Source: Lachnospiraceae bacterium
GTDB lineage: Bacteria > Bacillota > Clostridia > Lachnospirales > Lachnospiraceae
Length of the DNA: 54,626 nt
Reading direction: 5' to 3'
NCBI GenBank assembly: GCA_017431345.1
Contig: JAFRLH010000090.1
Coordinates: 1-54,626, forward strand
Both the position numbers and the translations under genes were made by a program. The notes under the pieces were generated by a model. The model ran no database searches. It was not told the DNA's origin and was given only the letters and a program-made list of their open reading frames with translations. Position 1 is the stretch's first letter; the number at the start of each line of letters is the position of its first letter. Positions 1-54,626 of this stretch are shown piece by piece.

Positions 1-28
1 ATCCTGAAATTAATGTTACAATATCCAT
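1..28 (-). CDS. Start of a divergent gene running off the left edge (partial)
   Basis: On the minus strand an ATG at 28-26 is preceded by a full SD sequence AAAGGAGG (37-44, 8 nt spacing). A TATAAT-like -10 box lies further upstream, at about 73-78. Only nine codons are visible, reading MDIVTLISG. This is too little to name the product. The strong SD and start make a real gene likely, transcribed away from addB. Confidence 0.45.
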
Positions 29-142
29 GAGAGCAGCCTCCTTTGAGCTTAAGGTTTTGTCGTGATTACCATTATACTCAAAAGTCTGGTTGCTCTCTTT
101 AATTATTTTTTATTCAACTGATGAAATCTTTACTCCGTGCTG

Positions 143-171
143 TTGCGGAATCAGACCGGCATTGATAAAAT
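143..171 (+). promoter_or_regulatory. Sigma-A-type promoter of addBA
   Basis: TTGCGG (143-148) and TAAAAT (166-171) are separated by 17 nt and lie 33 nt upstream of the addB start codon. A purine-rich SD (CGGGGGA, about 194-200) sits just before ATG 205. Confidence 0.55.
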
Positions 172-204
172 CAGTATAAACAGTATTCAGAAACGGGGGA
201 TCCC

Positions 205-3200
205 ATGTCTCTTACATTCCTTTTCGGCGGCGCCGGCAGCGGAAAATCCACCCTGCTCCGGAACCGCCTGATCCGTTCCTCTTTAACAGATGCCGATACC
301 CGCCACGTCATCCTGGTGCCTGAACAGTTCACCATGCAGACGCAGCGGGATATCCTCGCGGCGCACCCGCGGCATGCTTCCGTCAATATAGAGGTACTGA
401 GTTTTGAACGGCTTGCATACAGAGTCCTGTCGGAACGCAGCAGCGAAAGCTTTACCGTCCTTACCGAGATGGGCAAGCAGATGCTTCTTCGGCGTGCTTC
501 CGAAGACAGCAGCAGAGAACTAACGGTATTCTCGGGCAGTATCCGCCGCCCGGGTTTCTTAAGGTCGCTCTCGGAAATGATCTCCGAATTCTATCAGTAT
601 GATTCGGGAGACCTGGCGGAGATCGCCGGGCAGTTTTATGACCAGCCGCTGCTGAAAAGGAAACTTGCAGATCTTGGAACGATCAAAAAAACGTTTGAAG
701 CAAGAAGAGAAAACGGTCAGATCACCGCAGAGGAATTGCTGCCCGGACTGCTGCGGCTGCTTCCCGGATCGGATTATATGGCCGGCTGCAGACTGTATAT
801 TGACGGTTTTACAGGTTTCACGCCCGTGCAGCTTTCCATATTGGATCTCCTTATGTCCCAGTCTTCCCATATGGAAATCACACTTCTCCTGCCTGAAACG
901 GAAGCCGGGGAGAAGGAGAGCAGGCCGACCGATCTTTTCTTTATGGGCAAAACTACAGCAGATGCGCTGAAGAAAGCCGCAGAGGAGAAGAAGATCGGCT
1001 GCGAAAAGATCGTATTGCGGGAGGACGTCCGGCATGCCGGATCGCCGGAACTGAAATTCCTGACAGAACATTTCATGCGCTTCGGGAAGAAGACGGTATA
1101 TGACGGAGAATGCAGCGGAATCAGCGTGATCAGACTGCGCAATGAAGCAGCAGAGGCTGCCTTCGCCGCTCAGACGATCTCGCATCTGGTCAGGGAAGAA
1201 GGGTACAGATACCGTGACATAGCCGTGGTGACAGGAGATACAGAGACCTACAGAAGGTACCTGATCACGGCGTTTCAGAGAGCCGGAATTCCTTTTTTCT
1301 GTGACAGTCGGAAAGGACTGGCCGGAGACCCGCTGGCAGAATACCTGCTCTGCGCATTGGAGATCATCAGCACGGATTTCTCGTATGAAAGCGTGATGCG
1401 GTTTATCAGGTGCGGAATCGGCCCGCTGGAGCCGGAAAGAGCGGATCTTTTTGATACCTATCTGTATATCACCGGAATACGGGGAAGAAAAGCCTACGCC
1501 AGTGACTTCGGATGGTGTCCGGAACGATATCTTGAAGAGAAGATGGAACAGATCAATGCAGCCAGGGAAGAACTTGTTCATGTGCTGTCTGATCTTACGG
1601 CACTGGCGGGAAAAGGTACCCATACAGGAGAAGAATGGATCACTGCGCTCCGAAAGCTGATGGAAAGGGCATATGTTCCATCCCGCATGCAGGAACTTGC
1701 AGACGCTGCTGCTGCGGAAGGAGACGGGGAAAGAGCGGACGAATACAGCAGAGTGTGTGAGTTCTTTGACACCTTTCTTTCAGAAACCGAAGCATTGTTC
1801 TCCGAAGAATTGTTCGATCCGGACAGTTTCCTGAAACTGCTGGAAGCGGGGATCGCGGAAGGCAGGCTCGGCATGCTGCCGTCCGGGATGGATCAGGTAC
1901 AGATCGGAGATATCAGGCGCAGCCGTCAGAATGAGATCAGGGCGGTGATCCTGCTCGGCATGAACGACGGACTGATTCCGTCCCCCGGCGCTTCCGGCGG
2001 CATTCTTTCGGAAAATGAACGAACAGTACTCCTGGAACGAGGCGTCAGTCTGGCGCCCGCAGCTTTTGACATGGCCTGCCAGGAAAGGGCGTATCTGTAT
2101 ATGCTCCTCTGCAGGCCGAAGGAAAGGCTGTATCTGTCTTTTCATACGCAGAACGGAACCGGCAGTGCCGTCAGGCCTTCCTATCTTCTTCCACAGCTCA
2201 TCGCGATGTATCCCGGCCTTCCGATCCGGACGGCAGAGGATCAGGATACAGCAGATAAGATCACCGGTCTGCCGGCTCTGAAGATGACGTTCGCGGACGG
2301 CGTTCTGAAGAAGACGGAGGAAGCGGAGAGAGAAACACCGGATCCCGGATTTGACGCAATTGCCGCGCTCCTTGAAAAACTGGATAAAGATACCTTTGAA
2401 CGTATTCTGACAGCCGCCTTTCCTGTGCCCGCGGAGCGCAGGATCCTTCCATCCACAGCCGGTCTCCTGTACGGACGGGATATACGCCTCAGTGTGACCA
2501 GGCTGGAAGCGTTTGCGGAATGCGCAGCCGCCCATTTTCTGAAATACGGTCTGAGACTCCGGGAGAGAAAGAAATATACGGTCGACCAGATGGACAGGGG
2601 AACCTTCTTTCACGCCGTTATGGACAGCTTCTTTGCGCTTCTGAAAGAGGAAGGTCTTCAGATCGAAACGCTTTCCGAAGAAGACAGGGAGCGTATCACC
2701 GGAGCGGCTGTTCAGCTGGCGAAGCGGGATGAAAAGATCAGCAGGATGGAAGCGGAAAGCGCAGAGGGCGCTTACAGGACAGAACGATTTGCCGGCCTTC
2801 TGGACAGGGGGATCCGGGCAGTATGCGATCTGATGAAGCGGGGCAGCTTCCGGCAGGAGGCAAGCGAGATGCTCTTCTCCGGATACAACGATAAAGAACT
2901 GGTCATCACGGCAGAAAACGGCAGCCGGATGATCCTTGAAGGGAGAATCGACCGCGTCGATATCAGTGAAGAGGACGGAAAGAGATATGTCCGGGTCGTG
3001 GATTACAAAACAGGGGATAAAACGCTCAGCCTGAATTCGATCTATAACGGACTCTCCATGCAGCTGGTTCTGTATATGGCGGCGGCCATGTTAAAAGACG
3101 GAAAAAGCCATCCGGACAGTACAGCTGTTCCGGCAGGTATGTATTATTTTTCCTTTGCGGAACCGTTTACAGAAACAGAAGCCGGTGCTTCCGAGGAAGA

Positions 3201-3564
3201 AGTATACACAAAATGGATTAAGAACTGGTATCTGAAAGGGCTTTCAGCCGCGGATGATCTGATCGCAGCGAAGAGCGAACCGGTCTCCGGAAAGAAAGCC
3301 GGCGTTCAGCAGATCCTTCAGCTGATCGCTCATACGGGGAAGAAGATGAAGGAAGCCGGGGAGAAGATCACTTCGGGCGATGTGCAGGCTGCTCCCGTGA
3401 TGGAGAAAAAGAGAACAGCCTGTGATTACTGCCCGTACAGTGCAGTATGCGGATTTGACAGAAAGAATCCTGTATACGCATACAGAAGAGTCGAGAACTA
3501 TGAGGACAGCGAGATCTGGCAGAAGCTGAAAGAGGAGGCGTCCGATGGCAGTCAGTTGGACTGA
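205..3564 (+). CDS. addB: ATP-dependent helicase/nuclease subunit B (AddB)
   Basis: 1119-residue B subunit of the AddAB helicase-nuclease. The complex resects double-strand DNA ends and loads RecA for recombination repair, the Firmicutes counterpart of RecBCD. A Walker A motif (GGAGSGKST, residues 8-16) opens the protein. The C-terminal RecB-like nuclease has the DYKTGDK motif (933-939). Four cysteines match the AddB iron-sulfur cluster: Cys773 in FAECAAAHFL and the final trio CxxCx5C at 1073, 1076 and 1082. Length is usual for the family. The gene overlaps addA by 20 nt, so the two subunits are translationally coupled. Confidence 0.95.
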   Translation: MSLTFLFGGAGSGKSTLLRNRLIRSSLTDADTRHVILVPEQFTMQTQRDILAAHPRHASVNIEVLSFERLAYRVLSERSSESFTVLTEMGKQMLLRRASEDSSRELTVFSGSIRRPGFLRSLSEMISEFYQYDSGDLAEIAGQFYDQPLLKRKLADLGTIKKTFEARRENGQITAEELLPGLLRLLPGSDYMAGCRLYIDGFTGFTPVQLSILDLLMSQSSHMEITLLLPETEAGEKESRPTDLFFMGKTTADALKKAAEEKKIGCEKIVLREDVRHAGSPELKFLTEHFMRFGKKTVYDGECSGISVIRLRNEAAEAAFAAQTISHLVREEGYRYRDIAVVTGDTETYRRYLITAFQRAGIPFFCDSRKGLAGDPLAEYLLCALEIISTDFSYESVMRFIRCGIGPLEPERADLFDTYLYITGIRGRKAYASDFGWCPERYLEEKMEQINAAREELVHVLSDLTALAGKGTHTGEEWITALRKLMERAYVPSRMQELADAAAAEGDGERADEYSRVCEFFDTFLSETEALFSEELFDPDSFLKLLEAGIAEGRLGMLPSGMDQVQIGDIRRSRQNEIRAVILLGMNDGLIPSPGASGGILSENERTVLLERGVSLAPAAFDMACQERAYLYMLLCRPKERLYLSFHTQNGTGSAVRPSYLLPQLIAMYPGLPIRTAEDQDTADKITGLPALKMTFADGVLKKTEEAERETPDPGFDAIAALLEKLDKDTFERILTAAFPVPAERRILPSTAGLLYGRDIRLSVTRLEAFAECAAAHFLKYGLRLRERKKYTVDQMDRGTFFHAVMDSFFALLKEEGLQIETLSEEDRERITGAAVQLAKRDEKISRMEAESAEGAYRTERFAGLLDRGIRAVCDLMKRGSFRQEASEMLFSGYNDKELVITAENGSRMILEGRIDRVDISEEDGKRYVRVVDYKTGDKTLSLNSIYNGLSMQLVLYMAAAMLKDGKSHPDSTAVPAGMYYFSFAEPFTETEAGASEEEVYTKWIKNWYLKGLSAADDLIAAKSEPVSGKKAGVQQILQLIAHTGKKMKEAGEKITSGDVQAAPVMEKKRTACDYCPYSAVCGFDRKNPVYAYRRVENYEDSEIWQKLKEEASDGSQLD

Positions 3565-6500
3565 AGAACAGAAAAAAGTCATCTATACAAGGGACAGGGA
3601 TATCCTGGTATCCGCCGCGGCAGGAAGCGGAAAGACAGCCGTGCTGGTCGAACGGATCGTTCAGCGGATCACAGACCCTTCGGATCCGGTCTCGGTCACA
3701 TCCCTCCTGGTGGTCACATTCACAAGAGCCGCCGCTGCCGAAATGAAGGAACGGCTGAATGATGCGCTGGCAAAACGGATGGAGAAAGATCCGGAAAATC
3801 CGCTGCTTGCAAAGCAGGCGGCGCTCCTTCCGCAGGCCCAGATCTGTACGATCGACAGTTTCTGCCAGTGGCTGGTAAAGCAGTATTTCTTCCTGCTGGA
3901 TATTGATCCGGATTTCAGGATCGCCGATCAGGGGGAGGATCTTCTCCTGAAGGAGGACTGTCTGGACAGGGCGCTTTCGGAAGCCTATGAGAAAAACGAC
4001 AATGATTTCAGACAGCTGATGGACTGTATGTCCAAAGATATGAATGACAGAGCTGTAAGGGATATGATTCTTGACATCTTCGATACCTGCGAAAGCATGC
4101 CGTGGCCGGAGAGAACGCTGGAAGCCCTGATGCAGGAATATGACGGCAGTGTCCGGGATCTTGCCGGACAAAGCTGGTTCCTTTCCTGGGGACAAAGTAC
4201 AAGGATCGGTCTTATGTCTTTCGCGGACAGCCTGAAGATGGCAGCCGCGGAATCTTCGGAATATCCGGAACTTGAAAAATATACGGATATGTTCCTTTCG
4301 GATCTCGGAATGGTCAATGATATTCTGGCTTCGGAAAGCTTTGGGGAGATGTATGAAAAGCTTGCCCACCTTTCCTTTGCAAGAAAACCGGGCATCCGGA
4401 AACTGGGCAATACAGACCCGGCCGTAAAAGAAAAACTCTCTGCCTGGAGGGATGCTGTAAAGGATGGATTGAAGGCTCTTTTTCCCGGGGGAAGCGGGGA
4501 TATCCGGCTGGAAGCGGAACTGGCTGCCCGGACAGATCCCGTGCGGCGTGAGATCATCGGGCTGACGCTTCGCTTCGGAGAGATCTATGCGGCGGAAAAA
4601 AGAAAAAGGGATCTGGCAACGTTTTCGGATATTGAACATCTGGCCCTGAGACTTCTCTGGAGATGGGAGGAAGACGAACTTGTTCCGACAGAACTGCAGC
4701 AGGAACTGAAAGGGCTGTTCCGGGAGGTCATGACAGATGAATATCAGGACAGCAATCTGGTCCAGGAAGAGATCCTGCGGGCTTTCGGGAAGAACGGCGG
4801 GCCGGGTGCAGACAGATTTATGGTGGGCGATGTCAAGCAGAGCATTTATCGTTTCCGCATGGCAAGACCTGAAATCTTTATGGAAAAATACAGGACCTAT
4901 TCTCCGGATCAGGATGCAGGAAGCGGATACAGGATCGATCTCGGGAAGAATTTCAGATCCAGGAATTCTGTACTCGCAGGCGTCAACCATATCTTCTCGC
5001 AGGTCATGACAGAGGAACTGGGAGGGATTCCCTATGATGATGCCGCATGCCTGAAATACGGTGCCGGGTATGAACTGGAAGATCCGGAAACGGAACTGCT
5101 GATCTGCGACCACTCGCCCGGAGGCACCGAAGGGATCGAAGCGGAAGCGGGGATGATCGCGGATAAGATCCGGGAACTCATGGACCCTGCGGCCGGCCTG
5201 AAGCTGTGGGATGCAAAGGAAAACAGGGAAAGACCGGTTTGTTACAGGGATATCGTTATTCTTGTACGGTCTGCAGAAAGCATGGCGGAACCGCTGAGAC
5301 GGGTGCTCATGTCCCGCGGGATTCCTGCACATGCGCAGGAGAACAAGGGGTATTTTTCCGCGCCGGAGGTGCAGATCCTGCTTTCCTTCCTGAAGATCAT
5401 TGACGATCCGCTGCAGGATATCCCGCTCGCGGCCGTGCTTCTTTCTCCCATCGGCGGGTTCACGAAGGAAGAACTGGCTTCCATGTGTGCAGGCGTACCG
5501 GCCGGCTATCTTTTTGATAAACTGGCGGCGGCAGCACAGGACGGAAGAGGAACAGAAAAATTTATCGCCTTCCGGGATATGCTCACCGAATACAGAAGGC
5601 TTTCCGCCATCAGGCCGATCCATGAGATCCTGATCAGGCTGCTGGATGAGACCGGGTATCTCTATGTGCTGGCAGCAGAACCGGGCGGCGCGGTCAGAAA
5701 AGCAAATGTTGAAATGCTGATCGAGAAGGCGGCTTCCTTTGAAGAAACAAGCTACAGAGGCATCTTCCGGTTCTTAAGATATATCGAACGCCTGCATGAT
5801 TACAAAGTGGATGAGGGAGAAGCTTCCGCACTGTCGGAAAATGAAGACCTGGTGCGGATCACGACCATCCATAAAAGCAAAGGGATGGAATATCCGGTCG
5901 TCTTCGTTGCCGGAACGGGGCGCTCCTTCAATCTGCAGGATGCACAGGCGTCGATGCTCCTTCACCAGGACAGGGGGATCGCCTGCGACCTGATCGATCC
6001 GAAGAGACGGACAAAGACGCCGCTGCTGTATAAGAAGCTGACTGCAGAGCAGATCAAAAAGGAGAGTCGGGAGGAGGAACTCCGGATCCTGTATGTCGCC
6101 ATGACAAGGGCGAAGGAGAAACTCATACTCACAGCAAATACGGATGATCTCGAGAAGAAGCAGAAGGCATTCACGCTGCAGGGGATCCCGCCTGTGCGGC
6201 AGGCCGGCAAAGCCAATTCTTATCTTGCGTGGCTGCTGATGACCATGGAAGGAAGCCCGATCCGCATGACCGTAAAGGAAGCAGATGAAGAGGCGGCAAT
6301 GGGCGGCTATGATGCGGCGCTTGCAGGGCTGCGGGCCGACAGATGGCGGATCGCAGCAGAGGCAGGAACGGCAGACCGGGCGATCCTGGAGAAGCTTGAA
6401 AGTCTGATAACGTTTGCTTATCCGTTTGCCGATACGGTTTATCAAAAAGGGGTCGCATCTGTTTCGGAACTGAAAAAAGCTGCCGCGCAAAAGGCAGAAA

Positions 6501-7126
6501 CGGAGCCTGCAGGCTGGCAGAAAGCGGGAGAAACGGACCTTGCTCCGGACGGGAGCGGAACGTATCCTGCTTCCGGTGCAGCCAGAGGAACAGCTTATCA
6601 TCTTGCAATGCGGTGGCTGTCTCCGGAGGAGTGCAAAGACGCGGAAGCGGTACACGCGGGCCTGGAGCGTCTGGTCAGGGAAGACCGGCTGTCACAGGAA
6701 GAGATGGAAATGATCGCGCCGGGAAAGATCAGCCGGTTCTATGCTTCCCGGCTGGGCCGGATCGCGGCAGAAGCGTCTGCATCCGGAAAGCTGTACTGTG
6801 AGAAGCAGTTCATCAGCCGCCTGCCGCTGTCTGCATACAGACAGATCCGGGAGACCGGGCAGTATGAGAAGGCGCACGAAGAGGGAGAATGGATGATCCT
6901 GCAGGGGATCACGGACGCTTATGCTGTCACGGAGGACGGCATCATTTTATGGGATTACAAGACAGACAGTGTGCCCGGGACAGGCGGAGAACAGAAGCTG
7001 ATGGAACTGTACGGAATCCAGATGAAGCTGTACGCGGAAGCTCTGAGCGCCGCACTCGGAAAACCGGTAAGGGAAGTGTATCTCTATTCCTTTGCCCTTG
7101 AGAAGGCAATTGTTGTATCAGACTAA
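3545..7126 (+). CDS. addA: ATP-dependent helicase/nuclease subunit A (AddA)
   Basis: 1193-residue UvrD-like (SF1) helicase with a C-terminal nuclease, partner of AddB. Visible motifs in order: Q motif WTEEQKKVI, Walker A AAAGSGKT (24-31), Walker B region DEYQDSN, motif VI LYVAMTRAKEKL, and the nuclease motif WDYKTD (Asp1137). The start ATG 3545 lies inside the end of addB and has its own SD (GAGGAGG, 3532-3538). The helicase and nuclease signatures are complete, so the enzyme should be active. Confidence 0.96.
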   Translation: MAVSWTEEQKKVIYTRDRDILVSAAAGSGKTAVLVERIVQRITDPSDPVSVTSLLVVTFTRAAAAEMKERLNDALAKRMEKDPENPLLAKQAALLPQAQICTIDSFCQWLVKQYFFLLDIDPDFRIADQGEDLLLKEDCLDRALSEAYEKNDNDFRQLMDCMSKDMNDRAVRDMILDIFDTCESMPWPERTLEALMQEYDGSVRDLAGQSWFLSWGQSTRIGLMSFADSLKMAAAESSEYPELEKYTDMFLSDLGMVNDILASESFGEMYEKLAHLSFARKPGIRKLGNTDPAVKEKLSAWRDAVKDGLKALFPGGSGDIRLEAELAARTDPVRREIIGLTLRFGEIYAAEKRKRDLATFSDIEHLALRLLWRWEEDELVPTELQQELKGLFREVMTDEYQDSNLVQEEILRAFGKNGGPGADRFMVGDVKQSIYRFRMARPEIFMEKYRTYSPDQDAGSGYRIDLGKNFRSRNSVLAGVNHIFSQVMTEELGGIPYDDAACLKYGAGYELEDPETELLICDHSPGGTEGIEAEAGMIADKIRELMDPAAGLKLWDAKENRERPVCYRDIVILVRSAESMAEPLRRVLMSRGIPAHAQENKGYFSAPEVQILLSFLKIIDDPLQDIPLAAVLLSPIGGFTKEELASMCAGVPAGYLFDKLAAAAQDGRGTEKFIAFRDMLTEYRRLSAIRPIHEILIRLLDETGYLYVLAAEPGGAVRKANVEMLIEKAASFEETSYRGIFRFLRYIERLHDYKVDEGEASALSENEDLVRITTIHKSKGMEYPVVFVAGTGRSFNLQDAQASMLLHQDRGIACDLIDPKRRTKTPLLYKKLTAEQIKKESREEELRILYVAMTRAKEKLILTANTDDLEKKQKAFTLQGIPPVRQAGKANSYLAWLLMTMEGSPIRMTVKEADEEAAMGGYDAALAGLRADRWRIAAEAGTADRAILEKLESLITFAYPFADTVYQKGVASVSELKKAAAQKAETEPAGWQKAGETDLAPDGSGTYPASGAARGTAYHLAMRWLSPEECKDAEAVHAGLERLVREDRLSQEEMEMIAPGKISRFYASRLGRIAAEASASGKLYCEKQFISRLPLSAYRQIRETGQYEKAHEEGEWMILQGITDAYAVTEDGIILWDYKTDSVPGTGGEQKLMELYGIQMKLYAEALSAALGKPVREVYLYSFALEKAIVVSD

Positions 7127-7135
7127 AGAATACGG

Positions 7136-7164
7136 TTCACATTTTCCGCTGCTTATGTTATCAT
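7136..7164 (+). promoter_or_regulatory. Promoter upstream of the CorA-type gene
   Basis: TTCACA (7136-7141), 17-nt spacer, TATCAT (7159-7164), immediately after the addA stop codon. The gene starts at 7195 behind an AAAGGAGG SD. Confidence 0.5.
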
Positions 7165-7194
7165 ACTTTACCATGCAGGGAAAGGAGGCGCCGG

Positions 7195-8115
7195 ATGTAT
7201 TGTTATATTATTAAGGACAGGCTGACACAGGCAGAGCCGTTGGATATGCTGAAGTCAGGACTGCCGTACGCGGCTGTGCTTTCACGGGAAGAGTGGAGAA
7301 GGCATGAGAACCGGTTCGATATGGGTATCGAGCACGATCCGGATGAAGACCTTATCCTTGCTACGAAAGCGGAAGTCAACTTCGATTCGATCACGGGAAC
7401 GTTTTCGATTCCGAGAAGAGCGGATCTTTCCGGGGAAGATGCGGTATTCGCTTTTGCACTGGATGAGAAAGGCATTGTTTTCATCGATGACAGCGGGACA
7501 GTCCATCATCTGATCGAGATGATCGCATCGACGAAGCGGTGGCGGTATCCGAGCCTGGAACGGTTCCTGTGCGATTTCCTGACGCAGGTCGTGAAGAATG
7601 ACCAGAAGCTGATCGATCAGTACGAGCATGAACTGGACAAAATGGAAGATGCGATCGTGCATGAGACCGGTATTGAGATCATTCACAGGGTCAATGAGAT
7701 CCGCGGAGACATCCGCGAGCTCCTGAACAACTATGAGCAGCTGCTGGATGCGGCGGAAGTGTTCGAGGAGAATGAGAACGGGTTCTTTATTGAAGATAAT
7801 CTGCGGTATTTCAGACTGTATATCAACCGCATTGAGCGGCTGAAGGATGCGGCTTCCGGCGTGCGTGATTTTGCCATGCAGATCCGCGACCTTCACAAGA
7901 CGCATCTGGATATCAAGCAGAACAATATCATGACTGTGCTTACGATCGTAACAACGATCTTCATGCCGCTGACGCTGATCGTCGGCTGGTACGGGATGAA
8001 CTTCGTGCATATGCCGGAACTGCAGTACACCTGGAGCTATCCTGTTGTGTTTATTGTCTGCATTCTGATCGTTGTCGCCAGTATTGTGTATTTTAAGATA
8101 AGGAAATGGCTGTAG
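7195..8115 (+). CDS. corA: CorA-family magnesium/divalent cation transporter
   Basis: 306-residue protein with the CorA layout: a large N-terminal cytoplasmic domain, a long helix rich in charged residues (about 130-245), and two C-terminal membrane helices. The selectivity motif YGMNF lies between the helices in a GWYGMNFVHMPEL loop. Family members form pentamers that admit Mg2+ (sometimes Co2+ or Ni2+) down the membrane potential. It starts at ATG 7195 with a strong SD and is followed directly by a MATE exporter. The symbol follows the family; the exact ion is not shown by the sequence. Confidence 0.9.
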   Translation: MYCYIIKDRLTQAEPLDMLKSGLPYAAVLSREEWRRHENRFDMGIEHDPDEDLILATKAEVNFDSITGTFSIPRRADLSGEDAVFAFALDEKGIVFIDDSGTVHHLIEMIASTKRWRYPSLERFLCDFLTQVVKNDQKLIDQYEHELDKMEDAIVHETGIEIIHRVNEIRGDIRELLNNYEQLLDAAEVFEENENGFFIEDNLRYFRLYINRIERLKDAASGVRDFAMQIRDLHKTHLDIKQNNIMTVLTIVTTIFMPLTLIVGWYGMNFVHMPELQYTWSYPVVFIVCILIVVASIVYFKIRKWL

Positions 8116-8129
8116 ACGGCGGGGGTTTT

Positions 8130-9506
8130 ATGAAATTCAAAGATCTATTTGCACCGGTAGACATGACGGTCGGGAACCCGGTGTCTCAGATTATTAAATT
8201 TACTGTTCCGATGCTGTTGGGAAATATCGCGCAGCAGCTTTATAATACGGTCGACAGCATTATTGTCGGCAGATTTGTAGGCGATGATGCGCTGGCCGCG
8301 GTCGGGACGGCGGGGCCGATCCTGAACCTGATGCTCGTCCTGTTCATCGGTATTTCCATCGGTGCCAGCATAATGGTATCACAGTATTTCGGAGCAAGAC
8401 AGAGAGAGAAGCTGTCCAGAGCGATCGGCTGCTGCATTACGCTGACAGCGTTCAGTTCCGTGATCATCATGATCATCGGACCGCTGATCGCAAGACCGGT
8501 GCTTTCCCTGCTGAATACGCCTGTCTCTATTATTGACTGGAGCGTCAGCTATCTGACGATTATCTTCCTGGGCATTGCCGGAGGCGGTTTTTATAATATC
8601 CTCGGCGGCGTCCTGCGGGGACTCGGCGATTCTGCGTCGGCATTGCTCTATCTGCTGGTCGCAACGATCCTGAATATTATTCTTGACTATACCTTCGTCG
8701 CATTTTTCGGACTGGGCGTGCCGGGCGTGGCGCTGGCGACGATCATTGCACAGTTCGTTTCCGCGATCCTGACATTCCGGAAACTGTCGCAGATGAAGGA
8801 TCTGTTCGATATGAAGAAAGAGTATCTGAAGCCGGAGAAACAGTATTCCTCTTCGCTGATCAGGCTCGGCCTTCCTTCCGGCGTGACGCAGGCGATCATT
8901 TCGATGTCCATGATCATCGTGCAGTCCCTGACGAACAGCTTCGGGCCGCAGTTCATTGCTGCAAATGTTATCGTCATGAGGATCGATGGATTTGTAATGC
9001 TGCCGGCATTTTCTTTCGGCACCGCAATGACAACGTATGCCGGACAGAATATCGGCGCGAACAAGATGGACAGGGTCATCAAAGGAGCGAAGGAGGGTAC
9101 GCTGGCGGCGATGGCGATCTCTGCCGTGCTGACTGTGCTGATCCTGATTTTCGGAAAACCGCTGATGGGGATCTTTACGAAGACGGAAGAACTGGTCAAT
9201 ATCAGTTATCATATGATGCAGATCCTGTGCGTGGGGTATATCGCCATGGAGGTGACCCAGTGCCTGTCGGGGATCATGAGAGGCGCGGGCGATACCGTTA
9301 CGCCGATGTGGATCTCGATCTTCAACTCGGTGATCATGCGTGTGCCGGCCGCTTATCTGCTGGTGTGGCTGACAAAAACGCCTGAGAATCCGAAGGGCAA
9401 TCCGGCAATGATGTTCCTGTCGCTGATGATCACGTGGTGCGTGGGCGCGATGCTGACATTCATCATGTACCGGAGAGGAAAGTGGAGAACAAAGGCGATC
9501 GTGTAA
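8130..9506 (+). CDS. MATE-family multidrug/cation antiporter
   Basis: 458-residue polytopic membrane protein with about twelve hydrophobic segments in two halves, typical of MATE exporters, which expel organic cations against Na+ or H+. The opening (PVSQIIKFTVPMLLGNIAQQLYN, then DSIIVGRFVG) is the usual MATE signature. I chose ATG 8130 over the upstream in-frame ATG at 8106, because 8106 overlaps the corA-like gene and the GGCGGGGG before 8130 can serve as SD. The substrate cannot be read from sequence. A second, distinct MATE gene lies at 33603. Confidence 0.92.
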   Translation: MKFKDLFAPVDMTVGNPVSQIIKFTVPMLLGNIAQQLYNTVDSIIVGRFVGDDALAAVGTAGPILNLMLVLFIGISIGASIMVSQYFGARQREKLSRAIGCCITLTAFSSVIIMIIGPLIARPVLSLLNTPVSIIDWSVSYLTIIFLGIAGGGFYNILGGVLRGLGDSASALLYLLVATILNIILDYTFVAFFGLGVPGVALATIIAQFVSAILTFRKLSQMKDLFDMKKEYLKPEKQYSSSLIRLGLPSGVTQAIISMSMIIVQSLTNSFGPQFIAANVIVMRIDGFVMLPAFSFGTAMTTYAGQNIGANKMDRVIKGAKEGTLAAMAISAVLTVLILIFGKPLMGIFTKTEELVNISYHMMQILCVGYIAMEVTQCLSGIMRGAGDTVTPMWISIFNSVIMRVPAAYLLVWLTKTPENPKGNPAMMFLSLMITWCVGAMLTFIMYRRGKWRTKAIV

Positions 9507-9520
9507 AGAGAGCTAAACAA

Positions 9521-9562
9521 GGCGATTTCGCTGTGAACTGTCGCTCTTCACACACAGTTCCG
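9521..9562 (+). repeat. Interspersed palindromic repeat, family A, copy 1
   Basis: The core contains GAACTGT (9535-9541) and ACAGTTC (9554-9560), an internal 7-bp inverted repeat around CGCTCTTCACAC. The same sequence recurs inverted at 9733-9760. A diverged copy at about 29919-29963 differs mainly by transitions, also across the flanking GGCRATTTYGC. Confidence 0.7.
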
Positions 9563-9666
9563 GGGGTAAAAAAACACGGGACCTGTCTGCGGCACGGGGC
9601 AGTTGGAAATTCTGAAAATACAGAGGAATTGCTCTCTGGTTTATAAATGTATCGTATTTCAATAGA

Positions 9667-9695
9667 TTGATAAGTCCTTGTCAATGTGCTATGAT
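9667..9695 (+). promoter_or_regulatory. Promoter of the YbjQ-family gene
   Basis: TTGATA (9667-9672), 17-nt spacer and TATGAT (9690-9695) form a near-consensus sigma-A promoter. It lies between the two inverted family A repeats, so the transcript begins upstream of copy 2. Confidence 0.6.
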
Positions 9696-9732
9696 ATATA
9701 GCATCAGACAGGCTCAGCATGGTTTCCTCAGC

Positions 9733-9760
9733 GGAACTGTGTGTGAAGAGCGACAATTCC
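9733..9760 (-). repeat. Interspersed palindromic repeat, family A, copy 2 (inverted)
   Basis: The reverse complement matches copy 1 (9535-9562) at all but about one position. It lies in the presumed leader of the YbjQ-family gene. With copy 1 it brackets about 170 nt that hold the promoter. Confidence 0.7.
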
Positions 9761-9787
9761 ACCTTGACTTTGTGAAAGGAGACCCTC

Positions 9788-10099
9788 ATGATCATTGCGA
9801 CCACAGATAAGATCGAAGGAAAAGAACTGGAGACCCTGGGACTCGTGCGGGGCGGCACGATCCAGACCGTAAACGCTTTCAAGGATATCGGCGCCGGCTT
9901 TAAGACGCTGGTCGGCGGAGAACTCAAAAATTACAACGAAATGATGGCGAAAGCACGGGAACTCGCGATCGGAAGGATGATCGCGGATGCGGAAAGCCTT
10001 GGCGCGGATGCTATCGTGGGCGTCCGGATGACGACCTCCTCGATCATGCAGGGCGCTGCCGAAGTCATGGTTTACGGAACAGCAGTGAAATTCCTGTAA
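9788..10099 (+). CDS. YbjQ/UPF0145-family protein
   Basis: 103-residue cytosolic protein of the YbjQ (UPF0145) family. The diagnostic stretches are TTDKIEGKE near the start, a central EARE-like helix (MMAKARELAIGRM), and GADAIVGVRMTTS followed by a hydrophobic C-terminal strand. The family forms pentamers and is often labelled heavy-metal binding, but no biochemical role is established. The gene has its own promoter and terminator and is monocistronic. Confidence 0.88.
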   Translation: MIIATTDKIEGKELETLGLVRGGTIQTVNAFKDIGAGFKTLVGGELKNYNEMMAKARELAIGRMIADAESLGADAIVGVRMTTSSIMQGAAEVMVYGTAVKFL

Positions 10100-10124
10100 A
10101 CCTGTCTGTCTATAAAAGATTGCC

Positions 10125-10161
10125 GGATGTGTCAAGAAAAAACACTTGACACATCCTTTTT
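10125..10161 (+). terminator. Intrinsic terminator of the YbjQ-family gene
   Basis: Perfect 12-bp stem GGATGTGTCAAG (10125-10136) / CTTGACACATCC (10145-10156), 8-nt loop, then five T. The 3' arm also contains the -35 box of the next promoter. Confidence 0.88.
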
Positions 10162-10174
10162 GATTGTGTATAGT
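10146..10174 (+). promoter_or_regulatory. Strong promoter of ylxM-ffh
   Basis: Consensus -35 TTGACA (10146-10151), exactly 17 nt, then TATAGT (10169-10174). It overlaps the 3' arm and T-run of the upstream terminator. The ylxM start codon lies at 10236. Confidence 0.75.
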
Positions 10175-10235
10175 AGCATGGCGTCCGGTACAGGGGAAGT
10201 GTGCCTGTATGTCCGGACAGCGGCAGGTGATCCGG

Positions 10236-10577
10236 ATGGATAAGAGATTTGAACAGACATTACTGTATGATTTTTACGGCGAGCTTCTGACGGAACATCA
10301 GAAAAAGATCTACGAAGCGGTGATCTTTGAAGATCTTTCCTATGCGGAAGCAGCTGATCTGTTCAGCGTCAGCAGACAGGCCGTGCATGACAATGTCAGG
10401 CGGACAGAGGCGATGCTGAGATCCTATGAGGAGAAGTTGGGGCTTGTTGACAGATTTGTAAAGACGAAGGAACTTGTGAAGGAGATCAACCATCTGGCAA
10501 GGGAATTCGGGAAAACAGGCGATGCAGAAAGCGTAAAGAAAATCGCCGCGCTTTCGGAAGAGATAGGTGAATTGTAA
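10236..10577 (+). CDS. ylxM: YlxM-family (UPF0122) DNA-binding protein
   Basis: 113-residue protein with a sigma-70 region-4-like helix-turn-helix (YAEAADLFSVSRQAVHDNVRR). YlxM members are encoded directly upstream of ffh in many Firmicutes and are thought to modulate the SRP system. I chose ATG 10236, preceded by AGGTGA (10225-10230), over the longer reading from 10164 because the extra residues look unlike the family. The stop codon abuts the ffh start with no gap, so the two genes are coupled. Confidence 0.9.
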   Translation: MDKRFEQTLLYDFYGELLTEHQKKIYEAVIFEDLSYAEAADLFSVSRQAVHDNVRRTEAMLRSYEEKLGLVDRFVKTKELVKEINHLAREFGKTGDAESVKKIAALSEEIGEL

Positions 10578-11951
10578 ATGGCATTTGAAAGCCTTTCGGA
10601 AAAATTACAGAACATATTCAAAAATCTCCGCGGCAAGGGAAGGCTGTCCGAGGCAGATGTAAAAGCTGCCCTGAAGGAAGTCAAGATGGCGCTCCTTGAA
10701 GCAGACGTGAATTTCCGCGTTGTAAAGCAGTTCACAAAGGATGTGGAAGCAAGAGCGATCGGCGCAGATGTCATGAATTCCCTTACCCCCGGCCAGATGG
10801 TCATCAAGATCGTCAATGAAGAGCTGGTCAGAATGATGGGCGAGGAGAATACAGAGCTTGCGCTGAAGCCCGGCAATGAGATCACTGTCCTTATGATGGC
10901 AGGTCTGCAGGGCGCCGGCAAGACCACGACCGCTGCAAAGATCGCCGGAAAACTGAAAGCCCAGGGACGTACCCCGCTGCTCGTCGCCTGCGATGTTTAC
11001 AGACCCGCAGCCGTCAAACAGCTGGAGGTGAACGGTGAGAAGCAGGGCGTACCCGTATTCTCAATGGGAACCTCCAAATCCCCAGTGGATATTGCGAAAG
11101 CAGCCATTGAGTCCGCTGCGAAGAACCGCAATAACGTTGTCATCCTGGATACAGCCGGCCGTCTGCATATCGATGAGCAGATGATGGAGGAACTGATCGC
11201 GATCAAGGAAAACGTGGCCGTCGATCAGACAGTCCTGGTGGTAGACGCCATGACCGGTCAGGACGCCGTCAATGTTGCAAAGAGCTTTGATGAGAAAGTC
11301 GGTCTGGACGGTATCATCGTTACCAAGCTGGACGGCGACACCAGAGGCGGTGCAGCGCTTTCGATCAGGGCCGTTACCGGGAAACCGATCCTGTTCGTCG
11401 GCATGGGAGAAAAGCTTTCTGATCTGGAAGCCTTCCACCCTGACAGAATGGCTTCCCGTATCCTCGGCATGGGCGATGTGCTCACCCTGATCGAAAAGGC
11501 CCAGAACAGCATTGATGAGGACAAGGCCAAAGCGATGGAGCAGAAGCTCCGCAAAGCCGAATTTGACTTCAATGATTTCCTCGAACAGTTCGATCAGATC
11601 AAACAGATGGGCTCCATGAGCGATATCCTGAATATGATCCCCGGTATGCAGGGGAAGATCAGCGAGGCGGATATGCCGGATGAAAAATCCGTTGCAAGGA
11701 CTGTTGCGATCATCAAATCCATGACGGAAGAGGAACGCAGACGTCCCGATATCCTGAATCCCAGCCGGAAGAACCGGATCGCGAGAGGCGCGGGCGTCAG
11801 TATTGCCGAAGTCAACCGTCTGGTGAAGCAGTTCGACCAGACCAGGAAGATGATGAAGCAGATGTCCGGCATGATGGGAAAGAAAGGCCGCCGCGGCGGT
11901 CTCGGAGGCCTCTTCGGAGGAAAAGGCGGCAAGGGCGGATTCCCGTTCTGA
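10578..11951 (+). CDS. ffh: Signal recognition particle protein Ffh
   Basis: 457-residue SRP54 GTPase. It binds 4.5S/SRP RNA and signal sequences and delivers nascent membrane and secreted proteins to FtsY. N domain at residues 1-90. G domain with AGLQGAGKTTTAAK, the DTAGR switch and TKLDGD. The C-terminal M domain is methionine-rich (MMKQMSGMMGKK) and ends in a Gly/Lys/Phe tail. Length and motifs are standard. Start ATG 10578 has AGGTGA 7 nt upstream, inside ylxM. Confidence 0.97.
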   Translation: MAFESLSEKLQNIFKNLRGKGRLSEADVKAALKEVKMALLEADVNFRVVKQFTKDVEARAIGADVMNSLTPGQMVIKIVNEELVRMMGEENTELALKPGNEITVLMMAGLQGAGKTTTAAKIAGKLKAQGRTPLLVACDVYRPAAVKQLEVNGEKQGVPVFSMGTSKSPVDIAKAAIESAAKNRNNVVILDTAGRLHIDEQMMEELIAIKENVAVDQTVLVVDAMTGQDAVNVAKSFDEKVGLDGIIVTKLDGDTRGGAALSIRAVTGKPILFVGMGEKLSDLEAFHPDRMASRILGMGDVLTLIEKAQNSIDEDKAKAMEQKLRKAEFDFNDFLEQFDQIKQMGSMSDILNMIPGMQGKISEADMPDEKSVARTVAIIKSMTEEERRRPDILNPSRKNRIARGAGVSIAEVNRLVKQFDQTRKMMKQMSGMMGKKGRRGGLGGLFGGKGGKGGFPF

Positions 11952-12050
11952 TGACCGCACACAGTATATAAAGCGCTTGATAACGCCGTATCACAGATCC
12001 GGTGCATCAATATAAAAAACACAGCCGACAGGCAGAAAAAGAGGTATATT

Positions 12051-12293
12051 ATGGCAGTAAAGATTCGTTTGACAAGACTCGGAAAGAAGAAAGCTCCCTT
12101 CTATCGTATTCAGGTTGCGGATTCCCGCTCCCCCAGAGACGGACGTTTCATCGAGGAGATCGGAATCTATGATCCCAACCAGGATCCCAGCCTGATCCGC
12201 ATCGATGAAGAGAAAGCGAAAAAGTGGCTCGCTGACGGCGCAAAGCCCACCGATACCGTAGCCAAGCTCTTCAAGATCGCAGGCATCGAATAA
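12051..12293 (+). CDS. rpsP: 30S ribosomal protein S16
   Basis: 80-residue small-subunit protein with the S16 opening [23 protein letters not shown] and the [11 protein letters not shown] segment. It binds 16S rRNA early in 30S assembly. It starts at ATG 12051 behind AAAGAGGT and is followed 13 nt later by khpA, the usual ffh-rpsP-khpA-rimM-trmD order. Confidence 0.98.
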
Positions 12294-12306
12294 TCCGGAG
12301 GACATA

Positions 12307-12534
12307 ATGAAGGAATTAGTGGAGATAATGGCAAAGGCACTGGTCAGCAATCCGGACCAGGTGACTGTTGTGGAGAACACGGTCGGTGATGAGACCACGC
12401 TCCTTCTTTCCGTCGATCCGGCAGATGTCGGCAAGGTGATCGGAAAACAGGGGCGTATTGCCAAAGCCCTTCGTGCAGTACTGAAAGCCGCAGCTTCCAG
12501 AAAGAACGTCAAAGTCATTCTGGATATTCAGTAA
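12307..12534 (+). CDS. khpA: KH-domain RNA-binding protein KhpA
   Basis: 75-residue single KH domain with the GKQG (GxxG) RNA-binding loop in VIGKQGRIAKALRAVLKAAA. In Firmicutes KhpA pairs with KhpB (Jag/EloR) to bind many transcripts and affect cell elongation; khpB is not in this window. SD GGAGG precedes ATG 12307. A terminator follows directly, so rpsP-khpA can be a separate transcript from rimM-trmD. Confidence 0.93.
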   Translation: MKELVEIMAKALVSNPDQVTVVENTVGDETTLLLSVDPADVGKVIGKQGRIAKALRAVLKAAASRKNVKVILDIQ

Positions 12535-12536
12535 TC

Positions 12537-12582
12537 AAAGCATACAGCCGGACTTCACTGCCCGGCTGTACGCTTTCTTTTT
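12537..12582 (+). terminator. Terminator between khpA and rimM
   Basis: A 15-bp stem with one mismatch (AAAGCATACAGCCGG, 12537-12551; CCGGCTGTACGCTTT, 12562-12576), followed by C and five T. It sits inside an otherwise conserved operon and would reduce rimM-trmD expression relative to rpsP. Confidence 0.85.
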
Positions 12583-12609
12583 GTTCATGCTTTTTCTGAA
12601 AGGATAATG

Positions 12610-13119
12610 ATGGAAGAGTTTTTTCAGGTCGGTATTTTTACGAATACGCACGGCGTCAGAGGGGAGATCAAGGTGTTTCCCACAACGGATGATCTTTCCC
12701 GTTTCAAACGGCTGAAAGAAGTGATCATGCGTACAAAGGAAGGCGATATCACGATGAAGATCGCCGGCACACGCATGCAGAAACAGATGGTGCTGATGCG
12801 CTTCGCGGGGATCGACAACATCAATGAGATAGAAAAATACAAAGGCAGCGGTCTGTACGTGCACAGAAAAGACGCCATCCCGCTTGAGAAGAATGAATAC
12901 TTTATTGCGGATCTGATCGGTCTTGCTGTGGAAGGCGATGACGGAAGACAGTTCGGAAAGCTCACGGAAGTCCTTCAGACAGGGTCGAATGACGTCTATG
13001 TGGTAAAGAACGCGGAACGGGAGTGGCTTTTTCCGGCGATCCCGGACTGTGTGCAGAGCGTTGATATCGAAGCGGGCAGAATGATCGTCCATGTCATGGA
13101 CGGACTGGAGGAACTGTAA
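12610..13119 (+). CDS. rimM: Ribosome maturation factor RimM
   Basis: 169-residue 16S rRNA processing protein that binds S19 and helps mature the 30S head. The N-terminal RimM domain opens FQVGIFTNTHGVRGEIKVFP, and the C-terminal PRC barrel contains EWLFPAIPDCVQSVD. Two tandem ATGs (12607, 12610) are possible; the second has the better distance from GAAAGGA. The stop overlaps the trmD start by 1 nt. Confidence 0.95.
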   Translation: MEEFFQVGIFTNTHGVRGEIKVFPTTDDLSRFKRLKEVIMRTKEGDITMKIAGTRMQKQMVLMRFAGIDNINEIEKYKGSGLYVHRKDAIPLEKNEYFIADLIGLAVEGDDGRQFGKLTEVLQTGSNDVYVVKNAEREWLFPAIPDCVQSVDIEAGRMIVHVMDGLEEL

Positions 13120-13862
13120 TGAAGATCACAGTCCTGACACTGTTCCCCGAACTGATCGAGACCGCGTGTACTACCAGTATTCTCGGCCGCGCTCAGGAAA
13201 AAGGGGTGCTGCATGTGGATACCGTCAATATCCGCGACTATGCGCAGAATACCCAGGGACGGGTGGACGATTACCCGTACGGCGGCGGCGCCGGTATGGT
13301 GATGCAGGTCACGCCGATCATGCTCGCTTATAAAAAAGCGCTGGAGAATATGCAGACAAAGCCCCGGGTGATCTATATGTCCCCCCAGGGAAAAACGCTG
13401 ACCCAGGCCATGGCGGAGGAACTGGCAGCCGAGCCGGAACTGATCTTCCTCTGCGGCCACTATGAGGGAATCGATGAACGTCTGATCGACCTGATCGTGA
13501 CGGATGAAGTTTCGATCGGGGATTATGTGCTTACCGGAGGGGAACTCCCCGCCCTCGTGACGATCGATGCGGTCGCGCGGTTTGTGCCGGGCGTGCTGCA
13601 TAACGCCGAATCCGCTTCGTTTGAATCCTTCCAGGATGATCTGCTCGAATATCCGCAGTATACAAGGCCGGAGACAGTCGAAGGCATGACCGTACCGGAA
13701 GTGCTTCTTTCAGGCCACCATGCGAAGATCGACGAATGGAGACACCGGGAATCGCTGAAGCGCACACTGATCAAAAGACCGGATCTGCTTGCGAGAGCCG
13801 TTCTCTCAGAGCAGGACAGAGCTTATATCCGTCAGCTGGAACAGGAATTAAAGGATCAGTAA
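13119..13862 (+). CDS. trmD: tRNA (guanine-N1)-methyltransferase TrmD
   Basis: 247-residue SPOUT enzyme that makes m1G37 in tRNAs reading CNN codons, preventing +1 frameshifting, using S-adenosylmethionine. Knot-fold motifs are clear: GGGAGMVMQ, LCGHYEGIDERL and SIGDYVLTGGELPALV. Length matches the family. It is coupled to rimM by a 1-nt TAATG overlap. rplS, which often follows, is absent here. Confidence 0.97.
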   Translation: MKITVLTLFPELIETACTTSILGRAQEKGVLHVDTVNIRDYAQNTQGRVDDYPYGGGAGMVMQVTPIMLAYKKALENMQTKPRVIYMSPQGKTLTQAMAEELAAEPELIFLCGHYEGIDERLIDLIVTDEVSIGDYVLTGGELPALVTIDAVARFVPGVLHNAESASFESFQDDLLEYPQYTRPETVEGMTVPEVLLSGHHAKIDEWRHRESLKRTLIKRPDLLARAVLSEQDRAYIRQLEQELKDQ

Positions 13863-13896
13863 ACCGGAAAAGATGTCTCCTGAAAACAGATACAGT

Positions 13897-13926
13897 TTGA
13901 CAGAAAAAAACAGACAGCGTTATAAT
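13897..13926 (+). promoter_or_regulatory. Promoter of the flavin-fold oxidase-like gene
   Basis: TTGACA (13897-13902), 18-nt spacer and TATAAT (13921-13926). Both boxes are perfect consensus, 36 nt before the start codon at 13962. Confidence 0.75.
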
Positions 13927-13961
13927 TCTTTTACAGACTTCATGGAAAGGAGACAGTTGTC

Positions 13962-14357
13962 ATGAGCAAAGTGAATGATTTTCTTTCTGCAGCAGGAGTA
14001 TTCTTCCTGGCCACCTGCGACGGGGATCAGCCGAAGGTAAGACCACTCGGCGCGCATATGGAGATGGACGGAAAAGTGCTGTTCGGCATAGGTGATTTCA
14101 AGGATGTCTATAAGCAGCTGTCTGTGAATCCGAAGACTGAGATCGTTGCAGCAAAACCGGACGGACACTGGATGCGGTATACCGGAAAGGCTGTATTTGA
14201 GACCGATCCCAAATATGCGGAAGCAATGCTGGACGGAATGCCTCATTTAAGAAGTATTTACAATGAAGAGACGGGCCATAAGATGATGGTCTTCCATATC
14301 GAGGATGCGTCAGCTGTGGATATCGCCGTTATGGGAGAAGGAGAGAACCTTCTGTAA
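13962..14357 (+). CDS. Pyridoxamine 5'-phosphate oxidase-fold protein
   Basis: 131-residue single-domain split-barrel protein of the PNPOx-like/FMN-binding type. The opening (VNDFLSAAGVFFLATCDGDQPKVRPLGAHMEMDGKVLFGIGDFKDVYKQL) is the common clostridial form of small flavin- or F420-type binding proteins. The substrate is unknown and it is not a PdxH orthologue by length. It has a strong promoter of its own, an AAAGGAGA SD and a downstream hairpin, so it is monocistronic. Confidence 0.85.
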   Translation: MSKVNDFLSAAGVFFLATCDGDQPKVRPLGAHMEMDGKVLFGIGDFKDVYKQLSVNPKTEIVAAKPDGHWMRYTGKAVFETDPKYAEAMLDGMPHLRSIYNEETGHKMMVFHIEDASAVDIAVMGEGENLL

Positions 14358-14370
14358 GGAAAAACAGGAA

Positions 14371-14419
14371 AAGAAATGAAAGACAAGGAGACTTCCGGTC
14401 CCCTTGTCTTTCATTTCTT
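14371..14419 (+). terminator. Long hairpin, probable terminator
   Basis: Perfect 18-bp stem AAGAAATGAAAGACAAGG (14371-14388) / 14402-14419 with a 13-nt loop. The 3' arm is pyrimidine-rich (TCTTTCATTTCTT) but is not followed by a pure T-run, so termination strength is uncertain. Confidence 0.65.
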
Positions 14420-14431
14420 CGGGCAGATTTA

Positions 14432-14460
14432 TTGCTATCCTGAAATTCTTATGATATACT
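14432..14460 (+). promoter_or_regulatory. Promoter of the DUF5717-DUF5716 cassette
   Basis: TTGCTA (14432-14437), 17-nt spacer, TATACT (14455-14460). An exceptionally complete SD AAAGGAGGTGA (14510-14520) precedes GTG 14525. Confidence 0.6.
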
Positions 14461-14524
14461 TAAAATTCCCGCGGACCATGAAAATCCGCGCCGGATTAAC
14501 AACACGATCAAAGGAGGTGAGACC

Positions 14525-17500
14525 GTGAGAGAGAGAATTGAACAGCTTGCATCCGGCAGACTGGATCTGCCGCAGCCTGAACTGGAAATCCTCGTCCCCG
14601 ATATTGAGGAGACGATCGCTTACGGTCAGAACTTCCGCGGCGATATCAGGATCACCAGCGGGAACGGCCTTAAATTCCGCGGCCTCATTTATTCCGATGA
14701 CAGCCGTGTGACCCTTATGAAAAACACCTATGCCGGACTGAATACCTATATTCAGTACGAAGTGAACGCCGAGCAGATGGAGCCCGGGAGCGAACTTACG
14801 GGTTCCTTCAGTCTGGTCTATAACGGCGGTGAGCGCAGAGTGCCGTACCGCTTCAGGATCAGGCAGACTTCCGCGGCGGAAGACCGTCCGGAAACGCTTG
14901 CAGATTTTGCCTATCTGGCAAAAACAGATCCGGAAACCGCCGGCGCGCTCTTTTTCAGCAGGGAGTTCTCCCGTCTTCCGTTCATGGAGGACATCCGTCT
15001 GGCTGCCGTCTATGAAGGCCTTAACAGGGGGCCTTCAAGACGAACCGCCATGGAAGAGTTCCTGGTAGGGACCGGCGCGAAGGAAAAGGTGACCCTGGAG
15101 GTGTCCGGGGACGGATTTGAGATCATTACGGAAGGTCATGAGATCAAAAGAGAGATCACGCTGAAACGAAGCGGCTGGGGAGGAATGGCAGTCCATGTCA
15201 CGGCGGACCGTGACTGGATCAGGCTGCCGAAAAATACCTTTACCGACGCCGATTTCGACGGGCACGAATGCCGCATTCCTTTTGCCATCTCCGATGAAGG
15301 TCTTCATGCAGGCAAAAATATCGGCGCGATCCATGTCACAGCCGATTACAACAGCTTCAGCATCCCGGTCTCTGCAGCAAAACATGTACGTGCAGCAGGC
15401 GCAGATCATACTGCCGGAAAAGCAAAAAAACCGAGGATCGAATTCCTGAACACGCTCCTTGTGCTGCTATCCGGGACCGGCGACAGGGAAGAACTGATAG
15501 AACGCCTGCAGCATTGCTGGGAAGAGATGACCGGAGATACAGAGCCGGGCAGCATTGAAAAGCTGTACCGCGCAGCTATCAGCCTGTGGAAGAACGATAA
15601 AGAACTTGCGCTTCTCGTCCTGGAGGACGCCGAGCGGGAGATCCAGGCGGCCAGAAGAGAGGATCCGGATGCTTACTGCGCCTTCCTTTATCTGGAAGCG
15701 CTTGCTTCGGAAAGCTGGGAAAAGAAGGAAAACCTGATCAAGATCCTGCGGCATTTCGGGGAACTGAATAAGGAGACCCTGTTCATGTTCCTGCTGCTGA
15801 TTCATCTGGATGAAGGGATGAACAGCAGGCCGAGAGAATGCCTGCAGGAACTGGAGAATTATTACCGACGGGGCAGCAGGAGCCCGTTCCTGTATCTGGA
15901 AGCGGTCCGGATCTATAACCGGCATCCGGATATTATTAAAAAACTGGACGAATTTACCTGTCAGGCTGTGGCGGACGGCGCCAGAAGAGGATTCCTGCGT
16001 CCTGAAACGGCAGGCTACATTGCTTCGATGGCGGTGAATACTGCGGTTGATACGGATGAGATGATCCGCATCATGAAGCTTGTTTATGAAAATGTAAGCA
16101 CGGATGAGGTGCTTTCTGCCGTCTGCGCGCTGCTGATCAGGGCGGAAGTGCGCGATCCCTCGGCTTTTTGCTGGTATAAGCTGGGCGTGGAACACGATAT
16201 CAGGCTGACCAGACTTTATGACTATTATCTGTATACGGCGCCCAGGGATCTGAAAGAGCCGCTTCCCAGAGAGATCGTGCTTTATTTCAGTTATAACAGC
16301 CCCAGGGATCCTATGTCACAGGCCCTGCTGTATAACGATCTGTTTGCGCATTACGATAAAGACCGGCAGATCATGGATGCCTACAGGGAACCCATGCGCA
16401 ATTTCGTGCGCACATCGGTCCTTTCCGGCAGAAATGACCGGGAGATGGCGTTCCTGTATGAAAGACTGCTGGAGACCGACGATGTGAACGAGCGGGCAGC
16501 AGCGGTCCTTCCGGATATACTGAATGCCAGAGAGATCAAATGTGACGATCCGTCTTATCAGGAAGCTGTCATTGCTTACGGAGAAACGGATACGGAGTAC
16601 TCCGCCGGACTGGTCGACGGTACAGCAGTGCTCCCGGTCTACTCGGACAGAGCCGTGCTGCTGTTCGTGGATGCAGAGGGGAACCGCAGGAGCGGGGACC
16701 TTGGCAGCACACGTGTCCTGATGGAGCATACAAAAGCGCTGGAAGCCAGGTGTTTTGAACTTGCACCGAAGCATCACATGCTTCGGATCAAGGAGTGTCT
16801 CAAGATCCTCGCCGCTGACCGCAGATCCGAAGCGGATATCCGGCTGCTCAGAAAAGAACTGGAATATGAAGGCGGACTGACAAAGGTATTCCGCAGGGAA
16901 CTTACGAAAGCGATCGTTGATTCTGCCATAAAGAGGAGCGAACCGAGGGAGGAAGAACTGCTCTCCTGTGTCCGTTATAACGGCGTAAGAAGAGAGCAGC
17001 GCCTGAAGCTGACTGAACTGCTGATCCGGATGGACAGGCTTTCGGAAGCCGCCGGCCAGATCAACCGGATCGGATACAGGGAACTGCCCATCATGAGCCT
17101 CCGGACTTTTGCCGAACACTCCATACAGAACGGATTCTTTGCAAAAGACGAACTTCTCGTGGATCTTTCCAGATATCTGTTCATGCAGGGCCAGGCAACA
17201 GACCTTATCCTGGAATACCTGTGCACGCATTACAATGCGGCAAGCGACGATATGCAGCCGGTGCTTCTTGCAGCCGCGTCGAAAAATGTCAATCTGGCTG
17301 ATATGGCAGAGAGGCTGCTTGCCCAGATGCTTTTCTCCGGAGAACGTTCCGGCATGGATGATGTGTTCAGGATCTATATGAAGCAGGAGAACACGGAGCC
17401 GCTTCTTCTCAAAGCCTATTATGTTACGAAATGCGCCGGATACTTCCGTGCGGATGAACCGGCAGGGGAATATGTCTTCCGGTATGCCGAAATATGCACG

Positions 17501-18076
17501 GAGAACGGACAGAAAGATAATGCTTCGGATATCATGGAGCTTGCGCTGGTCAAATACTATGCGCTGAAGGATGTGCTCCTTCCGGAAGAGAGCAGCCTGT
17601 GCGCACGCCTTATGGACAGGTTCTACAGAGAGGGCATGCTCTTTGCTTTCATGAAGAAGCTCGAAGGAAAGATCCGTCTTCCGGAAGAGATCAAACACAG
17701 AGAGATCATTGAATATCACGGGAAACCGGATCAGCATCTTACGATCACGCTCACGCTGCTTCCGGACAGAAAGGACAGATCTCCGCTGCGGATGATGATC
17801 CCGCAGGTATTTCCCGGCATTTATGTAAAACCTGTGCTGCTGTTCGAAGGGGACGGGCTTCTGTATGAGATTACTGCCGGAGACGGAGAAACCGTTTATG
17901 CCGGCAGTATAGAGGGGACTGCCTCGGATGCGAAGGACAGAAGCCGCTATGCAGAGCTCAACCGCCTGCAGAATACTGTCAGAGCAGGCAGATATGTACA
18001 GGAATGGCAGCAGAGAGTGATGGAGTACGGCGTGCGCGACACCTGGGTGTCCGAAATGTTCTCGCTTCCTGAATGA
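14525..18076 (+). CDS. DUF5717-family large protein (beta-sandwich plus helical repeats)
   Basis: 1183-residue protein, GTG start behind AAAGGAGGTGA. I recognise the DUF5717 type found in Lachnospiraceae; no function is established. Residues about 14-118 look like an Ig-like beta-sandwich. Residues about 190-285 resemble a second sandwich of BACON-like character (VTADRDWIRLPK, then GKNIGAIHVTADYNSFSIPV). From about 300 to 1050 the protein is helical and leucine-rich, resembling TPR-like solenoids. The last 120 residues return to beta strands (HLTITLTLLPDRKD, VYAGSIEGT). No signal peptide or membrane helix was seen, so it is probably cytosolic. It is followed by an Hsp70/actin-like gene and a third helical protein, suggesting a complex. 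Confidence 0.8.
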   Translation: MRERIEQLASGRLDLPQPELEILVPDIEETIAYGQNFRGDIRITSGNGLKFRGLIYSDDSRVTLMKNTYAGLNTYIQYEVNAEQMEPGSELTGSFSLVYNGGERRVPYRFRIRQTSAAEDRPETLADFAYLAKTDPETAGALFFSREFSRLPFMEDIRLAAVYEGLNRGPSRRTAMEEFLVGTGAKEKVTLEVSGDGFEIITEGHEIKREITLKRSGWGGMAVHVTADRDWIRLPKNTFTDADFDGHECRIPFAISDEGLHAGKNIGAIHVTADYNSFSIPVSAAKHVRAAGADHTAGKAKKPRIEFLNTLLVLLSGTGDREELIERLQHCWEEMTGDTEPGSIEKLYRAAISLWKNDKELALLVLEDAEREIQAARREDPDAYCAFLYLEALASESWEKKENLIKILRHFGELNKETLFMFLLLIHLDEGMNSRPRECLQELENYYRRGSRSPFLYLEAVRIYNRHPDIIKKLDEFTCQAVADGARRGFLRPETAGYIASMAVNTAVDTDEMIRIMKLVYENVSTDEVLSAVCALLIRAEVRDPSAFCWYKLGVEHDIRLTRLYDYYLYTAPRDLKEPLPREIVLYFSYNSPRDPMSQALLYNDLFAHYDKDRQIMDAYREPMRNFVRTSVLSGRNDREMAFLYERLLETDDVNERAAAVLPDILNAREIKCDDPSYQEAVIAYGETDTEYSAGLVDGTAVLPVYSDRAVLLFVDAEGNRRSGDLGSTRVLMEHTKALEARCFELAPKHHMLRIKECLKILAADRRSEADIRLLRKELEYEGGLTKVFRRELTKAIVDSAIKRSEPREEELLSCVRYNGVRREQRLKLTELLIRMDRLSEAAGQINRIGYRELPIMSLRTFAEHSIQNGFFAKDELLVDLSRYLFMQGQATDLILEYLCTHYNAASDDMQPVLLAAASKNVNLADMAERLLAQMLFSGERSGMDDVFRIYMKQENTEPLLLKAYYVTKCAGYFRADEPAGEYVFRYAEICTENGQKDNASDIMELALVKYYALKDVLLPEESSLCARLMDRFYREGMLFAFMKKLEGKIRLPEEIKHREIIEYHGKPDQHLTITLTLLPDRKDRSPLRMMIPQVFPGIYVKPVLLFEGDGLLYEITAGDGETVYAGSIEGTASDAKDRSRYAELNRLQNTVRAGRYVQEWQQRVMEYGVRDTWVSEMFSLPE

Positions 18077-18095
18077 ACGTGAACGGGTGCTGATT

Positions 18096-19355
18096 ATGGG
18101 ATTGATTATTGGAATAGATCTTTGCGATGATTATAGTCAGGTCTGTGTCTCCGATCCGGCGGGAAAGGAAACAGAAGCGCTTACGCTCTCCAGAGAAGAA
18201 GCGTCCTGTCTGATCCCGACAATGATCTGCAAGAAAAAAAGAGCGGACATCTGGTTCGTGGGAGAGGAAGCCTATAAGAGAGCGCTGTTCAATGAAGGCG
18301 TTGTGGCTGACAAGCTGATCCGTATGGCGCAGCAGGACGGAAGTGCTACCATAGAAGGCGTCCGCTATTCCGCGGAGGAACTTCTGTACAGATTCCTGAA
18401 GCAGCTCCTGGACATGGCTTACAGCCGGTTTATGAACGATACCGCTGACAGCCTGGTCTTTACGCTCAGGGAACTGTCCGGCAGCGTCATGGATATGCTG
18501 GTCAGGATCGCCGAAAGACTGGGGATCAGCAGAGACCGCGTCCGGATCATGAGCCACAGCGAGTGCTTTCTGTACTATGTCCTGTCAAGACCGAAGGATG
18601 TCTGGACAAACAGCGTATGTCTTTTTGATCTGACGGACGAAGGACTCGATTACTTTGAAATGCGTGTGATCAGAGGACGCAATCCGCAGGTGGTCGAGGC
18701 GGCAAAAGAGAAGCTGGAAGAAGGCTTCAGCCTGAATGTGCTGGATTCCGCATCCGGCGAGCATATGGGTGATTCCATTCTGTCATCCTGTGCTGACAGG
18801 CTTCTCACGAGGAAGATCATTTCTTCGGTGATCCTGACGGGAAAGGGTTTTTCTTCCACCGACTGGGCGCCGGGATTTCTTAAAAAAGTATGTTTTAAGC
18901 GCAAGGTCTTCGCCGGACAGCATATCTTTGCTTCCGGGGCAGCCGTCGCTGCCGCGGATTCCCTGAAGGAAGAATCTGCCTTTCCGTTCGTTTTCATGTG
19001 TGAAGGCAGGATCAAGGCTTCCGTGGAAATGGATGTCCGGTATGACGGCCGGTTCGAAAAACTTGTTCTGGCTGAGATGGGCACGAACTGGTATGAAGCG
19101 CGTACAAGTGTTGAACTGATCCCGGACGCGGCGGATGCGCTGGAATTCTTCATCAGAAGATACGGCCATCCCCATGCGGAGAAAGTACTCGTAGACCTTG
19201 ACGAATTTCCGGAGAGGCCGAACAAGACAACACGCACCGAAGTGATTCTTTCCTTTACGGAAGAGGATCTGATGACGATCAGGGTCAGGGATCTCGGATT
19301 CGGAGAGTTCTTCCCCTCATCAGGGATCGTTGTCAGAAAGGATATAAGCATCTGA
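18096..19355 (+). CDS. DUF5716-family protein with an Hsp70/actin-like fold
   Basis: 419-residue protein. The N terminus GLIIGIDLCDDYSQVCV resembles the phosphate-1 loop of DnaK (GIDLGTTNS). Further on, VILTGKGFSS (about 245-254) and FASGAAVAAAD (about 278-288) sit where DnaK has its adenosine-binding and GAA segments. I therefore infer an Hsp70/actin-like ATPase domain, though the first loop has Cys-Asp-Asp instead of Gly-Thr-Thr, so ATP hydrolysis is uncertain. There is no typical Hsp70 substrate-binding domain after it; residues 300-419 are mostly beta and charged. I chose ATG 18096 over GTG 18087 because GGGTG is well placed before it. It follows the DUF5717 gene by 19 nt. Confidence 0.78.
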   Translation: MGLIIGIDLCDDYSQVCVSDPAGKETEALTLSREEASCLIPTMICKKKRADIWFVGEEAYKRALFNEGVVADKLIRMAQQDGSATIEGVRYSAEELLYRFLKQLLDMAYSRFMNDTADSLVFTLRELSGSVMDMLVRIAERLGISRDRVRIMSHSECFLYYVLSRPKDVWTNSVCLFDLTDEGLDYFEMRVIRGRNPQVVEAAKEKLEEGFSLNVLDSASGEHMGDSILSSCADRLLTRKIISSVILTGKGFSSTDWAPGFLKKVCFKRKVFAGQHIFASGAAVAAADSLKEESAFPFVFMCEGRIKASVEMDVRYDGRFEKLVLAEMGTNWYEARTSVELIPDAADALEFFIRRYGHPHAEKVLVDLDEFPERPNKTTRTEVILSFTEEDLMTIRVRDLGFGEFFPSSGIVVRKDISI

Positions 19356-19371
19356 GGGTAACCGGTTACCC
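19356..19371. repeat. 16-bp perfect palindrome before the third cassette gene
   Basis: GGGTAACCGGTTACCC begins on the base after the DUF5716 stop codon and ends just before the SD GGAGGT (19372-19377). It may be a protein-binding site or an RNA hairpin limiting translation of the next gene. Confidence 0.6.
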
Positions 19372-19381
19372 GGAGGTCGTT

Positions 19382-20197
19382 ATGGGCAGTGTACTGCTTT
19401 GCAGGAACAGGCAGGTAAACGAGCCGTACTATGTGGAAGAGCTCGGGATCATGCTGCATTCCGCAGAAGAATTAAGTTATTATATATATCACAACGCCGT
19501 GCTGATCGAAGAGGCTTTCCTCGACGAGAGACTGTTCCGTTTTATTGGAAGGGAACTGGCGATGGAAGAACTGGAGCATAAACTCAGAAAATGGAAGGAG
19601 CAGGCGGATCTTTCGGAACTGCTTCTGGTCATTCTCCAGGATATCCATTACTATGACAGCGACGAGCTCTATACCTTCCGGGAGACGCTGAGACAGGAAT
19701 CGCTGAAGAAACCGGCTGTCCGTATGAAAGAGAAAGCGGAACGGCTGATCAGGGACGGCAGGCTGACGGCAGCGGATCTTACCCTGCGCAGACTTCTCGG
19801 CAGCGGAGAACCGGAAACGGAAGAACCCGCCTTCGCGGGAAAGATCTATTACCTTCTGGGAATCGTTAACGCAAGACAATATCTGTGGCAGGAGGCTGCA
19901 GAATTTATGAATCTTGCCTATGAACGTCTCGGCGATGAGGAGACAGCGAAAAAGCTGTATCAGATCAGGCTTGCCGATCCGGGGATCACCCTGCCGGTCA
20001 TGCCCGAACCGGACGACCAGCAGCGTTTTCTGTGGGAGTCGGAATTCAGAAGAATACAGGATGACGCGGAAGAAAAGGGAAGCGCAAAGGCAGTTTCCGA
20101 ATGGTTCGATAAGGATAATATCAGACGGGCTGCCGGCCTGAGAGATCTGGTAAGGAACTGGAAGGATCAGTACAGACAGAGTGTCGGAGGTTTATAA
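19382..20197 (+). CDS. Conserved hypothetical helical protein of the DUF5717/DUF5716 cassette
   Basis: 271-residue soluble protein that I do not recognise by name. It opens with a short strand-rich segment (SVLLCRNRQVNEPYYVEELGI) and continues as mostly charged helices. A TPR-like helix pair lies around residues 155-200 (AGKIYYLLGIVNARQYLWQEAAEF, then EETAKKLYQIRLAD). No signal peptide, membrane helix or catalytic motif is visible. It starts 26 nt after the DUF5716 gene behind GGAGGT and probably belongs to the same transcript, so it is a candidate partner of the two upstream proteins. Confidence 0.7.
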   Translation: MGSVLLCRNRQVNEPYYVEELGIMLHSAEELSYYIYHNAVLIEEAFLDERLFRFIGRELAMEELEHKLRKWKEQADLSELLLVILQDIHYYDSDELYTFRETLRQESLKKPAVRMKEKAERLIRDGRLTAADLTLRRLLGSGEPETEEPAFAGKIYYLLGIVNARQYLWQEAAEFMNLAYERLGDEETAKKLYQIRLADPGITLPVMPEPDDQQRFLWESEFRRIQDDAEEKGSAKAVSEWFDKDNIRRAAGLRDLVRNWKDQYRQSVGGL

Positions 20198-20199
20198 AA

Positions 20200-20685
20200 G
20201 TGATGATCAGGGCTGCGATCGGGCAGGACAGTCACAGATTTTTGCAGGACGGTCAGGGAGAATGCATTCTTGCGGGCGTGCGTTTTGCCGGGACGCCCGG
20301 CTTTCTTGCAAACAGCGACGGCGATGTGCTTCTGCATGCGGTCACCAATGCGGTGTCCGGCATTACCGGCAGAAATATACTGGGAACTGTCGCGGATCAG
20401 ATGTGTGCGGCAGGGATAAAGGACAGCCGCGAATATCTTAAAAAAGCGCTTGCGGATCTGTCCGGCATGGGCATGCGGCCGGTCCATCTTTCGGTAAGCA
20501 TCGAAGGAGCAAGGCCGAAGATCCTGCCGAAAGTGGAAGAGATGAAGAAATCGCTGGCAGAGATCATGGAGATGCAGGTGCACGAGATCGGCATTACCGC
20601 TACGACCGGCGAGGGACTGACGGATTTCGGGCGGGGTCTCGGCGTGAGCGTATTCTGTATACTTACCGCGGGGGATAAGATCTGA
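20200..20685 (+). CDS. ispF: 2-C-methyl-D-erythritol 2,4-cyclodiphosphate synthase (divergent)
   Basis: 161-residue IspF-type enzyme of the MEP pathway, which closes CDP-ME-2-phosphate to MEcPP and releases CMP. Metal ligands of the family are present: Asp10 and His12 (GQDSHRF) and His46 (DGDVLLHA). The C-terminal ATTGEGLTDFGRG corresponds to the TTTEKLGFTGRGEG region. The usual GDIGxxFPD loop is replaced by GRNILGTVADQM, so this is a divergent subfamily. GTG 20200 has GGAGG 9 nt upstream; ATG 20203 is an alternative. It lies 1 nt before ispE, the next-earlier enzyme of the same pathway, which supports the call. Confidence 0.85.
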   Translation: MMIRAAIGQDSHRFLQDGQGECILAGVRFAGTPGFLANSDGDVLLHAVTNAVSGITGRNILGTVADQMCAAGIKDSREYLKKALADLSGMGMRPVHLSVSIEGARPKILPKVEEMKKSLAEIMEMQVHEIGITATTGEGLTDFGRGLGVSVFCILTAGDKI

Positions 20686-20686
20686 A

Positions 20687-21583
20687 ATGACGGAGAAGAT
20701 AAAGGCGTACGCGAAGATCAATCTGACGCTTCATGTGCTTGGAAAAAGAGAAGACGGGTATCATGATCTGGATCTCATTTTTTCACCGGTCAGTCTGTGC
20801 GATGAGATGGAAATCGGCGAAAATGATCTGGACAGGATCAATTTTTCCTGCAGCATTCCGGAATTTTCCACAGAGGACAACCTGGTCGTGAGAGCATACG
20901 GAATAATGCGTGAAAAATATCCCGGCAGGATCCCGGGATTGGATGTTGCTTTAAAAAAGACCATCCCTGCAGGCGCGGGAATGGGCGGCGGCAGCGCGGA
21001 TGCGGCGGCACTCCTTGCCTTTCTCGCAGAGCGGTATCTTCCGGAGATTTCAGGGCAGGAACTGATCGGGATCGGCGCCGGCCTGGGGGCTGATGTGCCT
21101 GCGTGCATGATCCGTCATGCCACACGCGGACTCGGCGTAGGGGAAAGGCTGACGCATATCCGTACGGAAGCAGCATTTCCGCTTCTTGTCATCAAACCGC
21201 CGTATTCGTTCAATACAGGTGAAATGTACCGCCGGACAGACGCGCTTCTTCCGGACTGTCATGAGAACAGGAACGACCGGATGGTAAAGGCGCTTGAAAA
21301 GGAAGATGCCGGGGCGGTCTCGGATCTTCTGTACAATATTTTCGAAGAAGCGGTCCCGGAGCGGGAAAAGATACAGACACTGAAACGGATCCTTACGGAA
21401 AACGGTGCACGCGGCAGCCTGATGACAGGATCGGGCTCTGCCGTATTCGGGATATTTGAAGATACGGTAAAACGGGATGAAGTATACAGGATCCTGTCAG
21501 AAAAGGCGGCGTCGGAAACAGAGAAGGAAGCCCCGCTTTATGGATGCAGGATATATTCCTGTGAAATGGTCAACAGGCAATGA
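20687..21583 (+). CDS. ispE: 4-diphosphocytidyl-2-C-methyl-D-erythritol kinase
   Basis: 298-residue GHMP kinase that phosphorylates the 2-hydroxyl of CDP-ME in isoprenoid synthesis. The N terminus KAYAKINLTLHVLGKREDGYHDL carries the family Lys/Asn residues. The ATP loop is PAGAGMGGGSADAAALL, and the C-terminal GHMP motif is LMTGSGSAVFGIF. It follows ispF with a 1-nt gap, so the two are coupled. Confidence 0.96.
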   Translation: MTEKIKAYAKINLTLHVLGKREDGYHDLDLIFSPVSLCDEMEIGENDLDRINFSCSIPEFSTEDNLVVRAYGIMREKYPGRIPGLDVALKKTIPAGAGMGGGSADAAALLAFLAERYLPEISGQELIGIGAGLGADVPACMIRHATRGLGVGERLTHIRTEAAFPLLVIKPPYSFNTGEMYRRTDALLPDCHENRNDRMVKALEKEDAGAVSDLLYNIFEEAVPEREKIQTLKRILTENGARGSLMTGSGSAVFGIFEDTVKRDEVYRILSEKAASETEKEAPLYGCRIYSCEMVNRQ

Positions 21584-21617
21584 GCAAAGACCGCTGAACC
21601 CGGGTCAGGAGGACAGG

Positions 21618-22109
21618 ATGGGAAAGAAGGAAAAGGAAGTCAAGACAAATGCGATGCGGATCCTGGAGAAGGAGAAGATCGCCTATACTTCACATACCTA
21701 CGAATGCACGGAATTTACGGACGGCGCCCAGATCGCGGATACGCTCGGCCTTCCGCACGAGAAGGTCTACAAGACGCTGGTCACGGTAGGGAAGTCGAAG
21801 GAGCACTATGTTTTTGTGCTTGCGATCGATGATGAACTCGATTTCAAAAAATCGGCAAAGGTCGCGGGTGAAAAATCGCTGGAAATGCTTCCGCTGAAGG
21901 AACTGACGGCGCTTACCGGCTATGTGCGCGGAGGCTGCACCTCGATCGGCATGAAGAAGCATTTCCCGACGTTCTTTCAGGAAAGCATCACAGAACTGGA
22001 GACCGTTCTTGTAAGCGGAGGGAAGCTCGGCCTGCAGCTGGAACTGAAACCGGCGGACCTGATCCGTGCGGCAGGAGGAAAAACAGCCGATTTTATCGCG
22101 GAGAGATAA
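21618..22109 (+). CDS. ybaK: Cys-tRNA(Pro)/Cys-tRNA(Cys) deacylase, YbaK/EbsC type
   Basis: 163-residue editing-domain protein that hydrolyses Cys-tRNA(Pro) made by mistake by ProRS. Family marks: AMRILEKEKIAYTSHTYE, the catalytic lysine in KVYKTLV, and GYVRGGCTSIGMKKHFP. The reading frame is open further upstream (to 21477) but overlaps ispE. ATG 21618 has a tight AGGAGGACAGG SD region, so I start there. Confidence 0.93.
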   Translation: MGKKEKEVKTNAMRILEKEKIAYTSHTYECTEFTDGAQIADTLGLPHEKVYKTLVTVGKSKEHYVFVLAIDDELDFKKSAKVAGEKSLEMLPLKELTALTGYVRGGCTSIGMKKHFPTFFQESITELETVLVSGGKLGLQLELKPADLIRAAGGKTADFIAER

Positions 22110-22166
22110 AATACCTCCGCTTCCAGGCCGCACGGCGGAAGACCGCCGGAAAGATGATGGAAAACT

Positions 22167-23045
22167 ATGAGCAGAAGACTGATTGCCGGAGCCGGTTCGA
22201 AGATCCGGCTCTATGATTTTTTAAGGACCGAAATGGGGCTTACGAAAAAGCAGATCAGCAGGCTGAAATATACAGAAGGCGGCATTCTCGTAAACGGAGA
22301 GGAAGTCTATGTCACGCAGATGCTGAACCCGGGCGATATTGTCGATGCAGATGCGGGAAGCGTACCGGCGGAAGGTCATGCGATCTCGCCGTCTGCAGAA
22401 CCGCTTACTGTTCTTTATGAAGACGACGATATTATCGTCCTGAACAAACCGGCCGGCGTTCCGACCCATCCCGCAGGGATCCATCAGGAAGATACCATCG
22501 TCAACCGTCTGGTCTATTATTTCAGGGAGAATGGGGAACCGGTGATCCCGCATCCTGTCGGCCGGCTGGATATATCCACTTCCGGTGTCCTCTGTTTTGC
22601 GAAAAACCGGACAGCACTCGCGAGACTGAATAAGCAGCGGGAGAGGAAGCTGCTGTACAAGGAGTATACGGCAGCGGTTCCCGGTCATTTGGAGAACAAA
22701 AGCGGGGAGATCGAACTGCCGCTTCGGAGAGACCCGGAAAATGCGCTGCGGGTGATCGTTTCGGAAGACGGAAAGTATGCAAAGACAGTCTATGAAGTGA
22801 TCCGGGAGACCGGAGACATCTCCTTCGTGAGACTGCGTCTCCTGACAGGCAGGATGCACCAGATCCGGGTGCATATGGCTTCGCTGGGACATCCGCTGCT
22901 AGGAGACAGACTGTATGGCGGCAATACGGACCGGATAGACAGAGCGGCACTGCACGCCGGGAAGATGGTCCTGTACAGGCCGTTCTCAGAGGAAAAACTG
23001 GAATTGACGGCGCCCGTCCCGGAAGACATGCTGAAACTGCTTTAA
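22167..23045 (+). CDS. RluA-family RNA pseudouridine synthase
   Basis: 292-residue pseudouridine synthase. An N-terminal S4-like RNA-binding segment (LTKKQISRLKYTEGGILVNGEEV) precedes the catalytic domain. The active-site motif is HPVGRLDISTSGVL, with the conserved Asp in GRLD. GRMHQIRVHMASLGHPLLGDRLYG is the second family signature. It modifies uridines in rRNA or tRNA; which ones cannot be told, since RluC, RluD and YjbO-like members look alike here. Confidence 0.92.
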   Translation: MSRRLIAGAGSKIRLYDFLRTEMGLTKKQISRLKYTEGGILVNGEEVYVTQMLNPGDIVDADAGSVPAEGHAISPSAEPLTVLYEDDDIIVLNKPAGVPTHPAGIHQEDTIVNRLVYYFRENGEPVIPHPVGRLDISTSGVLCFAKNRTALARLNKQRERKLLYKEYTAAVPGHLENKSGEIELPLRRDPENALRVIVSEDGKYAKTVYEVIRETGDISFVRLRLLTGRMHQIRVHMASLGHPLLGDRLYGGNTDRIDRAALHAGKMVLYRPFSEEKLELTAPVPEDMLKLL

Positions 23046-23137
23046 AAAAAACGCAGTTAATGCTATAATTTACAGGATAACAAGGTGAAAACAGAGAATA
23101 GGAAAGACCGCTCTACCTTATCCAGGCAGGAGGTTTC

Positions 23138-24649
23138 ATGAATAGAAATAGCAAAAAATGGACAGGCATGATTCTGGCTGTCCTTCTTACGTTCTTTTCT
23201 GCGGTACCGGCAGCGGCAGCACCTGAAATCCGCAGGACCGGGGCGAATTATACGCCGGTCCCTCAAATTGCAGTCCAGGATGCCGTTCCCGCGGACGGCG
23301 CTGCACTGCCTTCCAGCTACACATCGGTAGGAAAATATATCTCCAAAGTCAAGGATCAGGGGATCTATAATACCTGCTCCTTCTTTTCCGTGTGCGCGGC
23401 CATGGAGGCTTCGGCTGTCAGGAACAAGGTGAAGATCGGATCCTCGAAGGCAACCACAAAACTGGATCTGTCCGAGAGCCAGCTGGCTTATTTCTTTTAT
23501 CACAGAAAAACAGATGCACTGAAGGGGACAAGCGGCGATAAAGCCATTGCGGTTCCGTCCTATTTCGGCGGTTCCCACTGGTATGATGTGGGAGGAAATA
23601 CCCTTCAGAATGCGTTTCATCTGCTTACCTGGTCCGGTCCGGTCAGGGAAAGCAAAGCAAAATACAGCACTACCATGGGGAAGAAGCTGAAATCTTCGCT
23701 GGCCTATAAAAAAGATATCCTGCATGTACAGGGCTTTGAAATGAAGCCGATGGATGATATCGCAGGAGTGAAGAAGCTGATCAGGAAGTACGGGGCCGTG
23801 GCAGTGAATTACTATCATAATTCGCTGGATGAATACCAATTTTATAATTACACGACAAATGCGTATTTCTGCCCGTACAGTTATGATTTTAATCATTCCG
23901 TTGCCATTGTCGGATGGGATGATCATTACAGCAGGGACAATTTTGTGATCAAGCCGGCGAATGACGGGGCCTGGATCGTAAAAGGCCAGTGGGGAACAGT
24001 CTGGGGAAAGAACGGTTATTATTATGTTTCGTATGAAGACATACCGCTTCTTACGAGCGCGAACCAGGCGAATTATGCGACAGCATTTAAAGTAGAAAAG
24101 AAGAATAATTATAAATACAATTACCAGTATGACGGCGGCACGGCTGTCGGAGAGATCTATTCGGCGAATTGTGATTCATTCACATTAGCCAATACTTTTA
24201 AGGCGGTCGGCGGAGGAAAAGAAAAGCTGAAGGCGGTCGGGTTCGGTGTGTGGAGCGAGGGTGTCCGGTATAAGATCCAGATCTACAGGAATTCGAAGAA
24301 GGGAAAGCCTTTTTCCGGAAAGAAGCTTCTTTCAAAAGCCCAGACGGGTGTGCTCGGAAACGCCGGCTTCTATACTGTCAAACTGAAAAAAGCAGTCAAA
24401 CTGAAAAAGGGGTATACCTATACCGTAGCCGTAAAGTTTTCCGGTCCACAGGGATGTCCCAGCGCGATGACAGATGCCGCTGATCATTATGGCTGGATCA
24501 AGGCGGTCACCAAACAGAAAGCAGGAGTCAGTTACTATCATGACAAAGACGGCCTGGAAGACCTTTCCAAAGCGCGGTATTATGGCGTGTTAGACAGAGT
24601 AATGAGACGCGGAATGACTGCGCGTATTAAAATGTATACAACAAAATAA
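23138..24649 (+). CDS. Secreted papain-like (C1) peptidase homologue with lectin-like C-terminal domain
   Basis: 503 residues with a signal peptide (GMILAVLLTFFSAVPAAAA). The C1 domain has Gln74 (VKDQG), Cys80 (YNTCSFFSV) and His253 (NHSVAIVGWDDH). The place of the catalytic Asn, usually KNSWGTGWG, reads KGQWGTVWG, so the Asn is Gly283; the Trp after the Cys is Ser81. Activity may therefore be reduced or altered. Residues about 330-503 form a lysine-rich beta-sandwich like the lectin-like domain seen in clostridial C1 proteins. A TATAAT at 23064-23069 may be its -10 box. A terminator follows. Likely extracellular or wall-associated. Confidence 0.88.
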   Translation: MNRNSKKWTGMILAVLLTFFSAVPAAAAPEIRRTGANYTPVPQIAVQDAVPADGAALPSSYTSVGKYISKVKDQGIYNTCSFFSVCAAMEASAVRNKVKIGSSKATTKLDLSESQLAYFFYHRKTDALKGTSGDKAIAVPSYFGGSHWYDVGGNTLQNAFHLLTWSGPVRESKAKYSTTMGKKLKSSLAYKKDILHVQGFEMKPMDDIAGVKKLIRKYGAVAVNYYHNSLDEYQFYNYTTNAYFCPYSYDFNHSVAIVGWDDHYSRDNFVIKPANDGAWIVKGQWGTVWGKNGYYYVSYEDIPLLTSANQANYATAFKVEKKNNYKYNYQYDGGTAVGEIYSANCDSFTLANTFKAVGGGKEKLKAVGFGVWSEGVRYKIQIYRNSKKGKPFSGKKLLSKAQTGVLGNAGFYTVKLKKAVKLKKGYTYTVAVKFSGPQGCPSAMTDAADHYGWIKAVTKQKAGVSYYHDKDGLEDLSKARYYGVLDRVMRRGMTARIKMYTTK

Positions 24650-24651
24650 CA

Positions 24652-24702
24652 GCTGCAGGGCATCTGCAGCCGCCTGGAGCGGACTTGCAGGTCCGCTTTT
24701 TT
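24652..24702 (+). terminator. Tandem hairpins ending in a T-run just before pyrF
   Basis: Hairpin 1 is GCTGCAG (24652-24658) / CTGCAGC (24664-24670). Hairpin 2 is AGCGGAC (24678-24684) / GTCCGCT (24691-24697) with six T from 24697. The T-run ends 1 nt before the pyrF SD (GGAGG, 24704-24708). It terminates the peptidase transcript and may also act as a leader attenuator of pyrF. Confidence 0.8.
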
Positions 24703-24717
24703 CGGAGGATAAGGAAT

Positions 24718-25635
24718 ATGATGGACAGACTGATGCAAAAGATCAGTGAACTGGATGCTCCCGTGGTCGTGGGGCTGGATCCGCAGCTCGGATTTGTTCC
24801 CGGGCAGATCAGCAGTGCGGCATTTGAAGAATGCGGGGAGACGCTGGAAGGGGCCGGAGAGGCAATATGGAGATTCAATAAAGGATTGATCGATGCGGTT
24901 TATGATCTGATCCCTGCGGTCAAGCCGCAGATCGCGATGTATGAGCAGTTCGGGATCCCGGGACTGATCGCGTATAAAAAGACAGTGGATTACTGTCATG
25001 AGAAAGGCCTGATCGTGATCGGAGATGTGAAAAGAGGAGATATCGGATCGACCTCTGCTGCTTATGCGGCGGCACATCTGGGAACCGTAACGGTCGGCAG
25101 CAGCAGTCTCCCGGTGTTTGATGAGGATATTGCGACAGTCAATCCTTATCTGGGATCGGACGGGATCGTGCCGTTCCTGAAGGCCTGTGAGAGCTGCGGG
25201 AAGGGGATCTTCGTCCTTGTGAAGACATCGAATCCTTCAAGCGGGGAGTTCCAGGACAGGCTGATCGACGGCAGACCGCTGTATGAACTGGTGGGAGAGA
25301 AAGTCTGCGAGTGGGGAGAGGCTGTTCCGTATGAAAAATATCCGGCTGTCGGCGCCGTGATCGGCGCAACGTATCCGGAGATGGGAGAGAAACTCAGGGG
25401 CCTGATGCCGAAGACGGTCTTCCTGGTGCCGGGGTACGGCGCACAGGGCGCCGGGGCGGCGGAACTGAAGCCGTATTTTGATAAGGACGGACTTGGCGTG
25501 ATCGTGAATTCTTCCCGAGGCATTATTGCCGCGTGGAAGAAGGAGCAGTATGCGAAGTTCGGCGCGGAAGGGTATGCGGAAGCGGCCCGCGCGGCGACTG
25601 TGGATATGATCGAAGATCTCAGGAGTATCCGGTAA
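24718..25635 (+). CDS. pyrF: Orotidine 5'-phosphate decarboxylase
   Basis: 305-residue PyrF of the longer type-2 subfamily, which decarboxylates OMP to UMP, the last step of de novo pyrimidine synthesis. The catalytic motif GDVKRGDIGSTSAAYAAAHLG is present, together with VGLDPQLG near the start and a C-terminal VNSSRGI phosphate-binding segment. Tandem ATGs lie at 24718 and 24721; the first has the better SD spacing. The next pyr gene follows after a 170-nt gap that holds a palindromic repeat. Confidence 0.96.
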   Translation: MMDRLMQKISELDAPVVVGLDPQLGFVPGQISSAAFEECGETLEGAGEAIWRFNKGLIDAVYDLIPAVKPQIAMYEQFGIPGLIAYKKTVDYCHEKGLIVIGDVKRGDIGSTSAAYAAAHLGTVTVGSSSLPVFDEDIATVNPYLGSDGIVPFLKACESCGKGIFVLVKTSNPSSGEFQDRLIDGRPLYELVGEKVCEWGEAVPYEKYPAVGAVIGATYPEMGEKLRGLMPKTVFLVPGYGAQGAGAAELKPYFDKDGLGVIVNSSRGIIAAWKKEQYAKFGAEGYAEAARAATVDMIEDLRSIR

Positions 25636-25652
25636 GCATTGTCGTCTTTTAC

Positions 25653-25720
25653 ATGACGGAAACGTTTCTGTCATCCGGAGGAGCGGAGCGACGAAGGATC
25701 CACCGCGTGGAGACAGCAGG
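25653..25720 (+). repeat. Interspersed repeat, family B, copy 1
   Basis: It opens with a near-perfect 22-nt palindrome (25653-25674, ATGACGGAAAC/GTTTCTGTCAT) and continues GTCATCCGGAGGAGCGGAGCGACGAAGGAT-type sequence into CACCGCGTGG. Copy 2 at about 30042-30095 has the same parts in the same order. This GTCATCC..GAG..CGAAGGAT pattern resembles small dispersed repeats seen between genes in gut Firmicutes. Confidence 0.6.
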
Positions 25721-25805
25721 ATGACTGGAGAAAAGAGGAAACCAACCGAGTGACGTTCTGCCAGGCATTCTGTGCCGGAAACCACCAAAAGAATGAGGAA
25801 TAATT

Positions 25806-26582
25806 ATGACTGATAAAAGAACACAGGAAAAGGCCTGGGTGATCAATCAGACGGAGATGATCCCGGGCATCATGGATCTGCTGATCAAAGCGCCGAAAAC
25901 GGCCGCTGCCGCAGCTCCGGGGCAGTTCGTCTCCGTTTACTGCGCGGATAAGAGCAGGCTTCTCCCGCGCCCGATCAGCATCTGCGACGCGGATAAATTT
26001 ACCGGCGCACTGAGACTGGTCTACCGTGTCGGCGGCGCCGGAACAGAAGAATTCTCGAAACTGGGGCCGGGAGAAACGATCCGGATCCAGGGACCGCTCG
26101 GTAACGGATTTCCGCTGGATGCAGACATTCAGTCCGTGCTGATCGTCGGCGGCGGCATCGGCATCCCCCCGCTTCTGTACCTTGCCAAAAACCTGACCGT
26201 GAAAAAAACGCTGGTGATGGGCTATCCTTCCGTTACTTATCTGGATGAAGAGCTGGCGCAGCACGGCGATCTTTACATTGCTACAGAAGACGGCAGCAGG
26301 GGCACCAAAGGCAATGTGATCAATGCCATGGAAGAGAACGGCCTGACCGCGGATGCGATCATGGCCTGCGGCCCGCTTCCGATGCTGAAAGCGCTGAAGC
26401 AGTATGGTGCAGCGCACAGCATGAGCGTCATCATTTCCATGGAAGAGCGCATGGCCTGCGGTATCGGCGCCTGCCTTGCCTGTGTCTGCAATTCCACAGA
26501 GAAGGATCCTTATCTGAATATCAGTAAAAAACGGGTCTGCCTGGAAGGCCCTGTCTTTGATGCACGGGAGGTGGAACTGTGA
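25806..26582 (+). CDS. pyrK: Dihydroorotate dehydrogenase B electron-transfer subunit
   Basis: 258-residue FAD/[2Fe-2S] protein that passes electrons from dihydroorotate oxidation in PyrD to NAD+. The FAD site has RPISICD, and the NAD-binding loop is VGGGIGIPPLLYLAK. The cluster ligands are the cysteines in CGIGACLACVC and the later KKRVCLEG. It overlaps pyrD by 4 nt (GTGA), as expected for subunits made in equal amounts. Confidence 0.97.
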   Translation: MTDKRTQEKAWVINQTEMIPGIMDLLIKAPKTAAAAAPGQFVSVYCADKSRLLPRPISICDADKFTGALRLVYRVGGAGTEEFSKLGPGETIRIQGPLGNGFPLDADIQSVLIVGGGIGIPPLLYLAKNLTVKKTLVMGYPSVTYLDEELAQHGDLYIATEDGSRGTKGNVINAMEENGLTADAIMACGPLPMLKALKQYGAAHSMSVIISMEERMACGIGACLACVCNSTEKDPYLNISKKRVCLEGPVFDAREVEL

Positions 26583-27478
26583 ATCTTTCCGTAAATATTG
26601 CCGGTGTGACACTGAAAAATCCCGTTATGAGCGCTTCCGGGACCTTCGGTTCCGGCCATGAATATGCAGACTGGATGGATCCCGGGAAGCTGGGCGCCAT
26701 CGTTACCAAGGGCGTTTCGGCAGTCCCGTGGGAGGGCAATTCGACGCCGCGTGTTGCGGAGACGCCTTCGGGCATGCTGAATGCGATCGGCCTGCAGAAT
26801 CCGGGGATCGATGTTTTTGTGAACCGGGACCTGAAGGAACTGGAAAAGTATACTGATACAAAAGTGATCGTGAATGTCTGCGGGAAGACGGCAGAGGACT
26901 ATATCGCCGTCGTTGAGCGGCTGTCGGACGAGCCGCGGGCGGATCTGCTGGAGATCAATATTTCCTGTCCGAACGTGAAGGAAGGCGGTATTGCCTTCGG
27001 TCAGAATGCGGATTCGGTGTTTGAGATCACAAAGAAACTGAAAAGCGTGTCGAAGAAGCCGGTGATCATGAAGCTTTCTCCGAACGTGACTGACATTACG
27101 GAGATGGCCAGAGCGGCGGAAGCCGGCGGTGCGGATGCGGTCTCCCTGATCAATACGCTGACAGGTATGAAGATCGATATTGAGAGAAGACGTCCGCTTC
27201 TGGCAAATATGACCGGCGGCCTGTCCGGTCCCGCGATCCGTCCGGTCGCTGTCAGGATGGTCTGGCAGACAGTCAGAGCCGTGAAGATCCCCGTGATCGG
27301 CATGGGCGGCATCGCTTCCGCAGAAGACGCGCTGGAATTCCTTCTTGCAGGCGCATCTGCTGTAGCGGTAGGCACGGCAAATTTCAATGATCCGCTGACG
27401 ATGGAGAGAGTCATTTCCGGTATCGGAAAATATATGGAAAGACATGGATTGGACGATGTATCCATGTTGCGTTTATGA
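26579..27478 (+). CDS. pyrD: Dihydroorotate dehydrogenase B catalytic subunit
   Basis: 299-residue class 1B enzyme oxidising dihydroorotate to orotate on FMN. Family marks: NPVMSASGTFGSG, INISCPNVKEGG with the catalytic Cys, VSLINTL, and GMGGIASAEDALEFLLAGASAVAVGT for FMN phosphate binding. GTG start 26579 lies inside the pyrK stop. The Cys base and the PyrK partner mark it as NAD-linked type 1B. Confidence 0.97.
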   Translation: MNLSVNIAGVTLKNPVMSASGTFGSGHEYADWMDPGKLGAIVTKGVSAVPWEGNSTPRVAETPSGMLNAIGLQNPGIDVFVNRDLKELEKYTDTKVIVNVCGKTAEDYIAVVERLSDEPRADLLEINISCPNVKEGGIAFGQNADSVFEITKKLKSVSKKPVIMKLSPNVTDITEMARAAEAGGADAVSLINTLTGMKIDIERRRPLLANMTGGLSGPAIRPVAVRMVWQTVRAVKIPVIGMGGIASAEDALEFLLAGASAVAVGTANFNDPLTMERVISGIGKYMERHGLDDVSMLRL

Positions 27479-27529
27479 CGCATCTATGCTACTGTTAAGA
27501 GTGCTGAAAATCACAACGAGAGGTCTTAT

Positions 27530-28207
27530 ATGGAAAACTATAAAGCGCAGTTCATAGAGTTCATGGTGCATGCAGGGGTACTGCAGTTCGGTGATTTTGT
27601 CACCAAAAGCGGCAGAAAGACGCCGTTCTTTATCAACACCGGTTTTTACAGGACAGGGGAACAGCTGAAAAAGCTCGGAGAGTTTTATGCGAAGGCTGTT
27701 GCAGACAATTTCGGGACGGACTTTGATATCCTTTTCGGACCGGCTTACAAAGGGATCCCGCTGTCCGTTACGACAGCTATCGCGCTGTCAGCGGAGCACG
27801 GGGCAGATGTCAGATACTGTTCGAACCGCAAAGAGATCAAAGACCACGGCGACAAGGGCATCCTTCTCGGAAGCCCCATCAAAGACGGCGACCGTATTGT
27901 CATGATCGAGGATGTTACCACTGCCGGTACTTCGATCCGGGAGACCATGCCGATCCTGAAGGCGCAGGGCGATGTGAATGTGCTGGGACTGATCGTCTCC
28001 GTGGACAGAATGGAAAGAGGAAGCGGGAAAGTCAGCGCGCTGAAGGAGATCTCCTCGGAATACGGCATGAAGACGGCGGCCATCGTTACCATGGCTGAAG
28101 TGGTGGAATATCTGAAAGGCACACCGGTCGGCGGAAAGTATATTCTGGATGAGAAGATCCTTTCTGCCATCGATGATTATTACAAATTGTACGGAGGCGA
28201 AGGCTGA
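27530..28207 (+). CDS. pyrE: Orotate phosphoribosyltransferase
   Basis: 225-residue PRTase joining orotate and PRPP to give OMP. The PRPP-binding motif reads RIVMIEDVTTAGTSIRE, and FGPAYKGIPLS is the usual loop. The N-terminal hood contains KSGRKTPFFINTG. It follows pyrD by 51 nt with SD GAGAGGT. The stop overlaps the next start by 1 nt. Confidence 0.97.
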   Translation: MENYKAQFIEFMVHAGVLQFGDFVTKSGRKTPFFINTGFYRTGEQLKKLGEFYAKAVADNFGTDFDILFGPAYKGIPLSVTTAIALSAEHGADVRYCSNRKEIKDHGDKGILLGSPIKDGDRIVMIEDVTTAGTSIRETMPILKAQGDVNVLGLIVSVDRMERGSGKVSALKEISSEYGMKTAAIVTMAEVVEYLKGTPVGGKYILDEKILSAIDDYYKLYGGEG

Positions 28208-28572
28208 TGTCAAAAGTGACATGGAAGCGTACCAGGAAGGGAATCGAATTCATAGAAAAAAAGACTTTCGGGGAGAAGCTTCAGGATGTTACCTTCATGG
28301 AAGTGGCATTGTTCCTGTTCGTTCTTTCCGTGCTCTTTTTCATCGGCGGCATCGCCTGGTCGGTCGCCGCGCACGGAAATGCGCCCTGGCCGCTCAGCCT
28401 GATCGGGATCCTGGTCCTGGGACTGTCCGTTGCGGGCGTGCTGATCACGCTCTACGGACATTATATGGTGGAAGCGGACAGCAAGGTGAACTGGCGTGTG
28501 GGGCTGTTCACAAACGGAGGAATGGCTGCGCTGATGCTGATCATGTCGATCTCAGGGGCGATCTGGGGATAA
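28207..28572 (+). CDS. Small membrane protein coupled to pyrE, function unknown
   Basis: 121-residue protein starting on the last base of the pyrE stop (TGATG). A basic N terminus (about 35 residues, KRTRKGIEFIEKKTFGEKL) is followed by three hydrophobic segments (about 31-55, 60-83, 98-119). DUF6142-like proteins in Lachnospiraceae have this size and layout, but I cannot confirm the family by eye. The tight coupling suggests co-expression with pyrE, not necessarily a pyrimidine role. Confidence 0.7.
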   Translation: MSKVTWKRTRKGIEFIEKKTFGEKLQDVTFMEVALFLFVLSVLFFIGGIAWSVAAHGNAPWPLSLIGILVLGLSVAGVLITLYGHYMVEADSKVNWRVGLFTNGGMAALMLIMSISGAIWG

Positions 28573-28630
28573 CAGATACCGGTGCCTGTCTGCAGTCAGG
28601 GCGTCGGAAATGATACAGGGGGAAACAAAT

Positions 28631-29758
28631 ATGTACAAAGTCGGAATAATCGGCGGCGGCCAGCTCGGAAAAATGATGATCCTGGACGGAAAACGCCTGG
28701 ATACGCAGTTCTACATCCTTGATCCGACGGAACGCTGCCCGGCTGACAGTATTGCGGACGGTCATATCGTTGCAGATTTCAATGATATCGACGCGATCAT
28801 TAAAATGGCGGACGGCGTGGATGTTGTTACCAATGAATTTGAACATATCAGCGTTCCTGCGCTTAAGAAACTGGAGGGTATGGGATATAAGGTCTATCCT
28901 TCGTCTGAGACGCTGCGGCTGATCCAGAATAAGCTGACGCAGAAGCAGTGGCTGAAGAAGCATGATATCCCGGTCCCGGAATTTCTTCCGGTCGGTTCCG
29001 TGGAAGAGCTGTATGAAGCCGGTGAGAAGTTTGGTTATCCGATGATGCTCAAGACCTGCACGGGCGGTTACGACGGCAAGGGAAATGCACAGGTCGGATC
29101 AAAAGAGGAAGTGCAGGCGGCCTATGAATCGCTCGGCGCCGGAAAGCTGCCGCTGATGGTGGAGCACTGGATCGATTTTGAAAAGGAAGTGTCGATCCTG
29201 GCCTGCAGAAGCGCGAACGGCGAGATGGCTGTTTTCCCGGTCGCGGAGAACAGGCACAAGAACAGTATCCTGGATGAAACGACGGTCCCGGCAGCGATCT
29301 CTGATGCTTCGGCAAAGGAAGCGATGGAGGTGGCGAGGACAACGCTTGCGGCGTTCGATGTCGTCGGCATGCTCTGCATCGAGCTGTTCGTGACAAAACA
29401 GGGACATATACTCGTAAATGAGCTGGCGCCCAGACCGCATAATTCAGGACATTATACGATCGAGGCCTGTTATACATCGCAGTATGAGAACCACGTCCGC
29501 GCGATCCTCGGGCTGCCGCTGGGAAATCCGGATCTGATCGGACCGGTGGCGATGAAGAATATCATCGGTGACAGAAACGGAACGGCGGAACTGACAGGCC
29601 TTCAGGAAGCGTATTCGCTGCCGAATGTGAAAGTGCATATCTACGGCAAGGAGCAGGTGAAGAAAGGCCGGAAGATGGGCCATATCACCGCGATGGGAAA
29701 GACAGTGGAAGAGGCGCTGGCGTCTGTCAGGAAAGCGCATGAGGTGATCGGGATCTGA
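28631..29758 (+). CDS. purK: N5-carboxyaminoimidazole ribonucleotide synthase
   Basis: 375-residue ATP-grasp enzyme that carboxylates AIR to N5-CAIR using ATP and bicarbonate. The start GIIGGGQLGKMM and the phosphate/metal segments (MLKTCTGGYDGKGN, NELAPRPHNSGHYTIEAC) are standard. I start at ATG 28631, after AGGGGGA, and not at the in-frame upstream codon 28610. Its partner purE follows after 386 nt of repeats. Confidence 0.96.
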   Translation: MYKVGIIGGGQLGKMMILDGKRLDTQFYILDPTERCPADSIADGHIVADFNDIDAIIKMADGVDVVTNEFEHISVPALKKLEGMGYKVYPSSETLRLIQNKLTQKQWLKKHDIPVPEFLPVGSVEELYEAGEKFGYPMMLKTCTGGYDGKGNAQVGSKEEVQAAYESLGAGKLPLMVEHWIDFEKEVSILACRSANGEMAVFPVAENRHKNSILDETTVPAAISDASAKEAMEVARTTLAAFDVVGMLCIELFVTKQGHILVNELAPRPHNSGHYTIEACYTSQYENHVRAILGLPLGNPDLIGPVAMKNIIGDRNGTAELTGLQEAYSLPNVKVHIYGKEQVKKGRKMGHITAMGKTVEEALASVRKAHEVIGI

Positions 29759-29918
29759 AGCTGATCATTCGAATGACGCTGCTGAAAGTGAAAGCAGAAC
29801 GAGTAACGCTGCTCCGGTATATTTATCCCGGAAACAGGGGTCGCTGCGATTGCTTCACTCGCGGACAAAATATATGCACACCAATTTTCAAACGAATAAA
29901 GCGTGTTGGAAAATTGGA

Positions 29919-29963
29919 GGCAATTTTGCCGTGAGCTGTCGCTCTCCGCTCTACAGTTCCCGG
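29919..29963 (+). repeat. Interspersed palindromic repeat, family A, copy 3
   Basis: It matches copy 1 (9521-9562), with four transitions over the first 26 nt (GGCAATTTTGCCGTGAGCTGTCGCTCT) and a similar ACAGTTCC end. It is 20 kb from copies 1 and 2, so the family is dispersed. Confidence 0.65.
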
Positions 29964-30041
29964 GATAAACATGCCGGAACAGCTGTAACCTGAAGATTAA
30001 AGAGGGGACAAGGAAACTTTACCCTAAAGAATCGTATAGAG

Positions 30042-30095
30042 AATGACAAATTGTCATCCTGAGCCTGCCGAAGGATTCTCCGCGTAATGATTGCA
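30042..30095 (+). repeat. Interspersed repeat, family B, copy 2
   Basis: Palindrome ATGACAAATTGTCAT, then CCTGAGCCTGCCGAAGGATTCTCCGCG. It has the same order of parts as copy 1 at 25653. Confidence 0.6.
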
Positions 30096-30144
30096 GGATG
30101 CGTGAAACTGAAATAACTATTTTACTCTCATAAAGGAGACCATA

Positions 30145-30660
30145 ATGAACCCTACAGTAGGAATTATCATGGGAAGCGATTCGGATCTTCCCGTCATGAA
30201 GAAGGCTGCGGAAATGCTTGACGATCTGAAGATCCCTTACGAACTCACGATCGTTTCCGCCCACAGGACGCCCGACCGTCTTGCAGAGTATGCAAAGACT
30301 GCAGCGGACCGCGGTATTAAAGTGATCATCGCCGGCGCCGGCGGCGCCGCCCATCTGCCCGGTATGGTCGCCTCCCAGACTGTGCTCCCGGTAGTGGGCG
30401 TTCCGGTCCAGACAAAGACAATGTCAGGCCTGGATTCCCTCTATTCGATCGTCCAGATGCCTCCGGGGATCCCGGTAGCTACGGTAGCCATCAACGGTGC
30501 GCTGAACGCCGGCCTGCTGGCGGCAAAGATCCTCGGCGTCTCTGATCCCGAGATCGCCGCGCGCGTTGCAGACTATTCGGAGAGCCTTAAAGATTCAGTC
30601 CTGAAGAAGGCTGAAAAACTGGAAACGATCGGCTATAAGGCTTATCTGGAGCAGATGTAG
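30145..30660 (+). CDS. purE: 5-(carboxyamino)imidazole ribonucleotide mutase
   Basis: 171-residue class I PurE, which moves the carboxylate of N5-CAIR to give CAIR. The motif [12 protein letters not shown] binds phosphate, and [13 protein letters not shown] carries the active-site His. The presence of purK fits a class I (N5-CAIR-using) enzyme. The stop codon TAG is part of the purM SD region. Confidence 0.97.
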
Positions 30661-30671
30661 GAGGTTTTATC

Positions 30672-31703
30672 ATGGCGATGGATTATAAGAAGGCCGGCGT
30701 TGACATTGAAGCCGGTTACAGATCTGTGGAGCTTATCAAAAAGCATGTGGCATCAACCATGAGGAGTGAAGTCCTTGGCGGCATCGGCGGTTTTTCAGGC
30801 GCCTTCTCCGCTTCCGGCATGAAGGATATGGAAGATCCGGTCCTGCTGTCGGGCACGGACGGCGTCGGAACAAAGATCAAGATCGCATTCCTTCTGGACC
30901 GCCATGATACGATCGGCATCGACTGCGTGGCAATGTGCGTGAACGATGTTGCCTGCGCGGGCGGAGAACCGCTTTTCTTCCTGGACTACATTGCCTGCGG
31001 AAAGAATGAACCGGAAAAGATCGAGCAGATCGTAGCGGGCGTGGCGGAAGGCTGCAGACAGGCAGGCTGCGCGCTGATCGGCGGAGAAACAGCGGAACAT
31101 CCCGGCCTGATGCCCGTTGATGAATACGATGTGGCCGGCTTTACGGTTGGCGTAGTCGACAGAAAAGACATGATCACCGGAGAACGCATCCAGGCGGGCG
31201 ACGCGCTTGTCGGCATTACCTCTTCCGGCGTTCATTCAAACGGCTTTTCCCTCGTCAGGAAGGTGTTCCGGATGACGGAAGAGAATCTGAATACATACTA
31301 TGACATGCTCGGTGAAACGCTTGGCGAAGCGCTCCTGCGTCCTACGAAGATCTATGTGAAAGCACTCAAAGCGCTGAAAGACGGCGGCGTGGATATCAAG
31401 GGCTGCAGCCATATCACAGGCGGCGGTTTCTATGAGAATATCCCGAGAATGCTCCCGGACGGGACAGCAGCTGAGGTAAAGAAGGATTCCTATCCGATCC
31501 CGCCTGTCTTTAAAATGCTGCAGGAGAGCGGTGATATTGAAGAGAAGATGATGTACAACACCTTCAATATGGGACTCGGAATGGTGCTGGCCGTTCCCGC
31601 GGAGGAAGCAGAGAAAGCTGTTTCCGTTCTTAAGGAAGCCGGAGAGGATGCTTACATCGTAGGCAAGGTCGTATCCGGGGAAAAGGGAGTGACCATATGT
31701 TAA
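30672..31703 (+). CDS. purM: Phosphoribosylformylglycinamidine cyclo-ligase
   Basis: 343-residue AIR synthetase, closing FGAM to AIR with ATP. It begins [20 protein letters not shown], typical of PurM, and has [26 protein letters not shown] and [14 protein letters not shown]. It overlaps purN by 7 nt. Confidence 0.97.
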
Positions 31704-32302
31704 ACATTGCTGTTCTCGTGTCGGGCGGCGGCACGAACCTGCAGGCGATCATCGATCAGGTGGAGGACGGCCGGCTTCCGGATGTAAAAATCTGCGCTGT
31801 TATCAGCAACAATGCCGGAGCCTTTGCGCTTGAGCGCGCAAAGAAGCACGGTATCCCTGCCTGCTGCATATCGCCGAAGAATTATGAGACCAGAGCGGCG
31901 TTCAACAAAGCGCTGGTCGGGGCGCTTGATGAGATCTCGCCGGATCTGATCGTTCTGGCCGGTTTCCTGGTGGTCATCCCGCCGGAGATGGTCGAAAAGT
32001 ATGAGGGAAGGATCATCAACATCCATCCTTCGCTGATCCCCAGTTTCTGCGGGACCGGTTATTACGGACTGAAAGTCCATGAAGCGGCGCTGAAAAGAGG
32101 TGTGAAGATCTCCGGTGCGACCGTGCATATCGTGGATTCCGGCACGGATACAGGACCGATCCTGATCCAGAAAGCCGTAGAGGTAAAGGAAGACGATACG
32201 CCGGAAGTGCTCCAGAGAAGGATCATGGAAGAAGCGGAATGGAAGATCCTGCCGCAGGCGATCGGCATGTTTGCGGAAGCGAAGAAAAAGGGGGAACTTT
32301 AA
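31697..32302 (+). CDS. purN: Phosphoribosylglycinamide formyltransferase
   Basis: 201-residue GAR transformylase using 10-formyl-THF. The catalytic Asn and His are in NIHPSLIP, and the Asp is in [12 protein letters not shown]. The loop [20 protein letters not shown] is the usual clostridial form. The start lies in the purM end; the stop is directly followed by the purD GTG. Confidence 0.97.
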
Positions 32303-33577
32303 GTGAAGATACTTATTGTAGGAAGCGGCGGAAGAGAGCATGCGCTCGCATGGAAAATCGCGCAGAACAAAAAAGTGGAGAAGATCTGGTGTGCGCCCGG
32401 CAACGCCGGTATCGGCGAGATCGCGGAATGCGTTCCGATCGGTGCGATGGAATTTGACGCGCTGGCGGATTTTGCGGAAAAGAACGGCGTGGACCTGACC
32501 GTCGTCGGCATGGATGATCCGCTTGTCGGCGGCATCGTCGATGTATTCGAGGCAAAAGGCCTGAGAGTGTTCGGCCCCAGAAAGAATGCCGCGATCATTG
32601 AGGGCTCCAAAGCTTTTTCCAAGGAGCTCATGAAGAAATACAATATTCCGACGGCCGGTTATGAGACCTTTACGGACGCGGATGCCGCGTTGAAATATCT
32701 CGAAACCTCGGATTATCCGATCGTTCTCAAGGCGGACGGACTGGCACTCGGCAAGGGCGTTCTGATCTGCAAAGATCATGACGAGGCGGTCGCAGGCGTT
32801 AAAGAGATCATGCTGGACAAGAAGTTCGGCACTGCAGGCAATACCATGGTCGTCGAGGAGTTCCTGACGGGACGTGAAGTATCCGTACTATCCTTCGTCG
32901 ATGGAAAGACCATCAAGACAATGGCGTCCGCGCAGGATCACAAGAGAGCGCTGGATAACGATGAAGGCCTGAATACCGGCGGCATGGGTACTTTCAGCCC
33001 CAGCCCGTTCTATACAAAAGAAGTCGAAGATTTCTGCGATCAGTATGTTTTCCAGCCTACGGTCGACGCGATGAGAGCCGAGGGAAGGGAATTCAAAGGC
33101 ATCATCTTCTTCGGCCTGATGCTGACAGAAAAAGGCCCGAGAGTGCTTGAATACAATGCCCGTTTCGGCGATCCCGAAGCGCAGGTCGTGCTTCCGAGAA
33201 TGAAGAATGATATCGTGGAAGTCATGGAAGCCTGCGTCGACGGCACACTGGATCAGATCGATCTGGAATTCTCTGACGAAGCCTGCGTCTGCGTGGTGCT
33301 GGCCTCCGGCGGATACCCTGTCGCTTATAAGAAGGGTTATGAGATCAGCGGTCTGGAAGAACTTAAAAAGGAGCCGGGTGTGGTCGTATTCCACGCGGGA
33401 ACAAAGCTTTCCGATACCGGCGCATTTCTGACGAACGGCGGCCGCGTTCTTGGCGTTTCCGCGCTGGGAGAAGATCTGAAGGCAGCAAGAGCCAATGCGT
33501 ATGCGGCGGCTGCAAAGATCGATTTTAAGGACAAGCATTTCCGCCATGACATCGGAAAGGCAATTGACGAAGCGTAA
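32303..33577 (+). CDS. purD: Phosphoribosylamine-glycine ligase
   Basis: 424-residue ATP-grasp GAR synthetase. It begins KILIVGSGGREHALAWKI, and has DGLALGKGVLI and NARFGDPEAQVVLPR. GTG start 32303 directly follows the purN stop, with GGGGGA as SD. The gene order purE-M-N-D without purF/purH/purL shows that the rest of the pathway lies elsewhere. Confidence 0.97.
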   Translation: MKILIVGSGGREHALAWKIAQNKKVEKIWCAPGNAGIGEIAECVPIGAMEFDALADFAEKNGVDLTVVGMDDPLVGGIVDVFEAKGLRVFGPRKNAAIIEGSKAFSKELMKKYNIPTAGYETFTDADAALKYLETSDYPIVLKADGLALGKGVLICKDHDEAVAGVKEIMLDKKFGTAGNTMVVEEFLTGREVSVLSFVDGKTIKTMASAQDHKRALDNDEGLNTGGMGTFSPSPFYTKEVEDFCDQYVFQPTVDAMRAEGREFKGIIFFGLMLTEKGPRVLEYNARFGDPEAQVVLPRMKNDIVEVMEACVDGTLDQIDLEFSDEACVCVVLASGGYPVAYKKGYEISGLEELKKEPGVVVFHAGTKLSDTGAFLTNGGRVLGVSALGEDLKAARANAYAAAAKIDFKDKHFRHDIGKAIDEA

Positions 33578-33602
33578 AATATTTTTTTGGTGAGTAATCT
33601 TT

Positions 33603-34955
33603 ATGGATCACAATATGACAGAAGGACGTGAGGGGCAGGCGATATTTCGCTTTGCCCTTCCGTTAATAGGAGCAAGTGTTCTGCAGACGACCTACTCGTT
33701 TGCGGATTCGGTTATCGTTGGCAATTTTGTCGGAGAGGTGGCGTTCGGCGCCATTGGTCTTCTGGCATCCCTGATCATGCTGGTGAACATGTTCTGCACT
33801 TCCCTCGGCAGTGCGGTAAGTATTGTGGTCTCCCAGTTTTACGGTGCCGGGAAAAAGGAGGATGTCCGGGAATGTGCGCTTACTGCGCAGTGTTTTACTA
33901 TCATCGTCAGTCTGATCATCATTGCCGTTTGCCTGCTTTTGTCCTATCCGGTCGTTGTGATGTTCCTGGCCCCGCCGGAAAATATGCAGCATTACAGCAT
34001 GCAGTATTTCATGATCTACTCTGTGGGGCTGTTTTTCTTCTTCTCCTATAATGTCGTTTACGGGATATTGCGGGCGCACGGAGACTCTAAAGGCGCGATG
34101 TTCTTCCTGCTGATCGCCGCAGTGATCAATATCTTCCTCGACCTTCTGTTCGTGATCGTGTTCCATATGGAGGTCGTCGGCGCCGCGCTCGCTACAGTGA
34201 TCTCCCAGGCCGGGTCGGCTGTCGCTGCCTACGTCTATATGGTAAGGCATTACAGGCATCTGAATCTGTTCGCCCGCGGGAACAGGATGCTTTCGGCAGA
34301 GAAGGTGAAGACGATCCTGAAACTGTGGCTCCCGATCCTGTCGCAGACGTCCGTGCTCAGCATCGGATTCATTGTCCTGCAGAGACTGGTCAATACCTTC
34401 GGTGCCGCGAGCATTGAAGGATACGCCGCGATGCAGAAGGTGGAATCGTTTATCCATATTATTCCGAGCTCGCTGAATACGGCCATGGCGAATTTCACCG
34501 GTCAGAATATCGGTGCGAATAAGCCGGAACGCGTTAAGCGCGGCTACAGGGTCACGGCAGTCAGCGTCATGCTTATTTCCGCCGCTATAGCAGCTGTGAT
34601 GATCGCGTTTGACGAACCGCTCCTTTCCGTCTTCCATATTTCGCCGGAAGGGCTTAAGCGCGGCTGCGAACATCTGGATCTGCTTGTCATATTCATGCTG
34701 CCGCAGTCTGTTTATACGGTAACAGCCGGGCTGCTGCAGGGCGCGGGTGATGCGAAGATCACGGCCGTTGCGAGTTTTATCAATCTGTTCATCCGGGTCA
34801 GCAGCGCCTATATCATGTCCCTCACCTTTATCGGTTACCGCAGTCTGTGGTATTCCCTGCCGCTTGCCTGGTGCACGAACTGCGTGATCAATTACTGCCG
34901 ATACAGAAGCGGGAAATGGGAGCACAAAGCGCTGGTAAAAGCCGGCAGTCAATGA
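33603..34955 (+). CDS. MATE-family multidrug/cation antiporter (second)
   Basis: 450-residue transporter with about twelve membrane helices and the MATE opening GQAIFRFALPLIGASVLQTTYSFADSVIVGNFVG. The middle GQNIGANKPERVKRGY is typical of the second half. It lies 25 nt after purD and may be partly co-transcribed. Its substrate is unknown, and it is clearly a different paralogue from the MATE at 8130. Confidence 0.92.
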   Translation: MDHNMTEGREGQAIFRFALPLIGASVLQTTYSFADSVIVGNFVGEVAFGAIGLLASLIMLVNMFCTSLGSAVSIVVSQFYGAGKKEDVRECALTAQCFTIIVSLIIIAVCLLLSYPVVVMFLAPPENMQHYSMQYFMIYSVGLFFFFSYNVVYGILRAHGDSKGAMFFLLIAAVINIFLDLLFVIVFHMEVVGAALATVISQAGSAVAAYVYMVRHYRHLNLFARGNRMLSAEKVKTILKLWLPILSQTSVLSIGFIVLQRLVNTFGAASIEGYAAMQKVESFIHIIPSSLNTAMANFTGQNIGANKPERVKRGYRVTAVSVMLISAAIAAVMIAFDEPLLSVFHISPEGLKRGCEHLDLLVIFMLPQSVYTVTAGLLQGAGDAKITAVASFINLFIRVSSAYIMSLTFIGYRSLWYSLPLAWCTNCVINYCRYRSGKWEHKALVKAGSQ

Positions 34956-35033
34956 CATGTTTCCTGTATGGCTGCGGAAAAGGACGGGACAGCGTACCGT
35001 GTGAATACAGCATGCAGGAGACCGTGAAAACGG

Positions 35034-35063
35034 TTGCTATGAAAGCAGGGTTTGGATTATAAT
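35034..35063 (+). promoter_or_regulatory. Promoter of the zinc-ribbon/TPM gene pair
   Basis: TTGCTA (35034-35039), 18-nt spacer, TATAAT (35058-35063), 40 nt upstream of the start at 35103. Confidence 0.6.
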
Positions 35064-35102
35064 ATCTTCGTATCTGAATCAAATCGATCCAAGGAGGCTC
35101 CT

Positions 35103-36287
35103 ATGCCGTCACAGATAACCAATTACCAGTGCCCCGCCTGCGGGGGACCGCTTCATTTCTCACCCGAGACAGGAAAGCTTGTCTGCGATTACTGTGAAAG
35201 CACCTATACAACGGAAGAGGTAGAGGCTTTTTACAGGGAGAAAGATGAAGCTGCTGCAGCCGCCATGGAAGCGGAAGCGGAGAAAAAGGAAAAGGAAAAA
35301 GAGGAGGCAGCTGCCCAGGCTGCCGCAGCTGCGGAAGAGATCCCGCCGGAATATACCGAAGGGACACCGCAGACCGAAGAACAGTGGGATACGTCGCATC
35401 TTACAGATGACTGGGGAAGCGACTCTGCTTCCATGCGCGCGTATTCCTGTCCGTCCTGCGGCGCCGAACTGATCTGCGATGCGACGACTGCCGCGACCAG
35501 CTGTCCGTACTGCAATAATCCGACGATCATTCCGGGACAGTTTGCCGGGACGCTGAAGCCGGATTATATTATCCCGTTCAAATACAATAAGGAACAGGCC
35601 ATTGCAAGGCTCAAAGAGCACTATAAAGGCAAATGGCTGCTGCCCGGCGTGTTCACCAGTCAGAACCATATTCAGGAGATCCGGGGGATCTATGTTCCTT
35701 TCTGGCTCTATGACGGTGTGGCGGAAGGAACAGCCCGGTTCAATGCCGAAAAGTCACATGTCTTCCGGAGGGGAAAGGAAGAAGTCACAGAGACGGATCA
35801 TTACGATGTCGTGCGTTCCGGTTCTCTTTCTTTCGAAAAAGTCCCGGCCGACGGTGCCAGAAAGATGCCGGACGATCATATGGATTCGATCGAGCCATAT
35901 GACTACAGGGAACTGAAGCCGTTCTCGACGGCGTTCCTTCCGGGGTATCTTGCAGATAAGTACGATGTTTCCGCGAAGGAGAACATCCCGCGTATCGAGC
36001 ACAGGGTGAAAGAGTCCCTCAGCAATGAACTGATGCGCACGGTAAAGGGCTATAATGCGGTTCATCCGGCAGGAGAACAGATCCGCATGGTCCAGGGAAA
36101 GGTACACTATGCGCTGTTCCCGGTGTGGATGCTGAATACCCGCTGGAACGATCAGGATTTCCTTTTTGCCATGAACGGGCAGACAGGAAAGATGGTAGGC
36201 GATCTGCCGGTCTCGAAGGGAAAACTCGCCGGTTTCTTTGTCGGATTTGCCGCAGCTGTTTTCGCGCTGCTGAGCATTTTCATATGA
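35103..36287 (+). CDS. Membrane-anchored protein with two TFIIB-type zinc ribbons
   Basis: 394 residues. Ribbon 1: Cys10, Cys13, Cys28, Cys31. An Ala/Glu-rich low-complexity stretch follows (about 45-85). Ribbon 2 is CPSCGAELIC with a later CPYC. A central beta-rich domain contains IPFKYNKEQAIARLKEHYKGKW and GIYVPFWLYDG. A single C-terminal membrane helix (FFVGFAAAVFALLSIFI) ends the chain. I start at ATG 35103, 6 nt after AAGGAGG, not at the in-frame codon 35052. It is encoded just upstream of a TPM-domain protein, a pairing I know from other Clostridia; function is unknown. Confidence 0.85.
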   Translation: MPSQITNYQCPACGGPLHFSPETGKLVCDYCESTYTTEEVEAFYREKDEAAAAAMEAEAEKKEKEKEEAAAQAAAAAEEIPPEYTEGTPQTEEQWDTSHLTDDWGSDSASMRAYSCPSCGAELICDATTAATSCPYCNNPTIIPGQFAGTLKPDYIIPFKYNKEQAIARLKEHYKGKWLLPGVFTSQNHIQEIRGIYVPFWLYDGVAEGTARFNAEKSHVFRRGKEEVTETDHYDVVRSGSLSFEKVPADGARKMPDDHMDSIEPYDYRELKPFSTAFLPGYLADKYDVSAKENIPRIEHRVKESLSNELMRTVKGYNAVHPAGEQIRMVQGKVHYALFPVWMLNTRWNDQDFLFAMNGQTGKMVGDLPVSKGKLAGFFVGFAAAVFALLSIFI

Positions 36288-36303
36288 TCGGAGGTGGATG
36301 GAT

Positions 36304-37146
36304 ATGAAGAGAAGATCATTTGATTTCCTGAAGCGCACTCTGATCGTCCTGACTGCCGTTCTGGTCGCCATGCTCCCCGCAGGGGTGTTTGCCGTGTCCG
36401 CTGAGAATGCCTATCAGAGGGCGGTGTGGGACATTGCCGGTCTGCTTTCTGAAGACCAGGCGGAGGAGCTCGACGGCATCGCATTTACTGCCGCAGAGGA
36501 GTATAAGTGCGGCATCTATATGGTCATCGTAAATGATTACAGCGAGTACAGCAGTACGAGCGCCTATGAAGCTGCGACCGCGATCTATGACAGGCTCGAT
36601 ATCGGTTACGGCGGAGACCGGGACGGCGTCATGCTGTTCCTGTCAATGAACGACAGGGATTATGCGCTCATTGCGCACGGCGCTGTCGGAAATGCAGCCT
36701 TTACCGATTACGGCAAGGAAAAGCTGGAAGAGAAGTTCCTGGATGATTTTGCAGACAATGACTTCTACCAGGGCTTTAAGGATTATATCAGGGAGAGCGA
36801 AAAATATCTGAAGGCGGAAGCCGCGGGGACGCCCGTGGATGTCAGCGGTGACGGCGAAGGCGGCGGATTCTTTAACGGGATCCTGAAGCTGTTCGGCGGA
36901 CTGATCGCTTCGGCAGCGGCGACACTCGGACTGTCAAAGACAATGAAGAGCGTTTCCACTGCTTCCAATGCGGATCATTACAAGGTGCAGGGCAGCTTTG
37001 ATCTGAGGGAACAGCAGGACAGATATCTCAGGCGCTCGGTATCGACCAGGATCATCAGCGAAGGCGGAAAGGACGGGAACAGGCCGGGCGGCGGCGGTAC
37101 CTCCATCGGATCCGGCGGATTCTCGGGCCATTCCGGGAAATTCTGA
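36304..37146 (+). CDS. TPM-domain (TLP18.3/Psb32/MOLO-1) membrane-associated protein
   Basis: 280 residues. A signal peptide (LIVLTAVLVAMLPAGVFAVSA) is followed by the TPM fold: VWDIAGLLSEDQAEELDGIA, IYMVIVNDY, GVMLFLSMNDRDYALIAHG. A hydrophobic helix lies around 196-216, then a tail ending GGGGTSIGSGGFSGHSGKF, rich in Gly and Ser. TPM proteins are found on the outer face of membranes; some act in photosystem repair or as phosphatases, but the bacterial role is unclear. ATG 36304 fits the SD (GGAGGT, 36290-36295) better than 36298. Confidence 0.88.
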   Translation: MKRRSFDFLKRTLIVLTAVLVAMLPAGVFAVSAENAYQRAVWDIAGLLSEDQAEELDGIAFTAAEEYKCGIYMVIVNDYSEYSSTSAYEAATAIYDRLDIGYGGDRDGVMLFLSMNDRDYALIAHGAVGNAAFTDYGKEKLEEKFLDDFADNDFYQGFKDYIRESEKYLKAEAAGTPVDVSGDGEGGGFFNGILKLFGGLIASAAATLGLSKTMKSVSTASNADHYKVQGSFDLREQQDRYLRRSVSTRIISEGGKDGNRPGGGGTSIGSGGFSGHSGKF

Positions 37147-37193
37147 CCGCTGGATCCGGACACGACTTTTGGAAAGAGAAACCGGAATACGAT

Positions 37194-38054
37194 ATGAGAA
37201 GATTTATAGACCTTCACGCGCATACGACCTGTTCAGACGGCTCCATGACGCCGTCAGAAGTGGTGGAACTGGCAGCCCGGAAAAGGCTTGCAGCTGTCGC
37301 GATCACCGACCACGATACGGTAAACGGGATCGAAGAAGCACTGGATGCCGGAAAAAAGTTCGGTATCCGCGTGGTGCCGGGGATCGAATTGTCGACGAAA
37401 TATGAGAACAAGAGCGTCCATCTGGTAGGGCTTCTTCCTGATGTAAACTCCCCTGTGCTGCAGGAAATCATGCAGGCAATCGTACGGGCCAGGATCGAAC
37501 GAAATGAAAAGATGTTCGGGGCGCTGAGGAATCTCGGCTATCCGGTCGATCCGGAGGAATATGGTGTCGGGGAAGATACGGTCGTCACCAGAGGCCTGGT
37601 CGGCCAGATGCTGGTGGACCGGGGACATTTCAAATCGGTGCAGGAGACCTTTGACGTCCTTCTGAACAGCGGAAAACCGGCGTATTTCCCCAAATGGAGC
37701 CCTGCGTCGCCGGACGGGATCAGGCTGCTTCATGAAGCAGGCGCCACCGTATGCATTGCCCACTATCATAAGATTTATAAAAATGATCTCTATGAAAGCC
37801 GGCGGGTGGCGGAAGAACTGCTGGCGGCCGGTGCAGACGGACTGGAAGTGCGTTACAGTGATTTCATGCAGGAACATCAGCGCATTGCCGAAGAACTGGC
37901 AGAGCAATATCACTGCTTAAGATCCGGCGGCAGCGATTTCCACGGGAAGATCAAGCCGGGGCTGCATCTCGGAACGGGATACGGGCATTTAAGGGTGCCT
38001 TACGAATATCTTGAAAAAATCGATGAATTCCGCAGGAAAAGAGCGGAAATATAG
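37194..38054 (+). CDS. PHP-domain phosphoesterase (RNase AM/TrpH-like)
   Basis: 286-residue stand-alone PHP protein. Metal ligands: HAHTTCSDGS (HxH and Asp), ITDHDTV, GIELST, and SGGSDFHG near the end. Relatives hydrolyse 3',5'-bisphosphonucleotides or trim RNA 5' ends. All visible ligands are intact, so an active phosphatase or nuclease is likely; the substrate is not determined. The stop TAG overlaps the pyrH promoter. Confidence 0.88.
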   Translation: MRRFIDLHAHTTCSDGSMTPSEVVELAARKRLAAVAITDHDTVNGIEEALDAGKKFGIRVVPGIELSTKYENKSVHLVGLLPDVNSPVLQEIMQAIVRARIERNEKMFGALRNLGYPVDPEEYGVGEDTVVTRGLVGQMLVDRGHFKSVQETFDVLLNSGKPAYFPKWSPASPDGIRLLHEAGATVCIAHYHKIYKNDLYESRRVAEELLAAGADGLEVRYSDFMQEHQRIAEELAEQYHCLRSGGSDFHGKIKPGLHLGTGYGHLRVPYEYLEKIDEFRRKRAEI

Positions 38055-38080
38055 ACAATTATATCGTGTTATGATACAAT
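38052..38080 (+). promoter_or_regulatory. Promoter of pyrH-frr
   Basis: TAGACA (38052-38057, overlapping the preceding stop codon), 17-nt spacer, TACAAT (38075-38080). Confidence 0.55.
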
Positions 38081-38157
38081 AAGACAGATTGCGGAAAGGC
38101 CTGAAAAGACCGGCCCGTACACCATAAAAGCTTAAGCAGCATGATTCAGGAGCTTAT

Positions 38158-38865
38158 ATGATGGATAAGAAGAGAAGGGTTATACTGAAGCTTTCCGGCG
38201 AAGCCCTTGCCGGAGAAAAGAAGACGGGATTTGACGAAGAAGTCGTGCGCGAGGCTGCCGGACAGATCAAACCCGCGGTGGATGCAGGAGTAGAACTGGC
38301 AATCGTGATCGGCGGCGGCAATTTCTGGAGAGGCCGTACAAGTACAGCAATCGGAAGAGTGCAGGCGGATCAGATCGGCATGCTCGCGACAGTCATGAAC
38401 TGTCTGTATGTTTCCGAGATCTTCCGGTCGGAAGGGATGCAGACGAAGATCTTCACGCCGTTTTATGTGGGCGACATGACGGAGCTCTTCTCAAAAGATG
38501 CGGCAGAGGAAGCGCTTGCCGCCGGGAAGGTCGTATTCTTTGCAGGCGGCACGGGACATCCTTATTTCTCGACCGATACAGGCATTGTCCTCCGCGCGGT
38601 GGAACTCGGTGCAGACGAGATCCTGCTTGCAAAAGCGATCGACGGCGTTTACGATTCCGATCCTGCGATCAATCCGGATGCCGTGAAGTTCGATACCCTG
38701 ACGATCGATGAAATGGTGGATAAACAGCTGAAGGTGATCGACCTGACCGCTTCCATCATCGCCATGGAGAACAGGATGCCGCTGGCTGTGTTTGGCCTGA
38801 AGGGAGAAGACAGCATCAAGCGTGCACTGATGGGCGATATCACAGGAACAAGAGTTACTGTATAA
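38158..38865 (+). CDS. pyrH: Uridylate (UMP) kinase
   Basis: 235-residue amino-acid-kinase-fold enzyme converting UMP to UDP; the bacterial form is hexameric and regulated by GTP/UTP. RVILKLSGEALAGEKKTGFD, IVIGGGNFWRG and AGGTGHPYFSTDTG are diagnostic. Tandem ATGs lie at 38158 and 38161. It opens the pyrH-frr-uppS-cdsA-dxr cluster. Confidence 0.97.
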   Translation: MMDKKRRVILKLSGEALAGEKKTGFDEEVVREAAGQIKPAVDAGVELAIVIGGGNFWRGRTSTAIGRVQADQIGMLATVMNCLYVSEIFRSEGMQTKIFTPFYVGDMTELFSKDAAEEALAAGKVVFFAGGTGHPYFSTDTGIVLRAVELGADEILLAKAIDGVYDSDPAINPDAVKFDTLTIDEMVDKQLKVIDLTASIIAMENRMPLAVFGLKGEDSIKRALMGDITGTRVTV

Positions 38866-38943
38866 GGAAGAATAATACGGACTGCGGGATTTTTCATCAC
38901 ACCGGGCAGCCCTCAGACAGAATATTATGAGGAGGAAGACACA

Positions 38944-39498
38944 ATGGATGACGCATTAAAAGTTTATGAGGAAAAAATGGGAAAGACCATCTCCAATCTG
39001 AAGGAAGAACTTTCCACGATCAGAGCCGGACGGGCGAATCCCGCTGTCCTGAACAAGGTCACTGTTGATTATTACGGACAGGCTACCCCGATCGCGCAGA
39101 TCGCAAGCGTGACCGTGCCGGAAGCCAGGATCCTGCAGATCCAGCCCTGGGACAAGTCCCAGGTAAAGGCGATTGAAAAGGCGATCAACAAATCCGATAT
39201 CGGCATCAATCCGTCCAATGACGGAAGCGTTATCCGCCTGATCTTCCCGGAACTTACCGAGGAACGCCGCAAGACCCTTGCCAAAGATGTCAAGAAGAAA
39301 GGCGAGGCTGCGAAAGTCGCATTGAGGAATATCAGACGTGATGCGAACGACTTTATCAAGAAGCAGGAGAAGGCCGGAGAGTATACGGAAGATGATTCCA
39401 AGAAGGCTGTGGCTGACATCCAGAAGCTGACGGACAAGTACAGCGAGACAGCGGATAAAGAGACGGAAGCGAAGACAAAAGAGATCATGACGGTCTGA
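38944..39498 (+). CDS. frr: Ribosome recycling factor
   Basis: 184-residue RRF, which with EF-G splits post-termination ribosomes. It begins KVYEEKMGKTISNLKEELSTIRAGRANP and shows the TPIAQIASVTVPEARILQIQPWD hinge region and long charged helices. SD GAGGAGG is very strong. Confidence 0.98.
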   Translation: MDDALKVYEEKMGKTISNLKEELSTIRAGRANPAVLNKVTVDYYGQATPIAQIASVTVPEARILQIQPWDKSQVKAIEKAINKSDIGINPSNDGSVIRLIFPELTEERRKTLAKDVKKKGEAAKVALRNIRRDANDFIKKQEKAGEYTEDDSKKAVADIQKLTDKYSETADKETEAKTKEIMTV

Positions 39499-39517
39499 TC
39501 ATCAGAACGGGATCACG

Positions 39518-39544
39518 GAGGCAGGGAACATCCCCTGCCTCTTT
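39518..39544 (+). terminator. Weak terminator or attenuator between frr and uppS
   Basis: Stem GAGGCAGGG (39518-39526) / CCCTGCCTC (39533-39541) followed by only three T, so partial read-through into uppS is likely. Confidence 0.6.
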
Positions 39545-39597
39545 ACAGGATAATACAGCGGATCATTCCGCAGATTCAGAGTATGTGAGGAAAGATT

Positions 39598-40305
39598 ATG
39601 CAGGATATGGTCATACCGGCGCATGTAGCCGTGATCCTTGACGGAAACGGCCGCTGGGCGAAAGCACATCATGTTCCGAGAAGCATGGGACACAAAGCCG
39701 GATGCGAGAATCTGGAACAGATCGTGGAGGATGCCGCAAGGCTCGGCATACAGTATTTTACGATCTACGGTTTTTCCACGGAGAACTGGAAACGTTCATC
39801 AGAGGAAGTCGGCGCCCTGATGTCCCTGTTCCGGTATTATATCGGCAGGCTGAAGACGGTCGCCATGGCGAACAATGTCCGTGTAAAGAGCATCGGCGAC
39901 CGCAGCAAGTTCGATCAGGACCTGATCGACGGTCTGAATATGCTGGAGGATGTCACCAAAGACAATACCGGCATGACATTCGTATTGGCGCTCAATTACG
40001 GTTCGCGTGACGAGATCAGACGCGGCGTGGAAAAGATCACGGAAGAAGTGAAGGATGGTTCCCTTCAGCCGGAGGAGATTACCGAAGAGGTGATCAGCGC
40101 GCATCTGGATACAGCCGGCATGCCGGACCCGGATCTGATGATCCGCACGAGCGGCGAGCTGCGGCTCTCCAATTATCTGATGTGGCAGCTGGCCTACGCG
40201 GAACTGTACTTTACCGATGTATACTGGCCGGATTTCCATAAGGAGCATCTGGTCGCAGCGATAGAAGAGTACAACAGACGCAATCGCAGATTCGGAGGAA
40301 GATAA
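39598..40305 (+). CDS. uppS: Isoprenyl transferase (undecaprenyl diphosphate synthase)
   Basis: 235-residue cis-prenyltransferase extending farnesyl-PP to undecaprenyl-PP, the lipid carrier of wall synthesis. HVAVILDGNGRWAKAHHVPRSMGHKAG, FSTENWKR and DLMIRTSGELRLSNYLMWQLAYAE are all intact. One base separates it from cdsA. Confidence 0.97.
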   Translation: MQDMVIPAHVAVILDGNGRWAKAHHVPRSMGHKAGCENLEQIVEDAARLGIQYFTIYGFSTENWKRSSEEVGALMSLFRYYIGRLKTVAMANNVRVKSIGDRSKFDQDLIDGLNMLEDVTKDNTGMTFVLALNYGSRDEIRRGVEKITEEVKDGSLQPEEITEEVISAHLDTAGMPDPDLMIRTSGELRLSNYLMWQLAYAELYFTDVYWPDFHKEHLVAAIEEYNRRNRRFGGR

Positions 40306-40306
40306 G

Positions 40307-41128
40307 ATGTTCTGGGTCAGACTTCGGAGCGGGATCATCCTGATGGTGATCGCAGTCTTCCTGCTGGTGATGGGCGGCGCGGTAATGAATATCGGACTTC
40401 TTGCCGTATCGCTGGTCGGAATGTATGAACTGTACAAGGTGATCGATCACGAAAGGACACCGCTTGCGGGAATCGGTTATCTGGCAGCTGTTCTATGGTT
40501 CCTGACGTTTCTTGCGGAGGGGACAGACTACGCGGTGGGAGCGGATATGATCAGGGAAGCCATCCCGGTGATCATGCTGCTTTTCATGCTGGTCTTTTAT
40601 GTGTTCTCCTATCCGGACATCCATATTTCCGAGATCGTTTTCAGCTTCTTCGTGTTCTTTTATGTTCCGGTCATGATATCCTACATGCTGCGGATCCGCG
40701 GTATGGAGAACGGACAGTTCCTGGTATGGCTGGTGTTCATCAGTTCCTGGGGATGCGATACCTGCGCCTACTGTGCGGGAATGCTGTTCGGGAAACACAA
40801 GATGGCGCCGGTGCTGAGTCCGAAGAAATCCGTGGAAGGCGCTGTCGGCGGCGTGATCGGCGCAGCGCTGATCGGGCTGATCTTTGCACTCGTTTTCCGG
40901 AATCATCTGACGGTCTTTACCATGCCGGTCCCCGCGCTTATGATCATCGGCGCTGTCGGGGCGTTGATCTCCATGGTCGGAGATCTTGCCGCTTCGGCCA
41001 TCAAAAGACAGTATAATATCAAGGATTACGGCACGCTGATCCCCGGACACGGCGGGATCATGGACAGATTTGATTCGGTGATCATCACGGCGCCGCTGAT
41101 CTGGTATCTTATCTGCATCATTAGATAA
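40307..41128 (+). CDS. cdsA: Phosphatidate cytidylyltransferase
   Basis: 273-residue membrane enzyme making CDP-diacylglycerol from CTP and phosphatidate. About eight hydrophobic segments. The family signature is complete: LSPKKSVEGAVGG, then DLAASAIKRQYNIKDYG and IPGHGGIMDRFDS. SD GGAGGAAG lies in the end of uppS. Confidence 0.96.
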   Translation: MFWVRLRSGIILMVIAVFLLVMGGAVMNIGLLAVSLVGMYELYKVIDHERTPLAGIGYLAAVLWFLTFLAEGTDYAVGADMIREAIPVIMLLFMLVFYVFSYPDIHISEIVFSFFVFFYVPVMISYMLRIRGMENGQFLVWLVFISSWGCDTCAYCAGMLFGKHKMAPVLSPKKSVEGAVGGVIGAALIGLIFALVFRNHLTVFTMPVPALMIIGAVGALISMVGDLAASAIKRQYNIKDYGTLIPGHGGIMDRFDSVIITAPLIWYLICIIR

Positions 41129-41178
41129 AGCGGCTGCGGCATCCTTTTGCCGACAGCATTCTTTTGGGAAGAATTACT

Positions 41179-42318
41179 ATGAGAAATATCGCGCTTCTGG
41201 GCTCTACAGGTTCGATCGGACGTCAGACGCTTGACGTGGTCAGACATGAGCCGGACATGAAAGTCACTGCGCTGACAGCGCATAAGAATATTGCATTGCT
41301 GGAGGAACAGATCCGGGAGTTCAGTCCCGGGATCGCCTGCGTGACAGAGGCTGCTGATGCGGCGGATCTTGCTGCGCGCGTCGCGGATCTGCCAGTCCGG
41401 ATCGTATGCGGCGTGGAAGGCATGACCGAAGCAGCCGTGGATCCGGCCTGCGACACCGTTCTTACAGCCGTTGTCGGGATGATCGGGATCCGGCCGACGA
41501 TCGCTGCGATCAGGGCGGGCAAGGATATCGCGCTGGCGAATAAGGAGACAATGGTCTGCGCCGGACATATCATTATCCCGCTTGCGAAGGAACACGGCGT
41601 AAGCATCCTGCCGGTCGACAGCGAGCATTCCGCTATTTTCCAGTGTCTGCACGGAAACAGGCAGAACAAAGTGAGACGCATCCTGCTGACAGCTTCAGGC
41701 GGGCCTTTCCGCGGCATGAAATATGAGCAGACTGCACTGGTCACTGCAGCGGATGCGCTGAAGCATCCGAACTGGACCATGGGCGCGAAGATCACGATCG
41801 ATTCCGCCGACATGGTAAACAAGGCGCTGGAGGTCATGGAAGCACACTGGCTGTTCGATGTTTCCTATGATCAGATCGAGGTGCTGGTCCATCCGCAGAG
41901 CATTGTCCATTCGATGGTCGAATATGAGGACGGCGCCGTCATGGCGCAGATGGGAGCGCCCGATATGCGGCTTCCCATTCAGTATGCGCTTACTTACCCG
42001 GACCGTCATCCGATGGATACACAGAAGCTGGATTTCTTCGCAATAAAGGATCTGACGTTTGAAAAACCGGATCCGAAAGCCTTTCCGGGACTCCCGCTCG
42101 GCATCTCTGCAGGACGGACCGGTGGAAGCATGCCGGCCGTGTTCAATGCGGCGAATGAGTGGGCGAATGCAAAGTTCCGGAACGGAGAGATCACTTTTCA
42201 CGGCATCACGGACATGATCGCAGAAGCGATGGACAGGCATAAGGTGATCGCGGATCCGACCGTTGATGAGATCGAAGCGGCGCAGAAAGAGGTCGACGAC
42301 TATCTCAGCACGCTGTAA
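41179..42318 (+). CDS. dxr: 1-deoxy-D-xylulose 5-phosphate reductoisomerase
   Basis: 379-residue second enzyme of the MEP pathway, NADPH-dependent. N-terminal NIALLGSTGSIGRQTLDVV binds NADPH; LPVDSEHSAIFQCL and the metal-binding region follow. ATG 41179 is preferred over TTG 41164, which would add residues outside the family pattern; GGGAAGA is the likely SD. Dxr is the target of fosmidomycin. Confidence 0.97.
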   Translation: MRNIALLGSTGSIGRQTLDVVRHEPDMKVTALTAHKNIALLEEQIREFSPGIACVTEAADAADLAARVADLPVRIVCGVEGMTEAAVDPACDTVLTAVVGMIGIRPTIAAIRAGKDIALANKETMVCAGHIIIPLAKEHGVSILPVDSEHSAIFQCLHGNRQNKVRRILLTASGGPFRGMKYEQTALVTAADALKHPNWTMGAKITIDSADMVNKALEVMEAHWLFDVSYDQIEVLVHPQSIVHSMVEYEDGAVMAQMGAPDMRLPIQYALTYPDRHPMDTQKLDFFAIKDLTFEKPDPKAFPGLPLGISAGRTGGSMPAVFNAANEWANAKFRNGEITFHGITDMIAEAMDRHKVIADPTVDEIEAAQKEVDDYLSTL

Positions 42319-42432
42319 GCAGAAACGGTTAATCAGAATCGAAAGTCCTTTAAACAACATAATTCGTTCACAGACGTGTGTGTAAATGCCTGTAAAGGCA
42401 TCTGCACTGTTTAACGAAAGGATGTAATACGG

Positions 42433-43731
42433 TTGAGTATAGTAAGCATTATCATTGCAATCCTTGTGTTCAGTTTCCTGGTCATTACGCATGAACTGGG
42501 GCATTTCCTGTTCGCAAAAAAGGCGGGGATCGGTGTGACCGAATTCTCCGTGGGAATGGGTCCCAGGATCTTCAGCACAGTAAAAGGGGAGACCCGGTAT
42601 TCCGTGAAAGCGATCCCGTTCGGCGGTTCCTGCATGATGGTAGGAGAGGACGAAGACGATCCTGCGCCGAATGCGTTCAACAAAAAGACCGTGCGCGAAA
42701 GAATACTTGTCGTCGCCGGCGGACCGTTCTTCAATATCGCCTGTGCGTTTATCCTTTCCGTTTTTCTGATCATGGGAGCCGGTGTGAACACGCCGAAGGT
42801 CTATTCCGTAAATGCAGGCCTCGGGGCAGAAGCCGCGGGGATACAGAACGGAGATATCATTAAGCGGATCAACGGGCACAGGATCACGACCGGCGGGGAT
42901 ATCGTTCTGATGCAGATCTCCGATCCGCTGGATGGGAGCGACGTGACGGTCGAATACGAGAGAAACGGGGAAAGAAATACAGTCACCTATGATCCGCATT
43001 ATGAAGCGTTCCGGATTGGTATTTCCTATAATTCCGGAGCGGGAAACGCTGAGATCGGAGAGCCTGCGGCAGAGTCTCCTGCAGAAGCAGCCGGGCTTAA
43101 GAAGGGCGATGTTATTACCGCAGTGGACGGCACGTCCATTGCGACCGGCGAAGAACTGATGAAGTATTTCGCGGAGAATCCGCCCGATGGTACGGAGATT
43201 ACCGTAACGTACGAGAGGGACGGCGCTTCTTATGAAGCGCAGATCACTCCTGCTTTTTATGAATCCAGCGTACTTGGATTTGAAGCTGCGTATTACAGGG
43301 AGAACGCCGGTATCGGCGGTACGCTGATCGGCGCGGTACAGCAGGCTGTTTATTACGTGAAGCTCACGTTCGTATCCCTGAAGATGCTGCTGACCGGTTC
43401 CGCCGGGCTGCGCGATATGTCCGGACCCGTCGGTATCGTTTCCATGATCAGTGACACCGTTGAAGAAAGTGCTTCTTCGGGACTTCTGGATGTCATATTG
43501 AATATCCTGAATCTGTCCATCCTGCTCTCTGTCAACCTTGGGATCATGAATCTGCTGCCGCTGCCTGCGCTGGACGGCGGACGGCTCATTTTCCTGATCG
43601 TGGAGGGATTCCGCGGGAAACCGGTACCGCCGGATAAGGAAGGCATGGTGCATATGGCAGGCTTCGCCCTGCTGATGCTGCTGATGATCGTGGTCCTGTT
43701 CAACGATATAAGAAGGATCATAGGGTTCTGA
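42433..43731 (+). CDS. rseP: Site-2 intramembrane metalloprotease RseP/RasP
   Basis: 432-residue M50 protease. It cleaves membrane-embedded substrates such as anti-sigma factors and remnant signal peptides. The zinc motif HELGH lies in the first membrane helix, and the third zinc ligand is in LLPLPALDGGRL. Two PDZ-like domains lie between, about 125-200 and 205-275 (the latter with AAGLKKGDVITAVDG). It starts with TTG 42433; no ATG fits, and AAAGGATG is 8 nt upstream. The C terminus has the last membrane helices. Confidence 0.94.
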   Translation: MSIVSIIIAILVFSFLVITHELGHFLFAKKAGIGVTEFSVGMGPRIFSTVKGETRYSVKAIPFGGSCMMVGEDEDDPAPNAFNKKTVRERILVVAGGPFFNIACAFILSVFLIMGAGVNTPKVYSVNAGLGAEAAGIQNGDIIKRINGHRITTGGDIVLMQISDPLDGSDVTVEYERNGERNTVTYDPHYEAFRIGISYNSGAGNAEIGEPAAESPAEAAGLKKGDVITAVDGTSIATGEELMKYFAENPPDGTEITVTYERDGASYEAQITPAFYESSVLGFEAAYYRENAGIGGTLIGAVQQAVYYVKLTFVSLKMLLTGSAGLRDMSGPVGIVSMISDTVEESASSGLLDVILNILNLSILLSVNLGIMNLLPLPALDGGRLIFLIVEGFRGKPVPPDKEGMVHMAGFALLMLLMIVVLFNDIRRIIGF

Positions 43732-43762
43732 GAATAAAGGCGCGTCAGCGCCGGGAGAGGTT

Positions 43763-44818
43763 ATGCACACCAGAAAACACACTAAAACAATTCATATCGG
43801 CAGCGTCCCCATCGGCGGTGACGCCCCCATCGCGATCCAGTCCATGACGAACACACGGACCGAAGACATTGACGCCACCGTAAGACAGATCCTCGCCCTT
43901 GAGGAAGCCGGCTGCGATATCATCCGTTCCACTGTTCCCACGGAAGAAGCGGCTGCAGCGATCACGGAGATCAAAAAGCAGATCCATATTCCAATCGTAG
44001 CAGATATTCATTTTGATTACCGCATGGCGATTGCCGCTATGGAAGCCGGCGCGGACAAGATCCGGATCAATCCCGGAAACATCGGCGGATCGGAAAGGAT
44101 CAAGGCAGTCGTTGATTGCGCGAAGGAAAGAAATGTTCCGATCCGTGTCGGCGTGAATTCCGGGTCACTGGAAAAAGAACTGGTCGAAAAATACGGCGGC
44201 GTGACAGCAGAAGGCCTTTGCGAGAGCGCACTGGATAAAGTGAAGATGATCACGGATGCGGGGTATGACAACCTGGTCATCAGCATCAAGTCCTCCGATG
44301 TCCCGATGTGCATCCGCGCCCATGAGCTTGTTTCGGAAGCAGTCGATTTTCCGCTGCACGTCGGGATCACGGAAGCCGGAACGGAATATGCGGGAACGAT
44401 CAAATCCGCAGTCGGCATCGGATCGATCCTGTCGCGCGGGATCGGAGATACGATCAGAGTCTCCCTTACAGGAGATCCGGTGAAGGAAGTCTATGCAGCG
44501 AAGGAGATCCTTGCGTCCCTCGGGCTGCGGAGCTTCGGCCCCAGGATCATTTCCTGCCCGACCTGCGGCAGGACACAGATCGATCTGATCGGTCTTGCGC
44601 ACAAAGTGGAAGAACTGGCAAAGGATTATGATATGCCGATCAAAATTGCCGTCATGGGGTGCGTGGTAAACGGGCCCGGAGAGGCAAAGGAAGCCGATAT
44701 CGGCATTGCCGGCGGAAAAGGCGTCGGGCTGCTGATCAAAGGCGGAGAAGTGATAAAGAAACTTCCGGAGGAGCAGCTGCTTGCCGCGCTGAAGGAGGAA
44801 CTGGATCACTGGAAATAG
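43763..44818 (+). CDS. ispG: 4-hydroxy-3-methylbut-2-en-1-yl diphosphate synthase (flavodoxin)
   Basis: 351-residue [4Fe-4S] enzyme of the MEP pathway, reducing MEcPP to HMBPP. Cluster cysteines lie in SCPTCGRTQIDL and MGCVVNGPGEAKEAD. N-terminal VPIGGDAPIAIQSMTNTRTEDID is the family opening, and PIVADIHFDYRMA is conserved. It uses flavodoxin or ferredoxin as donor in anaerobes. Confidence 0.97.
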   Translation: MHTRKHTKTIHIGSVPIGGDAPIAIQSMTNTRTEDIDATVRQILALEEAGCDIIRSTVPTEEAAAAITEIKKQIHIPIVADIHFDYRMAIAAMEAGADKIRINPGNIGGSERIKAVVDCAKERNVPIRVGVNSGSLEKELVEKYGGVTAEGLCESALDKVKMITDAGYDNLVISIKSSDVPMCIRAHELVSEAVDFPLHVGITEAGTEYAGTIKSAVGIGSILSRGIGDTIRVSLTGDPVKEVYAAKEILASLGLRSFGPRIISCPTCGRTQIDLIGLAHKVEELAKDYDMPIKIAVMGCVVNGPGEAKEADIGIAGGKGVGLLIKGGEVIKKLPEEQLLAALKEELDHWK

Positions 44819-44834
44819 TTTCGCTTTCGGCGAT

Positions 44835-44893
44835 AGCTGCGGTTTCATTTCCGCTGAAAGGCGGGGAAAGCTGCGGTTTCATTTCCGCTGAAA
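44835..44893 (+). repeat. Exact 25-nt direct repeat, two copies
   Basis: The two copies begin AGCTGCGGTTTCATTTCC and are separated by 9 nt. They directly follow the ispG stop codon. With only two copies and a 9-nt spacer this is not a CRISPR array. Confidence 0.75.
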
Positions 44894-44957
44894 ACCAACG
44901 GCAGCTGCGTCTCTTTTTCCGTGGCAAGTTGTGCAAAATAGTGCTGAATTTAACAAG

Positions 44958-45017
44958 AAGGTACCCCGTCTGCATAACACCGTGACACAAGGATGTGCAA
45001 GAAGAGGGTACCTTTTT
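44958..45017 (+). terminator. Possible ispG terminator
   Basis: 9-bp stem AAGGTACCC/GGGTACCTT with a T5 run to 45017 but a long 39-nt loop, which lowers confidence. Confidence 0.45.
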
Positions 45018-45297
45018 AAGCAGATGCCCCATAAAACGCCCAAATGCATGACTATAATAAATATTTGCAATTAAACTGCTGTATTAAAAGGGTACCGTTA
45101 TTGGAAAACTGTTGTAAATCCGCACAGCTGAAGCGGAAGTGAGAAGAGCGTATTAAACGGATTTAAAACACCTGCAAAAAGCAGGCTGAAAACGACCGCA
45201 ATCAGCTGGCTGAAACTGGCTTCTGTCAACAAATTACAAACGTCCGCTTTGCCATCTGACAATGACAATGGAAATCCGGCTGAAAGGATGTCAAAAA

Positions 45298-46032
45298 ATG
45301 GAATTATCGAAATTTGACAATAAACACGTCCGTATCACAGACAAATGGGGACATGTCTTTGAAGGCCTTGCATCTTCGCTTGGTGCGGAGTACTGTTTCC
45401 ACGAATACGGCGAGGAGGATGAAGGGATCCTGGTAGGAGATTATCTGGTCTATAAGAGCGATATCACGGAGATCCAGCGCATCAGACCGCATGGGACAGC
45501 AGAACTGGGAACGACACACCTGCTGCTCAGAAGATACCGTCCGGAAGATGCTCCCTGGCTTTACAGATACTTTGGCTGCAACGAGAATATGTTCCGGTAT
45601 TCCGGCTGGAATCCGTATGCAACGGAAGAGATGGCGGAGAAAACAGTGCAGGAGTTCATCGATCAGTACGAAGATCCGCATTTCTATGGATGGATCATTG
45701 ATTGTGATGACTGTGCAGCCGGAACCATCGGTGCCTATGATTATGAGAATGACAGCGTAGAAGTGGGCTTCAGCATCGCAGAACCTTATCAGGGACGCGG
45801 CTATGCCGGTGAAGCGCTGGCAGAGGTGCTGAAATACCTTACTGAGAATGAAGAAATCCCGCAGGTCACTGCCTGGTGTGCAGCCGATAATCTTGCTTCC
45901 AAACGCACCCTGGAGAAAGCCGGAATGGAGTTTTCCGGGCTGGAGAAAGGCGGGATCACAGTCGGGGACCGGGTATATGACAAACTGAACTATGAGTACA
46001 GAAAAGAGAACGGATCCCTGAAACGACATTGA
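45298..46032 (+). CDS. GNAT acetyltransferase with N-terminal LSm-like domain
   Basis: 244 residues. Residues 1-65 (SKFDNKHVRITDKWGHVFEGLAS, ending YLVYKSDITEIQRI) look like an Sm/LSm-type small beta barrel. The rest is a RimJ/RimL-type GNAT acetyltransferase with LLLRRYRPEDAPWLYRYF, VGFSIAEPYQGRGYAGEAL (acetyl-CoA loop QGRGYA) and NLASKRTLEKAGM. The substrate is unknown. I start at ATG 45298 with AAAGGATG as SD; the frame is open to 45262. It precedes polC, whose promoter overlaps its stop. Confidence 0.88.
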   Translation: MELSKFDNKHVRITDKWGHVFEGLASSLGAEYCFHEYGEEDEGILVGDYLVYKSDITEIQRIRPHGTAELGTTHLLLRRYRPEDAPWLYRYFGCNENMFRYSGWNPYATEEMAEKTVQEFIDQYEDPHFYGWIIDCDDCAAGTIGAYDYENDSVEVGFSIAEPYQGRGYAGEALAEVLKYLTENEEIPQVTAWCAADNLASKRTLEKAGMEFSGLEKGGITVGDRVYDKLNYEYRKENGSLKRH

Positions 46033-46057
46033 CCTTTTTGCCGGCTGACAGTATGAT
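46029..46057 (+). promoter_or_regulatory. Promoter of polC
   Basis: TTGACC (46029-46034, overlapping the preceding TGA), 17-nt spacer, TATGAT (46052-46057). The leader to the ATG at 46150 is about 85 nt. Confidence 0.6.
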
Positions 46058-46149
46058 GTTAAAAGGAAAAAGAAGAGCAAAGTACCGTCAGAAACAGAAA
46101 GTCCGGCGCAGGAACCGTCCGGAAAAGGGAAAACATACAGAGGAATTTT

Positions 46150-49100
46150 ATGGAACCTAAACTTCTTCGGGACGTCCTTCCCGATCTTCAGACAAATGAA
46201 TACCTTTCGAAGAAGCTGGATCATATCTATGTGACCCGGCTTTTAATGCCTCATGACAGGCATGCGCTGAAGATCTTCATCCGATCGGATGTGCTGATCC
46301 CCAAGCGGGAGATCTACATTCTTCAGGCTGCGATCAAGAAGCAGTTCTTTGAGCGCAGAAAAATACGGATCGAGATATGCGAATGCTTCGACCTGAAGGA
46401 TGTTCCGGTCCGGCAGAGCCTGGATGAATACCGCGACAGCATTCTGCTCGAACTGAAGGAAAATAATCTGATGGATTATTATATGTTCCGGCACGCGAAT
46501 ATTCATCTGGATGAAGATAATATTCTGGTCCTGGAAGCGGATGATACTGCTGTGAACCGCAGACGGGGAAAGGATCTGTCTGATAAGCTGACCGCAATCA
46601 TCACCGAAAGAATGGGATACAAAGACATCTCGGTTCGGATCCATTACGGCGAGTTCAGAAAGCAGACGGAAAGCAGAAAAGCGGAAGCAGCGGCCGAAGC
46701 GGCCCGGATCGAAGCGATCCTGGAAGAAGCAAGGGAAGCCGAGAAAGAAGCCCATGTCAATGAGGAAAAAAACGGAAGAGCCTCTGCTTACAGAAAGAAA
46801 TACAATAAAGGAAAACGTCTGGATCCTTCAGAAGGGTTCGGCCGTGATTTTGACGGGGAACCGCTCCCGATCGCATCCATCACCCAGGAGATCGGGGAAG
46901 TCGTGATCGAGGGCGAGGTCTTTTCGACGGATTCCAGAACGCTGGCAAACGGAAAAATGCTCGTGACCATCGCAGTCACGGATCACACGGATTCGATCCA
47001 GATCAAATATTTTGCAGAGCAGGAGGAAGCAAATGATCTCCTCGGCTTCGCGGGAAAAGGCGAGTGGATCATCCTGAAGGGGCTGGCGGCGCTCGATAAT
47101 TTTGACAAGGAACTGACGATCCGCAATGTTGTCGGCATCAGGAAAGCCGGCCGCGAAAAAGAACAGCGGATGGATAATGCCATAGAGAAGCGAGTGGAGC
47201 TGCATCTGCATACGAAGATGAGCGATATGGACGGCGTTTCCAAGGCGAGCGATATCATCCTGCAGGCAGCCCGCTGGGGCCACAAGGCGGTCGCCATCAC
47301 CGATCACGGTGTGGTACAGGCGTATAAGGAAGCGTATCAGACAGTCAAGGATAAGAAACTGCCGATCAAGCTGATCTATGGGTGTGAAGGATATCTTGTA
47401 GATGACACTGTGAACGGCGAATGGGATGCCGCGAGGATCTGCAGAACGCCGGAGCGTTATCATATTATCCTGCTTGCCAAAAATGAGATCGGCCGGGAAA
47501 ACCTTTACAGGCTTGTTTCCGAATCCCATCTCACTTACTTCGGAAAACGCCCGAGGATCCCGAAAAGTCTTCTTATGGAATGCAGGGAGGGCCTGATCAT
47601 CGGCTCGGCCTGTGAAGCCGGAGAAGTCTTCCGGGCTGTGGTGGAGAAGCTGCCGGAGGAAGAGATCGGGCGAAGGGTGAAGTTCTATGACTACCTTGAG
47701 ATCCAGCCGGTCGGCAACAACCAGTTCATGATCCCGAGCGAGAAACCGGAACACAGTTATATTAATAATTTTGATGATCTGAGAGAACTGAACAAGAAGA
47801 TCGCCTCGCTGGCGGAAAAATACAGGAAACCGCTTGCTGCTACCTGCGACGTGCATTTCCTGAACCCGGAGGATGAGATCTACCGAAGGATCCTGCAGAA
47901 GGGCATGGGCTTTAAGGATGCGGACACACAGCCTCCGCTGTATCTGCATACCACGGAAGAGATGCTGGAGGAGTTCTCGTATCTCGGTGAAGAAAAGGCT
48001 TTTGAAGCCGTCGTGAAGACACCGAACCTGATCGCGGACTGCTGCGAATTCCTGGATCCGGTGCGGCCTGACAAGTGTCCGCCGGTTATTGAAGGTTCTG
48101 AAGAAGAACTGCGGAACATGTGCTATGAAAAAGCGCATTCCATTTACGGTGATCCGCTGCCGGCGGTGGTCGAAGAAAGACTCTCCAGAGAACTGCACTC
48201 GATCATCTCGAACGGTTTTGCCGTTATGTATATCATCGCGGAAAGACTCGTGAAGAAGTCAAATGATGACGGTTATCTGGTAGGATCCAGAGGATCGGTC
48301 GGTTCTTCCTTCGCGGCGACCATGTCCGGCATTACGGAAGTCAATCCGCTGCCGCCGCATTATGTCTGCCCGAACTGCAAATACAGTGATTTTGAATCCG
48401 AACAGGTGAAGGCTTTTGCCGGGGGTGCCGGCTGTGATATGCCGGATGCAGTGTGCCCGCACTGCGGCACCCCGATGAAGAAGGACGGATTCGATATACC
48501 GTTTGAGACTTTCCTGGGATTCAAGGGCGACAAGGAGCCTGATATCGATCTGAATTTCTCCGGAGAATATCAGAGCAACGCCCATGCTTATACCGAGGTG
48601 CTTTTCGGAACCGGGAACACTTTCCGGGCCGGCACGATCGCGACCCTTGCGGAGAAGACTGCGTACGGTTATGTGCTCAAGTATTATGAGGAAAAAGGCG
48701 TGCACAAAAGAAGATGCGAGATCGAACGCATCGCGAAAGGCTGTGAAGAAGTGCGCCGTTCGACCGGCCAGCATCCCGGCGGGATCGTTGTTATGCCGCA
48801 CGGCGAGAATATCTATTCCTTCACGCCGATCCAGCACCCGGCAAACGATATGACCACGTCCACCGTGACGACGCATTTTGACTATCACTTTATCGATCAT
48901 AACCTGCTGAAGCTTGATATTCTCGGCCATGATGATCCTACCATGATCAGGAAGCTGGAGGATCTGACCGGGCTGAATGCGACGGAGATCCCGCTGGATT
49001 CGAAGGAGGTCATGTCGCTGTTCCAGAATACGGAAGCACTGAAGATCACCCCGGAGGACATCGGCGGAACGAAGCTGGGCGCGCTTGGCGTGCCGGAATT

Positions 49101-49995
49101 CGGCACAGATTTCGCCATGCAGATGCTGATCGACGCGAAGCCCACCTGTTTCTCCGATCTGGTCCGTATCGCCGGACTGGCGCACGGCACCGATGTCTGG
49201 CTCGGCAACGCCCAGGATCTGATCCTTTCCGGGACCGCCACGATCCAGACAGCGATCTGCACGCGTGACGATATCATGACGTACCTGATCAGCAAAGGCG
49301 TGGATAAGAGCATGTCTTTCAACATTATGGAGAATGTCCGTAAAGGAAAGGTGGCGAAGGGAAAGTGCAAGCAGTGGCCGGAATGGAAAGGGGAGATGCA
49401 GGCGCACGATGTGCCGGAATGGTATATCGGTTCCTGTGAAAAGATCGCCTATATGTTCCCGAAGGCGCATGCGGCAGCATACGTCATGATGGCATGGCGT
49501 ATTGCCTACTGCAAGGTGTTCTATCCGCTTGCCTATTACGCTGCCTACTTCAGCATCAGAGGCACGGGTTATAACTATGAGCTGATGGGCATGGGCCTTG
49601 ATAAACTGAAGAATAATCTTGCCAATTACAGGCGCAATCAGGACAATCTGACAGATAAGGAAAAGCTGACGCTGAGAGATATGCGCATTGCCGAGGAAAT
49701 GTATGCGAGAGGCATCGAATTCATGCCGATCGACATATACAGGGCGAAAGCGAAGGATTTCCAGATCATCGACGGAAAGATCATGCCGTCATTCATGAGT
49801 ATTGAAGGCATGGGAGAGAAGGCCGCTGTGGCGGTGGAAGCCGAAGCCGTGAACGGGAAATATATCTCCGTGGAAGATTTTGTCAACCGGACAAGAGTCT
49901 CGAAGTCACTGGCGGAATATATGGCGGAGATGGGGATCTTCGGAGATATGCCAAGAACGAACCAGATCTCCCTGTTCGACCTTGAACTGCTGTAA
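46150..49995 (+). CDS. polC: DNA polymerase III PolC-type alpha subunit, lacking the exonuclease domain
   Basis: 1281-residue replicative polymerase of Gram-positives. Order: N-terminal domain, OB fold (about 240-335), PHP domain, zinc-finger region (CPNCKYSDF, later CPHCG), catalytic motif PDIDLNFSGEYQ (Asp798, Asp800), palm and fingers with TGQHPGGIVVMP and HGTDVWLGNAQ, and a C-terminal clamp-binding QISLF. In Bacillus-type PolC (about 1440 residues) the DxE-type exonuclease is inserted in PHP after the conserved Glu. Here only 25 residues separate Glu413 (IYGCEGYLVDD) and His438 (RYHIILLAKN), with no exonuclease motif. All PHP ligands are kept: His352, His354, Asp361, His386, Glu413, His438, Cys488, Asp567, His569. 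The frame is continuous, so this is not a frameshift. Confidence 0.95.
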   Translation: MEPKLLRDVLPDLQTNEYLSKKLDHIYVTRLLMPHDRHALKIFIRSDVLIPKREIYILQAAIKKQFFERRKIRIEICECFDLKDVPVRQSLDEYRDSILLELKENNLMDYYMFRHANIHLDEDNILVLEADDTAVNRRRGKDLSDKLTAIITERMGYKDISVRIHYGEFRKQTESRKAEAAAEAARIEAILEEAREAEKEAHVNEEKNGRASAYRKKYNKGKRLDPSEGFGRDFDGEPLPIASITQEIGEVVIEGEVFSTDSRTLANGKMLVTIAVTDHTDSIQIKYFAEQEEANDLLGFAGKGEWIILKGLAALDNFDKELTIRNVVGIRKAGREKEQRMDNAIEKRVELHLHTKMSDMDGVSKASDIILQAARWGHKAVAITDHGVVQAYKEAYQTVKDKKLPIKLIYGCEGYLVDDTVNGEWDAARICRTPERYHIILLAKNEIGRENLYRLVSESHLTYFGKRPRIPKSLLMECREGLIIGSACEAGEVFRAVVEKLPEEEIGRRVKFYDYLEIQPVGNNQFMIPSEKPEHSYINNFDDLRELNKKIASLAEKYRKPLAATCDVHFLNPEDEIYRRILQKGMGFKDADTQPPLYLHTTEEMLEEFSYLGEEKAFEAVVKTPNLIADCCEFLDPVRPDKCPPVIEGSEEELRNMCYEKAHSIYGDPLPAVVEERLSRELHSIISNGFAVMYIIAERLVKKSNDDGYLVGSRGSVGSSFAATMSGITEVNPLPPHYVCPNCKYSDFESEQVKAFAGGAGCDMPDAVCPHCGTPMKKDGFDIPFETFLGFKGDKEPDIDLNFSGEYQSNAHAYTEVLFGTGNTFRAGTIATLAEKTAYGYVLKYYEEKGVHKRRCEIERIAKGCEEVRRSTGQHPGGIVVMPHGENIYSFTPIQHPANDMTTSTVTTHFDYHFIDHNLLKLDILGHDDPTMIRKLEDLTGLNATEIPLDSKEVMSLFQNTEALKITPEDIGGTKLGALGVPEFGTDFAMQMLIDAKPTCFSDLVRIAGLAHGTDVWLGNAQDLILSGTATIQTAICTRDDIMTYLISKGVDKSMSFNIMENVRKGKVAKGKCKQWPEWKGEMQAHDVPEWYIGSCEKIAYMFPKAHAAAYVMMAWRIAYCKVFYPLAYYAAYFSIRGTGYNYELMGMGLDKLKNNLANYRRNQDNLTDKEKLTLRDMRIAEEMYARGIEFMPIDIYRAKAKDFQIIDGKIMPSFMSIEGMGEKAAVAVEAEAVNGKYISVEDFVNRTRVSKSLAEYMAEMGIFGDMPRTNQISLFDLELL

Positions 49996-50020
49996 TGCTG
50001 CATATGGAGGTGTTTTATTA

Positions 50021-50827
50021 ATGAATCTTTTCTGGATCGCGCTGGCAGCGGCAGTTTTATGCAGCGCCATAGGGTTTAAGTATTATATTTGGTTTATTTC
50101 CATTGGCTACGGGCTGTCCATAGCAGGGATAGGCATCGTATTCCTGGCTGCAGCATTTACCGGTATGGGAGGAGCGGCTGCCGGTGCAGGCCTGTTCGCC
50201 GTCTGCGCGATGCTCGTCGTATACGGGCTGCGGCTGGCCGGTTATCTTGCCGTCAGGGAGTTCCGCAGCACTTATAATCAGAAAATGCAGGGCGAGATCA
50301 AGGACGGGAAACTGATTCCGATGCCTGCAAAGATCGCCATGTGGATCACCGTTGCCCTTCTGTACGCATGCCAGACAGCACCGGCCGGATTCCGTATTGC
50401 GAACGGAAAGGGAACGGATGTGTTCGTAATTATCGGTCTGCTCCTCATGATCTGCGGTGTTATTCTGGAAGCGGCGGCCGATCTGCAGAAAGCTGAAGCA
50501 AAAAAGAAGGATCCGGGCAGGTTCGTGGATACCGGTCTGTACCGGTTCGTCAGGTGCCCGAATTATCTGGGCGAACTGATCCTGTGGACCGGCGTGTTCA
50601 TCACCGGCATCGGATCCAATACCGGAGCCGTACAGTGGCTCATTGCACTGGCCGGATACATCGGGATCATTTATGTCATGTTCTCCGGTGCCAGAAGGCT
50701 TGAAATGCGCCAGAACAGAACGTACGGGGATGATGAAGAGTATCAGGTATATGTAAGATGCGTGCCGATCATGATTCCGTTCATTCCGCTTTACAGTGTG
50801 GAAAAGCATAAATGGCTGGTCGCATAA
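50021..50827 (+). CDS. DUF1295/ICMT-like membrane protein
   Basis: 268-residue membrane protein with six or more hydrophobic segments. The C-terminal half has the DUF1295 pattern RFVDTGLYRFVRCPNYLGELILWTGVF and ARRLEMRQNRTYGDDEEYQVYVRC, related to steroid 5-alpha-reductase and isoprenylcysteine methyltransferase folds. The substrate is unknown. ATG 50021 has GGAGGTG 8 nt upstream; the frame is open into polC but the SD decides the start. It is probably co-transcribed with polC. Confidence 0.88.
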   Translation: MNLFWIALAAAVLCSAIGFKYYIWFISIGYGLSIAGIGIVFLAAAFTGMGGAAAGAGLFAVCAMLVVYGLRLAGYLAVREFRSTYNQKMQGEIKDGKLIPMPAKIAMWITVALLYACQTAPAGFRIANGKGTDVFVIIGLLLMICGVILEAAADLQKAEAKKKDPGRFVDTGLYRFVRCPNYLGELILWTGVFITGIGSNTGAVQWLIALAGYIGIIYVMFSGARRLEMRQNRTYGDDEEYQVYVRCVPIMIPFIPLYSVEKHKWLVA

Positions 50828-50848
50828 GACCGCAGCATCAGAGATCAA

Positions 50849-50889
50849 AAAGAACTCCTGCCGGAACAGTCTGCCGGCAGGAGTTCTTT
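50849..50889. terminator. Bidirectional terminator between convergent genes
   Basis: Perfect 16-bp stem AAAGAACTCCTGCCGG (50849-50864) / CCGGCAGGAGTTCTTT (50874-50889), 9-nt loop. It has A on one side and T on the other, so it works for both the DUF1295 gene and the minus-strand amidotransferase-like gene. Confidence 0.92.
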
Positions 50890-50918
50890 ATATCGCTTTT
50901 TATTCCGATCCTGACGGA

Positions 50919-52022
50919 TCAATGCCCGTTAAACGCGCCCAGATACATCAGTCCGTTGTAGATCATCTGGAAGTTCGTGGAATCAGCTCTCGGAGTGGCG
51001 CCGAAATTGCCCATCTCCGGATGGGGAGAGAACATAATGATGCGGCTGCCGCCGTACTCCGCTTCTGCAAAGGAGGTGTATCCTTTCAGATGCTTATCGA
51101 ACAGTTCGTCGCTCAGCGGATTGTAATAATCGATGGCGTCTTTCGGAAGCTGGTTGTCGCCGAAATCCCAGTGGGGACGTCTTGCTGAACCGCTTGCAAG
51201 AAGCCTGTCAAAATGTCCCAGCTGCTTCACATTGTCGCCTACGATGCGGATCGCCGGGCCTTCCCAGTATGTGATATGTACCGTGGAGAGCTTTCCGGCC
51301 GCGACACCGGCAAAAAGCGGATGATCCGGTTCATCGATCACGCATCTGACCAGGCCGCTGCCCTTGTGCCAGAAATCCAGGTCCTCTTCATCCGTCGCTT
51401 CCACGATATCGAGCCAGGTGTAGTTCCTGCTGCTGTAGGATGTAAGCGGGAAATAAGCACCGCCGCAGATGCCCATGTAATTTCCTTTTTCCCGCAGGAA
51501 TTTGCGGATCTGGTCGTGCCCCAGATCTCCGAGGCCGACATAATAGCATTCGCCGGAATCGGGACTGCCGGGAACAAGGAAGATGTCGTACGCCATCAGA
51601 TCACCGGCCCGGATCTCTTCATCGCTGATAAAAGTGTATTCGAAACCGCCCAGATCCAGGACTTCCGCCAGGGGACCGGCAAATTCCGGTCCGGCGCCCG
51701 CGCCGTTGTAAAAAGCGATCTTCGGAACGGAGAGCCGGAAGAAGTCTCCGGAAGAGCAGGGCATCATTTCCACCGTCTCCCAGCGGATCTCTTCCTTGTC
51801 CAGCATGCCGCGGAGGACTTCGGTATCCTCCAGGCTGAAGCCGCACTGGTAGCGGTGCCCTTCCGGCCATCTGGATGTTTCTTCAAATTTCAGACCGCCG
51901 TAGTGCCAGTATACCTCATATCCTTTCTTCAGCAGATCATTGATCACGGACATGGTGTGACAGATGTTCTTTTGAAAGGAAAAGGTTCCTACACGGTCAT
52001 TGGGAATAAAGATCTTAGCCAT
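50919..52022 (-). CDS. Glutamine-amidotransferase-like (class I, BPL_N-type) protein
   Basis: 367 residues. N-terminal part of unclear fold, then a class I amidotransferase-like domain. Cys186 lies in the elbow YMGICGGAYFP, and His334/Glu336 in MFSPHPEMG, matching the Cys-His-Glu triad. YDIFLVPGSPDSGE is the first strand-turn. It resembles the N-terminal domain of biotin-protein ligase and gamma-glutamyl hydrolases, but no synthase domain is attached. It may cleave an amide or a gamma-glutamyl bond. It lies directly after the PutP-type symporter (1-nt gap), suggesting work on an imported compound. Confidence 0.85.
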   Translation of the reverse strand: MAKIFIPNDRVGTFSFQKNICHTMSVINDLLKKGYEVYWHYGGLKFEETSRWPEGHRYQCGFSLEDTEVLRGMLDKEEIRWETVEMMPCSSGDFFRLSVPKIAFYNGAGAGPEFAGPLAEVLDLGGFEYTFISDEEIRAGDLMAYDIFLVPGSPDSGECYYVGLGDLGHDQIRKFLREKGNYMGICGGAYFPLTSYSSRNYTWLDIVEATDEEDLDFWHKGSGLVRCVIDEPDHPLFAGVAAGKLSTVHITYWEGPAIRIVGDNVKQLGHFDRLLASGSARRPHWDFGDNQLPKDAIDYYNPLSDELFDKHLKGYTSFAEAEYGGSRIIMFSPHPEMGNFGATPRADSTNFQMIYNGLMYLGAFNGH

Positions 52023-52023
52023 T

Positions 52024-53487
52024 TCAGTGTTCCTTCCTGGCGGCTATCTCTCTTTCAAATTCTTCATACTTGGCAACGGAATCGGCAGAAGGTCCACCGG
52101 TCAGATTCGTCACGACAACGAGAACGATCGCGGAAATGACCATGCCGGGCACGGCTTCATAGATATAATTTGAAAGGCCGCTGTAATACCAGACGATAAC
52201 TACGATAAGGCCTGTAAGGATACTGGCGATCGCGCCGGTCTTGTTGACGTTCTTTGTGTAAAGGCTCATCAGCACCAGCGGACCGAAGCAGGATCCGAGA
52301 AGGGCCGTTGCGAGCAGCGCCACTGCGAATACCACGCCGGAATTCAGGGACATCAGATAAGCCAGGACAGCAATGACAAGCACGGAGATACGGCTGATCA
52401 TAACGGTCTTCTTATCATCCAGATCCTTCACAAAATGCTTCACGATATTGGTGCTGACAGCGCCGGTCGCAACGATGATGTAAGCGCTGACCGAGGACAG
52501 GATCGCCGCCATAACGGTCGCGGCGAACAGGCCGAGAAGGCCGGCAGGGAAATAGTCCTTGCCCATCTGGAAGAATACCTGCTCGGGATCTGCGATCGTG
52601 GGGAACAGGAAGGCGCCAAGCATACCGATGATAACCGCTGCATAAGAGGTGATGGATACCCACGTGGTGCCGATAAATGTGGAGTCCTTGATCTCGCTGG
52701 AATCCTTGATGGACATGAAGCAGGTAAGAACATGGACTACACCGAAGTAACATACGCCGATGCCGATGCCGCCGGCGATGGTGGAAAAGGCGCCGAATCC
52801 GGTAAGACCGTTCGTCCAGTGGAAGAAGCCTTCCGTCTGGGACATAGTCGCCACGAAATCATTCAGGCCGCCCATTTTGAAGATAACAATGATCGGTACG
52901 AACAGCATAACGAAGAACATCAGGCTTCCCTGGAAGAGGTTGCTCCAACTGACAGCCATGTATCCGCCAAGGAAAGTATACACGATAACGATGAACATCG
53001 CAATGATAATGCCGGTGCTGTAGTCCAATCCGAAGGTGGCGTTCAGAAGTTTTCCGGAGCCGATGATCTCAGCGGAAGAGTTGATGATCATGATGATCAG
53101 GACAGCGATACCGGAGATCAGGCCGACTGTGCCTTTGGTATCGTTTACGCGTTTCTCAAAGAATTCGGTAACGGACAGACAGTCATAGACTTCACTGGCG
53201 ACGCGGAGCCTGTTCGCGGAGATCATCCAGTTGAGCATGGTGCCGAAAAGAAGGCCGATCAGTGTCCAGATCGCAGCAAAGCCCATAGAGTATGCTGCGC
53301 CGGGAAGGCCCATCAGGAGCCAGCCGCTCATGTCGGAGGATTCCGCCGAGATGGCGGTTACCCATTTGTTGTTGGCACGGCCTGCAAGCATGTAGTCTTT
53401 GGAAGACTTCGTACGCATGTAGGTGATAATGCCGATTGCAACAAGCAGAACGATATACAGCAAAAATACGATTGCACTCGCGACCAT
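52024..53487 (-). CDS. putP: Sodium/proline-type symporter (PutP family, SSS)
   Basis: 487-residue transporter with about thirteen membrane helices. The PutP signature is clear: SAESSDMSGWLLMGLPGAAYSMG, followed by SANRLRVASE and FLGGYMAVSWSN. Proline is the usual substrate of the closest family, but related members take other solutes, and the downstream amidotransferase-like gene leaves room for another. SD GGGGGTGG precedes the start. A 30-residue membrane peptide is encoded 12 nt upstream. Confidence 0.88.
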   Translation of the reverse strand: MVASAIVFLLYIVLLVAIGIITYMRTKSSKDYMLAGRANNKWVTAISAESSDMSGWLLMGLPGAAYSMGFAAIWTLIGLLFGTMLNWMISANRLRVASEVYDCLSVTEFFEKRVNDTKGTVGLISGIAVLIIMIINSSAEIIGSGKLLNATFGLDYSTGIIIAMFIVIVYTFLGGYMAVSWSNLFQGSLMFFVMLFVPIIVIFKMGGLNDFVATMSQTEGFFHWTNGLTGFGAFSTIAGGIGIGVCYFGVVHVLTCFMSIKDSSEIKDSTFIGTTWVSITSYAAVIIGMLGAFLFPTIADPEQVFFQMGKDYFPAGLLGLFAATVMAAILSSVSAYIIVATGAVSTNIVKHFVKDLDDKKTVMISRISVLVIAVLAYLMSLNSGVVFAVALLATALLGSCFGPLVLMSLYTKNVNKTGAIASILTGLIVVIVWYYSGLSNYIYEAVPGMVISAIVLVVVTNLTGGPSADSVAKYEEFEREIAARKEH

Positions 53488-53499
53488 TCAACCACCCCC

Positions 53500-53592
53500 T
53501 TACATTTTAGCCTTTTTGTAGAAGATATAGGCAAGCAGGATGCTGCTCCAGAAAGGAACAGCAAATAAGAACCAGTCAAAAAATGTAGGCAT
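53500..53592 (-). CDS. 30-residue single-span membrane peptide upstream of the symporter
   Basis: Minus-strand ATG 53592-53590 to TAA at 53502-53500. The peptide starts MPTFFDWFLFAVPFWSS, continues with an Ile/Leu/Ala/Tyr helix and ends KKAKM. The sequence forms one hydrophobic helix with a basic C-terminal end (inside, by the positive-inside rule). AGGAGG is 6-7 nt upstream of the ATG, and the gene ends 12 nt before the symporter start. Small accessory proteins are known for some SSS transporters, so a partner role is likely. Confidence 0.75.
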   Translation of the reverse strand: MPTFFDWFLFAVPFWSSILLAYIFYKKAKM

Positions 53593-53630
53593 GTTTTTCC
53601 TCCTCTCTTCAGCCTGACAATAGCTTCAAC

Positions 53631-53669
53631 TATACTGTATCATCGGAAGTAAACTCCGATGCAAGTCAT
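53631..53669 (-). promoter_or_regulatory. Promoter with 19-nt spacer and dyad, small peptide-symporter operon
   Basis: On the minus strand, TTGCAT, 19 nt, TACAGT (an overlapping TATAGT lies 4 nt further). The spacer holds the dyad CATCGGA (53641-53647) / TCCGATG (53655-53661 on +). A long spacer with a central dyad is the hallmark of MerR-activated promoters, and a merR gene is divergent. Confidence 0.65.
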
Positions 53670-53715
53670 CGTTTTATCGGTTTTTACAGATTTTTTATAA
53701 GATTTGCAAATGTTG

Positions 53716-53743
53716 TTGATTTTTGGCAAAAATCAGCTAAAAT
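53716..53743 (+). promoter_or_regulatory. Possible merR promoter
   Basis: TTGATT (53716-53721), 16-nt spacer, TAAAAT (53738-53743). It directly abuts the operator dyad at 53743-53760. Confidence 0.4.
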
Positions 53744-53760
53744 CTGAAGTGTACTTCAGA
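53743..53760. promoter_or_regulatory. 18-bp perfect operator palindrome before merR
   Basis: TCTGAAGTGTACTTCAGA, two 8-nt arms around GT. It shares AGTKTACTTC with the dyad in the symporter promoter, so the same MerR protein probably binds both. Confidence 0.7.
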
Positions 53761-53789
53761 AGTTTGCGGACACAGGGAGACATAGGAAG

Positions 53790-54533
53790 ATGAAGATAAG
53801 CGAATTCGCTGAATTGTTTGGAACGAATCCGGATACGATCCGGTATTATGTAAATATGGGACTGCTGGTGCCCAGAAGTCATAACAAACGGTATGATTTC
53901 AGCGCGGCCGATGAGAATGACATGAAGTTCCTGATCCAGCTGAAGAACTATCACTTCTCGCTGCATGATATCCACAGGATCCTGGCACTGCGGCGGCTGA
54001 GCAATTTTGACAGCCCGGATGATCTGAATGATTATCTTGGGATGCTGAAGGTGCAGAAGAGGGCTCTTGCGGAGCAGCGGGCTTCCGTGGATAAGGCGCT
54101 GACCGATATCAATGTTCATATCCGGGACATGGCTTCCAGGAAAGGGTCGGAGACTGTCAGGACGGGCATCCCGCTGAAGTTCCTGGATCTGATCGCCTGC
54201 CCGCACTGCGGCTGCAGCATGAAACTTTCGGAGTGCACTATAGAAGAGCAGGAGATCATGTCGGGGAAACTGACCTGTTCGTGCGGGTACAGGACTTCGG
54301 TCAGGAACGGGATCCTGCTGGGAGAGACCGGAACGATCAGTATCGGAGACGGAATGGATCTGGAACGGAACTGTTACAGGATGATGAGCCCGGAGCTTTT
54401 AAGCCTTGTGCAGCGAAGTTATCTGTGGATGTCGGACCATCTGAATTCGTGCGATCTTTCGGGAAAAGTCGTTCTGGAGGACTGCATAAATGAAGAGTCT
54501 AATCCCCCAGCTATGCTGGGGAGAATGGAATAA
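53790..54533 (+). CDS. MerR-family regulator, 3' part interrupted by an insertion element
   Basis: 247-codon frame. Winged HTH at the N terminus (KISEFAELFGTNPDTIRYYVNMGLL), a coiled coil (about 85-120), then a zinc-ribbon-like part (CPHCGCSMKL, later LTCSCGY). Around 215-235 comes LSGKVVLEDCINEE, which looks like motif I of a methyltransferase-type domain. Then the frame runs into the insertion element from about codon 235 and stops at 54533. I infer that the original protein was longer (MerR plus methyltransferase-like domain). The DNA-binding half is complete and could still regulate the symporter operon. Confidence 0.8.
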   Translation: MKISEFAELFGTNPDTIRYYVNMGLLVPRSHNKRYDFSAADENDMKFLIQLKNYHFSLHDIHRILALRRLSNFDSPDDLNDYLGMLKVQKRALAEQRASVDKALTDINVHIRDMASRKGSETVRTGIPLKFLDLIACPHCGCSMKLSECTIEEQEIMSGKLTCSCGYRTSVRNGILLGETGTISIGDGMDLERNCYRMMSPELLSLVQRSYLWMSDHLNSCDLSGKVVLEDCINEESNPPAMLGRME

Positions 54534-54626
54534 GCGGAAGCGGTAAGGATAACATAATAAAGCCTCCTATGATAGAATGAGATTGGTGTCGCAAGCCAAA
54601 CTCAGACAATAGGAGGCGTCCACATG
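54496..54626 (+). mobile_element. Left end of an IS200/IS605-like element (partial)
   Basis: A hairpin CCCCAGC (54505-54511) / GCTGGGG (54515-54521) lies just inside the presumed left end, like the subterminal hairpins that TnpA(REP/IS200) enzymes recognise. The coding strand then has a leader of about 100 nt and ends with AGGAGG (54611-54616) and ATG (54624-54626), the probable transposase start. There are no inverted terminal repeats, as expected for this family. The left boundary is approximate; the transposase body is outside the window. Confidence 0.7.
54562..54617 (+). promoter_or_regulatory. SD-sequestering hairpin in the transposase leader
   Basis: GCCTCCTAT (54562-54570) pairs perfectly with ATAGGAGGC (54609-54617), burying the SD. 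An inner stem GAGATTGG/CCAAACTC (one mismatch) extends it. IS200 is known to block transposase translation with such a leader structure. Confidence 0.75.

Follow-up and report, generated by a model that had tools for sequence, protein, structure and literature searches.

PHP proofreading is known from polymerases of the DnaE type and of family X but was not detected for Gka PolC, which has one ligand changed, to Asn at a key position (in the experiments cited from PMC5636811; N743 in a published table in PMC3666897). In Mycobacterium tuberculosis DnaE1, D226N abolishes the PHP exonuclease, and the loop that joins the fifth and sixth PHP ligands forms the wall of a groove leading to the PHP site, a primer path supported by loop mutants; in PolC, DnaQ sits in that groove-lining loop (PMC5636811). 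PolC variants without the DnaQ-like exonuclease (exo-less) were already reported by Timinskas et al. in 2013 from Clostridia and Negativicutes (PMC3919608). Here, we report on an exo-less PolC of an uncultured Lachnospiraceae bacterium, the history of the exonuclease loss, and what may proofread in its place.

Methods

The window, a stretch of 54,626 nucleotides, is contig JAFRLH010000090.1 of assembly GCA_017431345.1 (here genome G000). For the classification of PolC, 326 loci were filtered to those with a PolC frame of >450 bits (312), those with the core motif (308; L314, L054, L206, and L084 were dropped), those remaining after removal of identical 96-residue stretches (288), and those with ≥70% of the core (283). 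The 280 classified sequences exclude L140, L104, and L107, in which part of the PHP was absent. The final classification was anchor-free; a regex-anchored version had favored intact PHP and omitted 13 sequences. One automatically misaligned sequence (L088) was intact by eye. Outside the 280, L314 had a low-complexity stretch in the exonuclease's place, with PHP intact, and L140 had a decayed exonuclease, its frame being broken at two unread bases and the first half of its PHP lying outside the reading. In a phylum-wide sample, exonuclease presence was judged from match span. The partner polymerase of G000 (L040) was called DnaE1 from domain content and order.

Results

The window polC (46150..49995, + strand, as are all features given here; ATG start, 1,281 amino acids) scored 1,440 bits with the PolC model NF001688/PRK00448 (curated cutoff, 873) and 1,297 bits with TIGR01405 (curated cutoff, 1,043). 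Pfam identified the PolC N-terminus, OB fold, PHP, polymerase domains, and helix-hairpin-helix (HhH), and no RNase_T/exonuclease match (PF00929) anywhere in the protein. The N-terminal domain (PF14480; residues 6 to 76; 46165..46377) and the OB fold (PF01336, under the gathering score; residues 251 to 324; 46900..47121) lie N-terminal to PHP, as in PolC. PHP is in two parts, the first (47194..47388; Pfam and alignment) with ligands H352, H354, D361, H386, and E413 and the second (47461..47943, ending near residue 598) with H438, C488, D567, and H569; the 24-residue junction loop between them (residues 414 to 437; 47389..47460) is where relatives carry a DnaQ-like exonuclease of ~200 residues. 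The palm, thumb, and fingers (residues 653 to 1085; 48106..49404) contain PDIDLNF at 797 and KLDILGHDD at 921, presumably the catalytic aspartate motifs, and are followed by the HhH region (PF14579; residues 1188 to 1268; 49711..49953) and QISLF (residues 1272 to 1276; 49963..49977), read as a beta-clamp-binding type motif. Upstream (38158..44818; search covering all but 38944-39498) lie pyrH, uppS, cdsA (score under its model's cutoff), dxr, rseP, and ispG, a usual Firmicutes context for polC.

Model scores, the N-terminal domain and OB fold before PHP, the aspartate motifs, and a QxxLF motif place the protein in the PolC group, and the gene is the chromosomal polC, encoding what reads as an ordinary replicative PolC that is entire bar the DnaQ-like exonuclease usually inserted in PHP. 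Without that insert, it was not filed as canonical Bacillus subtilis-type PolC. Like the variants in the 2013 survey, it has the PolC domain layout minus Exo and comes from a genome that also encodes DnaE1; that survey gives QxxLF as the clamp-motif consensus (PMC3919608). The window PolC is a further case of this known form. By sequence, its ligands follow the nine-ligand motif HHDHEH(C/H)DH of PHP-exonuclease replicases (PMC12926913). A structural model of residues 237 to 1281 had a mean pLDDT of 76.5 and a pTM of 0.56.

The window PolC belongs to the same family as the PolC of B. subtilis, Geobacillus, and Enterococcus and matches it in domain order, palm, and clamp motif, but those enzymes carry a DnaQ-like Exo in PHP, and in Geobacillus and Enterococcus the counterpart of D567 is Asn. 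M. tuberculosis and Thermus DnaE1 (PMC5636811) share the HHDHEHCDH site and a ligand 5-6 loop of similar size; they differ in being DnaE-type, with OB on the C-terminal side and reported activity. D226 of M. tuberculosis DnaE1 aligned with D567, the eighth of the nine ligands. An earlier note on this DNA, made from the letters alone, had described a PolC without the proofreading exonuclease, with all nine PHP ligands present and with Asp567 where Bacillus-type PolC has Asn; the first two statements were borne out, and the third was right for two solved relatives (NVHY in Geobacillus kaustophilus and Enterococcus faecium). The gap between Glu413 and His438 was short as it had said, although alignment gives 24 residues and not 25. 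Neither an exonuclease elsewhere in the protein nor a misassembly, which it had named as grounds for abandoning its reading, applied.

The short junction recurred in the four sampled genomes of the genus (G000 to G003), in G069 of a second genus, and in the metagenome-assembled loci L043 and L044; with the same junction in seven clade sequences, misassembly and single-genome deletion were ruled out. The window clade was nested inside exonuclease-bearing relatives; therefore, the loss was local. The tree requires 11 to 19 exonuclease losses if regain of the domain never occurred. One shared loss was rejected for the window clade with G033, G062, and G141 (approximately unbiased [AU] test, p = 0.0097) and for those plus UBA3689 and the second G092 copy (p = 0.00026), the groups in both tests having been chosen after the first tree was viewed. 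G033 and UBA3689 carry decayed-exonuclease forms of PolC; in-place decay has no mention in the portions of Timinskas et al. 2013 cited here (PMC3919608). Match span put the exo-less count of the phylum-wide sample at 61 of 101 PolC besides the window's, and reading the sequence of G364, whose match span had suggested that the domain was present, raised it to 62. Exo-less PolC made up 6% of PolC sequences in the 2013 survey (PMC3919608) and 98 of 280 here, where samples are spread over lineages, so the shares are not comparable one to one. Exo-less PolC is common in these samples and, on this tree, has arisen many times, and the pattern of loss is what is new here.

In a first alignment of 32 PolC, of which 9 were exo-less and 2 had a decayed exonuclease, the nine ligands were intact in all 32, so a complete set is normal among relatives rather than something gained. 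The cultured Megasphaera cerevisiae DSM 20462 also has an exo-less PolC. Among the 280 classified PolC, both sites were intact in 175, the exonuclease was lost with PHP intact in 98 (94 deleted, 4 decayed in place), PHP was broken with the exonuclease intact in 7 (breaks stemming from about five lineages), and none had both broken. With kinship ignored, the naive P value for this exclusion of double loss was 0.047 in the 280 set and 0.43 in the first survey; the pattern is suggestive, not statistically decisive. In the first survey, the nine ligands were invariant in 37/37 exonuclease-lacking PolC (PHP invariant columns, 38/227). PHP shows no relaxation after the loss, the median PHP/palm distance ratio being 1.39 in the window clade versus 1.64 in the nearest exonuclease-bearing relatives.

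No DnaQ-type replacement was found by sequence in G000, an assembly 96.9% complete, in which a missed gene is possible. The stand-alone DnaQ sought at the earlier note's suggestion was not seen there; only one other exonuclease of DEDDh type was present, the single PF00929 match being a protein fused to Big_2 Ig-like domains, which we take to be KapD-like and which looks membrane-anchored from its sequence. Relocation of the PolC exonuclease in trans (zero matches to a PolC-exonuclease probe), a second PolC copy with Exo (one PolC alone found), and a PolA-type exonuclease (PF01612, zero matches) were rejected for this genome. Its second DnaE (C82) matches a phage DNA polymerase family and was set aside as a cellular proofreader. 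G001 and G003 also have one PF00929 protein each, and G002, of the same genus, has none. A DnaQ-like protein of ~240 residues occurred in 23/32 other family genomes and in 0/4 of the window genus. Outside the class, 29/40 exo-less genomes had some PF00929 protein and 11/40 had no match; G364 had zero matches, and exo-less G141 has a stand-alone PF00929 protein of 268 residues. Because relatives that retain the exonuclease give matches with comparable scores, the remaining PF00929 proteins do not track the loss. MutS_V proteins were present in 17/17 genomes surveyed, the window genome included, leaving an accompanying loss of mismatch repair unsupported. The DnaE1 of G000 has PHP (all nine ligands present), polymerase, finger, HhH, and OB domains, and its loop between ligands 5 and 6 is 21 residues long versus 24 in the window PolC.

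Discussion

The explanation that we favor, and hold to be probable, is that PolC's own PHP site binds metals, removes mismatched 3' ends, and proofreads without a DnaQ domain. In this view, the DnaQ-like exonuclease dropped out, in an ancestor of this Lachnospiraceae lineage, from the segment joining the fifth and sixth PHP ligands, a loop now of DnaE1 size; the still-complete PHP site would most likely act on 3' ends like the M. tuberculosis DnaE1 PHP, and PolC would proofread itself. Exonuclease activity of PHP, and its deciding role in fidelity, are our inference. Counting for it are the ligands kept invariant after the loss, the unrelaxed PHP, the lack of double breaks among the 280 (a weak exclusion, as its P values show), the D226N and Gka PolC results, the groove role of the loop and its DnaE1-like length, the scarcity of PF00929 proteins in G000, G002, and 11 of the 40 exo-less genomes, and the presence of MutS_V proteins. 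Completeness alone shows no compensation because most relatives that retain the exonuclease have just as complete a PHP; the link between loss and a complete PHP implied in the earlier note was wrong as stated, PHP being complete in 175/182 exonuclease-bearing PolC. Of the two options in that note, PHP in place of the exonuclease is the best remaining reading of the sequences, and a separate DnaQ-like protein has lost ground.

The canonical clostridial system likewise pairs PolC with DnaE1, both of them replicative alpha subunits with a complete PHP site, and most Clostridia are reported to have three candidate proofreading sites, versus two here (PMC12926913). A partner DnaE1 with a complete PHP could proofread in trans, which counts against self-proofreading by PolC, and PolC would then be fast but nonproofreading, or secondary. 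The domains and ligands of L040 fit this arrangement, the 2013 survey raises the question of whether DNA in Clostridia is normally replicated by DnaE1 (PMC3919608), and a 2026 survey cites trans complementation of B. subtilis DnaE3 by PolC's DnaQ domain (PMC12926913); we nonetheless think it unlikely, as it leaves unexplained the invariant PolC PHP ligands after the loss. We give still less credence to a separate exonuclease, either without DnaQ similarity or among the remaining PF00929 proteins, that binds PolC and acts like epsilon. The PF00929 proteins of G000, G001, and G003 are candidates, and those of the 29 genomes outside the class and of G141 count against PHP self-proofreading; however, G002 has no such protein, the G000 copy has Ig-like fusions and apparent anchoring, the matches are not tied to the loss, and the ~240-residue protein is missing throughout the genus.

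Least probable, to the point of being very doubtful, is that PolC has no active proofreading, fidelity coming from base selection and mismatch repair with PHP serving folding only. The ubiquity of MutS_V agrees with it, as does the structural role of PHP published for E. coli Pol III (PMC3666897), and PHP may be kept for such a role, which counts against self-proofreading. However, alpha-, beta-, and gammaproteobacterial DnaE1, in which PHP is thought inactive, have extensively substituted ligands (PMC3919608), and all nine were kept in 98/98 exo-less PolC classified.

For PolC in general, we see an even chance that no enzyme can do without a functional exonuclease of one type, DnaQ or PHP, although either may be dropped, and that repeated decay or excision of the DnaQ domain in Lachnospiraceae and several other lineages has left PHP as PolC's sole proofreader. 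Surveys that pick PolC by its RNase T insert (PMC11963600) would miss the exo-less polymerases. The nine-ligand exo-less PolC, together with the decayed forms of G033 and UBA3689, makes the question of PHP proofreading in PolC directly testable.

The polC frame of the window (positions 46150 to 49995, plus strand) encoded 1281 residues, exceeded the cut-offs of both curated PolC models, and contained every PolC part detected by Pfam except the DnaQ-like exonuclease normally inserted in PHP. The earlier note had called this exonuclease missing, and it was: Pfam gave no exonuclease match, and exonuclease-bearing relatives in the family carried about 190 to 200 extra residues, with FD(I/L)ETT and HRAVDD-type motifs, at the junction between PHP ligands 5 and 6. 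All nine PHP metal ligands were read, as claimed (H352, H354, D361, H386, E413, H438, C488, D567, and H569), and the spacing from E413 to H438 was indeed short, with 24 residues in between rather than the 25 first counted. Upstream of polC lay pyrH, uppS, cdsA (scoring under the cut-off of its model), dxr, rseP, and ispG, a usual context for polC. An unnamed 256-residue protein (45262 to 46029, plus strand; no NCBIfam match at 1e-10), flanked by ispG on one side and polC on the other, looks like a GNAT acetyltransferase in its second half.

One PolC was found in the genome of the window (G000), plus one cellular-type and one phage-type DnaE. The latter (1102 aa; L041, G000:C82:1-8000, positions 412 to 3720) adjoined guanylate-kinase and cell-wall-hydrolase genes. 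Its match to phrog_405, a family of phage DNA polymerases (8e-214), makes contig C82 a probable phage contig.

A misassembly deleting the exonuclease, a case the note had raised, was not borne out: the short junction was common to all four sampled genomes of the genus (G000 to G003) and recurred in G069, of a different genus, and in two MAG loci titled uncultured Lachnospiraceae (L043 and L044), ruling out an artefact. Although polC of G001 was split across two contigs, its junction lay entirely inside one. Best-segment identity was 69% for L044 and 96% for L043, which is therefore perhaps the same species as the window. The note's alternative to PHP proofreading, a separate DnaQ-like protein, found little support in G000, where the exonuclease profile PF00929 matched one frame and neither PF01612 nor a PolC-exonuclease probe matched any. 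That 1036-residue frame (L042, G000:C61:46000-52500, positions 118 to 3225, minus strand) is an odd fusion of a DEDDh-type exonuclease, presumably KapD-like, with Big_2 Ig-like domains and, judging from its sequence, a probable membrane segment. Elsewhere in the genus, G001 and G003 each had a single PF00929 match of similar score; G002 had none. A DnaQ-like protein of about 240 residues (80 bits or more) was present in 23 of 32 other family genomes and absent from all four genus genomes searched. Among 40 exo-less genomes of other classes, 29 had at least one PF00929 match and 11 had none; G364 likewise gave no match. MutS_V proteins were present in 17 of 17 genomes asked, and DnaE1 of G000 (L040) had its own nine PHP ligands.

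Exo-less PolC as such is known, not new (PMC3919608). That 2013 survey puts its share at 6% among PolC and at 16% within the PolC+DnaE1 type, frequencies not like-for-like with ours, which come from samples spread over lineages. The RNase T insert was used to select PolC in PMC11963600. In our family sample (139 other genomes), the main PolC match ran through the junction, without a PolC exonuclease by probe, in G069, G062, and G141. The class sample (136 other genomes) held 19 through-junction matches and seven genomes with DnaE-strength matches alone (table counts by eye), two more with decayed exonucleases (G224 and G248), and one, G186, reduced to a 57-residue loop. In the phylum sample of 139 genomes, G000 apart, matches were through-junction in 61 and split in 40, contig ends truncated them in four, and the remaining 33 had matches of DnaE strength alone (best E 1e-48 or weaker; table counts by eye); G364, among the 40 split, had lost the exonuclease on sequence reading, with a low-complexity Ala/Glu/Asp-rich stretch in its place (L314). 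All three Megasphaera records among the named loci were exo-less. G299 carried, besides a normal PolC, a second, divergent PolC-like match (G299:C11:7216-9411; 39% identity, query 347-1146, 751-residue frame), and G092 (L141, G092:C9:59500-64300) carried two PolC, a normal exonuclease-bearing one and an exo-less copy on another contig.

In a tree of 57 PolC (LG+G4, no mixture; PHP/exonuclease region left out), the window clade formed five rows (support 100/99) within a set of nine (96/97), four of which had the exonuclease. A FastTree of 280 PolC gave different nearest neighbours (L150, L141, and L147; support 0.947) and again nested the clade among exonuclease-bearing PolC, which argues for a loss there. 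Joining it with other Lachnospiraceae losses was rejected (AU tests, p = 0.0097 and 0.00026, on groups chosen after the first tree was seen). With a midpoint root and no regain, the FastTree required 19 losses, a number that fell to 11 once branches with support below 0.95 were collapsed; since its deep branches were weakly supported, late insertion of the exonuclease is possible for old lineages, in place of losses. Domains at the exonuclease place had lost their catalytic motifs in G033 (114 aligned residues), UBA3689 (L048; 151), and G107, where the first PHP half was unread and two unread bases broke the frame; the decayed exonucleases are counter-examples to a published statement. G033 clustered with deletion cases G062 and G141 in the 57-PolC tree (85/71), a grouping at 0.12 in the FastTree and absent from another tree. 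Decay, then deletion, may plausibly have been one path.

The 280 classified PolC comprised 175 with both sites intact, 94 with PHP intact and exonuclease absent, four with PHP intact and exonuclease decayed (L048, L080, L235, and L237), seven with PHP broken and exonuclease intact, and none with both broken. Four of the seven, all Lachnospiraceae (L142 in G127, L145 in G090, L146 in G126, and L149 in G163), are the mirror image of the window PolC; the other three (L324 to L326) have, like Geobacillus, Asn at the D567 position. The naive probability of zero double losses, relatedness ignored, was 0.047 for these 280, against 0.43 for the 197 of the first survey. With relatedness uncorrected and the PHP breaks coming from about five lineages, the exclusion is a pattern rather than proof.

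Constraint on PHP does not start at exonuclease loss, because PHP is usually intact beside the exonuclease (175 of 182 exonuclease-bearing PolC). Nor was the PHP/palm distance ratio raised after loss: medians were 1.39 in the window clade versus 1.64 in its nearest exonuclease-bearing relatives, 1.41 and 1.21 in two other exo-less clades, and 1.13 in all exo-lacking versus 1.22 in all exonuclease-bearing PolC. In 37 exo-lacking PolC (first survey), all nine ligands fell within 38 invariant columns of 227; ligand invariance in the 151 exonuclease-bearing comparison sequences, selected as PHP-intact, is by selection.

According to PMC5636811, nine residues hold three zinc ions in Mycobacterium tuberculosis DnaE1, D226N abolishes its exonuclease, and its ligand 5-6 loop, the loop in which PolC carries DnaQ, adjoins the proposed primer strand path; Geobacillus kaustophilus PolC, in which a single ligand differs, lacks a PHP exonuclease. 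Titles and abstract openings of open-licence literature yielded no PHP activity test on exo-less PolC. The loop has 24 residues in the window PolC (structure model mean pLDDT, 76.5) versus 21 in DnaE1 of G000, and 12 to 57, mostly 16 to 25, in exo-absent PolC of the first survey. Because of the DnaE1 precedent and this DnaE1-sized loop, we think that PolC of the window probably edits with PHP, whose site would be the predicted proofreading nuclease after exonuclease loss.
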